Shown here: in pieces, positions 1 to 64,000 of the stretch
Numbering within the stretch: the stretch's first letter is position 1
Layout of the letters: each line of letters opens with the position of its first letter
From: Pocillopora verrucosa
Lineage: Eukaryota; Cnidaria; Anthozoa; Scleractinia; Pocilloporidae
Direction of reading: 5' to 3'
NCBI RefSeq assembly: GCF_036669915.1
Contig: NC_089313.1
Span: forward strand, 3,792,585 to 3,856,584
DNA length: 64,000 bases
Program-made: the position numbers and the translations under genes
Notes under the pieces: generated by a model
The model's database searches: none
Seen by the model: only the letters and a program-made list of their open reading frames with translations
What the model was told of the DNA's origin: nothing

Positions 1-3000
1 CCGTCCATCTGGGTGAGCTCTTAGATTCCTGGTCGTGCCTGAAATTCATCAGATATTGCCACGTTCTCCGTAGTCGCTGTTCATGCTAAAAAAACAATCA
101 ACGTATTTGCAAGTTTGAAAATCTCATTTCCCTTTGAGGACATTTTTTTTGGGGAAAATACTGATTCCATATAAAGGAAAGAGGGAGAAACCGCCTCAAT
201 CTTATATTGAAGCAAATTAGTACGCATGTGCATTGGGTGTTACATGTATGATAAATCCGTACCCAATTAAATCAAAACAAAGATACAACAGGAACTCTTT
301 AAAAAAAATGGAAGCAAACGGTGTGAACTAAGGGGGGTGAAGTGAGGGGGTGAAGTGAGTGGCCGAGTCGAGTTTGGATTTTGTTTTGAAACTGAGCTTT
401 TAGCTGGGGAAGATGAGTTTCCTCGACCAATCACGAAGCGGTTTAGAACAAATCGAAGAAATAAAGAGTTTCTTTCTGACGTAAACATGGATCAATCTAA
501 ACCTCTAGTGCAAAAATTCGAGGCATTCAGTTTTTTACTTAATTCAGTTTCATCAGAAAAAGTTGATGTGGTGTAATGTGAATTGACCAAAAGCTGACGT
601 TTTGATTGTCAGTCTTAGAATCCTTTGTACGAGGGCCAATTCACATTATCGACTCAGTTGCTAAAACCAAATTATCGTGTCACATAACCAACCGACACTA
701 CACCACAGTTTCTTTAGAAACTTACTCCATTATTAATTCGTTAGTCTCCCAGGAGAATAATTTTTACCTTCGTAAAGAACTCTTTGTGAATGGCAGAGGA
801 ATCCATGAAAAATCCCATCACTTTTGTCGCAGTTGTCTGGATGCCCGAGATGAAAACACAATTCAGTCCATGTGCGAGACAATGACACAAGAGACACCGG
901 AAAAAAAATTCAATCGTTTTTTTTAGCTTTCCATCCTGGCAAGGAATGTTTTCAGCATCCGTCAACAGGAAAAACGCAGGGACTTCGTCATCAACGTAAT
1001 CTTTCCATCTCTGTCCCCAAAGATTCACCATTAAGGTTTTTACGGTAAAATCTGTGTTGTGCTGGAGATGAAGAATAAGTGCTTCCCGAGCGAGCAGCAT
1101 GGACGGATTACCTCTCCAGATTATCTCCATGTCTTTGAAAAAAACGACGTGGAAAACGCCGCCTAGGGGAAGAATAAGTGTGGAATAACTTTTCAGCCTA
1201 GTGATAAATTAGTTATGTGTGTTTATCTAGCCGGAAAGTCCACCAATCGTAAAACCCAACATAAGGAAGAAAAACTCATACGACTTATAATTACGCAGGG
1301 AATCCTGCACCCCAAGGAGTTGCGATAATTTTTTTCTTTTTCGCTTTTGTCCTGTGGTAAAGAGGGAACTAAACTGAGGCTTGTAAGCATGATTTTTGAA
1401 TTTTTGAGAATTTAATTTTTTGAGGGCCCAAAACCTTTCGACCACCGGCTAGATGCGGTACGGCGGAGGTGTAGGAAACCCATGTGCATTCTTTTGGCAT
1501 ATGCCGTGATTAAAGCGTCCAATTGTCTTTCCACAAACCTTTCTCTGTAAACGTTTGCAAAAATCGCTCCGTTAAGTAGGCAAGATGCAGAAATTGTCCA
1601 CCGTTACTCCAATCCAAGCTTTCCTCGCCAAGAATTTCTAGCAGCAAGGAGTCGCCATCAATGAGGAAAATCTTTGCGTCTGAAAAGTCGGTCAGGATGT
1701 TGACAAACCTGTTTAGTATAGAACGAATAGTGAGTATTTCTTGCTTGTGGAAACAAATTTTCGTTCTCGTGCACGCTCGTTCCAAAATTAGAAAGAATTC
1801 ATAATCGATTAATTTACTTATTCGCTATTTAAACGATTTTCACACGCATTATATTTCCACTCTCCATTTTCTTCTTCTTCATTCATTCTTGTCATACCTC
1901 TTTCTATTTTGAAACTACTGATGAGGATCTTTAAAATGTATAAAGAATAACAAGGCCAGACCACAACACTGGGAGCTACGTTCCCTACGCTCTGCGAGAA
2001 GTGAGTGGGCTTTCTGACGTCCCCTGCTAACCAGCCCGGGAAAGATGCGGGAGACGGAGCTCATGACTTATCGTCCTTATCCATGAAGACTAAAATGTCT
2101 AACCATTTGCAGATGTCATACAAAAGGCAGCACATTCTCTTCAGTTATTTTAAGACCCTGAGTATTGATCCGGTCTGGGGCTTGAGCCGTGGATCTTCCG
2201 CACGGCATTTGGGCGCTCTGCAACATAAGCTGACCAAGCGCAGTCTGATCTGTATACTAACTTGGTATTCACTCCTCGGCCATAAAAAGTCTTTCTGACC
2301 AAACGCATAACGTTGGAGAGGTTAGGCGGAAATTTATGAGGTTTTTCATTCTTGTCAACGCCTATCCCAGGTAACTCTTCTGGTCTTCCACCTACGTCAA
2401 TCAGATAGGTTGGTGTAACTAAATGTTTTATAATCATCTCAATAGTTTAATTATTCTCCTTGTCGACTTGAGTACAGAGTCCCACAGCACGGCTTCTCCA
2501 GTGATATCGTTCAAAAAATGCTTTGTAATAGAACTAAATTCTTTTCCATCACTTTATAATAAGTAGAGTAGCGATTATTTTCCCAAAAACTAGGGCAATC
2601 ATCTAATGAAGGACGCAGAATATGCCTCATTATTTTCTTTGTGCTTGTTTGGGGCGGAAAAGGTTAGCTAGCGAAAAGATGATTTGAGCCAAGTCTGTTT
2701 ACCTTCATTCAGCTGCACTGGCTCTTTAGCAGATTGTCCTTCCTCATCCTCGTCACTTTGCTCTTCGTCTATATCTTCCAGTTGAAATTCTTCTTCTTCG
2801 TCGTCACTGTCAGCTTTATCAATAATAAAAAATTAGATTTCTACGCAAGTGACACTTTCAAAAAAAGGTTTGTGTGCAAGGAATGAGACCGCACGAAACG
2901 TATTATTTCATTATTACCATTAGATTGTTATTTGTAGTAGAGAAGTCCATCATGTGTGGCGAGACCACATTTTAGTTGGCCCTTGCAACTGAGATGAACC

Positions 3001-3797
3001 GCGTTTTCAAAAACGAAGTACACTTTTATGATGTTTACATGGATTGTTAGGGCTGAAAATGTTGAAAATTGTGCAAAGGTTTCAGTATATGATGTTGTGT
3101 TATATCTTTATCTTTATTCTAATGAAAGATTGATAGAAAGCCGAGACATGTTTCAACCAACAGTTATTTGATAAAGGAAATAGGCCGCATCTCCATTCGA
3201 TTACCTACACTCTAAATGAACAATCATTGTATGAGGCTGTTGTGATATCCAGAATAATCAAGGTCGAGGCATGGGTTATCAGCCCAAGCCTTATCACAAA
3301 AACCGAATTTAACAAAAAAAAAATGGTGACGATAATTTACTTGTAAAAATATACAAATCAGCAAGCAACACGGCGGGCGAACTTGACATAGTTACCCTCA
3401 GAAATCATGCACCGCGGTCATACATGACATGATTATCCGTGAACTTCGGTGTCATTGACATGATTATTGTATAATCTGCAGTTAGATGACGTCCCAGGCG
3501 CAGTTTCAAAATTCACTGTACGCTTTCGGTCAATCAGAGAAGAGATATTGAGTTGAATGTATATAATACCCATAATTGAGGCACTAAACAAACTCAGTTC
3601 TAAAATCGTTAGCGTTCCAATGATACTACAACAGAGAACAACTTCTTAATTTTCTTACAAAGGTTCTCAACATCGTCATCTTCACTTGAGTCCTCAGTGA
3701 CATCGTCGCTACCACTTTCACCATCACTTGAGTCAAACACAGGGTCATCAGAGTCCTGATCAGATGTTGAATCGTAATCTTCGCTTCCCTCCGCCAT
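1..3797 (-). CDS. DDX60-like RNA helicase, N-terminal part (gene continues beyond base 1)
   Basis: Six exons read on the minus strand: 3797-3659, 2813-2703, 2418-2258, 1743-1539, 1162-768 and 85-1 (open at the window edge). All joins are in phase with GT-AG borders, giving about 365 residues. The start ATG at 3797 has a good context. Exons 1-2 encode a very acidic Asp/Glu/Ser-rich stretch. Exons 4-5 carry the recognisable part: FLIDGDSLLLE, then HVVFFKD and REALILHLQ, which match the PIN-like N-terminal region of DDX60-type Ski2-family helicases. The helicase core would lie outside the window. In vertebrates DDX60 is an interferon-inducible cytosolic factor in antiviral RNA sensing; a similar role here is inference. 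Exon 3 has no match I recognise and was placed by phase alone. A SINE sits in intron 3. A possible 5' untranslated exon ends at a strong donor near 4220. Confidence 0.72.
1957..2257 (-). mobile_element. tRNA-derived SINE
   Basis: On the minus strand a degraded tRNA-like head (A-box-like TGGTCAGCTTATGTTGCAGA near 2235, B-box-like segment near 2190) is followed by a body ending in a GGGAGCTACG-type segment near 1975. The layout looks like a common anthozoan SINE; the family assignment is from memory. It lies in an intron of the DDX60-like gene, directly next to the predicted end of exon 3. Confidence 0.5.
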
Positions 3798-5500
3798 CCT
3801 GCGTGTAAATTTAATATTGAATTTATTCTGCTGAATTACAACCTGACCGAACATTTGTCGAACTTAGCTATTGTCAGCACGATAGTACTTGCGTTTCCTC
3901 CCCTTAAAGGCAAATTTTGAAAACTGACAGCTTGCAAAGACTCAAAAGCTACATAGACTGCACGGCTTCCGTTGCCGAACGTGATGTCACATAAAATTGA
4001 ACAAACTAATTCTTTGCTCCTATCGATAACATTGAGTTCGTCCAGTTCATTGTCTGTGATAGTTTACGCGAGGTTTTTTGGAAATTACAAAAGGCAAAAT
4101 GTTCCAATATTTTCCTGAACGGCGAAAAATTGTTTGCTTCGAGACAAAATTACAAATTCCTAACAACTAAACTCTATAAAACACAGCAGCTCTTATTGCA
4201 AAGAAAAACAAAAAACTTACCTAGGGGGAGACCGGTGTGACAGCTACCGTTATTTAGCCATTTAACTCCTGGAAGTAATTAACAATTAACTTCTCCGTAT
4301 AATATCTAAACATTATCTAGCAAACAGGTCATGAAAATATTCATACTTATCAGGTCAAAGTTATCTCGATCTGACACCAAATTCTCGTAACTTATTTACA
4401 AAGAAATGTGTAGCATCTAGAGGGGAGAATTAACAATCAGATCTTGGGGGTTAGGGTTGAGACAGAAAATGCCAAGAAAACAGAGGACCTCTTAGTCGTT
4501 TATATCGAAATAATAAGTGGCAACTCCGTGAAAGAGCAAAATTATGATGATAATGATAACGAGAGCTTTTCTATTACATGTTACCAACGATTTTTTTAAA
4601 CTTTCTATTAACAGAAAGCAAACTATTGCTTGGAACCTTCTCTATGAATTAATTTAACCCTAGAGACTGAAGTCAATTTTAAGCACTTTTAACTGAAACG
4701 TCATAAGAGGAAAGATGTCACCAAAAAAACAACTTCCTTTCTTTAAATTGCATGTTAAAGCAAGGCTTATTTTTGAAAATAAATATCAAGTTTTATGTAA
4801 GCTGTTTTATTTTTTATATGAAAAGTTTTTGAACTTAATATTGCCTCCTAAAGCATTTGTCATAAGTAATAAAAGGAGAGAATGAGTTCAACACGTAGAG
4901 TTCACGTGACTTTTAAGAAGTAAACAAAAGGAATGTGTTTATGTCTGTCTTGCTTTTCACCAATTTGAAAATACAACTCGAGCGCGATATAATCAGCGTT
5001 TCTTCCGTCATTTTCAACAGTACAAAAGTGATAAGTTTTGTCCATCAAGGAAGACGAGAAACATATTTCAATTAAGGATCGTCGACCGTTCATTCAACTA
5101 ACCGCGGAACAGATCAAAACATGGGCGAATTTCGTTTTTAAACTTAAAGGATTAATACTCCTTTTAAGGTTTTAAAGCTAGAGAAATCGCTCAGCATGTT
5201 GTAGATGCTTTTTTTTTTATTGTCAATAGCTCTTGTTATCTTATCTAAGAGGGAAACGTTGCCATAAATCAACTGTTCTCACAAATTTCACTAGCACTTG
5301 TTCTTGTACAAATCGCTGCCGCCATATTGTCCTTAGTTTAGAGCAGACTTGAAACGAGACTTAAGCGTGTTATTTTTGATCATCACAACCTTCCGTCAAT
5401 CACAGGTTTCATTCAGGAACACCGAATACAAATCGGGAAGATGTATCGAGAACAATAAAAACCAGGCAAATTACCGTGTTTTAAATGTTACAAAGCTTAC
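3798..5500. other. Intergenic region upstream of the DDX60-like gene
   Basis: No supported gene. It should contain the promoter and 5' untranslated region of the DDX60-like gene; a strong minus-strand donor (GTAAGT) near 4220 could end a non-coding first exon. A dispersed repeat lies at about 4253-4460. The open frame at 4902-5093 has a stop directly upstream and no splice signals. Confidence 0.5.
4253..4460. repeat. Dispersed non-autonomous repeat, copy 1
   Basis: Starts with a TTTAACTCCTGG-like end and finishes at a GGGGTTAGGGTT-like end. It resembles segments near 11975, 14385, 20565, 25340 and 54500, which also run between TTAACCCTTT-type and GAGTTAAAGG-type ends. Probably a MITE-like family; similarity was judged by eye. 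Confidence 0.35.
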
Positions 5501-5687
5501 CTGAGAAGCAGCTTCGTCGAAGTCTGAAAGCCTATCGGCCTTCAAAGCCTCGTGTCTATCGAATAATGATGTCTTAACCTTTTTTAATTCAATCTTTCGC
5601 TTTCTAACAAAGCGGCGAATTTTCGTAGGAATTTGAATACCACACGTCCACCAGAAAGTGAAGTCAGAAGAACGACCATCACAAAGA
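5501..5687 (-). CDS. Orphan internal exon of an unidentified gene
   Basis: A 187-bp open segment is bounded by a good acceptor (TTTTTGTTTCAG before 5687) and a good donor (CAG|GTAAGC after 5501). It encodes 62 residues: a short Trp/Cys-containing part (FTFWWTCGIQIP) followed by a strongly basic, then mixed-charge helix-prone tail (RRFVRKRKIELKK). Entry is in phase 2 and exit in phase 0. I found no convincing partner exon on this strand, and its phase does not fit the DDX60-like start exon. It could belong to a separate gene lying between the DDX60-like gene and the membrane protein, or to a decayed one. Function unknown. Confidence 0.35.
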
Positions 5688-6383
5688 CTGAAACAAAAAC
5701 TATTAATTTTAATATACTGGAAGTTGATTTTCTGACAAATCAACTTCCAATCTCGAGCCTAGGTTGACAAGCTGCCAAAATGACCCTCGAGATTGGTTGG
5801 CTTCCCGTTTGCAAATCATGTCACGCTCCCCAGTCATGGTCACACAAGTCTAATAAAATAAAACTGCATGTAATTGCCCTATGTGGATATATTTGATTTT
5901 GACTGCGCGATTACAGCGATATCGACTTGACATATTTCTATATATTATTGTGGCGCTACTCGCTGCCTCTTTTTGTACTTCATTGCAGACATGACAGTAT
6001 AAATGAGGAAGACGTATACGCGCTGTTTGTAATTACAACCTTACAACATTTTGCTATTTCCAAAATGACTTGATATTCCTTGAATCTCAGGGTGATCATT
6101 TTTTGTTCGAAGCTAAGAGTTTGAAGTCACAATTTGTATCATTACTCATTCGAAATAAGATCATGAGAGAATTTCCATACATCAACTTAATACAGCGAAA
6201 TCCGCAACTGTCACACTGACCAAAACAAAGGCGTGGTATCGGGAAGACCCTTCTCCCTTTCATAGTATTTCAGCTACAAAGCCTTCCGTTGAGAGACTTC
6301 CTTTTTGAAAATAGATATATTTTAATGTTTTTTTTATATTTGTAATTGATTGGAAATGAGACGAAAAGAAACTAGATGAATGT

Positions 6384-6498
6384 CGGTATCTGAGCAATTG
6401 TGCACCTACCCATCCCCTAATCCAACAGCAGTTGACTGATAACAAATTTGGGTTAATGTTGGGCAAGGGGAGGGGTAGGTGCGCGGTTTCTCCGATAC
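6384..6498. mobile_element. Foldback MITE-like hairpin
   Basis: About 115 bp that folds on itself over nearly its whole length. The left arm contains GCACCTACCCATCCCCTAAT and the right arm GGGGAGGGGTAGGTGC; the outer ends are GTATCTGAGCA and its imperfect complement. The loop contains TTGACTGATAACAAATTTGG. No coding capacity. The layout is that of a non-autonomous DNA transposon. Confidence 0.6.
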
Positions 6499-6855
6499 TG
6501 AATTTGCACTCGTGATTGAAGATTCCAAGTGTATTTATCTTCATGCCTCTACAATTGAAACTCTGTTAGTTCATTCGCTTTATATAGGCAAATCTGATGC
6601 GTAAGCTTTTCATTATTTGCCACAGCGATTTATTGTTGATAACCAGGTTATGGTTACTTGGCGAAGCGACTGACGTAATTGCATGCTTGCTTGCACACTG
6701 CCATGTGAAAAAATTGTTACAACGAAAGTCTTGCCTACCGAGGCGTATGTTTAGTATTGCTGTACGTTACGTTCAATGCGCACCAAATATAATACTGTGC
6801 TCAGCAAAATGTTTCAGATGAAATCAGTGCACTTTATTCTAATCATTTGCAACCA

Positions 6856-7350
6856 GAGATATAGATGAAAACAAACGGTACAGTATATCAACATGTAGAT
6901 GTCACGGAAATGTGACTTGAATTCAACAGCAAATTAAATTAATTAAATCTCACAACTGTTCTCGTCAACGAGCTGTTTGTAAACTAGCTTCCCTTGAAGA
7001 CTATTTTGAATGTTGCGAATGCCTGCTTCAGCAAATGAAAAACCTCCATCTACAGGGAGATTATATTTTCATTAACATATCCATAAAAAGCGAGAAACAA
7101 CATTTGAAACTAAATATATAGATGAAAACAAACGGAATAAACATGAACATACATGCCACGGAAATGTGCTCATTCTGATATATTCCGCTTTGTCTTGAGA
7201 CTTGAATTCGATAGCAAATTATATCCCACAACTGTTCTCGTCAATAAAAAAACTAGCTTCCCTTGAAGACTATTTTGAACGTTGCGGATACCTGCTTCAG
7301 TAACTAAAAACCGTCATCTACAGGGAGATTGTGTTTACGTTAACATATCC
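6856..7350. repeat. Direct tandem duplication, two units of about 260 bp
   Basis: Unit 1 (about 6856-7090) and unit 2 (about 7116-7350) share long segments in the same order, for example ATAGATGAAAACAAACGG, CTAGCTTCCCTTGAAGACTA and CATCTACAGGGAGATT. They differ by scattered substitutions and short indels. Non-coding. Confidence 0.75.
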
Positions 7351-7477
7351 ATTCAAATTACAAACGTTACGGTGTTTACGAGAGGTTGCATCAAAATAAC
7401 GTCACGTTTTTTTTTTTGTCATGCAACGACCCACAGATTTACAACTTTTTATGCAAGCATAAAGTTAACCAGATTGT

Positions 7478-10400
7478 TCAAGACAATATTGGTGAAATTT
7501 CTGCGATTTCCTGCTCTCCTCCGTCGTTATTTTCATTTGGATTTGGTCTGATGAGTTCCTTCCAAGGAAGGTATAACACGAGAAAGCTGGTAGATGACAC
7601 AACAAGTATTATCTGTATGCTCAAGACCCAGATGTCCGACTTAAAGTCAATACTTACATGGATGACGTTTGAAGCTATTAGAAGCATCAAAACGCTCACT
7701 AGTATCAACACAATCATTGTGCTCCATTGTATTCCTTTCAGAACTCTTGTTGTTTTAACCATAAGAATTCCACTAGTGACCACATTAAAGGCAAACAAGA
7801 AAAGCTTGAATGCTCCATAGCTTGCACCTGTGGCCACTCCAATATCGACAACAAGTTTGTAGCAGACAACCGGGATGGTCCCATTCTGAACGGCAGGACT
7901 ACTGCAGTTCACAGAATCGTGTGGCCCAACTTTTCCTGCGATGCGTGCGTAGCAAACCCTTGTTGTGTCGTTTTCATCGCAGCTATGGCTTACCTCGAGC
8001 AGAAGAAGCTGCCAAAACATGGTCCCCACAACATAGGCTAACATAACAAGCGACAACGAAAACCCGTTTAAAGTCTTTGACAAGGTTTCTTTATCGGCCG
8101 CTAAATCAATGCCTTTTAACAGAAACACTGTCTCTCCGGAACCATCAGCCTTCTGCTCCTCTTTGAAAATGTCGCTGAACACGTTTTTAAGGACGAAGCG
8201 CTGGATACTTCTGGCATGGTTCTTAAAGAATAACCATATAAGCAAAAGGGCAATCAGCACAGAGAGTGTAACGAGAAGGAAAGGTGTCAATATGAGAAAC
8301 GTAATGTAATCAGTCGGCCCCCACATGACAGAATACCATGAGGTACGCGCTACACGTTTCAATGAATGGCTTGATGAATGAACCTCGTTGAATATGATTA
8401 TGCAAACCTCGTTTCGATTGAATCCCTGCAAACCGTATCGGAGGGATATTACTCGCTGAGTGTGGTGAGCTACTGAGTCAAGATACCATGCGTTAAAACT
8501 TTAATGTTACGTTTATCACCGACGCAAGGAACTCTCTTTGTAGTATTGGACAACGCAGAAAAGGGAATAAAGAAATTTTACGAAAGGTGTTGAAATACAA
8601 GATAACACTTGAACCCGAGACAAACAAACAGAAGAAAATGATGCACTACTGTCGGCTTAGATAAAAGTGTCGAGTAATCTTGTCCTCAGGTTAAACGTTT
8701 GCAAGATAAAGACGCAAAGTGGAAGGCATGTCGTCGGTGCAAGGTAATAAAAGAAAAATCAGTGCTCTTCTTCACGCTTGAATTCTTTGTAGGGAGCCGA
8801 ATCGCCCTCAAGCAAAACTGGAATGTCAGCTTGTCAAAGGAACGATATGCAATATGTTAGCCGTTGGAGTACTGTCAATCATTAGTCAGAATAGAAATCC
8901 GGCTCTACAAATAAGCAAATTCAAATAACCATTGCTCTAAATGCTCAGTGATAAAGCCAGTCCGACGGAAAAGTGTCACTCATTTTATGGAAGAAATTCC
9001 TTCTTCTCTCGCCAAAATTTTCATTTTCACAGATAAATCATCACTCAAAAGACTTAAATGATATAGAAATCGGAGACAATCGAAATGGAATCTTTAATTA
9101 AGATTATAAACAACCTCAGGCTGAGAAGACAAAATTGTGAGTAAACGATCTTTTGTGCATGAAACAAGCTTTGTATGTTGGAAAGCTTTAACGATTTTGT
9201 GCTTTAAGGTTAGAATGAAGCTACATTTTGTTGAAAACTGTCAATTTTGTTTTGTTTCGCGATAATTGCTACGCTCTGCAGATCAAGGTTCTCAAATGAC
9301 TGAATGACTGGAATGACCGGCTTGTCGAATATTTTTCAGAAATTTTAATAAATTGAGGCAAGCTATTCCATTCAAAACTATCATATGTCGAGGAGAAACT
9401 GCTAGGCGATCCTGGGAAGATTTAACACTTTCATGTCTAACGCTCGTTTTACGCTGGGCTAAGGATCAACATCCGTGATTTCATTCAGAAGCCAACTTCA
9501 ATTGCGTTACATAGGGAAGGATATCCTGGTCAGGAATCCGCCAACTGTTGTGAACAATGCACAAGTTCAACTTCAAAAAGGGAACTACCACCATCCTTCA
9601 TCACGAAGAGGGCCAATTATGCAGACTCCAGCACGGAATCTGCTGTACTTTACTAATAAAGTTCTTTGCACGGCGTATATGGTATTCTAATGACAATATA
9701 CAACAAAAATGTGCACAAAATGCAACAATATAGTGTCGGAATGACCACCTACCTCGTTTTCAGTACGAGGGTTACTTATAATTTATGAACCTTTCCATCA
9801 CTTCGCTACAAACCTTTGCGTGGGCTTAACTACCATTAACAGCTCAAGATATCATCATGAATTTAAACTTGTATGGTCTTCTCACCGCATCACCACCTTT
9901 CTCGTTACTTTGATTCCCCCTATGAACTGCAGGCGCTGCTGTTCGAAATGGAACCATACACGTAATTCGTTACAAGATCGTTTTCAATTTTGGAGTTGCC
10001 ATTGGTGCAAGCTATGGAGCATTCAAGCTTTCTTTGTTGGATGTTAATTTGGGCGCAATCGGATTGTTGATGATTGCAAATCCAAAAAATTTAAGGGCGA
10101 CACAATTCGTTGTCGGATTTCTGTTTGTTACCGGGGCTATTTCGATGATAGCTGTCAGAGCCATCATTCCTTCGGTTGCTATCTTTTTGTCAAATGACCT
10201 AACTACTTTCTTCTAGAGCAAGCAAGCGGCTTCATGTGCCTTATTCCCTAGAACAACCTTATCGTGCTGAATATCGCAAATATTGACGCGAAATACATAA
10301 GCTTAGAAATCTTGCTACAAATACAGACGCAAGCTAAACGGTATTGTTTTGTCTACTGTGTAAAGCGTAATTAGCATATTTTGTGTTTACATTTAACAAA

Positions 10401-11013
10401 GACATCATGCAGATGCTAGTCATTCGTATTTGGACAGTGTACAAGTCGTATCGAATAAAACTCGCTTCTTCGGCATTATACCTCGATGTGTCCTAACTGT
10501 CAAAAATCATAGAACCAACGGGAACACTGAAAGTCAGATCTGTCGCGTAGAAGTGGGATCTTTGAAAAACCGCGCGCACGGCATGATCCAAGCATCGGAA
10601 GCGAACAATTTCGGCGGAATGTATTCAAAACGTGCAAGCAAAGATGCATTGGCAGTTTTTTTGAAAACGACTGTCTGTATCATCTTATACGTATGGGGTC
10701 AGAGAGATTTCTGTCAATAAAAAAAGTTTCAAGGGAAGACTGTCTATCAGTTATCTCCAATGTAATTATTTCGAGTTTTAATTCAACAGCCGAGAAGTAC
10801 CTTTGCAGTAAAACTCATAAATTCGCCAACAGCAAAAATATTTAAGCAATGTGTTTATGTTTTCAAGAAAAGTGAGCCATGGGTTAGGAAACAAGACTGA
10901 ATAATCTCTTAGTACAAACGAATTAGCGTCGTCAACTAAAAAAGGGTATCAACGATGGTCTATCAAAGAACGTTACTTGAACACTTACCACATCTGAATC
11001 CATAGCCATCCAT
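7478..11013 (-). CDS. Predicted five-pass membrane protein, unknown function
   Basis: Proposed two-exon model: a 25-bp first coding exon 11013-10989 (MDGYGFRC, donor GTAAGT) joined to 8472-7478. The phases match and the sum is 1020 nt (339 residues). A shorter protein starting within the second exon cannot be excluded. The chain has a strongly hydrophobic segment at about residues 63-88, a charged cytosolic-looking stretch, a second membrane segment, a loop with four cysteines and Asn-linked sites (NDT, NCS, NGT), then three more membrane segments and a polar tail. I do not recognise the family. A GTAAGT hexamer inside the frame near 7655 could be an alternative donor. The intron (8473-10988) has no other supported gene but holds an inverted, broken copy of part of this gene. 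Its start is 88 bp from that of bleomycin hydrolase on the opposite strand. Confidence 0.55.
9926..10216 (+). pseudogene. Inverted, frameshifted fragment of the membrane-protein gene
   Basis: The plus strand encodes NGTIHVIRYK...GASYGAFKLSLL, clearly related to NGTIPVVCYK...GASYGAFKLFLF of the minus-strand gene at 7478-11013, and similarity continues through the next membrane segment. Homology at the DNA level begins at GAACTGCAG, after which a 2-nt deletion shifts the frame. The copy stops at 10214-10216, before the last membrane segment. No start or upstream exon is visible. It lies within the intron of its intact relative, in opposite orientation, which fits a decayed partial duplicate. 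Confidence 0.65.
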
Positions 11014-11100
11014 TACCAGTCTTCTTTGGAGCCTTTTTGACACGGCTGCAGAGGACTGGAAAAGGCTGGAGACAAAATAAGTTTTTCTTGAGATCTTAAC
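11014..11100. promoter_or_regulatory. Probable bidirectional promoter
   Basis: Only 87 bp separate the ATG of bleomycin hydrolase (plus strand) from the proposed ATG of the membrane protein (minus strand, GTAAGT donor 25 bp later). Both 5' ends must therefore lie in or overlap this stretch. No TATA box is evident. It depends on the tiny first exon of the minus-strand gene being real. Confidence 0.4.
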
Positions 11101-14100
11101 ATGGCGAACAGTGGGGTGGAAACGGATCTTTTGTCCGAAATACAGAACGCTTTTCTCAGCGAAAAACAAAATCTTGTAGTTCAAAACGTTGGAACTCAAT
11201 ATGATCCAGTCGAAGTTTGTCTGGACAGAAGTGTGGCCGAAACAGTCAATCATGTCTTCAAACACAAGGTAAGAGAAACGGACGAACGCTCTCGGGTACA
11301 GTTTGTACCTATTTATGTTCCGGATGATACGAGTATTGTAGCTTAATTATTGCGCCTGGCTTTGAACCAATCGCACGTTTACACTGTCTGCTGCAAAATT
11401 TTTTATTTTTTTTTAATTTAAAAAGTATTTTGATTGCCCATTTTTTTAGTTTTAAACTTTGACTCGTTGAAATTCCCGGCCACGACCAACGTAGGTTCGT
11501 TGCGTTATCAGTAATCATGTGTGTTGCTTGAGGGATTAATTTCACTCAGGAATTTCTCATTTTCATGCCTGTTAGTACCTTTAGAGTCATTTGAGATAAG
11601 GCATCAAAACCCCAGTGAAGTGAATGTGATTTGATGTTTGGGTGATTGGCATACATTGCACGATTATTTCTTTAGGACTCGATGTATATTTGAGTCAGTC
11701 AGTTGCATCATTAAGGTTTGTGAAGGACCCTCAACCAACTGTGATAAATCGCATTTTTCCCCATACTCTTTTTTTTATGAAGATGGGGAGAGATTTCATA
11801 CCTGAAACTCAACACTAATTTGGATTTTTGTCAGAATTAGTAGTTATTTATTACTGGTTGCAGGTACCAGTTTTGAAGAGAGTTTTTCTCCAAACAACAA
11901 AGATATTCGTGAGATATTTTGTTCCTGGTGCCATTCTTTGAGATTGGAACATTATGCCTTATATCATAAAAATTCTTAGCCCTTTCATTTCCAAAATCTC
12001 ATTAGTTTATCTCCTCACTGTCTTCCATAAAATTCTTAATGAGTTAGTTTGGAGAATTCTGTATTAGATCAATTAATAATCCTCTTCTTTATATTTTTGT
12101 TTATCCCAATCACTTCTCTGCTTGATATTGTACTGGTATTATAAGGATAAATTCTGTTTTGGTCACTCAGGGGACTTTTAAAAGGTTCAGTGTGATTTGA
12201 TTTTATGTTGGATATATTGAAATGTGAATGAGTAAGTGTGTTTTAGATGTTAAGGATAAAATACATACTTTATTAATATTTCAGGTCAATGAAGTTAAAC
12301 CAGTAACAAACCAAAGGGCATCTGGACGATGCTGGATATTTGCATTTTTGAATGCAATTCGCCAAAAATTTGTGCAACACTTTAACCTGGAAGACTTTGA
12401 GTTTAGTCAACAGTTTCTCTACTTCTGGGACAGAATTGAAAGGTCATATTTTTTCATAAATACTTATGAAGAACTGGCTCGCAAAGGGGAAGAACCTGAT
12501 GGGCGATTGATGATGTTTCTTTTGTCCAACCCTTTAAATGATGGTGGTCAGTGGGACATGCTTATCAACCTGGTGGAAAAGTATGGCCTGGTGCCAAAGG
12601 CAGTCTGGCCTGAAGCATTTACATCTAACAGGTCCATGAGATTCAGGAGGATAATCAATCACAAGGTATGCTATAAAAAACACAAAACTATGGTATGATC
12701 TCAAAGTTTGAAATCATGACCCCCACTTTTTCTATGAATTCAACATATTAATGATATAGCAGAGACAAAAAGGAATTCAAGTCAGGGGGTGTTGAGGAAA
12801 TTTGGAAAGGGTTCCAGATGCAGAAACATCTTGAAGGGTCTTTCTTTCCCCAGCTTCATTTGAATTGAATATTAAAACTGAATTTGTCCATTGCCATGGA
12901 CTGATCTTGCCCACTTGAGCTACTGACATCTGTACAGTCATGTAAGAACAGCTAGAGATGCATTGAAATCATTAGGAATTGAGAAGAAAGAGGGAGTTGT
13001 TGCACATAATTGGCCCATTCCATGCAGTAGTTAAGTAATTTCATATAACTGAAAGTCACAATGCATATGGAAGACAGTGTCAAATTGAGGGTGCTAAGAG
13101 GATGTTTCACATGACATGCACCACATAAGTTATAAAAGGACAATGATGTTGAAGTTTTTTTCCTGATTCACATGGAACAATTATACATACAATCACATAC
13201 ATATATCACAAGTTATATCATTTTTAAATAATGACTTCCCACATTAGCTGATAGACTCAGCATTCACTCTGTGAAAATAATCTCTTGTGAGAATCCAAAT
13301 GATGAACTAAGAAAAAAATAATGAAACAGCCACAAGAAATGTATACAAAATGTTTCCTTTGCTGTCATGCCTTGGTAGATGAAAAAATCTTATCTTTCCA
13401 CCATCCTGGTATCAAGCTTGCCCATGACTTAATGTTGTCTTTGCAGCTGCGAGAATATGCTGTGCAGCTTAAAGAACTGGTGGACAAGAAATGCAGTGAG
13501 GAGGAAATGAAACAAGCTAAGAAGAAAATGATGACAGAGGTGAAAAAAGTCATTTCTGTCTTGTCCTAGTTTACACCTTTGAGCTTCTTTTGATCAGATT
13601 CTCTCCAGGTTGATGTTGATAATAAAGATGCAGTGATTATTGATGTACCACAAGGACAGAGATTCTAATGGAAAGTTCTACTTATTTTGCTTATTCCATT
13701 TTTTTTTTTTTTTTACAATCTTAGGTATATAGGATAACAAGCATATGCCTTGGCACTCCACCCAAGAATTTTGAGTGGGAGTATATTGACAAAAGTAAAA
13801 AATATTGCAAACTTTCAGGATTAACTCCGCTTCAATTTTACAATGAGCATGTCAAACCAGTTTACAACCCGCTTGACAAGGTATGCAATGCACTTGTATA
13901 TGGACAATGATATGTTTAGCTCTTCCGATTGATCACCCCTGAATCACATAGTAAGGTCAAGAGAATGAAGAAAATGATCACCAACTAAAGATGCTTTAGA
14001 TTGTAAAACAAATTCTCCTCGTCAGCACCTTCAGAAATGTATAGAGAACAGTATGGAGAATATGCATGCTGATGTTAGGGTGTAAAGGGTTAATTGCTAT

Positions 14101-17100
14101 ACAGTCCAGTTTAAATGAATCATGTTCTGTGATAGAGCTTCTAGGTTACAGACTGGTTAACCTAAGCTTATTGTTTATTTAATTGTTATAATTCAGATCT
14201 TCATTATTGATTCTTAGCTTTTGATAACAGATCAGTGTTTATCACAATTTTGTTTTCTTCTTCAATAAACCAATGTCTTTTATGATTATAAAAATGGAAA
14301 GATTACTTTCTATTGAAGATTTTTCCCCAGACCCTAGCAATGCAACAGGAGATATACTGGCCCTAATGTTAACAAATGAACTTAACCCTTTTACCCTCAT
14401 ATCAAATTTGTTATTCTCCTTACTGTCAACCATACAATCTTGTTATGTTAGTTCAGAGAATTTAGTATTGAATCAACTAATTACCCCCAAATTGATATTT
14501 TCCTTTATTCTCGTCACTTACCTGGTTGATATTGTATTGATATTGTTGGGAGAAATTCTGTCTTGGTCACTCGGTCACTCGTGAGAGTTAAAGGATTAAA
14601 AGAGAACCAGTTGAGAAAGGATTTCACAGATTGAAAATGACCAAATCGGAAAAAATTGTACAACATTTTGTCATGATGAACGGAATGTGCTAATTTAGTT
14701 CCTTCAAGATAACCCTCACTGACCCTCCAGAGATCTTACCAATATTGTAGGCTTTAACCACTAGGTGATTTGATCTTTGTTACATACATGTATTACAGGT
14801 GTGCCTAGTGAACGACCCTCGAAATCCTTACAACAAACTGCTGACAGTAGAGTACCTCAGTAATATGGTGAATGGACGGCGTGTCTTATACAATAATCAA
14901 CCTGTGGAAGTTCTCAAGAAGTTGACAGCTGCGTCTCTTAAGGACAACGAGGTAAGGGATATGATATGTTTCCTTCTCTAAATGCACAAGTCAAGGGCTG
15001 CCTCTTGTTACCACTGTTGGTTTATTTACAGGCCCTTTTTGAATTTTGTTGTTTTTTTTCCCCTTGTAATGAACTAGTTGGCTAATGCATAAATTTGTTA
15101 GGAGTGTGCCATCAACCAATCAGAAAGTGGGCTGTGAGATAGTTTACTCACTCTGGTTGGCAGACGGAACTCAGTATTTATTTCAGTTTCCCCTCTTGCA
15201 GGGCCAGTCAATAAACTTAGAAAAGTAGTTATTTCCTTGATGTACAGTGTATTAAGTATGCTGTTTGATTCTTTACCATGAGGAGATGTTTGGATAAATT
15301 GGTATGCCAGAGGGAACAGCCTTGTTGCAAAAAAGTCTGATTAAAAGAAAAAAATGGACTACAAGGCAAAATGTTTCCCAGGTTGTGAGCAGTCACCAAT
15401 TGACTATTAGAGGTTTTTTTTCGTGAGCTGTTGTCACACATGAAGAACAACATGACTGCTATTAAAGTATTCTTGTCAATGGAAGTCAATTTTCTGTTGG
15501 TTTGGGAACCAGCTATTTTTTTTTTTTTTAATTATCAGTTTCGTACTTTTTTATTTGGAACTCTTAAGCACTGTGCACGTAAAGGTATAGTTAAGATAGT
15601 TTGTAGAGCATTGGCAAACACAACTTTCCAGTAAATCTCATTGCCTTTTTGAAGAAATTAACTAGTACTTTGTCTTTTCTTCAGGCAGTTTGGTTTGGAT
15701 GTGATGTTGACAAACATTTTGAAAGAAAGATTGGAGCACTTCATTTGGACATGTAAGTTTACAACGTTACTTTCATATTTACTTCTTTATCCGCAGTTCA
15801 CATGTATGATTTTCATATAATCTCAGTTATTTATTTATCACTTCATAGGTTTATTGTTGGCTTGTTGGCTCAGTTGGTAGAGCACTGCGCCGGTATCGCA
15901 GAGGTCATGTGTCCAAATCCCGTACAAGACTGAACTTTTTTCAGGCTTTATTTCCGTTACTGCTCAATTAGTGTTCATTACTGTGAATATCGCTTTCGTA
16001 TTCACCTCTTTATTAATTCTTCTTAATTGATTTTCATATATTCAAAGTTATTAGTGACATTCTTTTTTAGAAAGTTTGTTTTTGTGGCGTTAGAGAGTAA
16101 AACGACATGTTTCATATATAGAAAGATAAATAAATTAAGAAAGTTTATCAATAAGTTGATTATTTTTTTTTCTATACGTTGTTACACGGTTTCTGTCACT
16201 TTCTCTGTCTCTAGAAGCTTGACACTGTATATTTCCTGTTTTTTTCCTCTGCAGTCATAGCTATGAGTTGACATTTGGCATTTCCATGAAGTATTTAAAC
16301 AAAGCTCAGCGTTTGCTGTATGGTGGATCGCTCATGACCCATGCTATGGTGTTCACTGGATTTTCCTGGGAGGTGAGGATTGTCTGTTCCAAGCTTTCAG
16401 TTAGAAAAACAGCTGCGCGATAGCAAACAGCGGGACAGTATCGGCGGAGCGAAAAAACACGGCGGGGCTGGGTCGGATCATATGACGTTCGTCGATCGAC
16501 CTGACCCGAATCCCCTTCGTCTTTTTTTGTCCGTCGCTACTATAGCACTCCGTTTTACTTCCTAAACATCTGAACCATGCAACGGTGAGGAGCAAAACAA
16601 GGATGCAGTGAACTCTATGTACAAAACTGTTCTTGGACTTTTAATCCTCTCTTTGCCTCACGTCGACAAAGTGTTGAAATGTGTGGAGAGAAAGATAGCT
16701 CACAAAAGTGACCATGGTAAATTTTATTTCTTTAAAGCAGCATGGCGTACTTTCAAGAGAAGAGGTAGAAGAGACATTGTAAGGAGGAAATGATAAGGAT
16801 AGAGAAATAGGGTAAAAAGTTTGCGTGGGAAAACACTTGCTCTCAATTAAGACTGAAAAATCTGAAAAATGAACTACAAGAAGTCTTGGAGGAATATAAT
16901 CGCCTTTTACAATTTGTTCTTTCCTTGGATTTTCAGGAAAACACCAAAACTACAGACACTGAAGATCCTTTAAAACTAGTAGAGGAAGGTGCTGCAGTGG
17001 ACATTAAAACCATGAAATGGCGTGTGGAGAATTCCTGGGGTGATGAGAAAGATAAGCCAGGCTACCTTATGATGACGGACAGCTGGTACTCAGAATATGT

Positions 17101-17248
17101 CTATGAGGTTGTTATAGACAAGAAATATGTTCCGGATGATGTGTTGGGTGTCCTGCAACAGGAACCAATAGTGCTGCCTGCTTGGGATCCAATGGGGTCC
17201 CTGGCGTGTGTTTCGTGTGACAATGAGGTACAAATATCTCATTTGTAA
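11101..17248 (+). CDS. BLMH: Bleomycin hydrolase (C1B cysteine aminopeptidase)
   Basis: Eight exons with consistent phases: 11101-11268, 12285-12665, 13447-13539, 13725-13880, 14799-14951, 15685-15752, 16255-16372, 16937-17248; 482 residues (human about 455). The family is a cytosolic homohexameric aminopeptidase that trims peptides and inactivates bleomycin. The papain-fold active site is complete: Cys72 in NQRASGRCWIF, His369 in SLMTHAMVF, Asn411 in WRVENSWG. Family blocks NPLNDGGQWDML, YNKLLTVEYLSNMV, YNNQP and LPAWDPMG are present. An insert of about 16 residues precedes the Asn motif. After PAWDPMGSLA, where relatives end within a residue or two, 13 more residues follow; they run across a possible donor (GAG|GTACAA), so a further exon could replace the last six. 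Introns carry a SINE and several dispersed repeats. Confidence 0.93.
11975..12190. repeat. Dispersed non-autonomous repeat, copy 2 (BLMH intron 1)
   Basis: Begins near CCCTTTCATTTCC and ends with AAATTCTGTTTTGGTCACTC. It shares the series CTGCTTGATATTGTACTGGTAT...GGTCACTC with the copies at 14385 and 54500. Confidence 0.45.
13925..14095. repeat. Dispersed repeat, opposite orientation (BLMH intron 4)
   Basis: Contains GATCACCAACTAAAG and AAATTCTCCTCGTCAGCACC and ends in GTAAAGGGTTAA. The same segments recur at 20630-20740, showing that it is a dispersed element. Confidence 0.5.
14385..14600. repeat. Dispersed non-autonomous repeat, copy 3 (BLMH intron 4)
   Basis: Runs from TTAACCCTTTTACCC to GAGAGTTAAAGGATTAA. 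The ends are imperfect inverted repeats of each other, supporting a MITE-like nature. The same internal order occurs at 54500-54700. Confidence 0.5.
15866..15995 (+). mobile_element. tRNA-derived SINE in BLMH intron 6
   Basis: A tRNA-like head shows an A box (TTGGCTCAGTTGGTAGAGCA) and a B box (GGTCATGTGTCCAAATCCC). The body runs GACTGAACTTTTTTCAGGC to a tail with TTCATTACTGTGAATATCGC. The anticodon region is unlike a working tRNA and there is no 3' acceptor stem, so it is a SINE and not a tRNA gene. A close relative is at 19385. Confidence 0.75.
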
Positions 17249-17468
17249 TAATTAGTAATGATCCCTTGTATTGATAAGTTTGTATGGCACGTTTTCATAG
17301 TATTTAGAAAATATGTATCTCATTTGTGATGATTAGATAATTCACTATTATTCTTATTGATAATATTGTAACGCACGTTTTTATGATATGCAGCAAATGT
17401 TGAGTGGATAGAGGGTGATCTCATAATTATTTTCCTGGGCGTTCCGGCTGACGATTACATGCCACGTA

Positions 17469-17560
17469 TTTGATCGAATAAGCGCCCACGCGAATAAGCG
17501 CCCTTCACGGAACAAGCGCCCACCCCTCCGGCTATAATGTCAAATAAGCGCCCCCCTCCC
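17469..17560. repeat. Short repeat array of AATAAGCGCCC
   Basis: The motif AATAAGCGCCC (or ACAAGCGCCC) occurs four times within about 90 bp at irregular spacing, followed by a C-rich run. Open frames across it are by-products of the repeat. Confidence 0.6.
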
Positions 17561-19099
17561 CCTCCTCCCTCACTTTCTTTAAAAAAAAGTAGGGATTCAA
17601 GAATATCTAGCCATGAAAATTCAAGAAGGAAAGTAACTTGGAAGGCAAGTTTTAACTTTTTTTGTCGAGATAACAAAATAAAGGTAAACAAGTTTACATT
17701 TCAGAACTTTGCGTCACGGACTTTTACACTGAGTTCAGGTGGTGATAGACCAAACAACTTCAACATTCTTCGAGATAGATAGCTCCTTGGTACTGGAAAA
17801 AAAAACTGCTTCACATTTTGACTTCAGATCGTATAAGCCCCTTGGTTTCTGGAGAACCCTTGCCATTTATTAAAATATTGTTTTTAACAAGTATTGTAAA
17901 ATTACTAATTTCGTGACGTCATTTTATGTTTTCTCTCCCTGTGAAAATTGTGTTTAAAATATCATTACCGTAAAGAATACATGTTGTTCTTTCAGACAGT
18001 AAAAAATAAGAGATCAATAGGAAAAGATGTAAGTACGAGACCTGCAATGTAGATGGTAATATCGGATGAAAAAGGAGAATTATAGTGAAGCAGCTGACCG
18101 AAGCATTATTGCGAAACATGGTGGCCTTTGGCTCGATTTAACCGATATCGAAGTCGTTCGGAACCAAATTCAGACAAACCTACGGCTCTCAGCCTATATC
18201 AGAGTTTTGTAGTTAAAAAAAAAAAAACAGCTTTCTTGTGAGAACCAGATGTTGACAATGAATGCATTGTTAGGGACTGAGTAATTGGCATGCTGACTGC
18301 AGTAATAAAACTGGAAAAAATGATTGCTTTTTAAGCACATACTCGGGTGGATTTGTAATTACTTATAGTTTTACCTGATTGCAGTTTAGGCTGTGGGATG
18401 TCTGTCTTTTCTTTATCTTTTATACAATTTTTTCCTGATTGAATTTTCTACCCTTGGTGATGAAAATTGTATTTATTTGATTATGTTATATGACCGATAA
18501 TTGACGGTTGTAGCTACAAGCTGTCGTGAGCAAGGATTCTCTAAGGTAGATCTGTAGGGGGCCATGAAATCGTCATTTCTGCCCCTGTCGTTTAACAGTT
18601 GGTAATCATGGACTGTAATTGTACCAACGCTGGTACCCATAAGCTCCCAGCTCGGTTTTTTTTTTTTTTTCTTTTTTTTTTACCTTCTCCCTCTTCAGTC
18701 CCTAAAAAAGCGTGTGAGGAATGCTCGGCCGAAGGTGCTATTTGCCCCCCAAAACAGTGAACTTGTACCTCTCAGTCATGAGATGCTAATGATGTTGTAC
18801 GTTTGTGTTTGAGGAAAAAAAAAACAACTGCATATCGATAATAAAAAGAGAAACTTCTGTCACTAAATTGTCATTAATGCTTTATTTGTGCCCTAGACTA
18901 CATGTTCAGTCGAAATAACAGAGTATACTGGCAACTTCAAATCTATCCTCTGAAGCTTGTCTCTCGTTGACGATTGAAGTAACTTGTGCCTCCTTCGCCA
19001 CCTTGCTTTGCTTAGAGCGCTGAAACATAATGATAATGTTAATTTTAAAATTAATTTGTTTAAGTAAAACTGTGGAATGAGTAAATAGTAACAGTACAA

Positions 19100-19330
19100 T
19101 ATAATAGCGGAGCTCGCAGAGCGTAGCCCCATAATTATACAAAATAGTAACCCATCAAGCCGAAAAAATTTGGATGTACGACCGTACGACTGTACAAGGT
19201 GCTACTTTTGACATGTGTGGTCAACTGTACCGCGGGCACGCCAACGCCTCGGCTTTGTTCAGTAGTCCAGTGGTCAGTGCACTGTCCAAAGGTGCCGCGC
19301 TCTACCAGCTGAGATAACAAGCCCACTGGG
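19100..19330 (-). mobile_element. tRNA-derived SINE, minus strand
   Basis: Read on the minus strand it begins GGGCTTGTTATCTCAGCTGG with an A box (CAGCTGGTAGAGCGCGGC). It ends with GGGGCTACGCTCTGCGAGCT before an AT-rich tail. The head resembles the one at 15866 but the body differs, so it is a different subfamily. Confidence 0.6.
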
Positions 19331-19384
19331 AGCTGGTCACTACGTTGGTTCCAAATATATTGTAGATTAAGAAATGAATATGGA

Positions 19385-19560
19385 AGCGATCAGTTGGTAG
19401 AGCACTGCACCGGTATCGCACGGGTCATAAGTTCAAATCCCTACGGGCCTGAATTTTTTTCAGGCCTATTTTTGTCACTACTACTTAAGTTTGGTGTTCA
19501 TTACTGCGAAGATCGCTTCCATATTCATTTCACTATCCGTAGTTCACATTTACAGTATTT
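19385..19560 (+). mobile_element. tRNA-derived SINE
   Basis: A box GATCAGTTGGTAGAGCACTG and B box GGTCATAAGTTCAAATCCC are followed by CCTGAATTTTTTTCAGGCC and a tail with TTCATTACTGCGAAGATCGC. Same family as the copy in BLMH intron 6. Confidence 0.75.
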
Positions 19561-20564
19561 AGTATAACCATAATAACAATGATGACATTATAACCACTAA
19601 CAGTGATAATAATTAATGATGATAGTAGGCTTGATCAGAGCATTCAAGGATGATAAAATTCCTGTTTCAACCTAATTAAAAGTTCATTTTTAGCGAGAAT
19701 TCCGGTAATTTTGCTTCAACTCTTTTCGTACGGAATGTGTTTTAAGCACAGTTTCGTGCTGAGACGTTGGGGTCATTAAGGCACTGAATCATTCATGCTC
19801 AAAATTTACAAAAATTATTTCTGTCATGCAGTCAAACTGGAACATTTTCTGGTAATGACGTACTATCTGAACAAGATGCAATGCGACTGCATTATATCTC
19901 GTCCGGAATATTTGCTGGTGATGACAAACAGTTTGACAAATTAAAGTTTCTTACGTGTTTCGGCAAAAACGGGGTTACGGATTGTCATCGTGGGTTTATA
20001 CATTTTCTATATGAGATACAATCGTTTGTGTCACAATGCATTAATTTCGTCGCGTTTCAAATTTATACTGCGAGACCCATTCAGGCGATTTGTATAAGAC
20101 TTGGAACAGTACCATAGAAATTACAGAAGAATGGATGCCGATGATCAAAAATACAACATCGGAAGTGCCGTGCCACAGCACGCAAGGATAGACATAGCTG
20201 GCTGCTTGGCTGCAAATTAATTTAAAGCAATAACGATGGTACTTCTTCTAAAAAAAATGAATCTTTAATATATTCTGACTGGGAATGTTCTCTAGCATAA
20301 AAAAAAAACCTGAAGGTATCAGTATTATTTTGTGTAAAAAAAAACCTGTTCACACATAAAGATACACTCGATTATTTTGTGATTATGGTACATACCTAGC
20401 CGTAAAGGTAGTGATAATCACCAACTCGTATTTGCTGTTGATACAAATCAAGAGAAACGGAAATAATTTTCTTACTGATCGTTTTTTGAAAAATGAAGAA
20501 GAATTGGAGAAAATATCGAGACAGATAACGAGAACTTAAATCATGAGATCTTAGTATCTTTCTT

Positions 20565-20740
20565 AGTCCTTTGACCCTCAAGAATGACCAGCAACTAATT
20601 TCTCCTAACAGTATCACCCCTCAATAGCACATTAAGTTATGAGAATACAAGAAATGATCACCAACTAAAGGAGTTCCTGATTGTTGATCAAATTCTCCTC
20701 GTCAGCACCCTAGGGGAACAGAGTGGAGAAAATGCATACT
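20565..20740. repeat. Dispersed repeat, same family as 13925
   Basis: Shares GATCACCAACTAAAG and CAAATTCTCCTCGTCAGCACC with the BLMH intron 4 copy. It lies about 100 bp downstream of the stop codon of peptide gene D. Confidence 0.5.
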
Positions 20741-20836
20741 GATGTTGGGGAGAGTTCGTCCTTTTTTCGTCACAGAGCCTTTCAACTAATACTGATCCCA
20801 ACAGTATGCCAAACACTTGTCACACATGAATTTAGT

Positions 20837-22537
20837 TTACGGCTTAGCCGAACGTAGCTCACGTAAGACCTCTTTGAAATTTAGCTCCCAGAGCAACTCA
20901 TCGTTAACTCTCAGAACCTGACGTCTGAATCCTCGAGGGGGAGGGGGGTGGGGGCTTTCTATTAGTTCTTTGATTGGAGGAAAATCGAAGAATCCAAAAA
21001 ACGCTGGGTCATAGCAAATATTATGAAGCAGATATGATAAAACAACTTATTTCCTGCGCTTTAATGGCTGGTTGACAGGAGCAGTGACAAATACCGAAAA
21101 ACAATTAATTGCTTACCTCTGTACCGACGGTTTGATCAGACTTAGAAGATGTTGCGTCCCTGAAATGGGTGGTTGAGTAGAACAAAGTTTTGATGATACT
21201 CAAGAAAGACATTTCTATTTGAGTTTTAACTATTTGAATAGTTAGAAATATAGAGCATTTATCGCTGAATTTCGAATGCTATCAAGTATTTCTTGATTCG
21301 TTTACTGCTTCATTTCGATATATGATCTGTGATTGTCCAGAAAACTTGCGCCTACTACTACTCTATCAGGTGTAAAAATTAAACCAAATGCGACTTGATC
21401 ACTTGAGTTTTTCCATGCTTCAAAGCGTTTCCTTGTTTTGATTCTGTGTTCTAACTGGCTCCTTGTGATTGGTCGTGGTACTTAATTCTGGTTTCCTGAT
21501 CTCAGTCAGACTGTGTTGTGTGACCTGTCAGGTTACTTTGTGTTGTGTTTGAGCAGAGAACAACGATTTTAAAGAACGTGAAGGAGCTTTAATTGCTAGA
21601 TACACAACTGCTTACTTACTTAACTTAACCTAACCCAAAAAACATAGACAACTAATTACATATTTATACTGCCGCTGCATAACATTACGTAATGAAAGGC
21701 GATCACAAGTTCACAATACATGATGAACACTGATTTTAGGGCCTATTTACAATCGACACCACACTTTGGGCTTTTACAGAAACTCTTTATGTTGTGAATG
21801 TGCAGTGATTCCGGAAGTATGAGTTTACCTGTAATCCGGTTCCTCAATCTTTACCCATCAAGGTTTCCTATTTTGATTAATTTTACCTCCTCTGCTTTAT
21901 TTCGCATAGAACCCAGCTGATGATTTGAATTCTCTTTCAAGTGGCAATTTTTTCTTTTATGTGTCGCAGGAATAAGAGAAAAATCCTAACTTTTCTCCTT
22001 TGAAGGCATAAAAATTTTCAACGAAAGGAAACTTCCCATAACAACCAGTGGCTGCAAGATCCTTCGGGCGTCTAAAAATGGTATGTCTTCTGGAAACATT
22101 AGCTGGTTTTCACTGCTGACTGAAAGGAGGTTGTAGCCTTCATATGCCACTTGTCCTACCCAACGTTAACTTCTTTAAGGTTTTGGTTTGCAGTAACCAA
22201 ACATTATTTGATTGATATACGAGTCTGATCACGTTCAGAAGGCTTCTGCTCCTACTTACCTGTCAGTCGTGGCCTGTTCGGTTTCCACTGTATCTCCCCT
22301 CTTGTCAATAAAAAAATTAAAGAAGAAAATAAAATGAGATATTTAGATCAGAATGATCTGCATTCAAAGCTTAGATCACACGGTCCTTTTACGGAACTCA
22401 AATAAGTTGAATCAAGATGATTTTGGCGCTCGCGAAACAATGAAAAGTCGTACCTGCAACTTCTGCGTCGATGTGACTTGAAAAACTGCAAGAAGAATGA
22501 ATAACGCAAAATTGAAAGAAATCGCACGGCGGAACAT
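20837..22537 (-). CDS. Secreted peptide precursor D (unrecognised family)
   Basis: Four exons: 22537-22454, 22300-22260, 21159-21117 and 20917-20837, all GT-AG and in phase, 82 residues. Exon 1 encodes a signal peptide (MFRRAISFNFALFILLAVF...). Exons 2-3 (41 and 43 bp) give a Thr/Ser/Asp/Glu-rich pro-region. Exon 4, behind a long C/T tract, gives a cysteine-free helix-prone C-terminal peptide (NDELLWELNFKEVLREL) ending in KP. Unlike its relatives it has no Lys-Arg site before this peptide, so it may be processed differently or act uncut. Exon sizes and phases match gene A closely (its exon 3 is also 43 bp), and the 5' leader AGAGGCATCATG is almost identical to that of gene C. Role unknown; a host-defence, signalling or venom peptide are all possible. 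Confidence 0.6.
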
Positions 22538-23244
22538 GATGCCTCTAACGCAAATGCGAAAGAGACAGTCGAAGTTTTTCTGTGAAACGTATGCTGTCTT
22601 GAAGCAGTTTTAAAAACTGTTAGTGCACGATAAGTTAAGACTGTATAGAGAAGGTCTCTGAAATAAAGTTATCTATGTGCGAGGATCTTTAAATTAAATT
22701 TCTCTGATTCTGTTCAGTCATTTGTTGAGGAGGGACAAACTAATTTAACTATCGATGATGAAACAGAGATATTGAAGGTTCCCTTTGTGAGAATATTCTA
22801 TACGTTTTTAACTGATATCATTCATTTGCTAACTCTAATATAATTTTGTTAGAAAAGGCCTTTTAACTCAGTAAATAAAACTATGATAGCTGACTGTGCA
22901 ACTTAAGAAGTTTTGGGTATGCATTGAAACAAGGCCACACGGACAGAATTTTCGAGAGGGGGTTGCGTTTTTTATATACGACGATGCAAAGCCAGCAGGA
23001 CTCTGACTGATATAGATCTATGAGTGGGTTCCACAACTTTGTTTTCATTCATTTCCTTGTCAGCAAGCTGCTCAATACAAACTGAATGAGATATGTAGTT
23101 CCTCTCATTGGTGCCCCTGCACCCTAAAACATGCTGAAGTATTGAGAAACTAGCGATTTGACCTTGACACGTCCAGCAACGTTGTGACAAAACTGTGTTC
23201 GCGTTCAACGAGTAGGTCGTGATTTCATTGTTTTTCAACAACCT

Positions 23245-24108
23245 TGATTGGCTGATTTTTAATTTTTTGGAATCTATTGTTCTGACTTCTGTCTCGTTTT
23301 CATTGTGTGGATGTTGTTGGCTTGAGTAGAAGCCCAGCAGGGTTTGGTTGACTTTTAATTTGTTAGAATCTACTGTTCTGACTTCTGTTTGGTTTTCATT
23401 GTGTAGATGTTGTCAGCTTAAGTAGATACCCTGCAGGGCTTGGTTGACTTTTAATTTGTTAGAATCTTCTGTTCTGACTTCTGTTTGGTTTTCATTGTGT
23501 AGATGTTGTCGGCATAAGTAGATACCCTGCAGGGTTTGGTTGACTTTTAATTTGTTAGAATCTTCTGTTCTGACTTCTGTTTGGTTTTCATTGTGTGAAT
23601 GTTGTCAGCTTAAGTAGATACCCTGCAGGGTTTGGTTGACTTTTAATTTGTTAGAATCTACTGTTCTGACTTCTGTTTGGTTTTCATTGTGTGAATGTTG
23701 TCAGCTTAAGTAGATACCCTGCAGGGTTTGGTTGACTTTTAATTTGTTAGAATCTACTGTTCTGACTTCTGTTTGGTTTTCATTGTGTGAATGTTGTCAG
23801 CTTGAGTAGATACCCTGCAGGGTTTGGTTGACTTTTAATTTGTTAAAATCTACTGTTCTGACTTCTGTTTGGTTTTCATTGTGTGAATGTTGTCAGCTTG
23901 AGTAGATACCCTGCAGGGTTTGGTTGACTTTTAATTTGTTAGAATCTACTGTTCTGACTTCTGTTTGGTTTTCATTGTGTAGATGTTGTCGGCTTAAGTA
24001 GATACCCTGCAGGGTTTGGTTGACTTTTAATATGTTAGAATCTACTGTTCTGACTTCTGTTTGGTTTTCATTGTGTGGAGGTCGTCGGCGTAAGTAGAAG
24101 CCCAGCAG
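23245..24108. repeat. Minisatellite, nine tandem 96-bp units
   Basis: Unit starts fall exactly every 96 bp from 23245, for example 23341, 23437, 23533 and on to 24013. Each inner unit ends GATACCCTGCAG (a PstI site), and carries TTCTGACTTCTGTTTGGTTT. The first and last units instead end GAAGCCCAGCAG. Inner units differ at only a few positions. The length is a multiple of three but every frame contains stops, so it is not a coding repeat. Confidence 0.95.
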
Positions 24109-24905
24109 GTTTTTGTCAAGATTTAACTTTTCTCTTTCCTTTCTATAACATACTAATTTCGTGTCAATTTTTACTTTTTGGTAATTTGCTCCACGGGTAT
24201 CGCAAAATTATCCTTTTTTAATCCTTAAAACAGCCATTAAACATATATATGAATCCTCTTAATTTAATAGCTCACATTCATTGTTTGCTCTGCTTACTAG
24301 AAATATTACAATGCAAAACGTAACCACAGATTTTCAGGGATGCCTTTATTTCAATAAAGTTTGGCTACATTTTATAACAACCAAGCGACATATGCATCTT
24401 TTACTCTTCATAACATTAGTACAAACAGTGTTTCGTTCATCGTCGACTGTGATATCTGTCGGGTCTTGCTTCTGTCTTGTCTCTCTTCACCTATTGACAA
24501 TAAATAGTGGGGGACTTGAATAGTCTAAATCAGAGGATAACATTTTGGGAAACTTCTATTTGTGGAATGGAGTGGCTCTGAATAAACAAAAATGATCTTA
24601 AACATTGGTTGGCATAGATAAGAAAGAAGGACTTAAAGCGTGAAGAGATCCAAACAGTGCGCACCGCCATGTTGGATCGTACGACGTTTTACGCTTGATT
24701 TTACTATTTGCACTATCCCCTTGGGACTAATGCAAACCAATGAGCTTTTTCCATATAATTAAACAAAAAAAGGCCATGCGCCTCAAGTTCATCTGTAAAT
24801 AAAGATCCGTCCGTTTTGACAGACCTTGCCATTTTTTTGTAGTTATAGTAACAAGTAGCTGTCCTTAATACCTATGTCAGTATTCTGGATCATAAATTTT
24901 CTTAC

Positions 24906-25121
24906 CTTTAGTACTTCCTTTTACCAAGTAACGACGTGATTATAACTCCCCGGCGTATTGTAATGGTTTGGATTCTATGAAAAGGAGGAAAATGTGTAAT
25001 ATTGTAAATGAAAATTACATACCAAGCTGAAAGGCAGTTGTCAAGGATATATCGATTTTCTTGATGAATTTCCCTCCCACTTCCCTTCCATATGCTGCTG
25101 GCTGTTTGAACGGGTTTGAAG
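24906..25121 (-). CDS. Two orphan exon-like segments
   Basis: Segment 25121-25023 (99 bp) follows GGCTCTGCAG and ends at G|GTATGT. Segment 24974-24906 (69 bp) follows TTTTCATAG and ends at AAAG|GTAAGA. Joined in the best frame they read ...REVGGKFIKKIDISLTTAF... then ESKPLQYAGEL and a stop. They lie on the same strand as, and downstream of, peptide gene C, but the phase does not fit its signal exon. They may be exons of a missing or decayed fifth copy, or of an unrelated gene. Confidence 0.25.
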
Positions 25122-26095
25122 CTGCAGAGCCGCCATAGGAATGAAAAGCGAAAGGGTTAGGGGAGAAAATTAAGAAACAGATCCATTCTCCTTTCGCAGC
25201 TCGTTACATCGTTTTTGCAATTTCGTCACTTTCATTTCCACAAGATAACTGAAAATTTATTTATCGTGGCGGTTACATCAATTGCGCACTCAAATCACCC
25301 CTCGATAAACGTAAATTTCCCATCTAGCTGTTACACATTTCATTGTAATTTAGTTAAAAGAATTCAATGTTATATCATGATAATAACCTCCAATCCCATA
25401 ACTTGTCGTTAGATAGTGTATGGATATTGTGGGGAGAAGTTACATGCAAATCACTTCTGGGAGTTAACGGGTTAAAGTTCTTGTTTGGTAATAAGGGTGA
25501 CAGTGCTTGCCTTGATATGTAAACTCATTATAATGAGCTGAATTCAAGATTTGAAAAAATGACAAGTTCGTCAGACTTTCCGTATGAGAGTAAATGGAAT
25601 AAGGGAGATGGCTGTTTGAGAAAGATATTTTAAGTCCTAGATACAAAATCTGAACATTATGTCTTTCCCACAATCTTATCTCTCGATGAACCAGTAGCCC
25701 TCGGAAAAGTAATCGGAAGTGGGTACATCGTGGGCAACGCTACCAGTCATAGGAACATATTTCTTTTTTTCCAACAGAGAAGCGTCTATGCGATGATGTC
25801 ATCGCCCGTTACCTTAGACGAGAGGTCTCAACTTATGCAAGTAAATCCTACCACTGCTTATAATGAATCTCCTTGAAATGATAGATATTCAGAAAATCCT
25901 CTAGGAAAATTGATCATAAGAGATCTTAAACCACTTGTCCCTTAACAATACTATTGATTTTCTTGCAAAGAGTCGAAAATGGTTCTCATATTACCATTCT
26001 TAACGAAGCGTCGAAACCCTCCACCTTGAGTTGGCCCAGTGAGCCACTTATTTCAGTAGGGAAGACTAAGGCTATTCCAATAAGAGTGATGCTTG

Positions 26096-26504
26096 CTAAG
26101 CTATTATCAAGTAATCAAGGCGGAATTGAAGCTGATCACGTAACATTAGGCCAGATATCTTTTTAAAGATTCCTCTCTTGGTCTTGGTTGCTGTAAAACC
26201 TTCTGGTACCTGCAGTGAAAGAGGATAATGATGCTGCTGCCGCTAGAAGCTTAACATGATGATGATCAAGTTATGCAATGCGTCTTTATTTTCGTTCTAA
26301 ACGAAAGTGAAGATAAAGAAGTTCTTTCCATCAAGCAGTCAATAATATTTGAATTCGTAAAACATATATTATGACTTTGCCAAGGCTATGTAGCTGATCA
26401 TGAAAAATAAAGCTTACCTGTTTTAGCCTTTGTGGCGTTGTCTGATGAAATAGCAAGAAAATACATAATGCTAAGAGAAAGAAATAAAATTTTCCGCAAA
26501 ACAT
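26096..26504 (-). CDS. Secreted peptide precursor C (unrecognised family)
   Basis: Two exons: 26504-26418 and 26209-26096, 66 residues. Exon 1 is a signal peptide (MFCGKFYFFLLALCIFLLF...) ending in phase 0 at CAG|GTAAGC. Exon 2, after TTTCACTGCAG, encodes VPEGFTATKTKR followed by a cysteine-free, cationic, amphipathic-looking peptide beginning GIFKKISGLMLRDQLQF. Lys-Arg is a likely prohormone-convertase site, leaving a 25-residue mature peptide. Gene B has the same plan (MF.GKF.F signal, VP-x-x-aromatic, TKR). The duplicated non-coding blocks upstream of both genes show that B and C are recent tandem copies. The two acidic pro-region exons present in A and D are absent. Function unknown. Confidence 0.6.
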
Positions 26505-28504
26505 GATGCCTCTGAATTTTAACTTTGTCAGAGTTGAAATTGCGTTATCGTAAATACGAGATAAACGGATAAATAACTAAGTCACTGAGCTTACATTAGA
26601 GGAGGAAGTCTGACAAAAAGGCGGTTTGTTGTGACACAATTCCAAATGGGAAAAATTAAAAAGAAAAGAAAAAATAACCTAAGTGAAGCTGCTCTGTGAA
26701 TTATGTTTTGATCAATTTGTATTTTGACGTGAAGTGACCTTGTTTTTTGTTGGGGGGAGGAGGAGGGATCAAATTGAGATTATGGCGGCAATTTATCAGA
26801 TACCACTCAGACCCCAACGTTGAAAAATTCAAACAATGAAACAAAACAGAAAATGGTTGTTTTGAGAATCTTTAAAAAGCAGTTTTTACTCTGATATGAA
26901 TTTCATGGCGCCTTGAAGAGAACAAATCCTGCGTGTTTTGAAACGATAAACGAGTGTCTTCTTTTGAGCTTAAAGTATACTTTTATAATTAAATTTTCAT
27001 ATCCATCATCAATTCTGGAAGTGTTGAATAAATGAAAATTTTTACTTTTTGAAAGAGGCAATGGATGAGGAAGTCCCCTGGACTTTGTTTATTAATTTTC
27101 AAGTCAAAGATAACAAAAGAGTAAAAGAAGTTTATATATATTTTTTATTAATCTTTCAGTTGGTTCATTCTCTCTGGGAGATACTACTTGTGAGCAACTT
27201 GCATGGTGGCATTTCTTCACCTTTTGTTTAATCATCTATGTCAAAACAGTTCTCTCTCTCTCTAAAGCCTGATGAATGGAGATATAAAGTTAATCATAAT
27301 AAACAATCCAGTGACATTCGATCCAGTGATGAAGGTCATTCCTTTTAAATAAAACATGTATTGAGAGTTTTGTTAAACTTTACCAATTGGTGGTTTTCAT
27401 ACAGGAACCTTCATTGAGTTTTAAAAGCGGGGTCCCCTTTATTGTTTATTTCAGGAGCAGCTGTACTTTGTTCACTGATACAATGTAATACCTAAGTATG
27501 ATTTCAACAAGGAACCGACTGATCATAAAGCAACTAACGATTAGCATAAAAAGCATCTCTCAGAGTGAAAACTCTCCCCAAACGCGGGTGGTCCTAGCTT
27601 CCAGACTAAAAAAAAAATAGCTGAAGCAATGGTAATATTAATGACTGAAGGGCATTTTGGTCTGGAATCATACTAATGATTTTCAACACAACAGAACCGA
27701 AAAAGCTTATTTAAGAAAATTGAAAAGCCAAAGTTTTTGGAACAAACGTTTCAAATTCCCCACATCATAGCTTCTTTGTCTTTCTTTTTCTTGCAATTTC
27801 ATTGGTTACTTTTCAGAGGCCATGAAGTCTCATGGCTTGTTTAATTCGGTTTTGTGTTGCCTCCTCAATTGGTAGGAAAAGATGGGATTTAGGGCAAAAA
27901 TTAGTGCGATTTGTGAATAAGTCACACCCTTGAGAGCCAATCTGATTGCAAAGTTCACTAATTATTTGAAAATGGATGTTTTTGGAATGAAACAGTAATG
28001 ACGTTGACGATATGATCTTGGCGATTTTGATGACGATAAATGATAATAAAGTGAATTGTGAAAGGGTTTGACTAATACCTCAACTGAATGTCCCCGTTTG
28101 GACAACGCACTGCTGTAGCTAACGCGCATATGCCGGTTCCATGGAGGAGACTATGAAGGTAAAAGCAATTGAATACTTTTAAAGCATGGGTGAGAATTGC
28201 TTGAGAATTGATGCACTCGGAAGACTAAATAAGACCTATAATTTTAATATTTATAATTATGCAGTTTTTGTAACCGCATTACAACTAATAAATATGAGTC
28301 ATAGGAGTTACAAGAGTACATACAGATACTACCAATAAAAAGTCGCATCGGGTTTGAAAATTACATCTCATCAGAGAAAATGAAGGAGAAAACAGCTTAC
28401 AAATAACTTCATCAAGTGTACATAATCCTCAAAAGAGGACGTTAAGTTACTTTTAAAAGCTGGACAAAGAACGATCCAAACGATAGAAGGTAATAATCGT
28501 AAAA
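26505..28504. other. Intergenic region between peptide genes C and B
   Basis: Contains the duplicated block above. A 35-bp exon-like segment (about 28087-28121, minus strand, between TAGCTACAG and GAG|GTATTA) could be a non-coding first exon of gene C or a last exon of gene B. No other gene seen. Confidence 0.4.
26750..27450. repeat. Duplicated block upstream of peptide gene C
   Basis: Shares ordered segments with 28995-29745, for example ATTAATCTTTCAGTTG, GCATG-TGGCATTTC-TCACC, AATAAACAAT, CAATTGGTGGTTTT and GAGTTTTAAAAG. It keeps the same position relative to gene C as the other block does to gene B, so a unit of about 2.3 kb was duplicated in tandem. Confidence 0.65.
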
Positions 28505-28822
28505 TTAAGGCCATTGACTTACTAAAGCGTCAACAACGCTTCTAAGAAGTCGTCGTTTAGTCCAAACTGCTTTGTAGTTATCAGGTACCTTAGATGAAAA
28601 AAAATAAGGAAAAAAAAACCTAATGATACAATAAAATCGATGATCCCAATTTTGATTTTGCAGATGAAATGGTCGTAATTTTTGCAGACGATAGTCAACT
28701 TCTCGGATTTTAGGCTTATGACTGATGTCTATAAAAGACAAACCTACCTGTGCCATATTCTGATAACACAGCACGAAAATCGATACGGTGAAGAGAACGA
28801 AGGAGAACTTTCCGTAGAACAT
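28505..28822 (-). CDS. Secreted peptide precursor B (unrecognised family)
   Basis: Two exons: 28822-28748 and 28588-28505, 52 residues. Exon 1 is a signal peptide (MFYGKFSFVLFTVSIFVLCY...). Exon 2, after TTTTCATCTAAG, encodes VPDNYKAVWTKR and then a short cationic helix-prone peptide RLLRSVVDALVSQWP. The Lys-Arg site implies a 15-residue product. The intron is 159 bp and has no stop in the reading frame, so an unspliced transcript would give a longer protein; splicing is preferred because gene C is built the same way. A GTAAGT near the end of exon 2 could instead splice to an unseen exon, replacing the last five residues. Role unknown. Confidence 0.55.
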   Translation of the reverse strand: MFYGKFSFVLFTVSIFVLCYQNMAQVGLSFIDISHKPKIREVDYRLQKLRPFHLQNQNWDHRFYCIIRFFFPYFFSSKVPDNYKAVWTKRRLLRSVVDALVSQWP

Positions 28823-28994
28823 GGTACCCAATGGTTCTGATTTAAGCAGAAGTGATTTTTGTTCTTTTGTTCTTGAAGCATTGAGCACAAATGGACGCGA
28901 TGTTTTAAAAAAAACCCTTCTGTGGGACAAACTTCAGAGTAGGAAAAAAAAAACCTTAATCGAACTAAACTACCAACAATTTTTTATTATTTGC

Positions 28995-29745
28995 ATTTTA
29001 ATGTAAACGGGGATCTTTTTATGGGGGCGGCTATAGCGTTGGTATTTTAGGTATTAATGAGACCCCAACTTTGCAGAATTGACAGAAAAAAAAAGGGGCT
29101 CTTTATGAATGTGTTGAAAAAGACAGTTTTTAATTTGATTAGAATTGTATAACACTTTGAAGGGGAAAAATCTTTAGTATTCGAAACGTTACAAATGATT
29201 GATAAGGGATGGTCTTCTTTTGAAGTTTAGTTGCCTTTAAGATTTTAAATGTTTCACTTCTGTGCTTTTTCTGTTTTCCTTTTTTACTTTTTAGGACAGT
29301 CTTGTGTGATCAGTAATTCCACATATATCGCCATTATTTCCGAAAGCGTTGAATGAGAGATAATTGTTACGTTTTTGAAGGTCGCAGCGGATTAAAAAGC
29401 GTCCTTTATTGGATCCTCGATCGCCCTATCAGAGGTGACAAAAAGGTGAAATATTTTTAATTCTTTAATTAATCTTTCAGTTGTTACATTCAGTCCCAGA
29501 GATATTGTTTGCCAGCAATTTGCATGTTGGCATTTCCTCACCGTTCTTCACTCTTTCTTTGCAGCCTGAAGAATGAAGACAAAAAGATAATCAAAATAAA
29601 CAATGCATTTAGATTTGATTCAGAGATGAAAGTCATTCTTTCCAAATTAAACCTGTTTTGAGAGCTGTGTCAGATGTTATCAATTGGTGGTTTTTATGTA
29701 AGAACTTACGCTGAGTTTTAAAAGTAAGGCCACCAATTTGATAAG
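28995..29745. repeat. Duplicated block upstream of peptide gene B
   Basis: Partner of 26750-27450; best similarity is between 29445-29735 and 27130-27440. Identity was estimated by eye and appears moderate with small indels. Confidence 0.65.
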
Positions 29746-30760
29746 AAGCAATACCCCGTTCATTGATACGTAATAACCCCTATGACGTCATTTTGACGAT
29801 GGCATAATCCGATCACTTATCTTATTCATATTTTTACCAGTGTTTCTCACTGTGAGTTACAGTATATTTATATTACAGAAGGAAATATGTTGCCTAAGTC
29901 AGAAAAAATTAAAATATTCACATACTAAAGTGCCAAAGACCTTCGGGCACTGATATTAGACTGAAGTATCACAGAATCTAACCCTCGGCTCAAATTCAAC
30001 AAAGTCATAAAATTCCTACTGGTGGAGTGAAGCAAATTGACACCAGGAATATCTTGGCTGTCGTAAATACTAATTTGAATGAAATGATGTGTTGATTTTT
30101 ATGTCCACGAAGAAATATCAACTACGAAAGATTTCTGTATTTCTGAGTCAAGAGATGTCACGTACAGCTGCCATAATAATAAAAAAATTACACAAGTGCT
30201 GTCCAAAAAGTAGCAAAAAGGGGAAAAACAGATTTTTTCAAAAATAGTCTAAAAAAAAACTTCTGCATATGGAAATTCTTTGAAAAAGAATAGTTAAATT
30301 AGTAATTATGTGAGTGTAAGTAATCTGCTCTATGGTTGAACCTAGTTGGACCAGTGCGGGGCTACTGTAGTGCTTCCTCACTTATTAATCGCTTTGTTTA
30401 ATTTGTGAAAGATTCTTCAAAAATAAAATCCAAATAATCATGAACACCTGGGTCGATGCTTCACTACAGATGTTTGTGGTTGCTTTTCGGAATGGTTTTG
30501 ACTCGGGCTCGATGCCAAATTCTAAAATTTAAGGGAACCTCTCCGCATTGAATGAATACACGACTAGCAAAATCAGCTTTTCGAGATAGATGATTAGTAG
30601 GACTCTCTGGACGCGGGTCACTTTTCACTCGATAACGCTGCCTCCGTTATTAAAAGAATCTGAGATTACTGATAATCTACAACTTTCTCGTACTTTTGCT
30701 TGGACATGGCTAAAAAGGGAAAACATCAACCATATACAACCACGAGCATTTTGATTATGC

Positions 30761-30766
30761 TTTATT
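30761..30766 (-). promoter_or_regulatory. Polyadenylation signal of peptide gene A
   Basis: AATAAA on the minus strand, about 60 bp after the stop codon of gene A. Its position supports the last exon and strand of that gene model. Confidence 0.5.
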
Positions 30767-30826
30767 TCAAACAAGTTTGTATCCGTAACAAAAGAGTATG
30801 TTGGCCCTGAGGCTGAGTGACTTGAG

Positions 30827-33800
30827 CTATTCTAATAAAGCTTGCACACTGGCTCTCAATTGTTGCTTGTAAAAGTTTCTCATTAGTTCAGGTGCCTTGT
30901 CCCTTTTTCCCTAAAAATTTTAAATGATTAGGAAAAGTTAAACATATTAACAGTTGGCCAAAGGTTACATTATTCTTCCGCAAACGGGAGAAACTAGCAG
31001 TATTCCTTGTTGCTTCATGCGGCATTAGTTACGAAGGTCGACCTCTTTAATTTGCTGACATGATACATTAAACGTCTGAGTTATGTTACCTGCGCGCTTG
31101 GAACAATAATCATAAAGTTAACAGCCATTGCTTTATTACTAACCTAATAGCGCGGGTAATGACGACTGAATTCCATTGTTTCAATTTCTGCTGGCTGTTA
31201 CATGAATCATGAAAATAACAAGGATAGTTGTGAAACGATGGAAACTATCACATCACTATCAAGCCCATAGAAAACTGAGTTTTGTAGGACCGGATTGGTT
31301 GACGTGAGCCGGTCCAGGAAAAGCCGTCCGGTCCTGCACTTACACGGCTTAGTCGCAAAAACTTAAAAGAAAAAAAGACCGAAAAAAGTCGCGTTTTTTC
31401 GATGAATTGTGTGTTTTTATTGTCCTGACTTGACGAGACCTCGATATGACCTTCGAACCAACTATTTTCCAGTCCGGCCCTCCCACTCAATCAATAAGTA
31501 CATAGTATTTCCGTAGTGAAAATGATGATATTGATTAGGATAATGTGAAGGAAATGATAATGATGGCCATAATGATGTGATAATTATTTCTATGGTAACA
31601 ATCATGTCAGTGATGATGAGGATGATGATGCTGATTATGATAATTGTGGCATCCAAATTGATTCTTATTTTAATAATAACGTCGCTGACAACGATATAAA
31701 TGCATGACGTGGTGATGATAGTCCAATGAAAGTACCTGTTCCTTCACTTCTCCTAAATTCTGAGATCTTCCGTCTCCCCTGTAGTAGATAAAATGATCAA
31801 TTACTTAAAATTAACTAACTAATAATGTACATGAAAAAAATTACGTGCTTCTGATCGGCTGAAAACTAGTAACACGAGTTTAAAGTTTAACGCGAGTGCA
31901 ATTTACGAATGACGCGCACGCTTTCAAAATTTCTTGACTCTCTGTAATGTTTTTCATGTACATTATTGGCAAGTAGTAACAGTAATTTGGTGTTAATTAA
32001 AATAATCGCCTGTAAATTTTTCAATAACCTCAATAAAATACCAAGTGCTTCCGTCTTCGTTTGTACACGGAACATTGTACGATAATGTGACGGTATAATC
32101 CAACACCACATTCCCACAAACTCGTGCAACTACTTTATTAAACAGCGAGTAATGTTCTTGACAAGGAGCTACTTCTAAAAGCAGTACAATACTTATTGTT
32201 AATAAACCTAATTAAGCCCACCACAGTCAATATCCTGGCTCACCACCGACACAATCTCACTGCTGTCTTCAAAGTTCTTTGAAATAAACGGCCTTCCGCA
32301 GTGACTCTCTCTCGGTATAGCTTTCGAAGCATTCGTCGCTCCGACAACAACAACTACTACTACTACCACTACACAAGTGAGTCTTAACATATCTTTACAA
32401 AGTGTTCTAGAACATTCCAGACGCTTACATAAGAACTATTTTAGAAGTAATACATAATAAATGCGCGACTTGATGAAACGTTCTGGAAAGTTCTAAAGTA
32501 TTCCAGTCAGCATGACTCAGCACTCTAGATATTTCTAGAAGCCTATATTTACAATAACAACTCGTAGCAATAAAGACTGGACTCATTAAGTCCGGAAAAA
32601 AGTTAAACAATCAACAAATCGAAGGATCAGTAAAAGAACCAAGTCTATTGTTTTTATAGTTTTTGGTCACTTCAGACTATTTTGATCCTTAAAACATTAT
32701 TTTGTGAGTAGCTATGAAATAATAGTAAATCTAGCTGATAACGTCGTTGTTTATGTACAGCTAAAACATGCTTTTAATTTTTGTCCAACATTTGACGTTT
32801 AACATACCTTTGCACCTCTCTTTCTCCATCTTCTCCCTGTCAAAGTATAGACGAAACAAGAAATAAAAAGAGAGAAGAGGTTGTTTTAGTCAGCGTTTTT
32901 TTGTTCTAAAAGTTGAACGTGTGGGCTATTAAACGTCATGAAAAGTTGTCATTACACCGTTATCAACAGACCTTAAAACATCAAAAACTTTTTTAATTTC
33001 TCATCAACTAACCAATTCGACAGAATAAAGAATGTTGAAAATGAATGTGTGCTACAGCCTTCATTAAATTGTGGCAGGTTTTATGAGAAATAAATGAGGC
33101 AATGGACTAAACCATGGTTAATGCAATCATGGTATCCTAACTTTCTAGGATAACTGTGATTTAATTTTCATCAAATTGAAGGAACTAAGTCGCAGTTTCA
33201 TATAAGTTCCTCAAATCCAATCGCTTTCAATCTTCTCGAAGCTCAAGAAGGGCAGCGGCAATCGAATGCTCCTCCTCCATCCCCCAACCCATCGCTTGTT
33301 TTGCTCCCTTTCACCCTATGGTGCTTCGTAGCTCACGCTTATTACGCGCGGCTAAAGGGAGCTGGAAATGATTGTTGTGAAGACTATACCTTCTTGTTAT
33401 TTAGGTGTGTTTTTACTATTGCTTCTAGGGGAGTAGTGTGGTTTTCTTTTCGCTGATGCCAAACGCTCGCCTTAAAATTTACTCAATACTCAATGCGACA
33501 CGAATCTTATAATTCCTGGGCATGTAGTCTTTAAAGGGTCTTATTCGCAGACTCCAACCCTTGTGATCCTGCCGATAAGGGGAAGAACAGTCTTTTAACT
33601 GGACAGTCACTTCCACTTATATTTAATCACTACCTTTCACGTTGTACTTCAAAGATTTTTCCAATTGAGTGACCTCATTTTGTCTTAATTTTTCGATCAC
33701 GTCAATTATTGCTCCTTGTCTAGAGCACAGGGCAATTTAGAATTTATGACGTGGAGAAAAGCTCTAAAACCATCAGCAAGTGATAGCCAAGTGATAAGAA

Positions 33801-34130
33801 ACAAAACAAAAATGCGAAGTTAGAGTTTCAGTAATTTTCATAGATGTTATTCATACCTACTATAAAATAGCCTGATTTATTAACAAAAAAAATTACTGAT
33901 CTAGAAACGTTTGTGTTTGGCAAGACCAAGAAACTTTCGATCTTCCCTGAAAACGCCATCAAACGCCTCCTTGATTGGCTGTGCATTTATATTTCAGGGC
34001 TGAGGTAGAGGGTGAAAATGTGTGCAAATAAGTTTGAATTAAATCTTACCCGTGCCTCTGATTTTGAACCTGACAAGTTCAGAAGGAGTAAAAACGCGAC
34101 CGTGGCGGGCAAAACTTTTTCACAAAACAT
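30827..34130 (-). CDS. Secreted peptide precursor A (unrecognised family)
   Basis: Four exons: 34130-34050, 32836-32808, 31778-31736 and 30910-30827, with consistent phases and GT-AG borders, 78 residues. Exon 1 is a signal peptide (MFCEKVLPATVAFLLLLNLSG...). Exons 2-3, only 29 and 43 bp, encode an acidic Gly/Glu-rich pro-region (GEDGEREVQRGDGRSQ). Exon 4 begins GKRD, a dibasic site preceded by Gly (a pattern also used for C-terminal amidation of an upstream peptide), and continues with a cysteine-free amphipathic peptide (PELMRNFYKQQLRASVQALL) to the stop. It is the largest gene of the cluster because of two long introns; intron 2 holds a nested small ORF. Same plan as gene D. Function unknown. 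Confidence 0.6.
31490..31660. repeat. GAT-rich low-complexity region
   Basis: Imperfect GATGAT/AATGAT repeats in intron 2-3 space of peptide gene A. No coding signal. Confidence 0.7.
32208..32390 (-). CDS. Small ORF with poly-valine signal-like start
   Basis: A 60-residue frame from ATG to stop. It begins MLRLTC followed by ten valines, coded by a GTAGTAGTAGTAGTTGTTGTTGT-like microsatellite, then a polar part with ESHCGRPFISKNFEDSS and SQDIDCGGLN. The start looks like a signal peptide and the two cysteines could pair. It lies on the same strand inside intron 2 of peptide gene A. It could be a nested secreted-peptide gene, or chance coding over a microsatellite; no family is recognised. Confidence 0.25.
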   Translation of the reverse strand: MLRLTCVVVVVVVVVVGATNASKAIPRESHCGRPFISKNFEDSSEIVSVVSQDIDCGGLN

Positions 34131-34689
34131 GGCGCAAGTTCTGTTCAAGCCGGTGGCAAATTTGATATACCGAAAGCTGAGGGAGTTGTTTTGTCTTATG
34201 CTATATGTAATTACAATGAACGAAAAAGCCTTCTTTTGAGAATTGCTATTAAACCATTAAGAACCGCAAATAATCTAATTAAACACTTTCATAGTTTGCA
34301 TCACAGGAGAGGAAATTTATATACAGGCAGCTAAATTGGGATATAAATATTGCAAATTCCCAAATCAATCTTTTCTTCGGCTGCCTAAGTTAGTAATTTC
34401 TTGTATTCATCGGGCAAAGCAATTAAATGAGTAATTGTGATTTTTCTTTAGCTATGCTGTGAACAAGAGTTGGGTTGGGAAACAGTATCTAGTAGTATAT
34501 AGCTTCTAGAAAGGACTAATTTAGTCTAAAATACTGAAAAACCAAATCTCTAATCAGCACAAGTTTTTTTTTTATTTCTATGAAATCGCTCTGGATGTCG
34601 TAAGGAGCTTTCTTTTTTACATTTATCGATTTTATCCCAGATGAAAACGACAATAATTTTTAGTGATGGTAATAGCATTGAGTGGGGTC

Positions 34690-34786
34690 CCATTCAGTCT
34701 GTAATCATACGAATGATGACAAAATTAGACGACCGCGCAGCTGGAGACCGATTTGTTTATCACTTGTATGATTACAGACCAAATTG
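34690..34786. mobile_element. Foldback MITE-like hairpin
   Basis: GTCTGTAATCATAC on the left is exactly complementary to GTATGATTACAGAC on the right. Inner segments also pair imperfectly (GACGACCGCGCAGCTGG against the GGAGACC side). No coding capacity. It looks like a small non-autonomous DNA element. Confidence 0.6.
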
Positions 34787-35639
34787 GATGACACGAAGTC
34801 TTATTATCAATTAATCATAAAAATTATAATTTCGGAGAAACGAAGAAGAGTCAAGTTGTCGTTATCGTCTGCAACAAACCATTTTTGCAATCTTGAATGT
34901 ATCGAGGGTAGTTTCGTTTCTTTGAAAGGAAATTTCATCAAAAAGTGAAAAGATCATAAATTCTGTTGAGTTTCAGCTTGATCTTCGAACGTTTTGAGAA
35001 TTATTTAATTATCCTCGGCCTTTCAAGCTTACCAACAGCCCAAAGTTGTAAAAGGGATTTGAAAAGCAGACTTCTCCTCTAATTTGGTTTGTTTCTGTAT
35101 TCATTTTTTTTCTTCGTCAAGCAAGAACTTGTCATGTAATATTTAAGCTGGGTTACAAATAATGGAATATGCTTCTGCGAGGCTGATGACCCATCAAAGT
35201 TTGCGATTAAAAAAAAACCCCCTAATTTATTACTTAAAATGTACCTTAAAATTCATGTTATGTTGAATAAAAGTCAACGTTTAATTTATGTCCAGCGAGA
35301 ATAAACCTGCACGTGACATCCTCCTTCATATCTCAAGACATTTTCAACCAAATTAATTCTTGAATGTTATCAATATGTCCCTTTGCTTTCGAATAGTCCT
35401 TTTCACAGATGTGTATTTAGTTGCCAAGCCTTTGATTTGGAGTGACGCTGAAGGTGACCTTGTTGTGATAGAGACCAGTATCTAGTTAGCATGATAACAA
35501 AGTAATTTGCATTTGAAAAGCAGCAAGGTTTGTATCATAACAAGGTCAACCTTAGCCTCACTCCTGTTTAAAGGCTTGTCAACCAAGCACACAATTGTAA
35601 AATGACCTATTAACGTTTTTTCCTCGCCCATTAATGATT

Positions 35640-35765
35640 CTCCGCTGAACCTTGGTCTTATCACCTGAGTGGATGATATGAATCGGCCACAGTAAAGAAC
35701 TCTGCTGCTGAAGTTTCGAGCGCAAGCCCTTCGTCGAGAGAGTAGAGGAATCGTGGAAAGCGTGT
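35640..35765 (-). mobile_element. Fragment of a hammerhead-bearing retroelement (Penelope-like?)
   Basis: On the minus strand 35740-35707 reads GACGAAGGGCTTGCGCTCGA then AACTTCAGC. This resembles the CUGAnGA...GAAAC...GUC core of hammerhead ribozymes of Penelope-like elements, but key bases are changed, so it is probably inactive. Family assignment is inference. Confidence 0.35.
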
Positions 35766-36384
35766 GATTTATATGCAAAAAAATTGAGTTATGCTATTGG
35801 TGGGAACATGGTAACGTGAAATACACATGAAGTTTTCGTTAAATGAAAAGTGTTTGTTGATACCGTGGGATTATGAATGCCGATTTGAAAGATAAATTTT
35901 TAATTTATTCTAGAGTTTTACCTGCCATATCTGGCTTGTAAAGATTTTGGAGATTAAGGCCAAGGCCGAGGCCAAGCATGTGTTTGAATATTAAGAAGCA
36001 TCAGATTTCATGTCTTTCGTTCTCTTTCAATAAAAAGAAAATCAATATATTTTCCGCTCCCCAGTCTTTTAGGTCGTGTAAAAGTTCAATATTTTTTATT
36101 TCATAAACACTAAAACTTAAAATTTTGTTTTGTCCAACTTATGACTGTAACTGACAGTTAAATGTGAGCAAAAACGATCAATTGAGGGGTAAGAAGAGAT
36201 AAATTGGGTGCTAAAGACGTGAAGCATGCGAATAAGAATTCTTGGCTGCAATGGGAGCCAAAATTATACTTATATTCTAATTCGCTACCCCGCTCAAACG
36301 AATATAATGTAATTAGCTACCATGGTTGGGGTGTGTGAACACGAACTGTGTGCGACCCTCCTTATTATGTCTTGCAAGAATAAT

Positions 36385-36605
36385 TAGAGAAACTCTTAAA
36401 GGCTCAAAATACAACAACCGAACAACTAATGATACAATTAACGCACTGACTCATGCATAATCTTTGTAAATATGTATATGGAAACTGATGGAAAGGTTAC
36501 AGAAACTCTAAAAGACTCCTAATACAGCAAGCCAACGACTGATAATAAAATAAACGCACTGACTCTTATGCATACCCTTTGTAAATATGTTTATAGAAAC
36601 TGACA
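36385..36605. repeat. Tandem duplication, two units of about 110 bp
   Basis: Both units contain AGAAACTCTTAAAGGCTC or AGAAACTCTAAAAGACTC, then ACGCACTGACTC-ATGCATA and TTTGTAAATATGT, in the same order. Confidence 0.7.
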
Positions 36606-37329
36606 GCCCTCACTGAGTATTGAGTATTTAATTTTGAGGGCGCAGAGACATTCGTATGATGCGAATGAATATGAATGAAACCAACGCTATATATATACAA
36701 ACTCTCTGCTAATAAAGCAGTGGTCACGACATATACCATGCAACACCCCACACAATAGGTTACGTAACCCATGTGAATTCATATGCTGTCAAGTCCAAAA
36801 AGGCTAATTTACATGAATGCAGGCAATACCAATTAAGCCTGCCATTTAAGAAAGAGATCTATGATTGAATAGATTAATAAAGGAAATAGATTTTTCAGAT
36901 TATTAATCATGAAGAGATAGGAATTATATCTGAAGTTGTAATATACAGAACGCATCACAAGCTGCATTGATAAATTGTACTTTTGGCACAGTTTTAACCA
37001 AAGACAAACTGTGATAGCCATAGTTCGCAGAGGGTAAATCTTATAACGAACGTGTTAGAAAATGTGTATGTCTTTGTATTATTTTCAATAAAAATAGAAA
37101 AAGTCGAACTTATCACTTATAACTGTATCTATTGCCAAAAGCAATGTCTTGGTTAAAGGATTGTTTACCTCGCAAAAATCAGTACCAAACCATGGCGAAT
37201 GCCCTCGAGTTTATCCTCAATTTGATTAAAGAAAACACATTACCCGTACTTTGCAAAGGAGTATTTCTTCATCATTTCATTTGCACCGCATTTAATTAAA
37301 AGAAAAATAACATACTCTTACGACAGAAC

Positions 37330-37854
37330 ATGTATAAGCAGACAGCGTGTTATAATACATCCTTCTCCGTCCTCGGGATGATTTCTGAAAGCTTTGGTTT
37401 CCAGCTCAAACCGGGTAGAAATGAGAACCTTCCAGAATGGACTGATTTGTTGTTAGCGCGGACAGGGCCTGGTTCACATATTGCAGGTCTCAAAATGTTA
37501 CCTGACAAACGCTATCTAGGGAGATCACGTTCTTCAAAAGTCGATAAATATTTCTTCAACCCACAATCTTCCCTTAATTGCGCCATTGAAAGCGTTGAAA
37601 AGATCTGTCAATTGGCTTCACACTCTTCAAAGCGCCCCATAGAACAAACGCAACCTTTTGACACGCTAGTTTTCACCTACTTTTCAACACTGGCATGTAC
37701 GAGAGAAATGGTGGGTAGTTGTTGCATTATCTTCAACAGTGAAAAAATGATTGAAAATCGTACCCGTTGGAAATATGATTTAAGCAACATTATATCAAAC
37801 CTTGATCGAGAACCACAGTATACACCCAAAATCAATTTCACAGTGCACCCCTAA
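37330..37854 (+). CDS. Unassigned 174-codon ORF
   Basis: An uninterrupted frame from ATG to stop, long for this AT-rich sequence. The composition is protein-like (for example ENLPEWTDLLLARTGPGSH and KYDLSNIISNLDREP), with no membrane segment and no motif I recognise. No intron signals or poly(A) signal confirm it. The opposite strand also has a protein-like frame broken by two stops, so it may equally be a relic of a gene or element on the minus strand. Confidence 0.3.
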   Translation: MYKQTACYNTSFSVLGMISESFGFQLKPGRNENLPEWTDLLLARTGPGSHIAGLKMLPDKRYLGRSRSSKVDKYFFNPQSSLNCAIESVEKICQLASHSSKRPIEQTQPFDTLVFTYFSTLACTREMVGSCCIIFNSEKMIENRTRWKYDLSNIISNLDREPQYTPKINFTVHP

Positions 37855-39334
37855 TTACACTTTTGTAATCCTTTGAATAGTTCACCAAATGACTTCACCT
37901 TTTCTCACACATGCAACGAAAGGAACTAAAAAATTTTTTGGTAGAAAAGTTACCATTCACTCATTAACGATTCCCAAAAAAGAATTGTTAGGAAAATTTT
38001 TTATTTTATCGTTAGCAACTGAAGAAATGTAGAGGTGTGTTTTCCTTTTTATTAACGATCGTGGTTATGCGTCAAAGAGATCCTATTTTTCTTTTATTCA
38101 CACATTGATTTGCATTTCTGACCCTGTAATTATCGACATTATAAATCTCATCATCTCTCCCCGTCCCACTTCAATTCACTTGCAGGCCAAGTGCAGTGCG
38201 TTTCCCAAGGTACGATCAATCTTAGTAAATTTTTATCTCATATAAAAAGGATAACAATCCATTAAGTGCTAAAACGGAACTTAAAAAAACTCTCTTTGGA
38301 TTTTTAAGACTGAGAGTGTCCTTCCTCATTAAGAAGGTGTTATTGTATACTTTACAACTTTTAACTAGCTCTTATTTCTAACATTTCAGTAATCTGTCAT
38401 CGCAATTTAGTTCACGACTGTTGCGGGCCAAGTACCGTACGTTTACAAGGTGGGATCAGTTTTCTCCTTTTAATTTTTTTTATTTTAGCTTCTTTAGATG
38501 CTTCACAAGATCTTCACTTAAAGGAGTCTTGAATTTTATCTCAAACAAATCTTTATTCTTAACCTCTAGTTGCAAAGTTTCGATGAATTTGGATCTTGAA
38601 ACTCAACGTGCCTAGTTGAGTTACAAACAATAACCAAACCTGATAAAATTGACATAGAGATTACGAATATGCGTCATTTTGGAGTAAAAATGAAAATAAC
38701 GCCACCATTTGAAAAAAATTAGGCTTTTACTTTCACTTTTTTCTTCGTTTGCATGTCTTGATGGATTCTATGAATAAAAACCCCTGTGTCAAGTACGATA
38801 TCTATCAATTAAAAAGCTTTTCAATTTATTTTAAAATGATAATTGTAAAGGCTGAAAAGCTTGTGGGGTCATTTATACAAGATCTGATGTGCTAATAGAT
38901 TTATGAAAGTTTTTAATTTGTCTAAAACCTAAGAAACACAGCCATCTCGAGACGCGTAAAATTAACTAAATTTCAAGCGAATTACAGTAATTCAAAGGTT
39001 TAACCTAACAGGTGTTATGTGCAAAAAAATCAATTGATCTCAAATTGCATATGGATGCAGGCGTCACTTAGAAAGTAAACATTTATCGTTTTTCTTAGTT
39101 CAGATTCTACAGTTACAGGAAATGTTTCGTTAAATTTGTTGATATCAAAATTGCGGGAAAAAATTGGAATTACAATGCGCAGTTTTGAAATGATAAATTT
39201 ACAAAAACGACTTCAGTTGTCGGGGAAACATATAATTAAACACGACTGTCACAATATAGAAATAGTTAATGCATACTCCATTTATCAGCGTTATCATTAT
39301 TATAATTTTTCTTTCACCTTTGGGGTTTTATTAA
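37855..39334. other. Upstream region of the ShKT-CAP gene
   Basis: No coding evidence. Around 38185-38215, TTGCAG|GCC...CCCAAG|GTACGA has the borders of a small exon and could be a 5' untranslated exon of the ShKT-CAP gene; a weakly similar segment recurs near 38427-38450. Confidence 0.35.
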
Positions 39335-39531
39335 GGCCTAGTTCAAACGTCGATCTTTACATGTACCGAACCTAACGTTTCTATTAAGTACATGTAAAGA
39401 TCGACGTTTGAATCAATTAGGATCGGCAGATTTGTATAGACGTTTAAATCAACTGCCGCTCTTAATTATTCGAGTCGACCCAAATTGCAATTAGGTTCGG
39501 TACATGTAAAGATCGACGTTTGAACTAGGCC
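39335..39531. mobile_element. MITE with perfect 41-bp terminal inverted repeats (PIF/Harbinger-like)
   Basis: 197 bp. Both ends start GGCCTAGTTCAAACGTCGAT inward and are exact complements over 41 bp. They are flanked by TAA on both sides (39332-39334 and 39532-39534), matching the 3-bp TWA target duplication of PIF/Harbinger elements, whose ends often begin GG. A third, internal inverted copy of part of the terminal repeat (GTACATGTAAAGATCGACGT) lies near 39388. No ORF, so it is non-autonomous. It ends 250 bp before the ShKT-CAP start codon. Perfect ends suggest a young insertion. Confidence 0.85.
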
Positions 39532-39781
39532 TAAGTTTTCCTAGAAATCGATACAACTCTAATACTTATTTCCATTACAGTAGATTAGAACACATTTCTT
39601 TGTTAACAATTCGGTAAAGATAAAAACATTAATGATATGGGAGGGACTCTTGGTTTTATCGCTCAGAGACGCCTTGAGGTGAAGGTGGAACGACGCATGG
39701 CAAAGTGAAAATGTGTGAAGCCAGTTTAAAAAGATCTTTCCATTTACGCATTTTTTTTTCAAATATTCAGATATTCTTAAG

Positions 39782-42700
39782 ATGATTTCCATTTTGTTCA
39801 TTGGCCTGTACCTCGTCACGTTTCAAGTGACGTGTGAGGGCGCCCCAGGTCCAAAAATTATTATACAGAACGACGTCGAGAAAAGAGCCAGTGAGTATAT
39901 TTCAATTCTTGCCTATATATACACATCGTGATTGATTGAACCTTCCTTAAAACTGCTTTGAGTCAAGTGACAAGACCTTAACTATAAATTTTTGATTGGG
40001 GGGAAGCCTTCTGGATTTTTTTCATTTTCGCTTTAAGGAAATTGAGCTCTATCAGATTATTTGACGAAAAAATCAAAGAACTTAGTTACCACCGAGATTG
40101 CTTAGCACTTGCACCCTTTGTGTTTCATGTTTTCTTAATACGTAAACGATGATTTGCAGTTTATATTTTCTTGCAGTTTGTGCTGAAAACCAAATGGACA
40201 AAAGTAGTGGCTGTCCACAGTGGGAAGGCAAAGGATTTTGTTCTCAGAATAGTAAATACTATCAATTTATGATGGGAAACTGCTACGCAAGTTGTGGCCG
40301 TTGCCAGCGTAAGTAAAATCATATTCTAAGACATAGTCAAACACAGACAACTAACTTTACAGTCAGGAAGATGCTGGAATGTAATGTTAGTTCGGTGATA
40401 TGAAGATAAGAAACTAATGAAGTAAATCGGAATTTAGAACTTATTTCGCCCCAAATGTCACCGTCGCATGTTTTAAAAACCAACAAACTTTCTTTTGCAG
40501 TGCCTCCAACGGAAGCACCGAAAGGTGAAAATTTACTATTTTATAATAACTATTATGTAATAAACATTTTTACAAAAGAAGTTGAAATCAGGAAATGACC
40601 AGACTTCTCTTCGGGAGTCGTACCAAACAGCAGATTCAGTTTCATCAGGTCTTTCCATTCAAGATAAGCTCTCAAACAGAAGCCCGTTCCAAAGAAATTA
40701 TGGTAACCTATCCAGGCAATAACTTTGGCTGCGCGCTCGTCGGCAAGTCCGTCTGTGCGCAAGCTGTATTTCGCATGTGTAGCAAGCTTTATTGTAAGTA
40801 CTAAGTGCGCAAGCTGTATTTTGCATGCATAGCAAGCTGTATTGTTAGCAATAAGTGTGAAAAGAAACGTGGAACAATCTTGAGTTGCCTTTTGAGAAAC
40901 AAAACGGGACTCCGGTCAAAGGCTTGACTTAGTCTACATCTGTCGATATATTTTTTTTACCTTTGGTGATACACGAGCATGTTTTCCACAGCGTGCACAG
41001 CCAACGAGATAGACAAAAAGGGTAGCTACTGCACTATGTGGAAAAAAAATTATGGATGTACCGGCGGCATGGAACAGTTTATGAGGAAAAACTGTTATGC
41101 TACTTGTGGTCACTGTATAAGTAAGTGATATTAGAAATAGACAATGTGAACAAAATATTTTGGGCAGTTTGAGATAGTGAGGGAGCCAAGTGGAAGATTC
41201 AGAACCCAGTTTTTCTCTACTTGTTAATCATTAATTTTTTGGAAGAAACACATTTCGCTGAACATTGGCTCGCCTGTTAATAAGATTTCAAAGCAGTAGA
41301 TGTGTGGTATGAGAAACGACTTCCAGTAGAAGTGGGGTCTAACCATTTTCAAAACAGTAATTGTTTTGGCCATTGGGGGGAATAGCATTCGTAGTAATCC
41401 AAGAAAAAGCTTTTTGAGTTTGAATTATATCCGCACAGGAATTAATTTCCATATAGCCACGTTATCACCCCTGTTAGAAATTTTACCTCATTTTAGAAGG
41501 TCTATCATCTCATTTTGAGTTAAGGAAAAAAATTAATATATTTAGTATTGTATCGCAGTAAGGTAATTGAGTAAGCATGCACGTTTGCTGCGAAACGAGC
41601 ATTTTTAGTCGTTGTTGACAGCCTTTTTGTTCATTTATAACTCCTTTTTCATATGCAACTTAGTCAGGTGTACGCTTCTTTTTTCCTTGTTTTTTCAGTG
41701 GCGCCCACACCAATCCCACAAGGTGAGTCTTTAAGATCAAACTAGAATAGAACCAAACTAGAACAAAATCAAACTATCTAACATGCCAATAGAGGAACGG
41801 GCATGTCCATATAACCACAGGTATAAGCTTACAACGGACAGGCATTCAAGGGCCAAAAGGCAATTAGGCGGGGGCAGCTAAAAGACAGTCAAACGGGCAG
41901 ATTGATAGACGGACATACAGAGAGACAAATGGCTTACTCTGGAGATACATCACACTGAGCTAGACAGACATTATGGATGACTAACAGTCACTCAAATACC
42001 ACACGCTGCAGATTTAAAGGCAGTCGAACACAGCATGGAACAGGTCTTGTGTGATGGCCTCCCGTTGCAGGACTATAAATTCTTGAACAAAGGTTGAATA
42101 AGGGCAGACGGAATAAACTAACGTATTTTATTTATTTTGATAAACATTGTTTTTATCTCCAACTACGAAGTGGACCCAGATGCCTGCCTGCAGGCCCATA
42201 ATGAAAAGCGGGCTCTTCATGGAGCCCCAGCTTTGGTGTGGGATAACAAACTGGCTCAGGATGCAAAGAACTGGGCAGATCACTTGGCTTCTACTGGACG
42301 CCTAGTCCACGCTAAAAACATTGCCGAAGGAGAAAACCTGTACTCAGGCTCGAGCGGATTTGTCAAATCCTGTTCAGATGCCGTAAAGTCCTGGTAGGCA
42401 TAGCTGCGTAAAAAAGGGTATACCAGGGAAATTTATCACAAATTTAGTATTATCGACAGATTATGAGTAGCAACTAATCAAAATGCACGTAAATGTAAAT
42501 AGTTGGAGCTCAGGATATCTTGAAGTGTGATCTTTTTAGAGTGAGAGCAGTTCTAAAACGGAATATTGTCAGTGACAGTGATCTAACTCTCAACACTTTG
42601 AACGGAAGTCATCATGAAGGTCAAAATAAGAACCAAGTTTTTTAATTAACCTCGATGAACATTTTCCACAAGCCTTTTTATAATCCTTGAAGACATGAGG

Positions 42701-44375
42701 AAAAGAAATCGTCGTGCGATCTTTTTCAGGAGAACAAGAATATGGATGAATACATTAGGATAATGGGAACGTATAGGATACTTAGCCTCTAATAGGGTGC
42801 CTTCGCCTCCCTCCTGTCCACACAAAACCCCGCAGTAACATTAGATAAATTGAATGAGATAAATCACCTACATCAAGCAGTGACGCTTCCAGCCAATGGC
42901 TTTTAGAACTTTTAGAACATTGATTTCAATCGAAATTGTACTTTAAAGTGTTGGTTTTTTATTGAGGAAAGAAACCAAAGAACCCAGAGAAAAACCCCTC
43001 AGAGGACAGATGAGATTCAACAGCAACCTCAACCCACGCGTGACGTTAGTTGTTGGAATCAAACCAAGACTGCACGTACCCTAACCCCAATGCGCTCCTG
43101 TTCTCCCTCCCCCTCCCCCCCTCCTAGCCCGAAAATGTTAGTATCGCCACTTGTTGCTCCACATTTGATTTTTTAAGCTCATAGGCAATTCCATCATGAC
43201 ATCGTCATAGCCGAGTTGTTTACGATTACATCCTGTCCTTTAACTGACATTTGCTTTATGTTGACTTTCCAAATCCTGAAGTAAACCGATTTTTTTTTTT
43301 TCATTGGTAGGTACAATGAAATAAAGTTTTATGACTTCGATAATCCAGGATTTAGTTTCGCTACTGGACATTTCACAGCGGTAAGAATAAGACTCATCAC
43401 CGGTGTCTGAGCACCTTAATTTCTCATCAAGATCGGAGAGGAATTTCCCATCCATTTTTCATATGTGTTGGTTACACTAAAACTCAAAATTACGACGCTG
43501 TTTCAGTAATTTGATAACTTATTTGATCAAAAATCTAATCATAACATATTTATCAATCGGGAGTTTCTTTGGTACCTTAAAATTGGCCCATGACCGTTAC
43601 GGAGTAGTGGCGTTGACTTAAGAAAAAATCGTACGTGGGCCAAATGCAGTGCAACCAGGGGCTGGAATTTTTCCGACATGGTAATGGCTTCGCTTTACTT
43701 GGCTCTTCACAAAGCTTCGATGTACCATCCTCCCAAACAATCTTGATTTGCTCACCCACATTTTTCATGGCATCAGATATGTAGTCATCATTTTTTAATT
43801 TTATTTCTCATCGGCTATAATTCTCATCCTAGTGCTGATTGTAATAAGCTGTTGCCATTACTACTTTCGTTTACGGTAATGATAATTGTAAAAATAATCA
43901 TAATAACAATAGTAATGTTTATTAGAACATATTTCACGTGGTGGCTCTTCTTGTCCACTGTTTCAGGATCAAACTGGAAATTTTAATGTTGGAGAAAAAC
44001 CCTCAGAGTAAGGACGAGAACCAACTAACTTAATCCACTTTCGACGCCAGGTCCAGAAATCAAACTTGGGCCACAGCAGTGAGGGGCGAGAACTCTCACC
44101 ATTGCAACATCCCCGCCTCCTGCAGCTAAATGACCCGTAATCGTATAGCTTTCCTGGTGAAGAAGAAGGATATGCACTTCAAAGCCAAATTTACGTTTAC
44201 TTATTGTCAATGCTGCTTTCAGGTTGTATGGAAGAGCACCACCAAACTGGGCGCAGCTTTGACCAAAATAGTGTCAGATAACGGAATCACTCACACATAT
44301 GTTGTGGCACGCTATTCGCCCGCAGGAAATGTGATTGGCCGTTTTGCTGCAAACGTCAAGCCAAAGTCCTCATAG
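39782..44375 (+). CDS. Secreted ShKT-ShKT-CAP domain protein
   Basis: Eight exons: 39782-39890, 40177-40308, 40501-40524, 40992-41120, 41699-41722, 42171-42393, 43311-43380, 44223-44375; all phases agree, 287 residues. Signal peptide at about 1-20, then a short pro-stretch ending EKR. ShKT domain 1 (38-80) and 2 (90-131) each show the six-cysteine pattern with the final CYAxCGxC; each is one exon, and Pro/Thr linkers are encoded by separate 24-bp exons. CAP/SCP domain from about 140, with [24 protein letters not shown] and [10 protein letters not shown], so the conserved His/Glu set is present. Secreted CAP proteins act in defence, venom and reproduction; ShKT domains often block potassium channels. 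The role here is unknown. A MITE lies just upstream. Confidence 0.9.
40755..40854. repeat. Tandem duplication of 50 bp in ShKT-CAP intron 3
   Basis: Two 50-bp units, each beginning GTGCGCAAGCTGTATTT and containing ATAGCAAGCT or GTAGCAAGCT, follow each other directly. Confidence 0.8.
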
Positions 44376-46869
44376 GTTTGTATATCTCTTAGTATGTGGT
44401 AACGACGTAGCTATATCCACGTCTTACGAGCCGGGTAACAATGGACAAACTTCGAGTTAGTCAGAGCAAAAAAAAAATATTTGGTGAAAAAAGCTGAAAA
44501 ATTCACCACACAATGACATTATTGTCTTTCTCCAATTTCATCGGTTACTGTAAGTAAGCCTTTTTTAAAAAGCCTTGATAAATTATTGATTTGTTCTTGC
44601 TTTCTTATTGGCTACAAAAGAGATACGATTTTTTGGGTTAGTCTCAGTAGCCTTGCTGCAACGATATCTTTTTTTGCCAACATCTTGTGAGGCACCCACA
44701 CTTTCCAGAGATATATATAATGATGATAAAATGCTGTTTTGTTTTTCATTTTTTAGAACCCAGCCGTGAGCTGAGAAATAATTGGATATCACTGAGTATG
44801 TCAAAGAAAAATAATCTGTGATGGTTACAGACGAAAATTTGAATAAAACTTAGTTCCGAGGGGGTTGCACAAATATCGTTTCCTCTTTTTATTGTCAGAA
44901 AACGATCCAGCTTACAAACAAACTTTGGAAATTTTATGTCCAACAGAAATTTTACAGCAAATTCACTTCTCCTTAATACCCTTATAGCCTACCGATCGAA
45001 CAATTTTGGCCAATTTTTCTTCATCAGTGATACCAACGATGCCAACCTCTCCCATTCCTGCTCGTCTTAGGACTACAGCGCTCATTCTGTTGTCTTCCAA
45101 AGTGCAACGGTGGATAATTTCGCTTTAACGTGCAATTTGATGCCAGACTATTTTTAAAAAAAAATTTACTTAACCGAGAATTCCAAACTATAGGTCTATT
45201 CGGAAAAAAAAATAGAATAAGCAAGCTATGTAATAATATGCAAGTATACGTCTCCTTGCGGCGATATCTTTACCCTAATGATCTTGTCTGTGCCACATTT
45301 CACTGAAACAATTATTTTGGTGAAAAAATAAACGAACATCACCGCTATTGTAATTATGAGTGGTTCAACAAATGAATTTGACCAATCAAATCCATTAGAC
45401 AAACAGCTGAAACAACATCCATTTACAACCTCGAAAACACGATATGGATAAATTTGCGCTCAAAAATTGGCGACACAAATGTCAGATAGGACAACTTTAT
45501 CTTTATGAGAGAAGGCGAGCGGATCGGCTAAAAACAGGAATTCTTCAGTTTTATGTAGGCTTCAGGTTCAGGTTTATTTATATTTTTGTTTGTGACAACG
45601 ATGATATCGACTACCATTTCTACACAATATTATACACTTGATATTTCCCCCAGGGAAATAGTTAGTTTTGTTTCCCTTAGACTCTTAATATTTCCTGGGA
45701 TACTTTTCAATCATTGTTATGCTGGATCAGGTGATCACTATTCAGCCAATCACTATCGTCTTCAAAACAAAGGAAACCGCAAGAGCCCAACGACGTAAAT
45801 AATTAACGGCAAGAAATGTAGGTGTAGTAGAGCGCCCTATTGCCATAATTGTCTGCAACTACTGCTTCCTTCTTTTCTTTCTCCTCAATTTTTGTTTAGA
45901 CACCCAAAATTTACAAATTTTTTACAAGTTTTCTCATACAAACTCTTAAAAATTTTCAGCCTTATTTTAGAAGTGATCTTTATAAAAGTAGATAATTTCA
46001 CATTCGAGATAATTGTACTTTGGTAGAGGGCTTCTCATGTTCTCAGCTTGCATTGTCATGGCATATAAATTAAAATTTAAATCAACTTCATTGTTTCACG
46101 CTTTAATTAAGGGGTGACCACTCTGGACAGGTAGATAAAAATTGCGAGATAGTCAGGTCAGTTGCAAATTAACACTAATGTAGCCCGCTTACTTAGAAAT
46201 TCAAATCAGTGCTATGTATTTCGATCAGTTCATAACATTAAACCTCAGCGTCAACTTAAGAAGAAAGACCTTGCAAATATGACACATGCCTTTCAGTTTG
46301 TGTTTATATGATGTGACAAACAAAGCGTCGAATTATCTTTCATAAATCCTTTCCTATCGAGTGAAATAATATACCCCAATAAGTCATTGGCAACTCTTCT
46401 GAACGGTGCTCGAGAATAAAAATGCATAAAAATTGATTGCTTGAAAGAAAAATGTTTTGGTATACGACAGTGAGTGAAACTAGTAATTGACAACAAGTTA
46501 ATTACTTTTTGTGCTCTGGGAGCTACGCATCACGTAGTCCAGTTTCATAGAAATTTAAACCATTTATCAGTAGAGTCGTGTTGTGATGTTTTGAAATCAT
46601 ATACTCCAATAAGTCATTGGCAACTCCCCTGAACCGGGCGCCAGAAAAAAAAATGCATAAAAATTTACTGCTCCAAAGAAAAATGTTTTGGTAAACGACA
46701 GTGAGTGGAATTAGTAATCGACAACAAGTTAATTACTTTTTGTGCTCTGGGAGCTACGCATCTGCTTTCAGAACTTCGAAGAAGCAGGTTGCCAATTAAA
46801 TCACGTTTGAGACCTCACATGTTTATTGATTAATGAGAAGAAAGTTAAAAGGAAGTCAATTGAATTTTA
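44376..46869. other. Intergenic region after the ShKT-CAP gene
   Basis: 3' region of the ShKT-CAP gene (AATAAA near 44841) and a tandem duplication at 46371-46764. The frames at 45444-45798 lack splice or family support. Confidence 0.5.
46371..46764. repeat. Tandem duplication, two units about 232 bp apart
   Basis: 46371-46531 and 46603-46764 share CCAATAAGTCATTGGCAACT, GAAAAATGTTTTGGTA and AACAAGTTAATTACTTTTTG, ending GCTCTGGGAGCTACGCATC. The second unit ends 106 bp before the small gene at 46870, so it may be part of its promoter. Confidence 0.8.
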
Positions 46870-47949
46870 ATGACCGGCTGCAGTAGCAGCGCACAGACCT
46901 TCAGACAGCAAGCACAACCAGTTAACCCAACAAGAAAGAGAAAGAATTGCAGGTATGTCTAATTTTATAAATTGACGTTGATCATGAGTTTCTGACAACA
47001 ACTATGCTTTTCGCATGAAGATATATCGTATCGTTGCACCTATTTCTGGGAATTTTTAAACATAGATTGATTTTAAAACTAATAAACGGAGACCTTGGAT
47101 ACTTTCTCCTCATGAGTGTAGATAGGTCGTCGCTTAGAAGTCTGCGAGTGCCCATATACCTTCAAAACAAAGTAAATCTGAAGTTTTCTAGATAAGTTTT
47201 CGCTCTCGTATAACTGTGAACTATCGTGTGGTTCATTTTTACAGTTCTAGAAAGGCGTTCAGGTTTGTATTAAGACAACGATTTACAATTGTAGAGAGAA
47301 GTTTAAAACTGATAACGATTGCAGAAACGTTATCTCGTGAAAACTTTGAACTGAAAAGTGCGTTACAAGGACAGGCGTTTCAGGATGAAGTCCTGTAAGT
47401 TTAGAACTCCTTGCTTCACAAGTGTCTAGTTTCCTTTACGCTAAACGATGTTACATGCAGGCCAACAGTTAAATAGACTAAACAAAACGTTGGATCAGGT
47501 CTTAAAAGCGGAATCAAGAAGCTTATACCTTTCCCTTTCGCAAGGTCAAACCGTGTTCACAACGATTGGGACGGTATAGCTATCACTGTTTACGATTTCA
47601 ATTTTGGTGTAAATTGACTGATAACACTTTCGAAAGAAGAGCGCTGTACAATATATCCAATACATTAATGAGGTACATTATCGTTTTTCGTCAAAGTACC
47701 GAAACCAATGTTAATGCATGGTATACACATTTTTTACATCATCATAAGTGACGTTGATTATTGAGATGCGTGCATTCTTATCGGTCGAGCACGGAACTGA
47801 AAGAAGAATAATTAACTAGAATTGTTTTTAGCGAGTATTTGTCAGGTATTTTAATCTTTCTCATCTTATTTTTTTTGTTCGCCGCTAGCGGGGAGTTTGA
47901 TTCAAGGAAAAAGATAAAGCCGGCTGATCTTTCCTCCTCGACTCGCTAA
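46870..47949 (+). CDS. Small three-exon gene, possibly a degenerate bZIP-like protein
   Basis: Exons 46870-46952, 47245-47394 and 47889-47949 have clean borders (TTGCAG|GTATGT; TTTTTACAG|...CCT|GTAAGT; CGCTAG|) and all joins keep phase, giving 97 residues with an in-frame stop. The N-terminus is Ser/Gln-rich. A basic stretch TRKRKNCSSRKAFRFVLRQR follows and leads into a helix-prone part with RSLKLITIAETLSRENFELK and SALQGQ. The spacing N-x7-R in NCSSRKAFR recalls the bZIP basic region, but the invariant alanines and regular leucines are missing, so DNA binding is uncertain. It could also be a nuclear coiled-coil microprotein. No family is recognised with confidence. The exon structure is the main evidence. 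Confidence 0.45.
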
Positions 47950-48648
47950 CTGTCTGATGAACTAAATCGAGAATCCTACATGGTATGAATGTATCGATTT
48001 AAGCTATAAATGAAGTTTGCTTAAAGAAATTCTGCATTTTAATGAGCTGTAATGGTTATGATGTTTTGCATCATTGGGTGCATAAATAGTAAACGTGTAC
48101 ACTCCTTGTATTCTCTCTTGGAGTTAAGAAATAAGGGGTGTTGATTTTTACAAATTTTGACTGTTGGTGCTTATACACCGTCCCTATAGTGTAGACGAAT
48201 CTTATTGGGTTGCCAGTTGCTAAATTGCAGTTTATTACGAATGCATCTTGCCAAACAATTATCATATTTAGAACAGGTAAATGAAATTTATTTAATTTCC
48301 CATTGAAAAAAGACGGAGATAGAAATCACTTCGAAGGAGGCTGAACTCGCTTTGCGAAAATGAAAACATAGGACAAATACACGAAGTGCTTTTGAAGTGG
48401 TTTGAACGAGATAGATTCTTACCTACCGGCCATCTTTAAGGTAAAAGAATAAGTACATAGCAAGCCGGCTTTTTCATTGCCATACCTTTTGCATGCACAT
48501 TTAATCGCTACTATACTAAGTTACTCGAAAAAAAAGGAACTCTCGCTGCGATTTTTCTTATTCTGGCGATATCGCTGTGCATTTACAAAAAGGCTTCAGC
48601 GGTTTAGTCTTAAAAGTTGATCATCTTTTTAAATCTGAAATTGCCCTA

Positions 48649-48677
48649 TGTGCTGTCACATATTATGTGACAGCACA
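48649..48677. repeat. Perfect short palindrome
   Basis: TGTGCTGTCACATA is followed by one T and its exact complement: 14-bp arms around a single base. It could form a cruciform or be a dimeric protein site. Confidence 0.7.
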
Positions 48678-50346
48678 GAACTTTTTCATATTATCCTTGT
48701 GTCGAAGCCATATGAGACCCATCAACCCCCAGGGCTGGACATTAAAAGGAGTTCGAGGGCCATTATGTAAACATTTATAACATAATTAGAAAGTGCTCGG
48801 TTCTGACAAAAACAAAACGATTTTGAAAAGTTATGTGCAAACCAGTTGTAATGAATTCGGATTGACCCTCTGTTAACAGTCCTGGGATTTCGAGGTAAGC
48901 TTTCTAGATATTTTGTAATTTTTGTGATTTTTTAATGTTATATTTAACGAGACAAAATACAAGCGTCATATTTCAATAAACAATTCTCGACGGAATATCG
49001 TAGTTATTTTCATGCGAACGTTTCACTGAATTTGGTAAAATTTAAAGCTTCCAAACAAGATATTTTAATTAAATATTCCAATATAGGCAAGCTGACAACC
49101 CCCCGCTGTTTCAAAAACCGATTATGGAAATAGTTAATTGGTCAAAATGCACTGAAATTATTCCTCTAATACCCTTCAAAAATTGAGAAAAAGATTCGTG
49201 TGCTCAGCAAAAAGTAATTTTACATGTCGGCAATCTTCGCAGGCTTTTAACAATACAATAGAATCTTCTTATAAATAAGGCTCAATGTTTCACTTGAGAC
49301 CAATCACCCCAAAGAGCACACTGTAACCATGAATGAGCAAGAGCAAAGAAGAATTTGCTGCTATGCAATAAGCACTAAAATCTGTGTCGAGGACTTCATC
49401 ATAAAGGTGATATTTCATTGTTATAAGTAGAGACCGAGCACCTTATCGAAAATACAAAGAATAATTATGGTCAAAGTTAGGTACATTAATGAAGAATCAT
49501 TATGTAAACATATCTTCTTTTAGCATAAATTATCTCAAAACATCAATTTTTTTTTAAGGAACGAAGAATGGATCATAAAAAAAATATGATAATATTTACA
49601 GTGTTTCTCTCAAGTTATTCGTGTTCAATTCCATCACAACATGATAATAACTCGAATTCGCCTGAATAAGTGTCTTGTAGCTTTCTCCCGTCGAGTATGA
49701 GTCAAAATTGTCCATAATCACCTAAAATTCCCTTGAAGTGTCTCCCTGTGCCATCCGTAGATAGTGATTTTCTTTTTAAATTACTGCAAGTAGCTTTAAT
49801 TGTGCATTTTTCTTTTAGAGCACTGTAGTAATACAATCTTAATTATTCTTGTTTATAATAGTTTCATGTACATGTGAAACGATGTGCTGCAAGTTAGTTA
49901 TTCAAAACAGTAAGCCGTGTTTTTGGGGAAAAAAAAGCGCTTTGTCAATTTACCAGTGATGCTCGAAAACATGACGTGGGAGTTGAGTTTAAGGATAATA
50001 ATAATAAAAAAAAGTACCTTTGAGGTACCGAAGAACTTAAATTATTTATTTGCAGCAACCGGCTTGATTCTTGATATTTGAGGGCTTATCGGCAGTTTTT
50101 TTTTTTGCCCAAGCCTCACTGCATTCGAGGGCCGCATCTTTTCAGCAAGTCCCAGACATGCTGCAGATCTCTAATAGGAATTGGACGAGCCAAACAGGTG
50201 GAGGTCGGATATAATAATGTGACAAAACCCATGCTTTAGATCTACTGTTTTGTTGCGTCGCTTAAACCTAAATTTGGGACTTCAAAGGTCTGTTGTTTGA
50301 TTTTAAGCTTGAGAATGTCTGAGCGCGCGTTTCGTTCTTTGGAAAA

Positions 50347-50418
50347 GGTAACTGGTTAAAACTTTGGTGAAAAATTTTAACTGGTAACTGGTTAAAACTT
50401 TGGTGAAAAATTTTTAAA
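50347..50418. repeat. Tandem duplication of 36 bp
   Basis: Two direct units beginning GGTAACTGGTTAAAACTTTG. Confidence 0.85.
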
Positions 50419-50766
50419 AATTATTTTATCTTTTGTCTAGTTCAAGAGGGAAGAAAGTGAATACCACTTTATAGCTTCATCAATTCCATGATCGATCCAA
50501 GAGGCGAATTCACATTAATGCTTTGCGTGCAACTGACATGTTTGTTATCCATTATCTCCCGCATCAATAATATATTTTTGTTTTACACTGTTTTGATAAA
50601 ATTGTATATACTCATGATTCTGGTGTTTTTTTTTTTCTCTTATGAAAAGTTCAACTGAAAAAATTAGCATATACAGAATCTCGAGAGAGCAGAATTTTAG
50701 AAAAATTAACCTTTTAAAAGTTTTCACTTTATTTGTCCTAACCTTTTGTTTTCCATATTATTTTAG

Positions 50767-50836
50767 CGACGGAGGATCGTCGCGGGAAACCATTCACGCG
50801 GACTCCTACTTTTGATATTACCGACAGTTATTAAAG
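50767..50836 (+). other. Probable 5' untranslated exon of the receptor-like channel
   Basis: A 70-bp segment lies between the acceptor ATATTATTTTAG and the donor AAAG|GTACGT. It would splice to 51216 (acceptor TTTCTCTCTAG), 28 bp before the channel's ATG. No ATG-initiated frame runs through it. Confidence 0.45.
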
Positions 50837-51243
50837 GTACGTTCGTAGTTAAATTTAGCTTTGAATTAAACACAATTGAAAGCCATCGAACAGTGTTTGT
50901 GTAGGTGTTAAGTCACTTTGTTTGCAGACGTTCTTTAATTAACATTCGAACGAGTCGATGTGACAACAAGGTTTAAAACGAATTTCGCGGAAATGAAACT
51001 TGGATAACCTGATAAAATTGGCTAGCACCTAATTGAGGACGAGGAACTTGGCTTGCTTTTTTTCGATTGATTAAGAAAAAGAAGAAAGAGAATAGTTGTC
51101 AATCTCAATTTGTTCTTTCTACTGTACCTTGATGGATCAAAACTCGACGGCAGGAGCTGTAGAAGCTGGAAAATAAGATAATTTTATCATTGCTTTATTT
51201 TCCTTTTCTCTCTAGTTTGTTTTTAAGAGGTCTGGATTAAAAC

Positions 51244-54200
51244 ATGACAAGTGTTCCTCGAATTGTGAGCATTTTCTCCATATTTATTATGGCCATGACA
51301 ACTTACATTCTGGCAGACAGTGAATGCCCGGATGACAGTAACACAACGCCCCGTGACTCAGCAGGATGCCCGATTGGAGACATAACGGTTACAATGTTCC
51401 TTTCTCCTCCGTACCTTCTGGAGAAAGACGGAAGCGACAACGGAACTCAGGGATATCCTTATGGCATTGTTTTCGACTACATTGTCGATACTTTTTCTGG
51501 ATGCTGCCATGGGAAGACGAAATTCGTCCCGACAAATGACGATATATTGAAATCTGACATAATCTTTCCTGTCAGTGAGAGCGATGAAACCAATCTAACT
51601 TTCTCAGGTGTTTCTTATACCTTCTATGATATCGTCAAGGTGGATGGTTTTGTGCTCATTGGCCTCATTGATCAGTACAACGCCAAAGCAAGAGGCTTGG
51701 TGTTGAGGTCTTTGTACGACTCTTGGCCAATTTTTGCGTTAACCTTTCTCCTCACTGGAATTGCCGGAATTTTCATCTGGGCGCTGGTAAGCTGACTCGT
51801 GACTTTTTACCTCTAACCACAGTAAACATTGGTTTATGTCTCGGTTGGGAACGTATTGATCCCCTTATATGGAAAGCCTCATCATAACCGACCACCCATT
51901 CTGCCATTCTGGTTGAACAGTCTTTCTGGTGGGGTGAGGTTGCTGCAAAGGACACGTGGCTTCAGTTTCGGTCCAAATTTTAACGTAAAGCTAGCAATTA
52001 GGACGCATACATTTTTTGTAGCAACTCGATGGTAGTTAAACTGAGAACCAAGTTTATCAAAAAGGTCAAAGTGTCCCGCATAACACCACACATAGCTCTT
52101 TCATAACCACTTTTACTCAACAAATGGCATGCGGTCTGAGGTTCAATTGCCACTCGGTTATACTGACTGCTAACTGCTACCATTGATGTCGAAATTAACA
52201 TTCAGACAACAAGTATTTCAGCTTTGCACTCACTTATGCTGAGATATAGCTAGTAAATTTAAATACCCTCTTGGGTTATCAATAGGCGAGATTTGTCTCC
52301 ATGCTTACTTTCCAGGAATACTACGTGAAAAACGAAGAATTTTCTTTGTCCTTTACAAGAGGTTCTTATGATGGATTTTGGTGGGCTTTCATCAGCATGA
52401 CAACTGTTGGGTAGGAAATACCAAATAACCAATTATCTAGCCCTATTAGTATGTAAGGTAGCCATGTCTTTTGTAACAGAAGAGTAAAGGGGCTTTTTGT
52501 TGCACTCGTCAGACTTGTACCCAGTGATTTTGGTGCGCACACTCACGCGCCTCAAGGCTCCATTTCAGTTTAGGTACATTCTAAAATCATATGGAAAACG
52601 AGTCCATGATTAATAATTGATAATTTGAACTTGGGAAATACAGCTGGAATATGATAAGCACTTACAATTTGATTAAGGTAGATAAACCGCTATTGAACGA
52701 ATTTTGAAAAAGCCTACTTTGTTAACTTTAGCCCTTCGAGAAAAAATTTGTTTCTAAAGAAACCAATCGACTCACTTTTCCATTTATCTGAGTCATGTTG
52801 AAATTTTTATCGACGAATGACTGATAACAAGGATAACATCGTTCATTTTCCAAGATACGGAGACAAAAGTCCAAGATCGTTTTTTGGTCGTTTGTTTGGT
52901 GTGTTCTGGATTCTCATTGGCTTAGTCGTAATCACCATGTTTACCGCTACTGTGACGTCAGCTCTCACTCACAGCTCCTCGCCGGACTTTATCAATGCAC
53001 TGGAGGGGTTAAAGGTAAGCGGTGTTGAACAGTTACTTGTAATTTCTAGAAAGATTGAAATGAACCGGTGGAAAAACCCGTTAGGACATTTCACTTGAAT
53101 TTATGATATTTGCAACTTCTGTTATCAGTACAGACCGATCTTGCATGCACATTCTCTTTTCTTGACGATTTTAAAATACGACGATTTACTGGTATAGCAA
53201 GTGATTTCAATGAGCTTTTAATTAAAATATCATACCAGTCTGGTTGTTTTTTCTCTTTAGGTGGCCGTGCTTAATGGCAGTTTTGCTGAGGCCGAGGCAA
53301 CCTACCTGGGAGCAATATCCAGTCGTGAGTATGGGTGCAGTTCCTGTGATTTTCACCATTTCATGTAATTGTCATGGGGTCAATTCACAGATATGCGCCC
53401 ATCATGTATATATATTTTTAAGATTGCTGTATTTTAGGATTTTTCATAATCGCATGGCATACAAAATCCAAACTTAACATTGGTATAAGGTAGAATAAAT
53501 CCACACAACTTGAATTTGGCGAAAGATGTGTTTTCGTCTTGGCTTAAGCATGGGACAAAAATTCGCCACTTTCAGTTACATCATCATTGTACATAAGAAT
53601 TCCTATCCAAGCAGTATGCAGGAAGTTAGTCACCACGGACCTAGTTAAACGGCAAAGTCTGCCATGTCTACCAAATCTGCTAGTTTCGATTCCTACAAGG
53701 AGCACTCTTAGTTCTTTTTCTCCCAGTATGCCTGTGTTATTCACTGAATAATACCCTCTTTCAAAAAATGCCATACTTCTTATGACGCTTTTGACATTGC
53801 TACTCCTGGTATTACGCTGGAAGTATGTCCCATATAACTTTCAAAAGGGCCTGGCTCATTGTGGATTCTTTGTGGCTCAGTGGTAGAGCATAATAGAGCG
53901 GAAACCAAAGGTCTCAGTTTCGATTCCTCGTGAAGGACTCAGAATTTCGTCTTTTTCCCACGCTCGTGAAAAGACGGACATACGTCTTTTGATATTTCTA
54001 TACTGAGTTCAAAATTTACCTTCGTTCTCATTCTGTTAGCATAGAATTTAATGTTGAATTTATCACAAGATCCCCTAAAATGCATTTAACAACGCGACCT
54101 TCAAAAAAAAACACAGCTTTCCCTGATTAAAACGCGGATCGTAGCAATTTTCCTCTGATATTTCACTTAATCACGCATTGCCTTTCAGCGTACCCTGAAT

Positions 54201-55343
54201 TTGAAGACATGCATGCTGCTATGGTTAGAGAAGAGGTAGAGGGCTTGTTCATGGAGAGACTCCAAGCTTACTACTTTTACAAAGATAAAAACGTCTACGA
54301 TGGTGACAATTTGCGAGTGTTTCACACAGTCCCTTCAAAAATTTCGCACAAGATGGCCTTCAAACAAAACACAACATGCCAGTTAATTGAGAAGAACTAC
54401 TGTTTCAAACGTCGCTTGGAGAATCCTTTAATCAGTTCGTACGTTAGGGATTATACAACACCGTTAAAGGTATTGGGTCATGTCACTTGCTTTTCTTAAT
54501 CTTTTTACTCCTGATATTTCATTGGTAACTCTCCTTGTAGTCTGCCATACAATTTTTACGATATTAGTTCAGATAATTCGGCATCGAATCAAATAATGAT
54601 CTCCTGATTGACATTTTTCCTTGTTCCAATCACTAGTCTGCTTCGAGCTTTATTTTAAAAAAAGTGGTTAGTAGAAATTCTGTTTTGGTCACTGATGGTC
54701 ATGCCTTTGACGAAGAATTAGAAAGTTCTCCCCGCGGACAACGCTTGTCTGTAGAACATTGTTAGAAAACCATGGCTGTAGGTGGCGAGATCTGGTTGGA
54801 TTATAGGACAGATTAAATTTTAGTCACTCACTATTTTCTTCAATGTCCACCTATTGTGTCTTTCAGGCTTTTAACCCATCGGTGGATACAGTTGGTCTTT
54901 TGTCAGGCAATTCAAAAGGAACAAGTACTTTGTTACTCAGCCTGATGGGTGTGTTCTTCGGTTTGTGTGTTCTCGGCGTCTCGGTAGAGTTGTTCTTATG
55001 GAAATCTGCAAGGCGGTGCACTAAGCCTGTTCCCTTTCGTAAGTATATCAGAAGTTCCATCTTGGTATCCTGGGCGTTTCTTAATTAATGTAATGGTGGC
55101 CGAAAAAAAAATCATTGCATTTGCTGACTTTGTATTTCTGCTTCATTCTTCTTAGAGACTAAACGTGAAAGAACGCCGTCTGATGTAAATTCATTTCACC
55201 TGAATACGGTTTTATTGCAACTTAGAGGCTTCGAGGAGAATCTGGAAAAGCTTTCCAACCAAATACAGACAATGAAAGAAAATCTGACAGGTGCAACAAG
55301 GAAGACGACCCAAGAAAACGTGAAGCTTACGGAATTCAACTAA
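51244..55343 (+). CDS. Glutamate-receptor-like channel with a potassium-channel filter (GluR0-like)
   Basis: Seven exons: 51244-51786, 52316-52410, 52855-53014, 53261-53324, 54189-54469, 54867-55038, 55156-55343, all in phase, 500 residues. Order: signal peptide (about 1-24), ligand-binding half S1, membrane helix (about 160-181), pore with TTVGYGD at 210-216, membrane helix (226-250, ending FTATVTSAL), half S2 (about 262-395), third membrane helix (about 401-426) and a cytosolic tail with a coiled-coil-like part (LEKLSNQIQTMKENL). This is ionotropic glutamate receptor topology without the N-terminal domain, but TVGYGD is the potassium-selective signature, as in bacterial GluR0. It predicts a ligand-gated potassium channel in the plasma membrane. 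S1 and S2 are short and divergent, and the arginine that usually holds the amino-acid ligand is not seen before FSGVSY, so the ligand is unknown. Confidence 0.82.
53866..53965 (+). mobile_element. tRNA-derived SINE in channel intron 4
   Basis: A box TGGCTCAGTGGTAGAGCA and B box GGTCTCAGTTTCGATTCCT, then AAGGACTCAGAATTTCGTC. A more decayed copy with CTAGTTTCGATTCCTAC is at about 53640-53770. No acceptor stem, so not a tRNA gene. Confidence 0.65.
54500..54700. repeat. Dispersed non-autonomous repeat, copy in channel intron 5
   Basis: Matches the BLMH intron 4 copy (14385) through CCATACAAT, TTAGTTCAGA, GAATCAA and AGAAATTCTGTTTTGGTCAC in the same order. Confidence 0.5.
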
Positions 55344-57532
55344 TTATTACTTCAGTGTAGTCAAGGCTCGATTATCCTGACTGGTGGGGACTGGGCTAAG
55401 CATTCCGGAAAATATGAATATTAATGATCCAAAAATAAGTCTACTTAAGTCTGCCGGTCGCGTGATTCATGCTATGATATTTAAACCCTGACCTAAATAA
55501 AGGAAGTATTGTTTACCACTGGATTTTATAAAAAAAAATCTTACACCTGACGCAAAAAGAAACTCATGACATGCGTAGCAGTCAATAAAATAAAAAGTTA
55601 ATTTTATTTCATTTTTATCGATCGACGAAAGGTTAACTGTCGATATACTGCCATCCCATCATGCAAGGCCGACCGAAGTAGCAATACCCCCAGCTGTTCC
55701 ATGTTACGAAAAGTTATGTGAACGACTTTGGATACATGAAAATCATATATTTGAACTGTGGTTAATAAATGAAGACTAGAGTGATCTTCGCTGTAATAAT
55801 AAACACTACTTTAGTAGTAGTGAAAATGAAGTCTGAAGTCTGGCTGACCTTTTCAGATTTATCTTCATGACTGTTTAATTAGTTTTCATTACGGCGAAGA
55901 TCACTCGGATCTTTTAAAAGCGATATACCTCACAGAAATTATGGGTGACGATTAAAGACTTTTATGGACTTGAAAAATAACAAAAATCATAATAAACATG
56001 AACAGGTTTCTATTTTAGATACTAATGCCAATTGAGCATATATCCTAAAGCTGAAAAAGTTCTCGCAAATAAAGTAATTGGTCCTGGTGTTTGTAAAATA
56101 CATTCAGTTGACTCTGCTAGGAATAATTGTTGTAAATAAGTATGGCTTGAAGACATTTGATTGGTTTATATGAAGCCTTCTGATAAAATTATGGAAATTA
56201 AGTAGTAAACGATAACGATATGATTATCACCATACGTCATTTGACATAAACAGCTTACATGGTTAAACATTTGAAAAAGTTACAATTTCGTGAAAGTAAG
56301 ATCATTTTTAGGTTCATACAATTTGAATTAAAGGAATGAAAAGTTAAAAAAAAAATTCTAAACAGTTTAAAGATGTGTTTTATGTGATCTTATTTACTTT
56401 GTTAAATATTTCATAATCAATTTACCGCCCTGGTGGAATTGTAGAAGAATTGTGGTATTGAATGACGTGCCGAATCTCATCCACTATTCTCTTCGTAGTT
56501 CCAAGGACATGCTTCCAAGATAAAGTAGCGTAATAAGTGTGGTAAGCATCTGAAATTTTTAACATTTTATATTTTAATAATGTACATGAAAAAATTACTC
56601 AGTTCTGATTGGTTAACATAAATGCAGTTTTAAGGTAATTCAGAGCAGAAGAGGGTTAATTTAGTGCAAAGAAAGTAATTAATCAGACATTCTGATTAGT
56701 CAATAATCAAAGAAACTCACAGACAGCCAATCAAATGCGAGTCTTAGACGTCGCAACAAAATTTGAAAATTTGAAAAATTGCGAGCGAAACAATGGTCAG
56801 CGTTTTAGGTAGGTTTTCTTTCGCCACCGCGGCTGAAAAAAAGCTCAAACAACGAAAACATTGTAAAAGGTACTGCTTTTTGGTTGTCGGTTTGGAGAGA
56901 GTGGTGTTTAGGGAAGGGAATTGCCAAGGAAATCGAAAATTGCGCATCGATCCAGCTTAACACTTTGCTCGAGCGATCCAACGCCGAAATTAAAAACAAA
57001 CATGGTTAAACATCGAGAACGACGATTTCATTTCATCGAAACTGATTCGGACACAGACTCAACAATTCCTTGAACTGTTTACTCGGACTTTGAACTTTTT
57101 TTGCGCCTTAAAGAGGTGAAGATATCATTGTATATTATTGTTTTGATGGTACACGGTTGTTTTGACCGAGCACACAATGTCAAAATTGCACGAGAAATCA
57201 TGTGATTACCTAAACAAATTCCGGTAAATGGTTTGAACCCGGGGGTAGCATGTAATAGTGTAGTTTGATCGTCCGGGTGAGTGTAGTCCTGAGAAGGACT
57301 GTTGTCGGTAGTGGTGACTGACGTTTCGACAACCTGAGCGGAAGTCATCAGTCCGAGTCAAGGATACAAATTCCAATATACAGATCGTTGTTATGGAAAA
57401 TAGGAAGTAACATTAGACGTCCCACCGGGTCAGCTGGCAAGCCAGTTTCTTTCCATCCTTGAAAAAACTGTCTCATCTTTCCTTAACAACTCAACCAGGA
57501 CAAACAAGAGAATTGGCCATCACAACAAATAT
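55344..57532. other. Intergenic region between channel and GPCR genes
   Basis: No gene. Near 55790-55915 are inverted copies of a SINE-tail-like segment (GTGATCTTCGCTGTAATAAT and ATTACGGCGAAGATCACTC). A retroelement fragment lies at about 57240-57365. The frames at 56744-56999 and 57079-57348 lie in non-coding or repeat sequence. Confidence 0.5.
57240..57365 (-). mobile_element. Penelope-like fragment with a degenerate hammerhead motif
   Basis: On the minus strand 57354-57316 reads CTGATGACTTCCGCTCAGGT then TGTCGAAACGTCAGTC. The CUGAUGA and GAAAC boxes and a GUC site are intact, but stem II pairs poorly and stem I does not close against the flanking bases. Probably the decayed ribozyme of a Penelope-like or related element. 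Confidence 0.4.
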
Positions 57533-58564
57533 TCAATATCCGGTAGCGATCATCTCATGCTCTGTCTCTCTGTCTCTTGTGACAGCTTCTCGGCTTCTAT
57601 AACACAGTAATGCATCTTTTACTGCTTTCCTGTATTTGGGATGTCTCCATGCGTAAATATAAGCATCTAGGGCAACCTTAAAGAACATGATCACGTCGCT
57701 CACACGAAGAGCAATGCTGATCTTGAGCAGAAAGTCCCACGACATAGGCTTGGTATAGAGGTAAATGTAAAATGAGACGATGTGTGGAAAGGAACACAAA
57801 AGTAGCAGGGCAGATAACATGAGCGCCACAACCGTTAGTTGCTTCTGATGTTTTGCTTCGTTCTTACTGCCTTGTGCCCCTTCTGAGCACTGATGCATGG
57901 ATCGACTCAAAGAACTTCGCTCGCGGAACGCCTTAGACCTTTGGGAAAACCTTCGGAATGATCTGTACAGGAAAATGTGCGCCACAGTCAGTAGGACGCC
58001 AACAACAGTTGGGTGAAGGTGAAGATTTATCCTCAAATAGGTATCTGTTGGGATTTTCGTATACTGCAAGGAGCTGAAGATGGCGAAATAGACAAAATGA
58101 CAACACACTGCAACAAGAACCCGCCTCTTGGTGAATAGCACCTTGTATCTATGAGGGAAGGTGATGGCAATGTATTGGGTTGTAGTTAAAGCCAGGACCA
58201 GAAAAAAAGAAGAGCTTAGCATTATAACGGACAGGAATGCGCTTGTAGTGAACAGGTATTCAAATTGCTTGCCTGGACGGAACGTTTGGTAGAAATGGCA
58301 AGCGAAGTAGTAGACGGCGAAGAGAGGCTCAACAATCAGACCTGTCACGAGGTCAACAAGTGCCAAACTTATAATAAAGTAAGTGACTGGTGTCCGAAAG
58401 GATTTAAAAGGATCTCTGTAGATTGCCATCAAGAGGAGAGTATTGCTAACCACTGTGATAGGGGAGAAGAGTGAGAGAAGGAAAGCTGACACGTATAGTG
58501 TGGTGAGATAGGGCTTGTAGTCCAGGTCTTCCAGCGATGAATTGGCTACCGTGATATTTGCCAT
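57533..58564 (-). CDS. Orphan rhodopsin-family GPCR
   Basis: A single coding exon, 343 residues; an acceptor before 58701 (TTTTTTATCAG) suggests an intron in the 5' untranslated region. Seven membrane helices are visible. Asn-linked sites occur in the extracellular N-terminus (NIT, NSS). Family marks: Asn41 in helix 1 (VVSNTLLL), Asp71 in helix 2 (LALVDLVTG), CSFP in helix 6 where CWxP is usual. The DRY motif is replaced by TQY (TTTQYIAITFPHRY), and NPxxY in helix 7 by DAYIY. The usual helix-3 cysteine is not evident. Ligand unknown; the type resembles the large cnidarian expansions loosely related to amine/adenosine/melanocortin receptors. Coding is intact, so the unusual motifs are not signs of decay. 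Confidence 0.88.
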   Translation of the reverse strand: MANITVANSSLEDLDYKPYLTTLYVSAFLLSLFSPITVVSNTLLLMAIYRDPFKSFRTPVTYFIISLALVDLVTGLIVEPLFAVYYFACHFYQTFRPGKQFEYLFTTSAFLSVIMLSSSFFLVLALTTTQYIAITFPHRYKVLFTKRRVLVAVCCHFVYFAIFSSLQYTKIPTDTYLRINLHLHPTVVGVLLTVAHIFLYRSFRRFSQRSKAFRERSSLSRSMHQCSEGAQGSKNEAKHQKQLTVVALMLSALLLLCSFPHIVSFYIYLYTKPMSWDFLLKISIALRVSDVIMFFKVALDAYIYAWRHPKYRKAVKDALLCYRSREAVTRDRETEHEMIATGY

Positions 58565-58701
58565 TTATTTTCAACAGTGTCTGTTTTCAGTTTCAATCCT
58601 CGTTATGTATGGAGTAAAGATTATCAGTCACAGATCTAGCGTCATCAAATTCTGGTTGCCCAAATATTTGAATGCTTGTCTCACATCAATGCGTGACCAA
58701 C

Positions 58702-61700
58702 CTGATAAAAAACAAATAATAATAATATAGACAAAAAAACAAAGAATGTATAATGACTGAAGAATCCTAATATACATTTTTCTTGCCGGTTGGAATTGAA
58801 ATATTCCATTGACACATAATGATCCCTAGCTGTGGTTTGCTGTTCTCAGGCAAAAAGCAAACGCTGGGCCATAGTCATCAGTGGGCTTACAGACTATTGC
58901 TAATCAGTTATATATTTATAAAAATACCTTTTCTGTCTTGGCTCTCTTGGCAATGAAAATTGCAAATTTGAAAGCCACTCTCATAATTTATGAAAAGTCA
59001 AACATCATCTGATTTACTTCCAGAGGGTCATATTTACTTCACGATTTTAGTCAAAGCTTGGTGTTACCGATTACAAAAGAAATCCGATTCTCTATCAAGG
59101 ATATGTTTGGAGAACTCAGAACGATTTGTAGCTTAAATATGAAATTATCGTCATAAACATATTTCCTCTACAGGTCTGTCGTCAACCGGCCTCCTTATAC
59201 TATGGCTCTCTGTATTTCCGCACACCTGCACTGAGTGGTAGGAAAAGCGCACGTGTCACTTCCAGTGAAGTAATTGAATAGCTCGAATGATTGAGATAAT
59301 ATAAAGCTGATGTAATTAGTTTCAAACGTAAATGTATTTCATTTAAATTATTTGATAAGAGTAGAAGCATCAAGAAAATAAAAACACTAGAATCATTGAA
59401 GAAGAAACAAAAAAATTCAGACGGTAAAAATAAGTAAATGAATGCACATTTCATAGTGCGATATGATTTTCTTAGATTTAGCCAGTAAAATTCCCAGGAT
59501 TGATTTTAGCAAAAGATACAAAATTTCCAATTTGACCTTGGAGATAGCTCAATGCACAGAACAAAATATATACAAATACAAACTACAAAGGAATGGACAA
59601 AAACGAAAGATGGTTCCATCTATAGAGCTTAGAGATGCACACCATGGCCGGATTGGTCAAGTAGAAAAAAACCTCTTTTGTGGAGAGATAGATACATGTA
59701 GTAATGGTTTAACTTAAGTAAGGGCTTTACGAGAGAAGTTCAGTCGTGACTTTTAGCCGTAAATTAAATGCAACGACTTATTAAAAAGAAAAATTATCGA
59801 AAATAAAAAAAATTAACAAACTGATCAATTGCAGATAAAAAGAGGCCTAGCAATACTATGATACCCTTTTTAAAAGTATCCTAATAATCTTGGAAGTCTA
59901 ACGCGTCTGAGTTGAACTTAGAATCCACTTTCGTTATATCTTGTTAAAACATATATTCATGACAAGAATTTCCCGTTGTGCAGTTTTCGTGCAGTAGGTA
60001 AATTATTAGGCGTCCTATTAAAATGTCAGAAAGTTTGCCAACGGAAAGTGATACTGATAATCGTTTCTGTTTTCTCAGGTTTAATTTACTCAGTTAACAT
60101 CATGCAAATCTTTGACAAATGTTGATAATATTGATTTTAAGATAAGCACGCAACCCTGAAACGTGCAAACGAAAGCATGGTGCATCCGCTGCCGATTTTT
60201 ATTTTTCTTTTTACTTTTTTTTCTTTGCACTAATTTATGTGTGTTTAATTATTGCAACCGGGCAAAAGTTGTACCTTAAAGTTAAAAGATTTCTCTTTAA
60301 ATGACAGAAACAAGGTACTAATACAGGGCGTGATCACAGCACGCGCATATATTATGACGTTGCAGATGTGGGAAAGGCAGTGGGGTTAATTACAAAATGA
60401 TGAAACGGCTAAAAGTCGTAATATTATAGATTTGATTTTCAAAACAAAGTTTTATCCTACAGAAACACTCCATGGCAAATATTGCATAAACTCCCAAAAA
60501 ACTAAAACTTAGATTTAGCGAAGATCTTGCGGAATTAAAAGTAGCATGGCTTACTACACATATATAGTATCTTAGGTTTTTCATGAGTCATCTAATGATT
60601 CTGCGAATACCACAAAAATATTGAAAACTAGAGCTACACTACTTCTTTTGTCTTCCTTCTAATAAAATGCAAAATCAATCATGATTTAAGGAAACACCTT
60701 GGCAAGTTATTGTTAATGATCGTAAAACAAATATTAATCCAATCTACTTTCGGTTAACAGTGACTTATGCCACGAACTAAAAACGAAAGTATCACCTGTT
60801 GTATAAAAAAATAACCTTTGAATCTCCACTTTTATGGTAAATGTACGATGTAGTAATTCCTACTCCAATCATGCTCGATCCTAGCCATTTATTTTTTTTG
60901 AAGTAAAAAGGAGGGTATTAATTAAAAAGCATAGTTGATCGAAAATCTTGTCCACATACAATAGGAGCGAAAGAAGAATTTCAAAAAGAAGAATTTCAAA
61001 AAGAAGGAATATCCATTGTCAAATGACAGTAGATACATAAAAAACACCATGTGTTGATCGCTTCAGTTCTTAAGGAAGACGGTAATTGAGATTTCCAATC
61101 ACTTTTGTGCTTTTTAAAAGCCTTACCTTTCCTCGAGCCAATTTTGAGCCAATGACTGATGTGATTTTCAATATGAATGATTCCAAATTCGATTTCCCTA
61201 AGTTCTTTAAAGCCTGATGCAGTTTGAATTGTCAACACCTTGGGAGAAATTAATCAAAATAAGTTCAAAAATTCAGTTCCGCCAGCCTTCAGAGAAGAGG
61301 AAATAAAAAGAGTAATTGACTGTAATAATGTATTCTAAATTAATTAAGTTTGCCTTTAATGTGATCTCTACTTATCAAATGATCTTTTCTTAAAAATGGA
61401 CTTCCGCCTTTTAATGTCCAAAGTAAAACATCTTCTTGCTCTTTTTTTGCTAGTGAAAGGATTGGTTAGAAATGTTTGTAGATTTTCACTTCTGATATCA
61501 CCGAAAAATAACAATTAGATCCGTCGATGTGCCTACGGGAAAGAATCAAAGTAAAGAGTATGCCGAAACCTTTCCTTGGTGTGCAACAATATTGAGTAAG
61601 TCATACTTGTGAATTGGTCAAGTTGGTAAATAAGCTTTTTTGACCGTGATTGTTTTGAGGAGCAAAGCATTTTCTCAGTTACTAATAACAGCAAAAATTT

Positions 61701-63327
61701 GCCGAGTAAATATAAAGTGTAAATTTGTGAGGTTTAGCAAACAAGATAGGAATATATGAATTAACCTTCTAGCTGTCGTTTATTATAATTTCTAACCTAC
61801 GTGCTCGCCTAGTCATAAATTAAATAAATAGCTTGCGAGTGTACTGAGGTCGACCTGAAGATGGTTTTTAGTTTGATCGAAAATTTAAAACTTGAGGATT
61901 TATTATATCCAATAAATACTTTAAAGGTTCTTCTTAAAGATTATAATTCCTCTGCTTTTTAAAAAGAGGAAATTGATCGGATTCAGAATTGTTCGGTTGT
62001 ACTTTTTTCCCCCGATAGAATAGTTTTTATTAATGTTGACAATTAGACCATAGTTTTTGCTATGGCAAGACAGAATATATCTTGTAAATATGGTATACTA
62101 AGACAATAAGTTTTCTCTACAGAGATTAGAAATTCCAAAACATTTCAAACGTTTGAGTGATTTTCCACTAACAAGAGGAGCAAAACTACATTTGTGTAGT
62201 GCACTTATGTCATCGTATGAGGTTTGCTTCTGACCTCACATTTAAGTGCTCTGTTGCTTGAATATTGAATGTTTTCTTATAGTTAAGTGCTCATACGAAA
62301 TTCAGAACCAGACAATATGCTCTATATTGATCAGTTAGTGAAGAGGATGGAATTTACTAAACCAAGATATATATGTTCGAAAGTAGTTAAATGATGTTTT
62401 TTTTTTCTTTTCTCAAATCCGAACCTCCATGTTTTTTAGACTTGGGGATGATCACAACTAAGAATTTTTGTATTTTTCTTTCTCACAAAGTAATCACAAA
62501 AAGGTAGCTTTTCAGTGAATCACAATGAAGCCGAACACTCAAAAGTCATACAGAATGGGATGCGGGTACCTATATGTCTTTCATTTCTTTTGAAAACAAG
62601 TCTACACATCTTAAAACAGATTGAAGTGTCTCAATAGATGAGATTCTATTATGATACTTACATTGCAGTCCACAGCCACTATAGATAACGTCTGAGATCT
62701 CTTTGTTTTACAAGAGGCTTCGAATTAAATCTGAAAACTGACTCAGAGGAGTGTTTCTCGATAGCTTATTATAGTTGCAGGGCTTTCTTAAGGATGCTAA
62801 TCTACGTTGCTGGCTTCTAAATAATTTCTTTTGAAATATCAACTGACTGAGGTTATTTATTCTACCACCAAGATTGAGAGAGGAATTCGGTTAAAAATGT
62901 AATTATCAGGAGAAAGAGATCATAATTCTAAAAATTAAGCTTGGTTATTAAGGTCTTTGATTTACCCCTGACGTTGCGTGTGATAATTGGCAGAAGTCTG
63001 AGAAGAAATAGATTTCAATAACATTTATGTTCCCCCCTGTTTTGGAAAAATTATACTACGAACTTCAACAAAGGAATATACACACTGAATAAAGTATTGG
63101 AAATTGTGGTAAATTACTCCAAATTAGCAAAAGGAAAAGAAATAAAGGAATTTAATATTTTTTTCATTACAATGATGCGTAATGTTCACAAAGCAAAGTT
63201 TCTGACTCCCAGATCGGTTTTGTCACTCATGTTTGTTTGTTTATTTGTATGTAATTAATTATTTAATCACAAAAAGAGATTTAAAACGTGAAGATGTGCC
63301 TAAGTTTTTTTGTTTGAGTCTGTATCC
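58702..63327. other. Long non-coding region after the GPCR start
   Basis: No complete gene found. It should contain the GPCR promoter and a non-coding first exon. Two exon-like segments on the minus strand (61127-61238 and 62662-62700) are listed separately. A short tandem AAGAAGAATTTCAAA repeat lies near 60973. The frame at 59463-59717 has no supporting signal. Confidence 0.45.
61127..62700 (-). CDS. Two exon-like segments of an unidentified gene
   Basis: 62700-62662 (39 bp, donor AAT|GTAAGT) and 61238-61127 (112 bp, acceptor TTCTCCCAAG, donor AAAG|GTAAGG) are compatible in phase. They read RSQTLSIVAVDCN joined to VLTIQTASGFKELREIEFGI and onward to WLKIGSRK. The residues look protein-like, but no start, stop or further exon was found and no family is recognised. 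Confidence 0.22.
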
Positions 63328-63636
63328 AATATATATATATATATATAACTAACTGCAGACAGTACTGTTTCGGCCTTCTAGGCCTCATCAGTGCAGTGCT
63401 GATGCTAGGATGGAGGTAAGACCATATAGCCACCCCAAGTGATCTCACATATGTGGGATCATCTAAGCCATGCCAGAGCGCTCAAACTAGAAAAACTAGT
63501 GAGCATGCATAATGCCAGCAGCAATGACTCATCCTAGTAGAGTGCTCAATTTGGACATGAAAGCAAAGCTTTGTATGCCAAAGAGCTATATCTAACTGCA
63601 GACAGTACTGTATATATATATATATATATATATATT
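63328..63636 (-). mobile_element. Retrozyme-like unit flanked by (TA)n
   Basis: The 19-bp segment TAACTGCAGACAGTACTGT occurs at 63350 and again at 63593, exactly 243 bp apart. Each copy lies next to an AT microsatellite (63328-63346 and 63611-63636). The first copy is part of a complete hammerhead ribozyme on the minus strand; the second keeps only its cleavage-site side and stops at the microsatellite. There is no ORF. A monomer bounded by two hammerhead cleavage sites is the plan of retrozymes, small non-autonomous retroelements spread through circular RNAs and reported from corals. Confidence 0.65.
63352..63397 (-). ncRNA. Type I hammerhead ribozyme
   Basis: Read 5' to 3' on the minus strand: stem I ACTGCA; core CTGATGA; stem II GGCCT-AGA-AGGCC (five perfect pairs); GAA; stem III ACAG-TA-CTGT (four perfect pairs); cleavage site after GTC; stem I TGCAGT, which pairs perfectly over six bases with the first strand. 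All invariant core bases are present, so self-cleavage is predicted. The short stem III is typical of the hammerheads in metazoan retrozymes and Penelope-like elements. Confidence 0.85.
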
Positions 63637-64000
63637 ACCTTGTCCGTATTAAGACAAAGAAAAAGGCCAAAAAATTGCGTTTTATATTTTTTTGAGACCT
63701 CAGGGATTTGTCTAAGCTGTTGACAACTTTTAAGTATCAACATGTTTGGAATTTGCATATCAAGGACCTCATAGCTTTTGCAGGTCGGGGTATGAATGAG
63801 AAAATATATTGAAATATATGACACCTAACATATAGTTTTCATAGGCAAATCCTTAAGATTTCAAGGTCAAGATTGTTTTCATACTCTACTAATACAAAAC
63901 TTGAGACAATTGAAAACTTTGTATCGCTAATGCGCTCCGGGTCAATACCAACAATTTCGTAAGGCTTTTAATTAGTTTACTCCACAGGGGTCTTAGAGGG
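63637..64000. other. Window end, nothing recognised
   Basis: No coding or RNA feature seen; sequence is AT-rich and unremarkable. Confidence 0.5.

Follow-up and report, generated by a model that had tools for sequence, protein, structure and literature searches.

A tandem family of small secreted-peptide precursor genes in the coral Pocillopora verrucosa, one of them with a predicted amidated peptide

What is specified by the small split reading frames that lie close together on the minus strand of a Pocillopora verrucosa contig? The original prediction, made from the letters alone, was of four tandem genes (A to D) for short, cysteine-free secreted peptides. It was followed up in the window, the whole stretch of 64,000 nucleotides that was analysed, and by searches of protein, genome and literature collections. 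The contig that holds the window (C2) belongs to a genome of 353 Mb in 52 contigs, and this was the scope of the genome searches.

Four exons starting with MF and closed by a phase-0 donor were seen where predicted, all on the minus strand and within 12 kb: A (34130-34050), B (28822-28748), C (26504-26418) and D (22537-22454). In the models of A, B and C and in the revised one of D, all introns (8/8) are GT...AG and in frame. A scan for MF, a hydrophobic core and a phase-0 donor, a pattern derived from the finding itself, was run over both strands of 264 kb (the window with 100 kb on either side, 5 kb of this being N). It revealed the starts of A to D and one other start, on the plus strand and with two donors; ten control shuffles in 1-kb blocks gave 1, 0, 0, 0, 2, 0, 0, 0, 2 and 1 sites. 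With any ATG and any phase allowed and a stricter core, 8 sites were found in 42 kb of the window, A to D accounting for four. The signal parts had been described as conserved, which holds for B and C (12/25 residues identical, P 0.0003) and is not clear for the other pairs (C/D P 0.018, A/C 0.030, B/D 0.18, A/B 0.61, A/D 0.61). C and D have the same 14 bases, AGAGGCATCATGTT, around the start codon.

The surroundings include exons for a DDX60-type PIN-like domain (741-1824, minus strand), exons of a peptidase C1-like (PF03051) gene (12228-17248, plus strand) and a tandem array of nine 96-bp units that match at 94% (23248-24113), which lies between D and the candidate exon E described below. 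A single-exon rhodopsin-family GPCR (57533-58564, minus strand) lies about 23 kb from gene A and has 87% identity to a Stylophora pistillata protein that bears the name histamine H2 receptor-like. Directly after the end of the window there are 5000 N bases (64001-69000 in window coordinates).

A profile of A and D, built on the originally predicted models, was used to search the protein database. At E up to 10 it found three proteins among 46 candidates: P0052 (9.7e-30), P0053 (2.4e-23) and P0054 (2.7e-21). These multi-exon relatives of A and D bear out the prediction of tandem genes for short secreted-peptide precursors. The neighbouring GPCR, used as a control, returned 51 proteins at E up to 1e-10 (a count that includes its own cluster), with four coral names among the matches (Stylophora, Oculina, Orbicella, Montipora). 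Short spliced genes are easily missed in such a search, despite the corals in the database. No candidate with three 5-residue words in common with C was found in the protein-database search with that gene.

P0052 is an unnamed protein product labelled Pocillopora meandrina. It holds all four originally predicted exons and a further one, exon 1b, and with this included agrees with A in 98/99 residues:

34050..34130, minus strand: exon 1 of A, MFCEKVLPATVAFLLLLNLSGSKSEAR, phase 0; identical in P0052
33506..33568, minus strand: exon 1b of A, 63 nt (21 residues), DHKGWSLRIRPFKDYMPRNYK; between exons 1 and 2 in P0052
32808..32836, minus strand: exon 2 of A, 29 nt, phase 0 to 2; present in P0052
31736..31778, minus strand: exon 3 of A, 43 nt, phase 2 to 0; present in P0052
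30827..30910, minus strand: last exon of A, GKRDKAPELMRNFYKQQLRASVQALLE-stop, containing GKR, an amidation and dibasic site; present in P0052

GKR is the ordinary amidation-plus-cleavage signal. An AATAAA lies about 60 nt 3' of the stop codon. In the present genome exon 1b has AT directly 3', with no ordinary GT donor; read-through of this exon would give ...NYKIRVALSIE-stop. A single-sequence model of P0052 contains a helix at residues 78-98, with pLDDT of 81-83 there and 63.6 overall. The claim that genes of this kind are so small and divided that ordinary gene finding misses them is false for A, which is already a public Pocillopora meandrina protein product. In the relevant parts of one coral-genome paper (PMC10236652), Pocillopora cf. 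effusa genes are those originally named P. meandrina, and gene models came from protein alignments and mapped transcripts, the gene-prediction section giving no ab initio step. We infer that P0052 stems from this annotation; if so, the introns of A probably rest on transcripts.

For D the relatives led to a different last exon. P0053 and P0054 matched the revised D although the query contained the original D model, and both use 20434-20396 in place of the predicted 20917-20837, which is absent from both:

22454..22537, minus strand: exon 1 of D, MFRRAISFNFALFILLAVFQVTSTQKLQ; present in P0053 and P0054, each with one extra Tyr
22260..22300, minus strand: exon 2 of D, 41 nt, phase 0 to 2; present in P0053 and P0054
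21117..21159, minus strand: exon 3 of D, 43 nt, phase 2 to 0; present in P0053 and P0054
20396..20434, minus strand: D', final coding exon of D, QIRVGDYHYLYG-stop; preceded by an acceptor and 682 nt beyond exon 3
20837..20917, minus strand: last exon of D as originally predicted, VLRVNDELLWELNFKEVLRELRSAKP; probably not an exon

P0053 and P0054 (69 aa each) match the revised D in 66/69 and 62/69 columns, across introns of 153, 1100 and 682 nt; over exons 1-3 they follow the prediction except for a few substituted residues and the signal part, which has the extra Tyr. Their source label is 'lgn', taken as assembled public reads, on contigs of 1146 and 2206 bases. Since their frames cross three introns, they should derive from spliced RNA. 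Frame conservation in relatives, which had been anticipated for all four genes, thus extends to exons 1-4 of A and exons 1-3 of D; it fails for the predicted fourth exon of D, and the result for C was negative. It is very likely that D is transcribed in related corals, and its amidation-ready peptide is conserved.

An N-terminal signal sequence is predicted for D from the hydrophobic-core scan and from the N-terminal helix (residues 3-33) in a single-sequence model of P0053, in which the peptide part is unstructured. In the spacer of D acidic residues outnumber basic ones. The predicted peptide is identical in 12/12 residues in P0053 and 11/12 in P0054, these being the only two relatives; in the window and in both relatives Gln stands first, Gly stands last and the ending is LYG. 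Directly before the Gln the window has GTE (followed by QIRVGDYHYLYG-stop), Glu is also present in P0053, and P0054 has NAA. Parts of a mass-spectrometric study of Nematostella (PMC11087051) describe cleavage in front of Gln, in many cases with an acidic residue standing 1-2 positions upstream, and peptides amidated at C-terminal Gly. With Ala-Ala in P0054, conservation of an acidic residue at this site is lost, and a rule that strictly requires one is weakened.

The signal exon would direct the D precursor into the secretory pathway, cleavage before Gln would remove the spacer, the Gln would cyclise and the terminal Gly would be converted to an amide. The predicted product, pQIRVGDYHYLY-amide, fits an amidated, pyroglutamyl neuropeptide. 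If it were cut at its internal Asp, YHYLY-amide would result; this shorter form is possible, although it is the full 12-residue peptide that is conserved. An internal Asp and a length of 12 residues, both found in the D peptide, are unusual among cnidarian neuropeptides as presented in parts of a hexacorallian survey (PMC7523074).

A and D had been aligned around their last exons. This similarity is at chance for the predicted segments (P 0.41), as it is for exon 1 (P 0.61) and for exons 2 and 3 together (P 0.71). The two genes have an architecture in common, with exon 2 in phase 0-2 (29 and 41 nt) and exon 3 in phase 2-0 (43 nt in both). The kinship of A and D rests on this exon structure and on their neighbourhood. 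A candidate alternative last exon of A resembles D' in its arrangement:

31144..31194, minus strand: A', candidate alternative last exon of A, PAEIETMEFSRHYPRY-stop; a GT donor directly follows the stop, as in D'

An acceptor followed by 8-25 codons, a stop and a donor occurs 26 times on both strands of the 264 kb; between 15 and 60 kb of the window, A' and D' are the only cases. The pyrimidine tract of A' is weak (0.53), the exon is absent from P0052 and its peptide compares with that of D' at chance (P 0.33). That A' and D' are homologous exons is suggestive only.

B and C are, to judge by their sequences, a diverged tandem duplication, 2.3 kb apart, with related pre-pro parts and unrelated mature parts:

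28748..28822, minus strand: exon 1 of B, MFYGKFSFVLFTVSIFVLCYQNMAQ; 72% DNA identity to exon 1 of C (intron 52%)
28505..28588, minus strand: exon 2 of B, VPDNYKAVWTKR followed by RLLRSVVDALVSQWP-stop; the pro part resembles that of C
26418..26504, minus strand: exon 1 of C, MFCGKFYFFLLALCIFLLFHQTTPQRLKQ
26096..26209, minus strand: exon 2 of C, VPEGFTATKTKR followed by GIFKKISGLMLRDQLQFRLDYLIIA-stop
29287..29775, minus strand: block upstream of B, 71% identical (332/467 aligned columns) to 26961-27490 upstream of C

The upstream block occurs twice in all, no third copy having been found in the genome search. Its conservation (71%) equals that of exon 1, and it may be a regulatory element or a 5' exon; an MTFI... 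frame within both blocks has 15/25 residues identical, but the differences are spread as 6, 4 and 5 over the codon positions, and it was rejected as a gene. Nearer to the genes the identity is 65% and 52%. Exon 1 stands out at the DNA level; the two parts of exon 2 (56% and 48%) do not, although the 12-residue pro part within it shows clear similarity in protein sequence. The predicted common motif VP(D/E)x(Y/F)xAxxTKR was confirmed (z 8.7; P 0.0003, the lowest value attainable with 3000 shuffles), as was the Lys-Arg ahead of the last segment in three genes, A, B and C. Within the last exon of B an in-frame donor-like GTAAGT (28517-28522, minus strand) follows ...VVDAL, so that B may extend into a further exon.

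These DNA comparisons bear on the question of whether B and C specify functional peptides at all. A and D might be regulatory peptide genes, and B and C duplicates, either in decay or newly arising, that lack a functional mature peptide. The identity in exon 2 is indeed hardly above that of the intron (52%) or the downstream sequence (47%); the amino-acid identity over exon 1 and the pro part (18/37) is not significantly above the mean of 14.6 for randomly placed base changes (P 0.064); and C has no protein relative in the database search. The strong similarity of the pro-part peptides speaks against such a mixed locus, as do the open frames, donor and acceptor retained by both genes and the exon 1 lengths of 75 and 87 nt, which differ by four whole codons. 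We consider it rather unlikely. Substitution rates were dN 0.28 and dS 0.66 for exon 1, and dN 0.44 with saturated dS for the pro part. The ungapped mature part gave dN 1.19 and dS 0.43; no claim of positive selection is made, because the sites are few and an alignment of the mature parts may not be valid.

A probable fifth last exon, E, lies between C and D:

24437..24490, minus strand: E, VKRDKTEARPDRYHSRR-stop behind an acceptor; resembles GKRDKAPE... of A

Compared around AATAAA, the 3' region of E and the 3' end of A score 40, while 3920 random segments reach 38 at most; 40 is also the top score of ten last-exon-region pairs, the next being A/C (34). By blastn the match reaches only E 0.086, and the E peptide against the last exon of A gives P 0.064. 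No signal exon of the kind scanned for was found between C and E; E may therefore serve C as an alternative last exon, or be the remnant of a copy.

Strong divergence of the mature parts, as in an arms race, had been proposed for the whole family. It is found in the B/C pair only (after KR, P 0.71), where this reading is possible; for D it is not supported, as the conservation of the predicted peptide speaks against it. The last exons had also been taken to code for amphipathic peptides. In two shuffle tests each, this was so for B (0.03, 0.03), A gave 0.09 and 0.07, and C (0.79, 0.62) and the originally predicted D segment (0.23, 0.72) were no better than shuffles.

Both the amphipathic B peptide and the helix predicted at residues 78-98 of P0052 would suit a role in host defence, the genes forming a lineage-restricted clustered antimicrobial family like the Hydra arminins, in which a signal and a pro part precede a helical, membrane-active C-terminal peptide that is freed at KR. 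The retention of the pre-pro part of B and C, with mature parts that are unrelated, agrees with this, and so do small precursors, clustered paralogues and restriction to a lineage, features of the present genes that parts of a study of Hydra antimicrobial families (PMC10945409) likewise describe, along with a repertoire dominated by lineage-specific genes. Most of the Hydra peptides are described there as having biased charge and a complex cysteine pattern (PMC10945409), whereas those of the present locus are weakly charged and cysteine-free after the signal exon. The D peptide, moreover, is conserved and amidation-ready. In arminin-type antimicrobial peptides the C-terminal peptide is strongly cationic; the net charge is merely +1 for A, +1 for B and +2 for C, and C is not amphipathic. 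A defence function seems improbable to us on this evidence.

The absence of Cys after the signal exon in the models of A to D, as predicted, also separates them from the SCRiPs, whose mature part has a cysteine framework. Nematocytes or gland cells might use the genes for venom or for other secreted effectors; peptides of that kind would likewise be short, secreted (as predicted here) and tandemly duplicated, and the mature parts of B and C are variable. Lacking a cysteine framework, with no Pfam match for the four original models and with a conserved D peptide, the locus is very hard to reconcile with such a role.

The four original models had no match in Pfam at E up to 10, and six sequence words from the genes had none in the text of the literature searched. 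Within this scope, the statement that no described cnidarian family is represented agrees with the results. The scleractinian families named in parts of the hexacorallian survey are GPRGamide, GRFamide, GLWamide, RPamide, TRFamide, FHIRamide and RWamide (PMC7523074). In the scleractinian sections of its main text none of them ends in LYamide, and the LYG ending of D corresponds to no C-terminal motif of these families. The survey added TBLASTN and Regex searches, since repeat-seeking scripts miss single-copy peptide genes (PMC7523074).

When C, A, D, P0052, P0053 and B served as protein queries against the genome, this locus was the only match below E 1. Contigs C12 (E 1.14), C3 (E 2.3) and C4 (E 4.5) were rejected by eye as holding further members. 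These searches are insensitive, the C query not finding B and the B query not finding C, and distant copies may exist. The pattern M-F-[CY]-G-K-F occurred at 10 places in the genome, compared with 2 in the control; two of the ten are B and C, at six others inspected by eye nothing resembled a signal exon, and the last two lie on contig C14. No relative of P0053 was confirmed in prokaryote genome contigs or viral contigs.

The tandem peptide-precursor gene family is in our view genuine and modestly novel. On balance, we favour by a little the explanation that a tandem family occupies the locus, with at least four and probably five small genes for secreted-peptide precursors, and that these are most like single-copy cnidarian neuropeptide precursors. 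In addition to the route proposed for D, the spliced precursor of A, with its GKR site, would yield two products, an amidated peptide from the spacer and one of 24 residues from the C-terminus, for which a helix is predicted; from the duplicate pair B and C, related pre-pro parts would precede unrelated sequences after KR. A single peptide copy per precursor counts against the neuropeptide reading, as does the lack of a C-terminal Gly in B, C and E. A bioactive non-amidated peptide of Hydra is on record in part of the literature on that genus (PMC12440616), and B, C and E are therefore still compatible with it.

The closest likeness to the D prediction is to Antho-RWamide / LRWamide which, in the relevant parts of the survey (PMC7523074), have one peptide per precursor, several paralogous genes within a species, an N-terminal Gln and an amidated C-terminus. 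The LRWamide peptides are described there as following the signal sequence directly and ending in RWamide, whereas that of D is C-terminal and would end in LY-amide; the two have no sequence in common. FHIRamide peptides, in the same source (PMC7523074), have 14-19 residues and often internal acidic residues, comparable to the 12 residues and the Asp of D. FHIRamide precursors, as described there, carry multiple copies and a C-terminal HIRamide, neither of which is found in the present genes.

A more specific proposal is that the cluster specifies an undescribed, possibly pocilloporid-specific LY-amide neuropeptide family. A signal exon and a spliced spacer would be joined to last exons that can replace one another (A or A', C or E), and duplication together with the choice of last exon would generate different peptides. 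We advance this tentatively, as a possibility that is more doubtful than probable.

The locus illustrates how easily a last exon is misassigned in tiny split genes without transcripts. A conserved, amidation-ready coral peptide with a defined gene would be directly testable for effects on contraction, settlement and metamorphosis.
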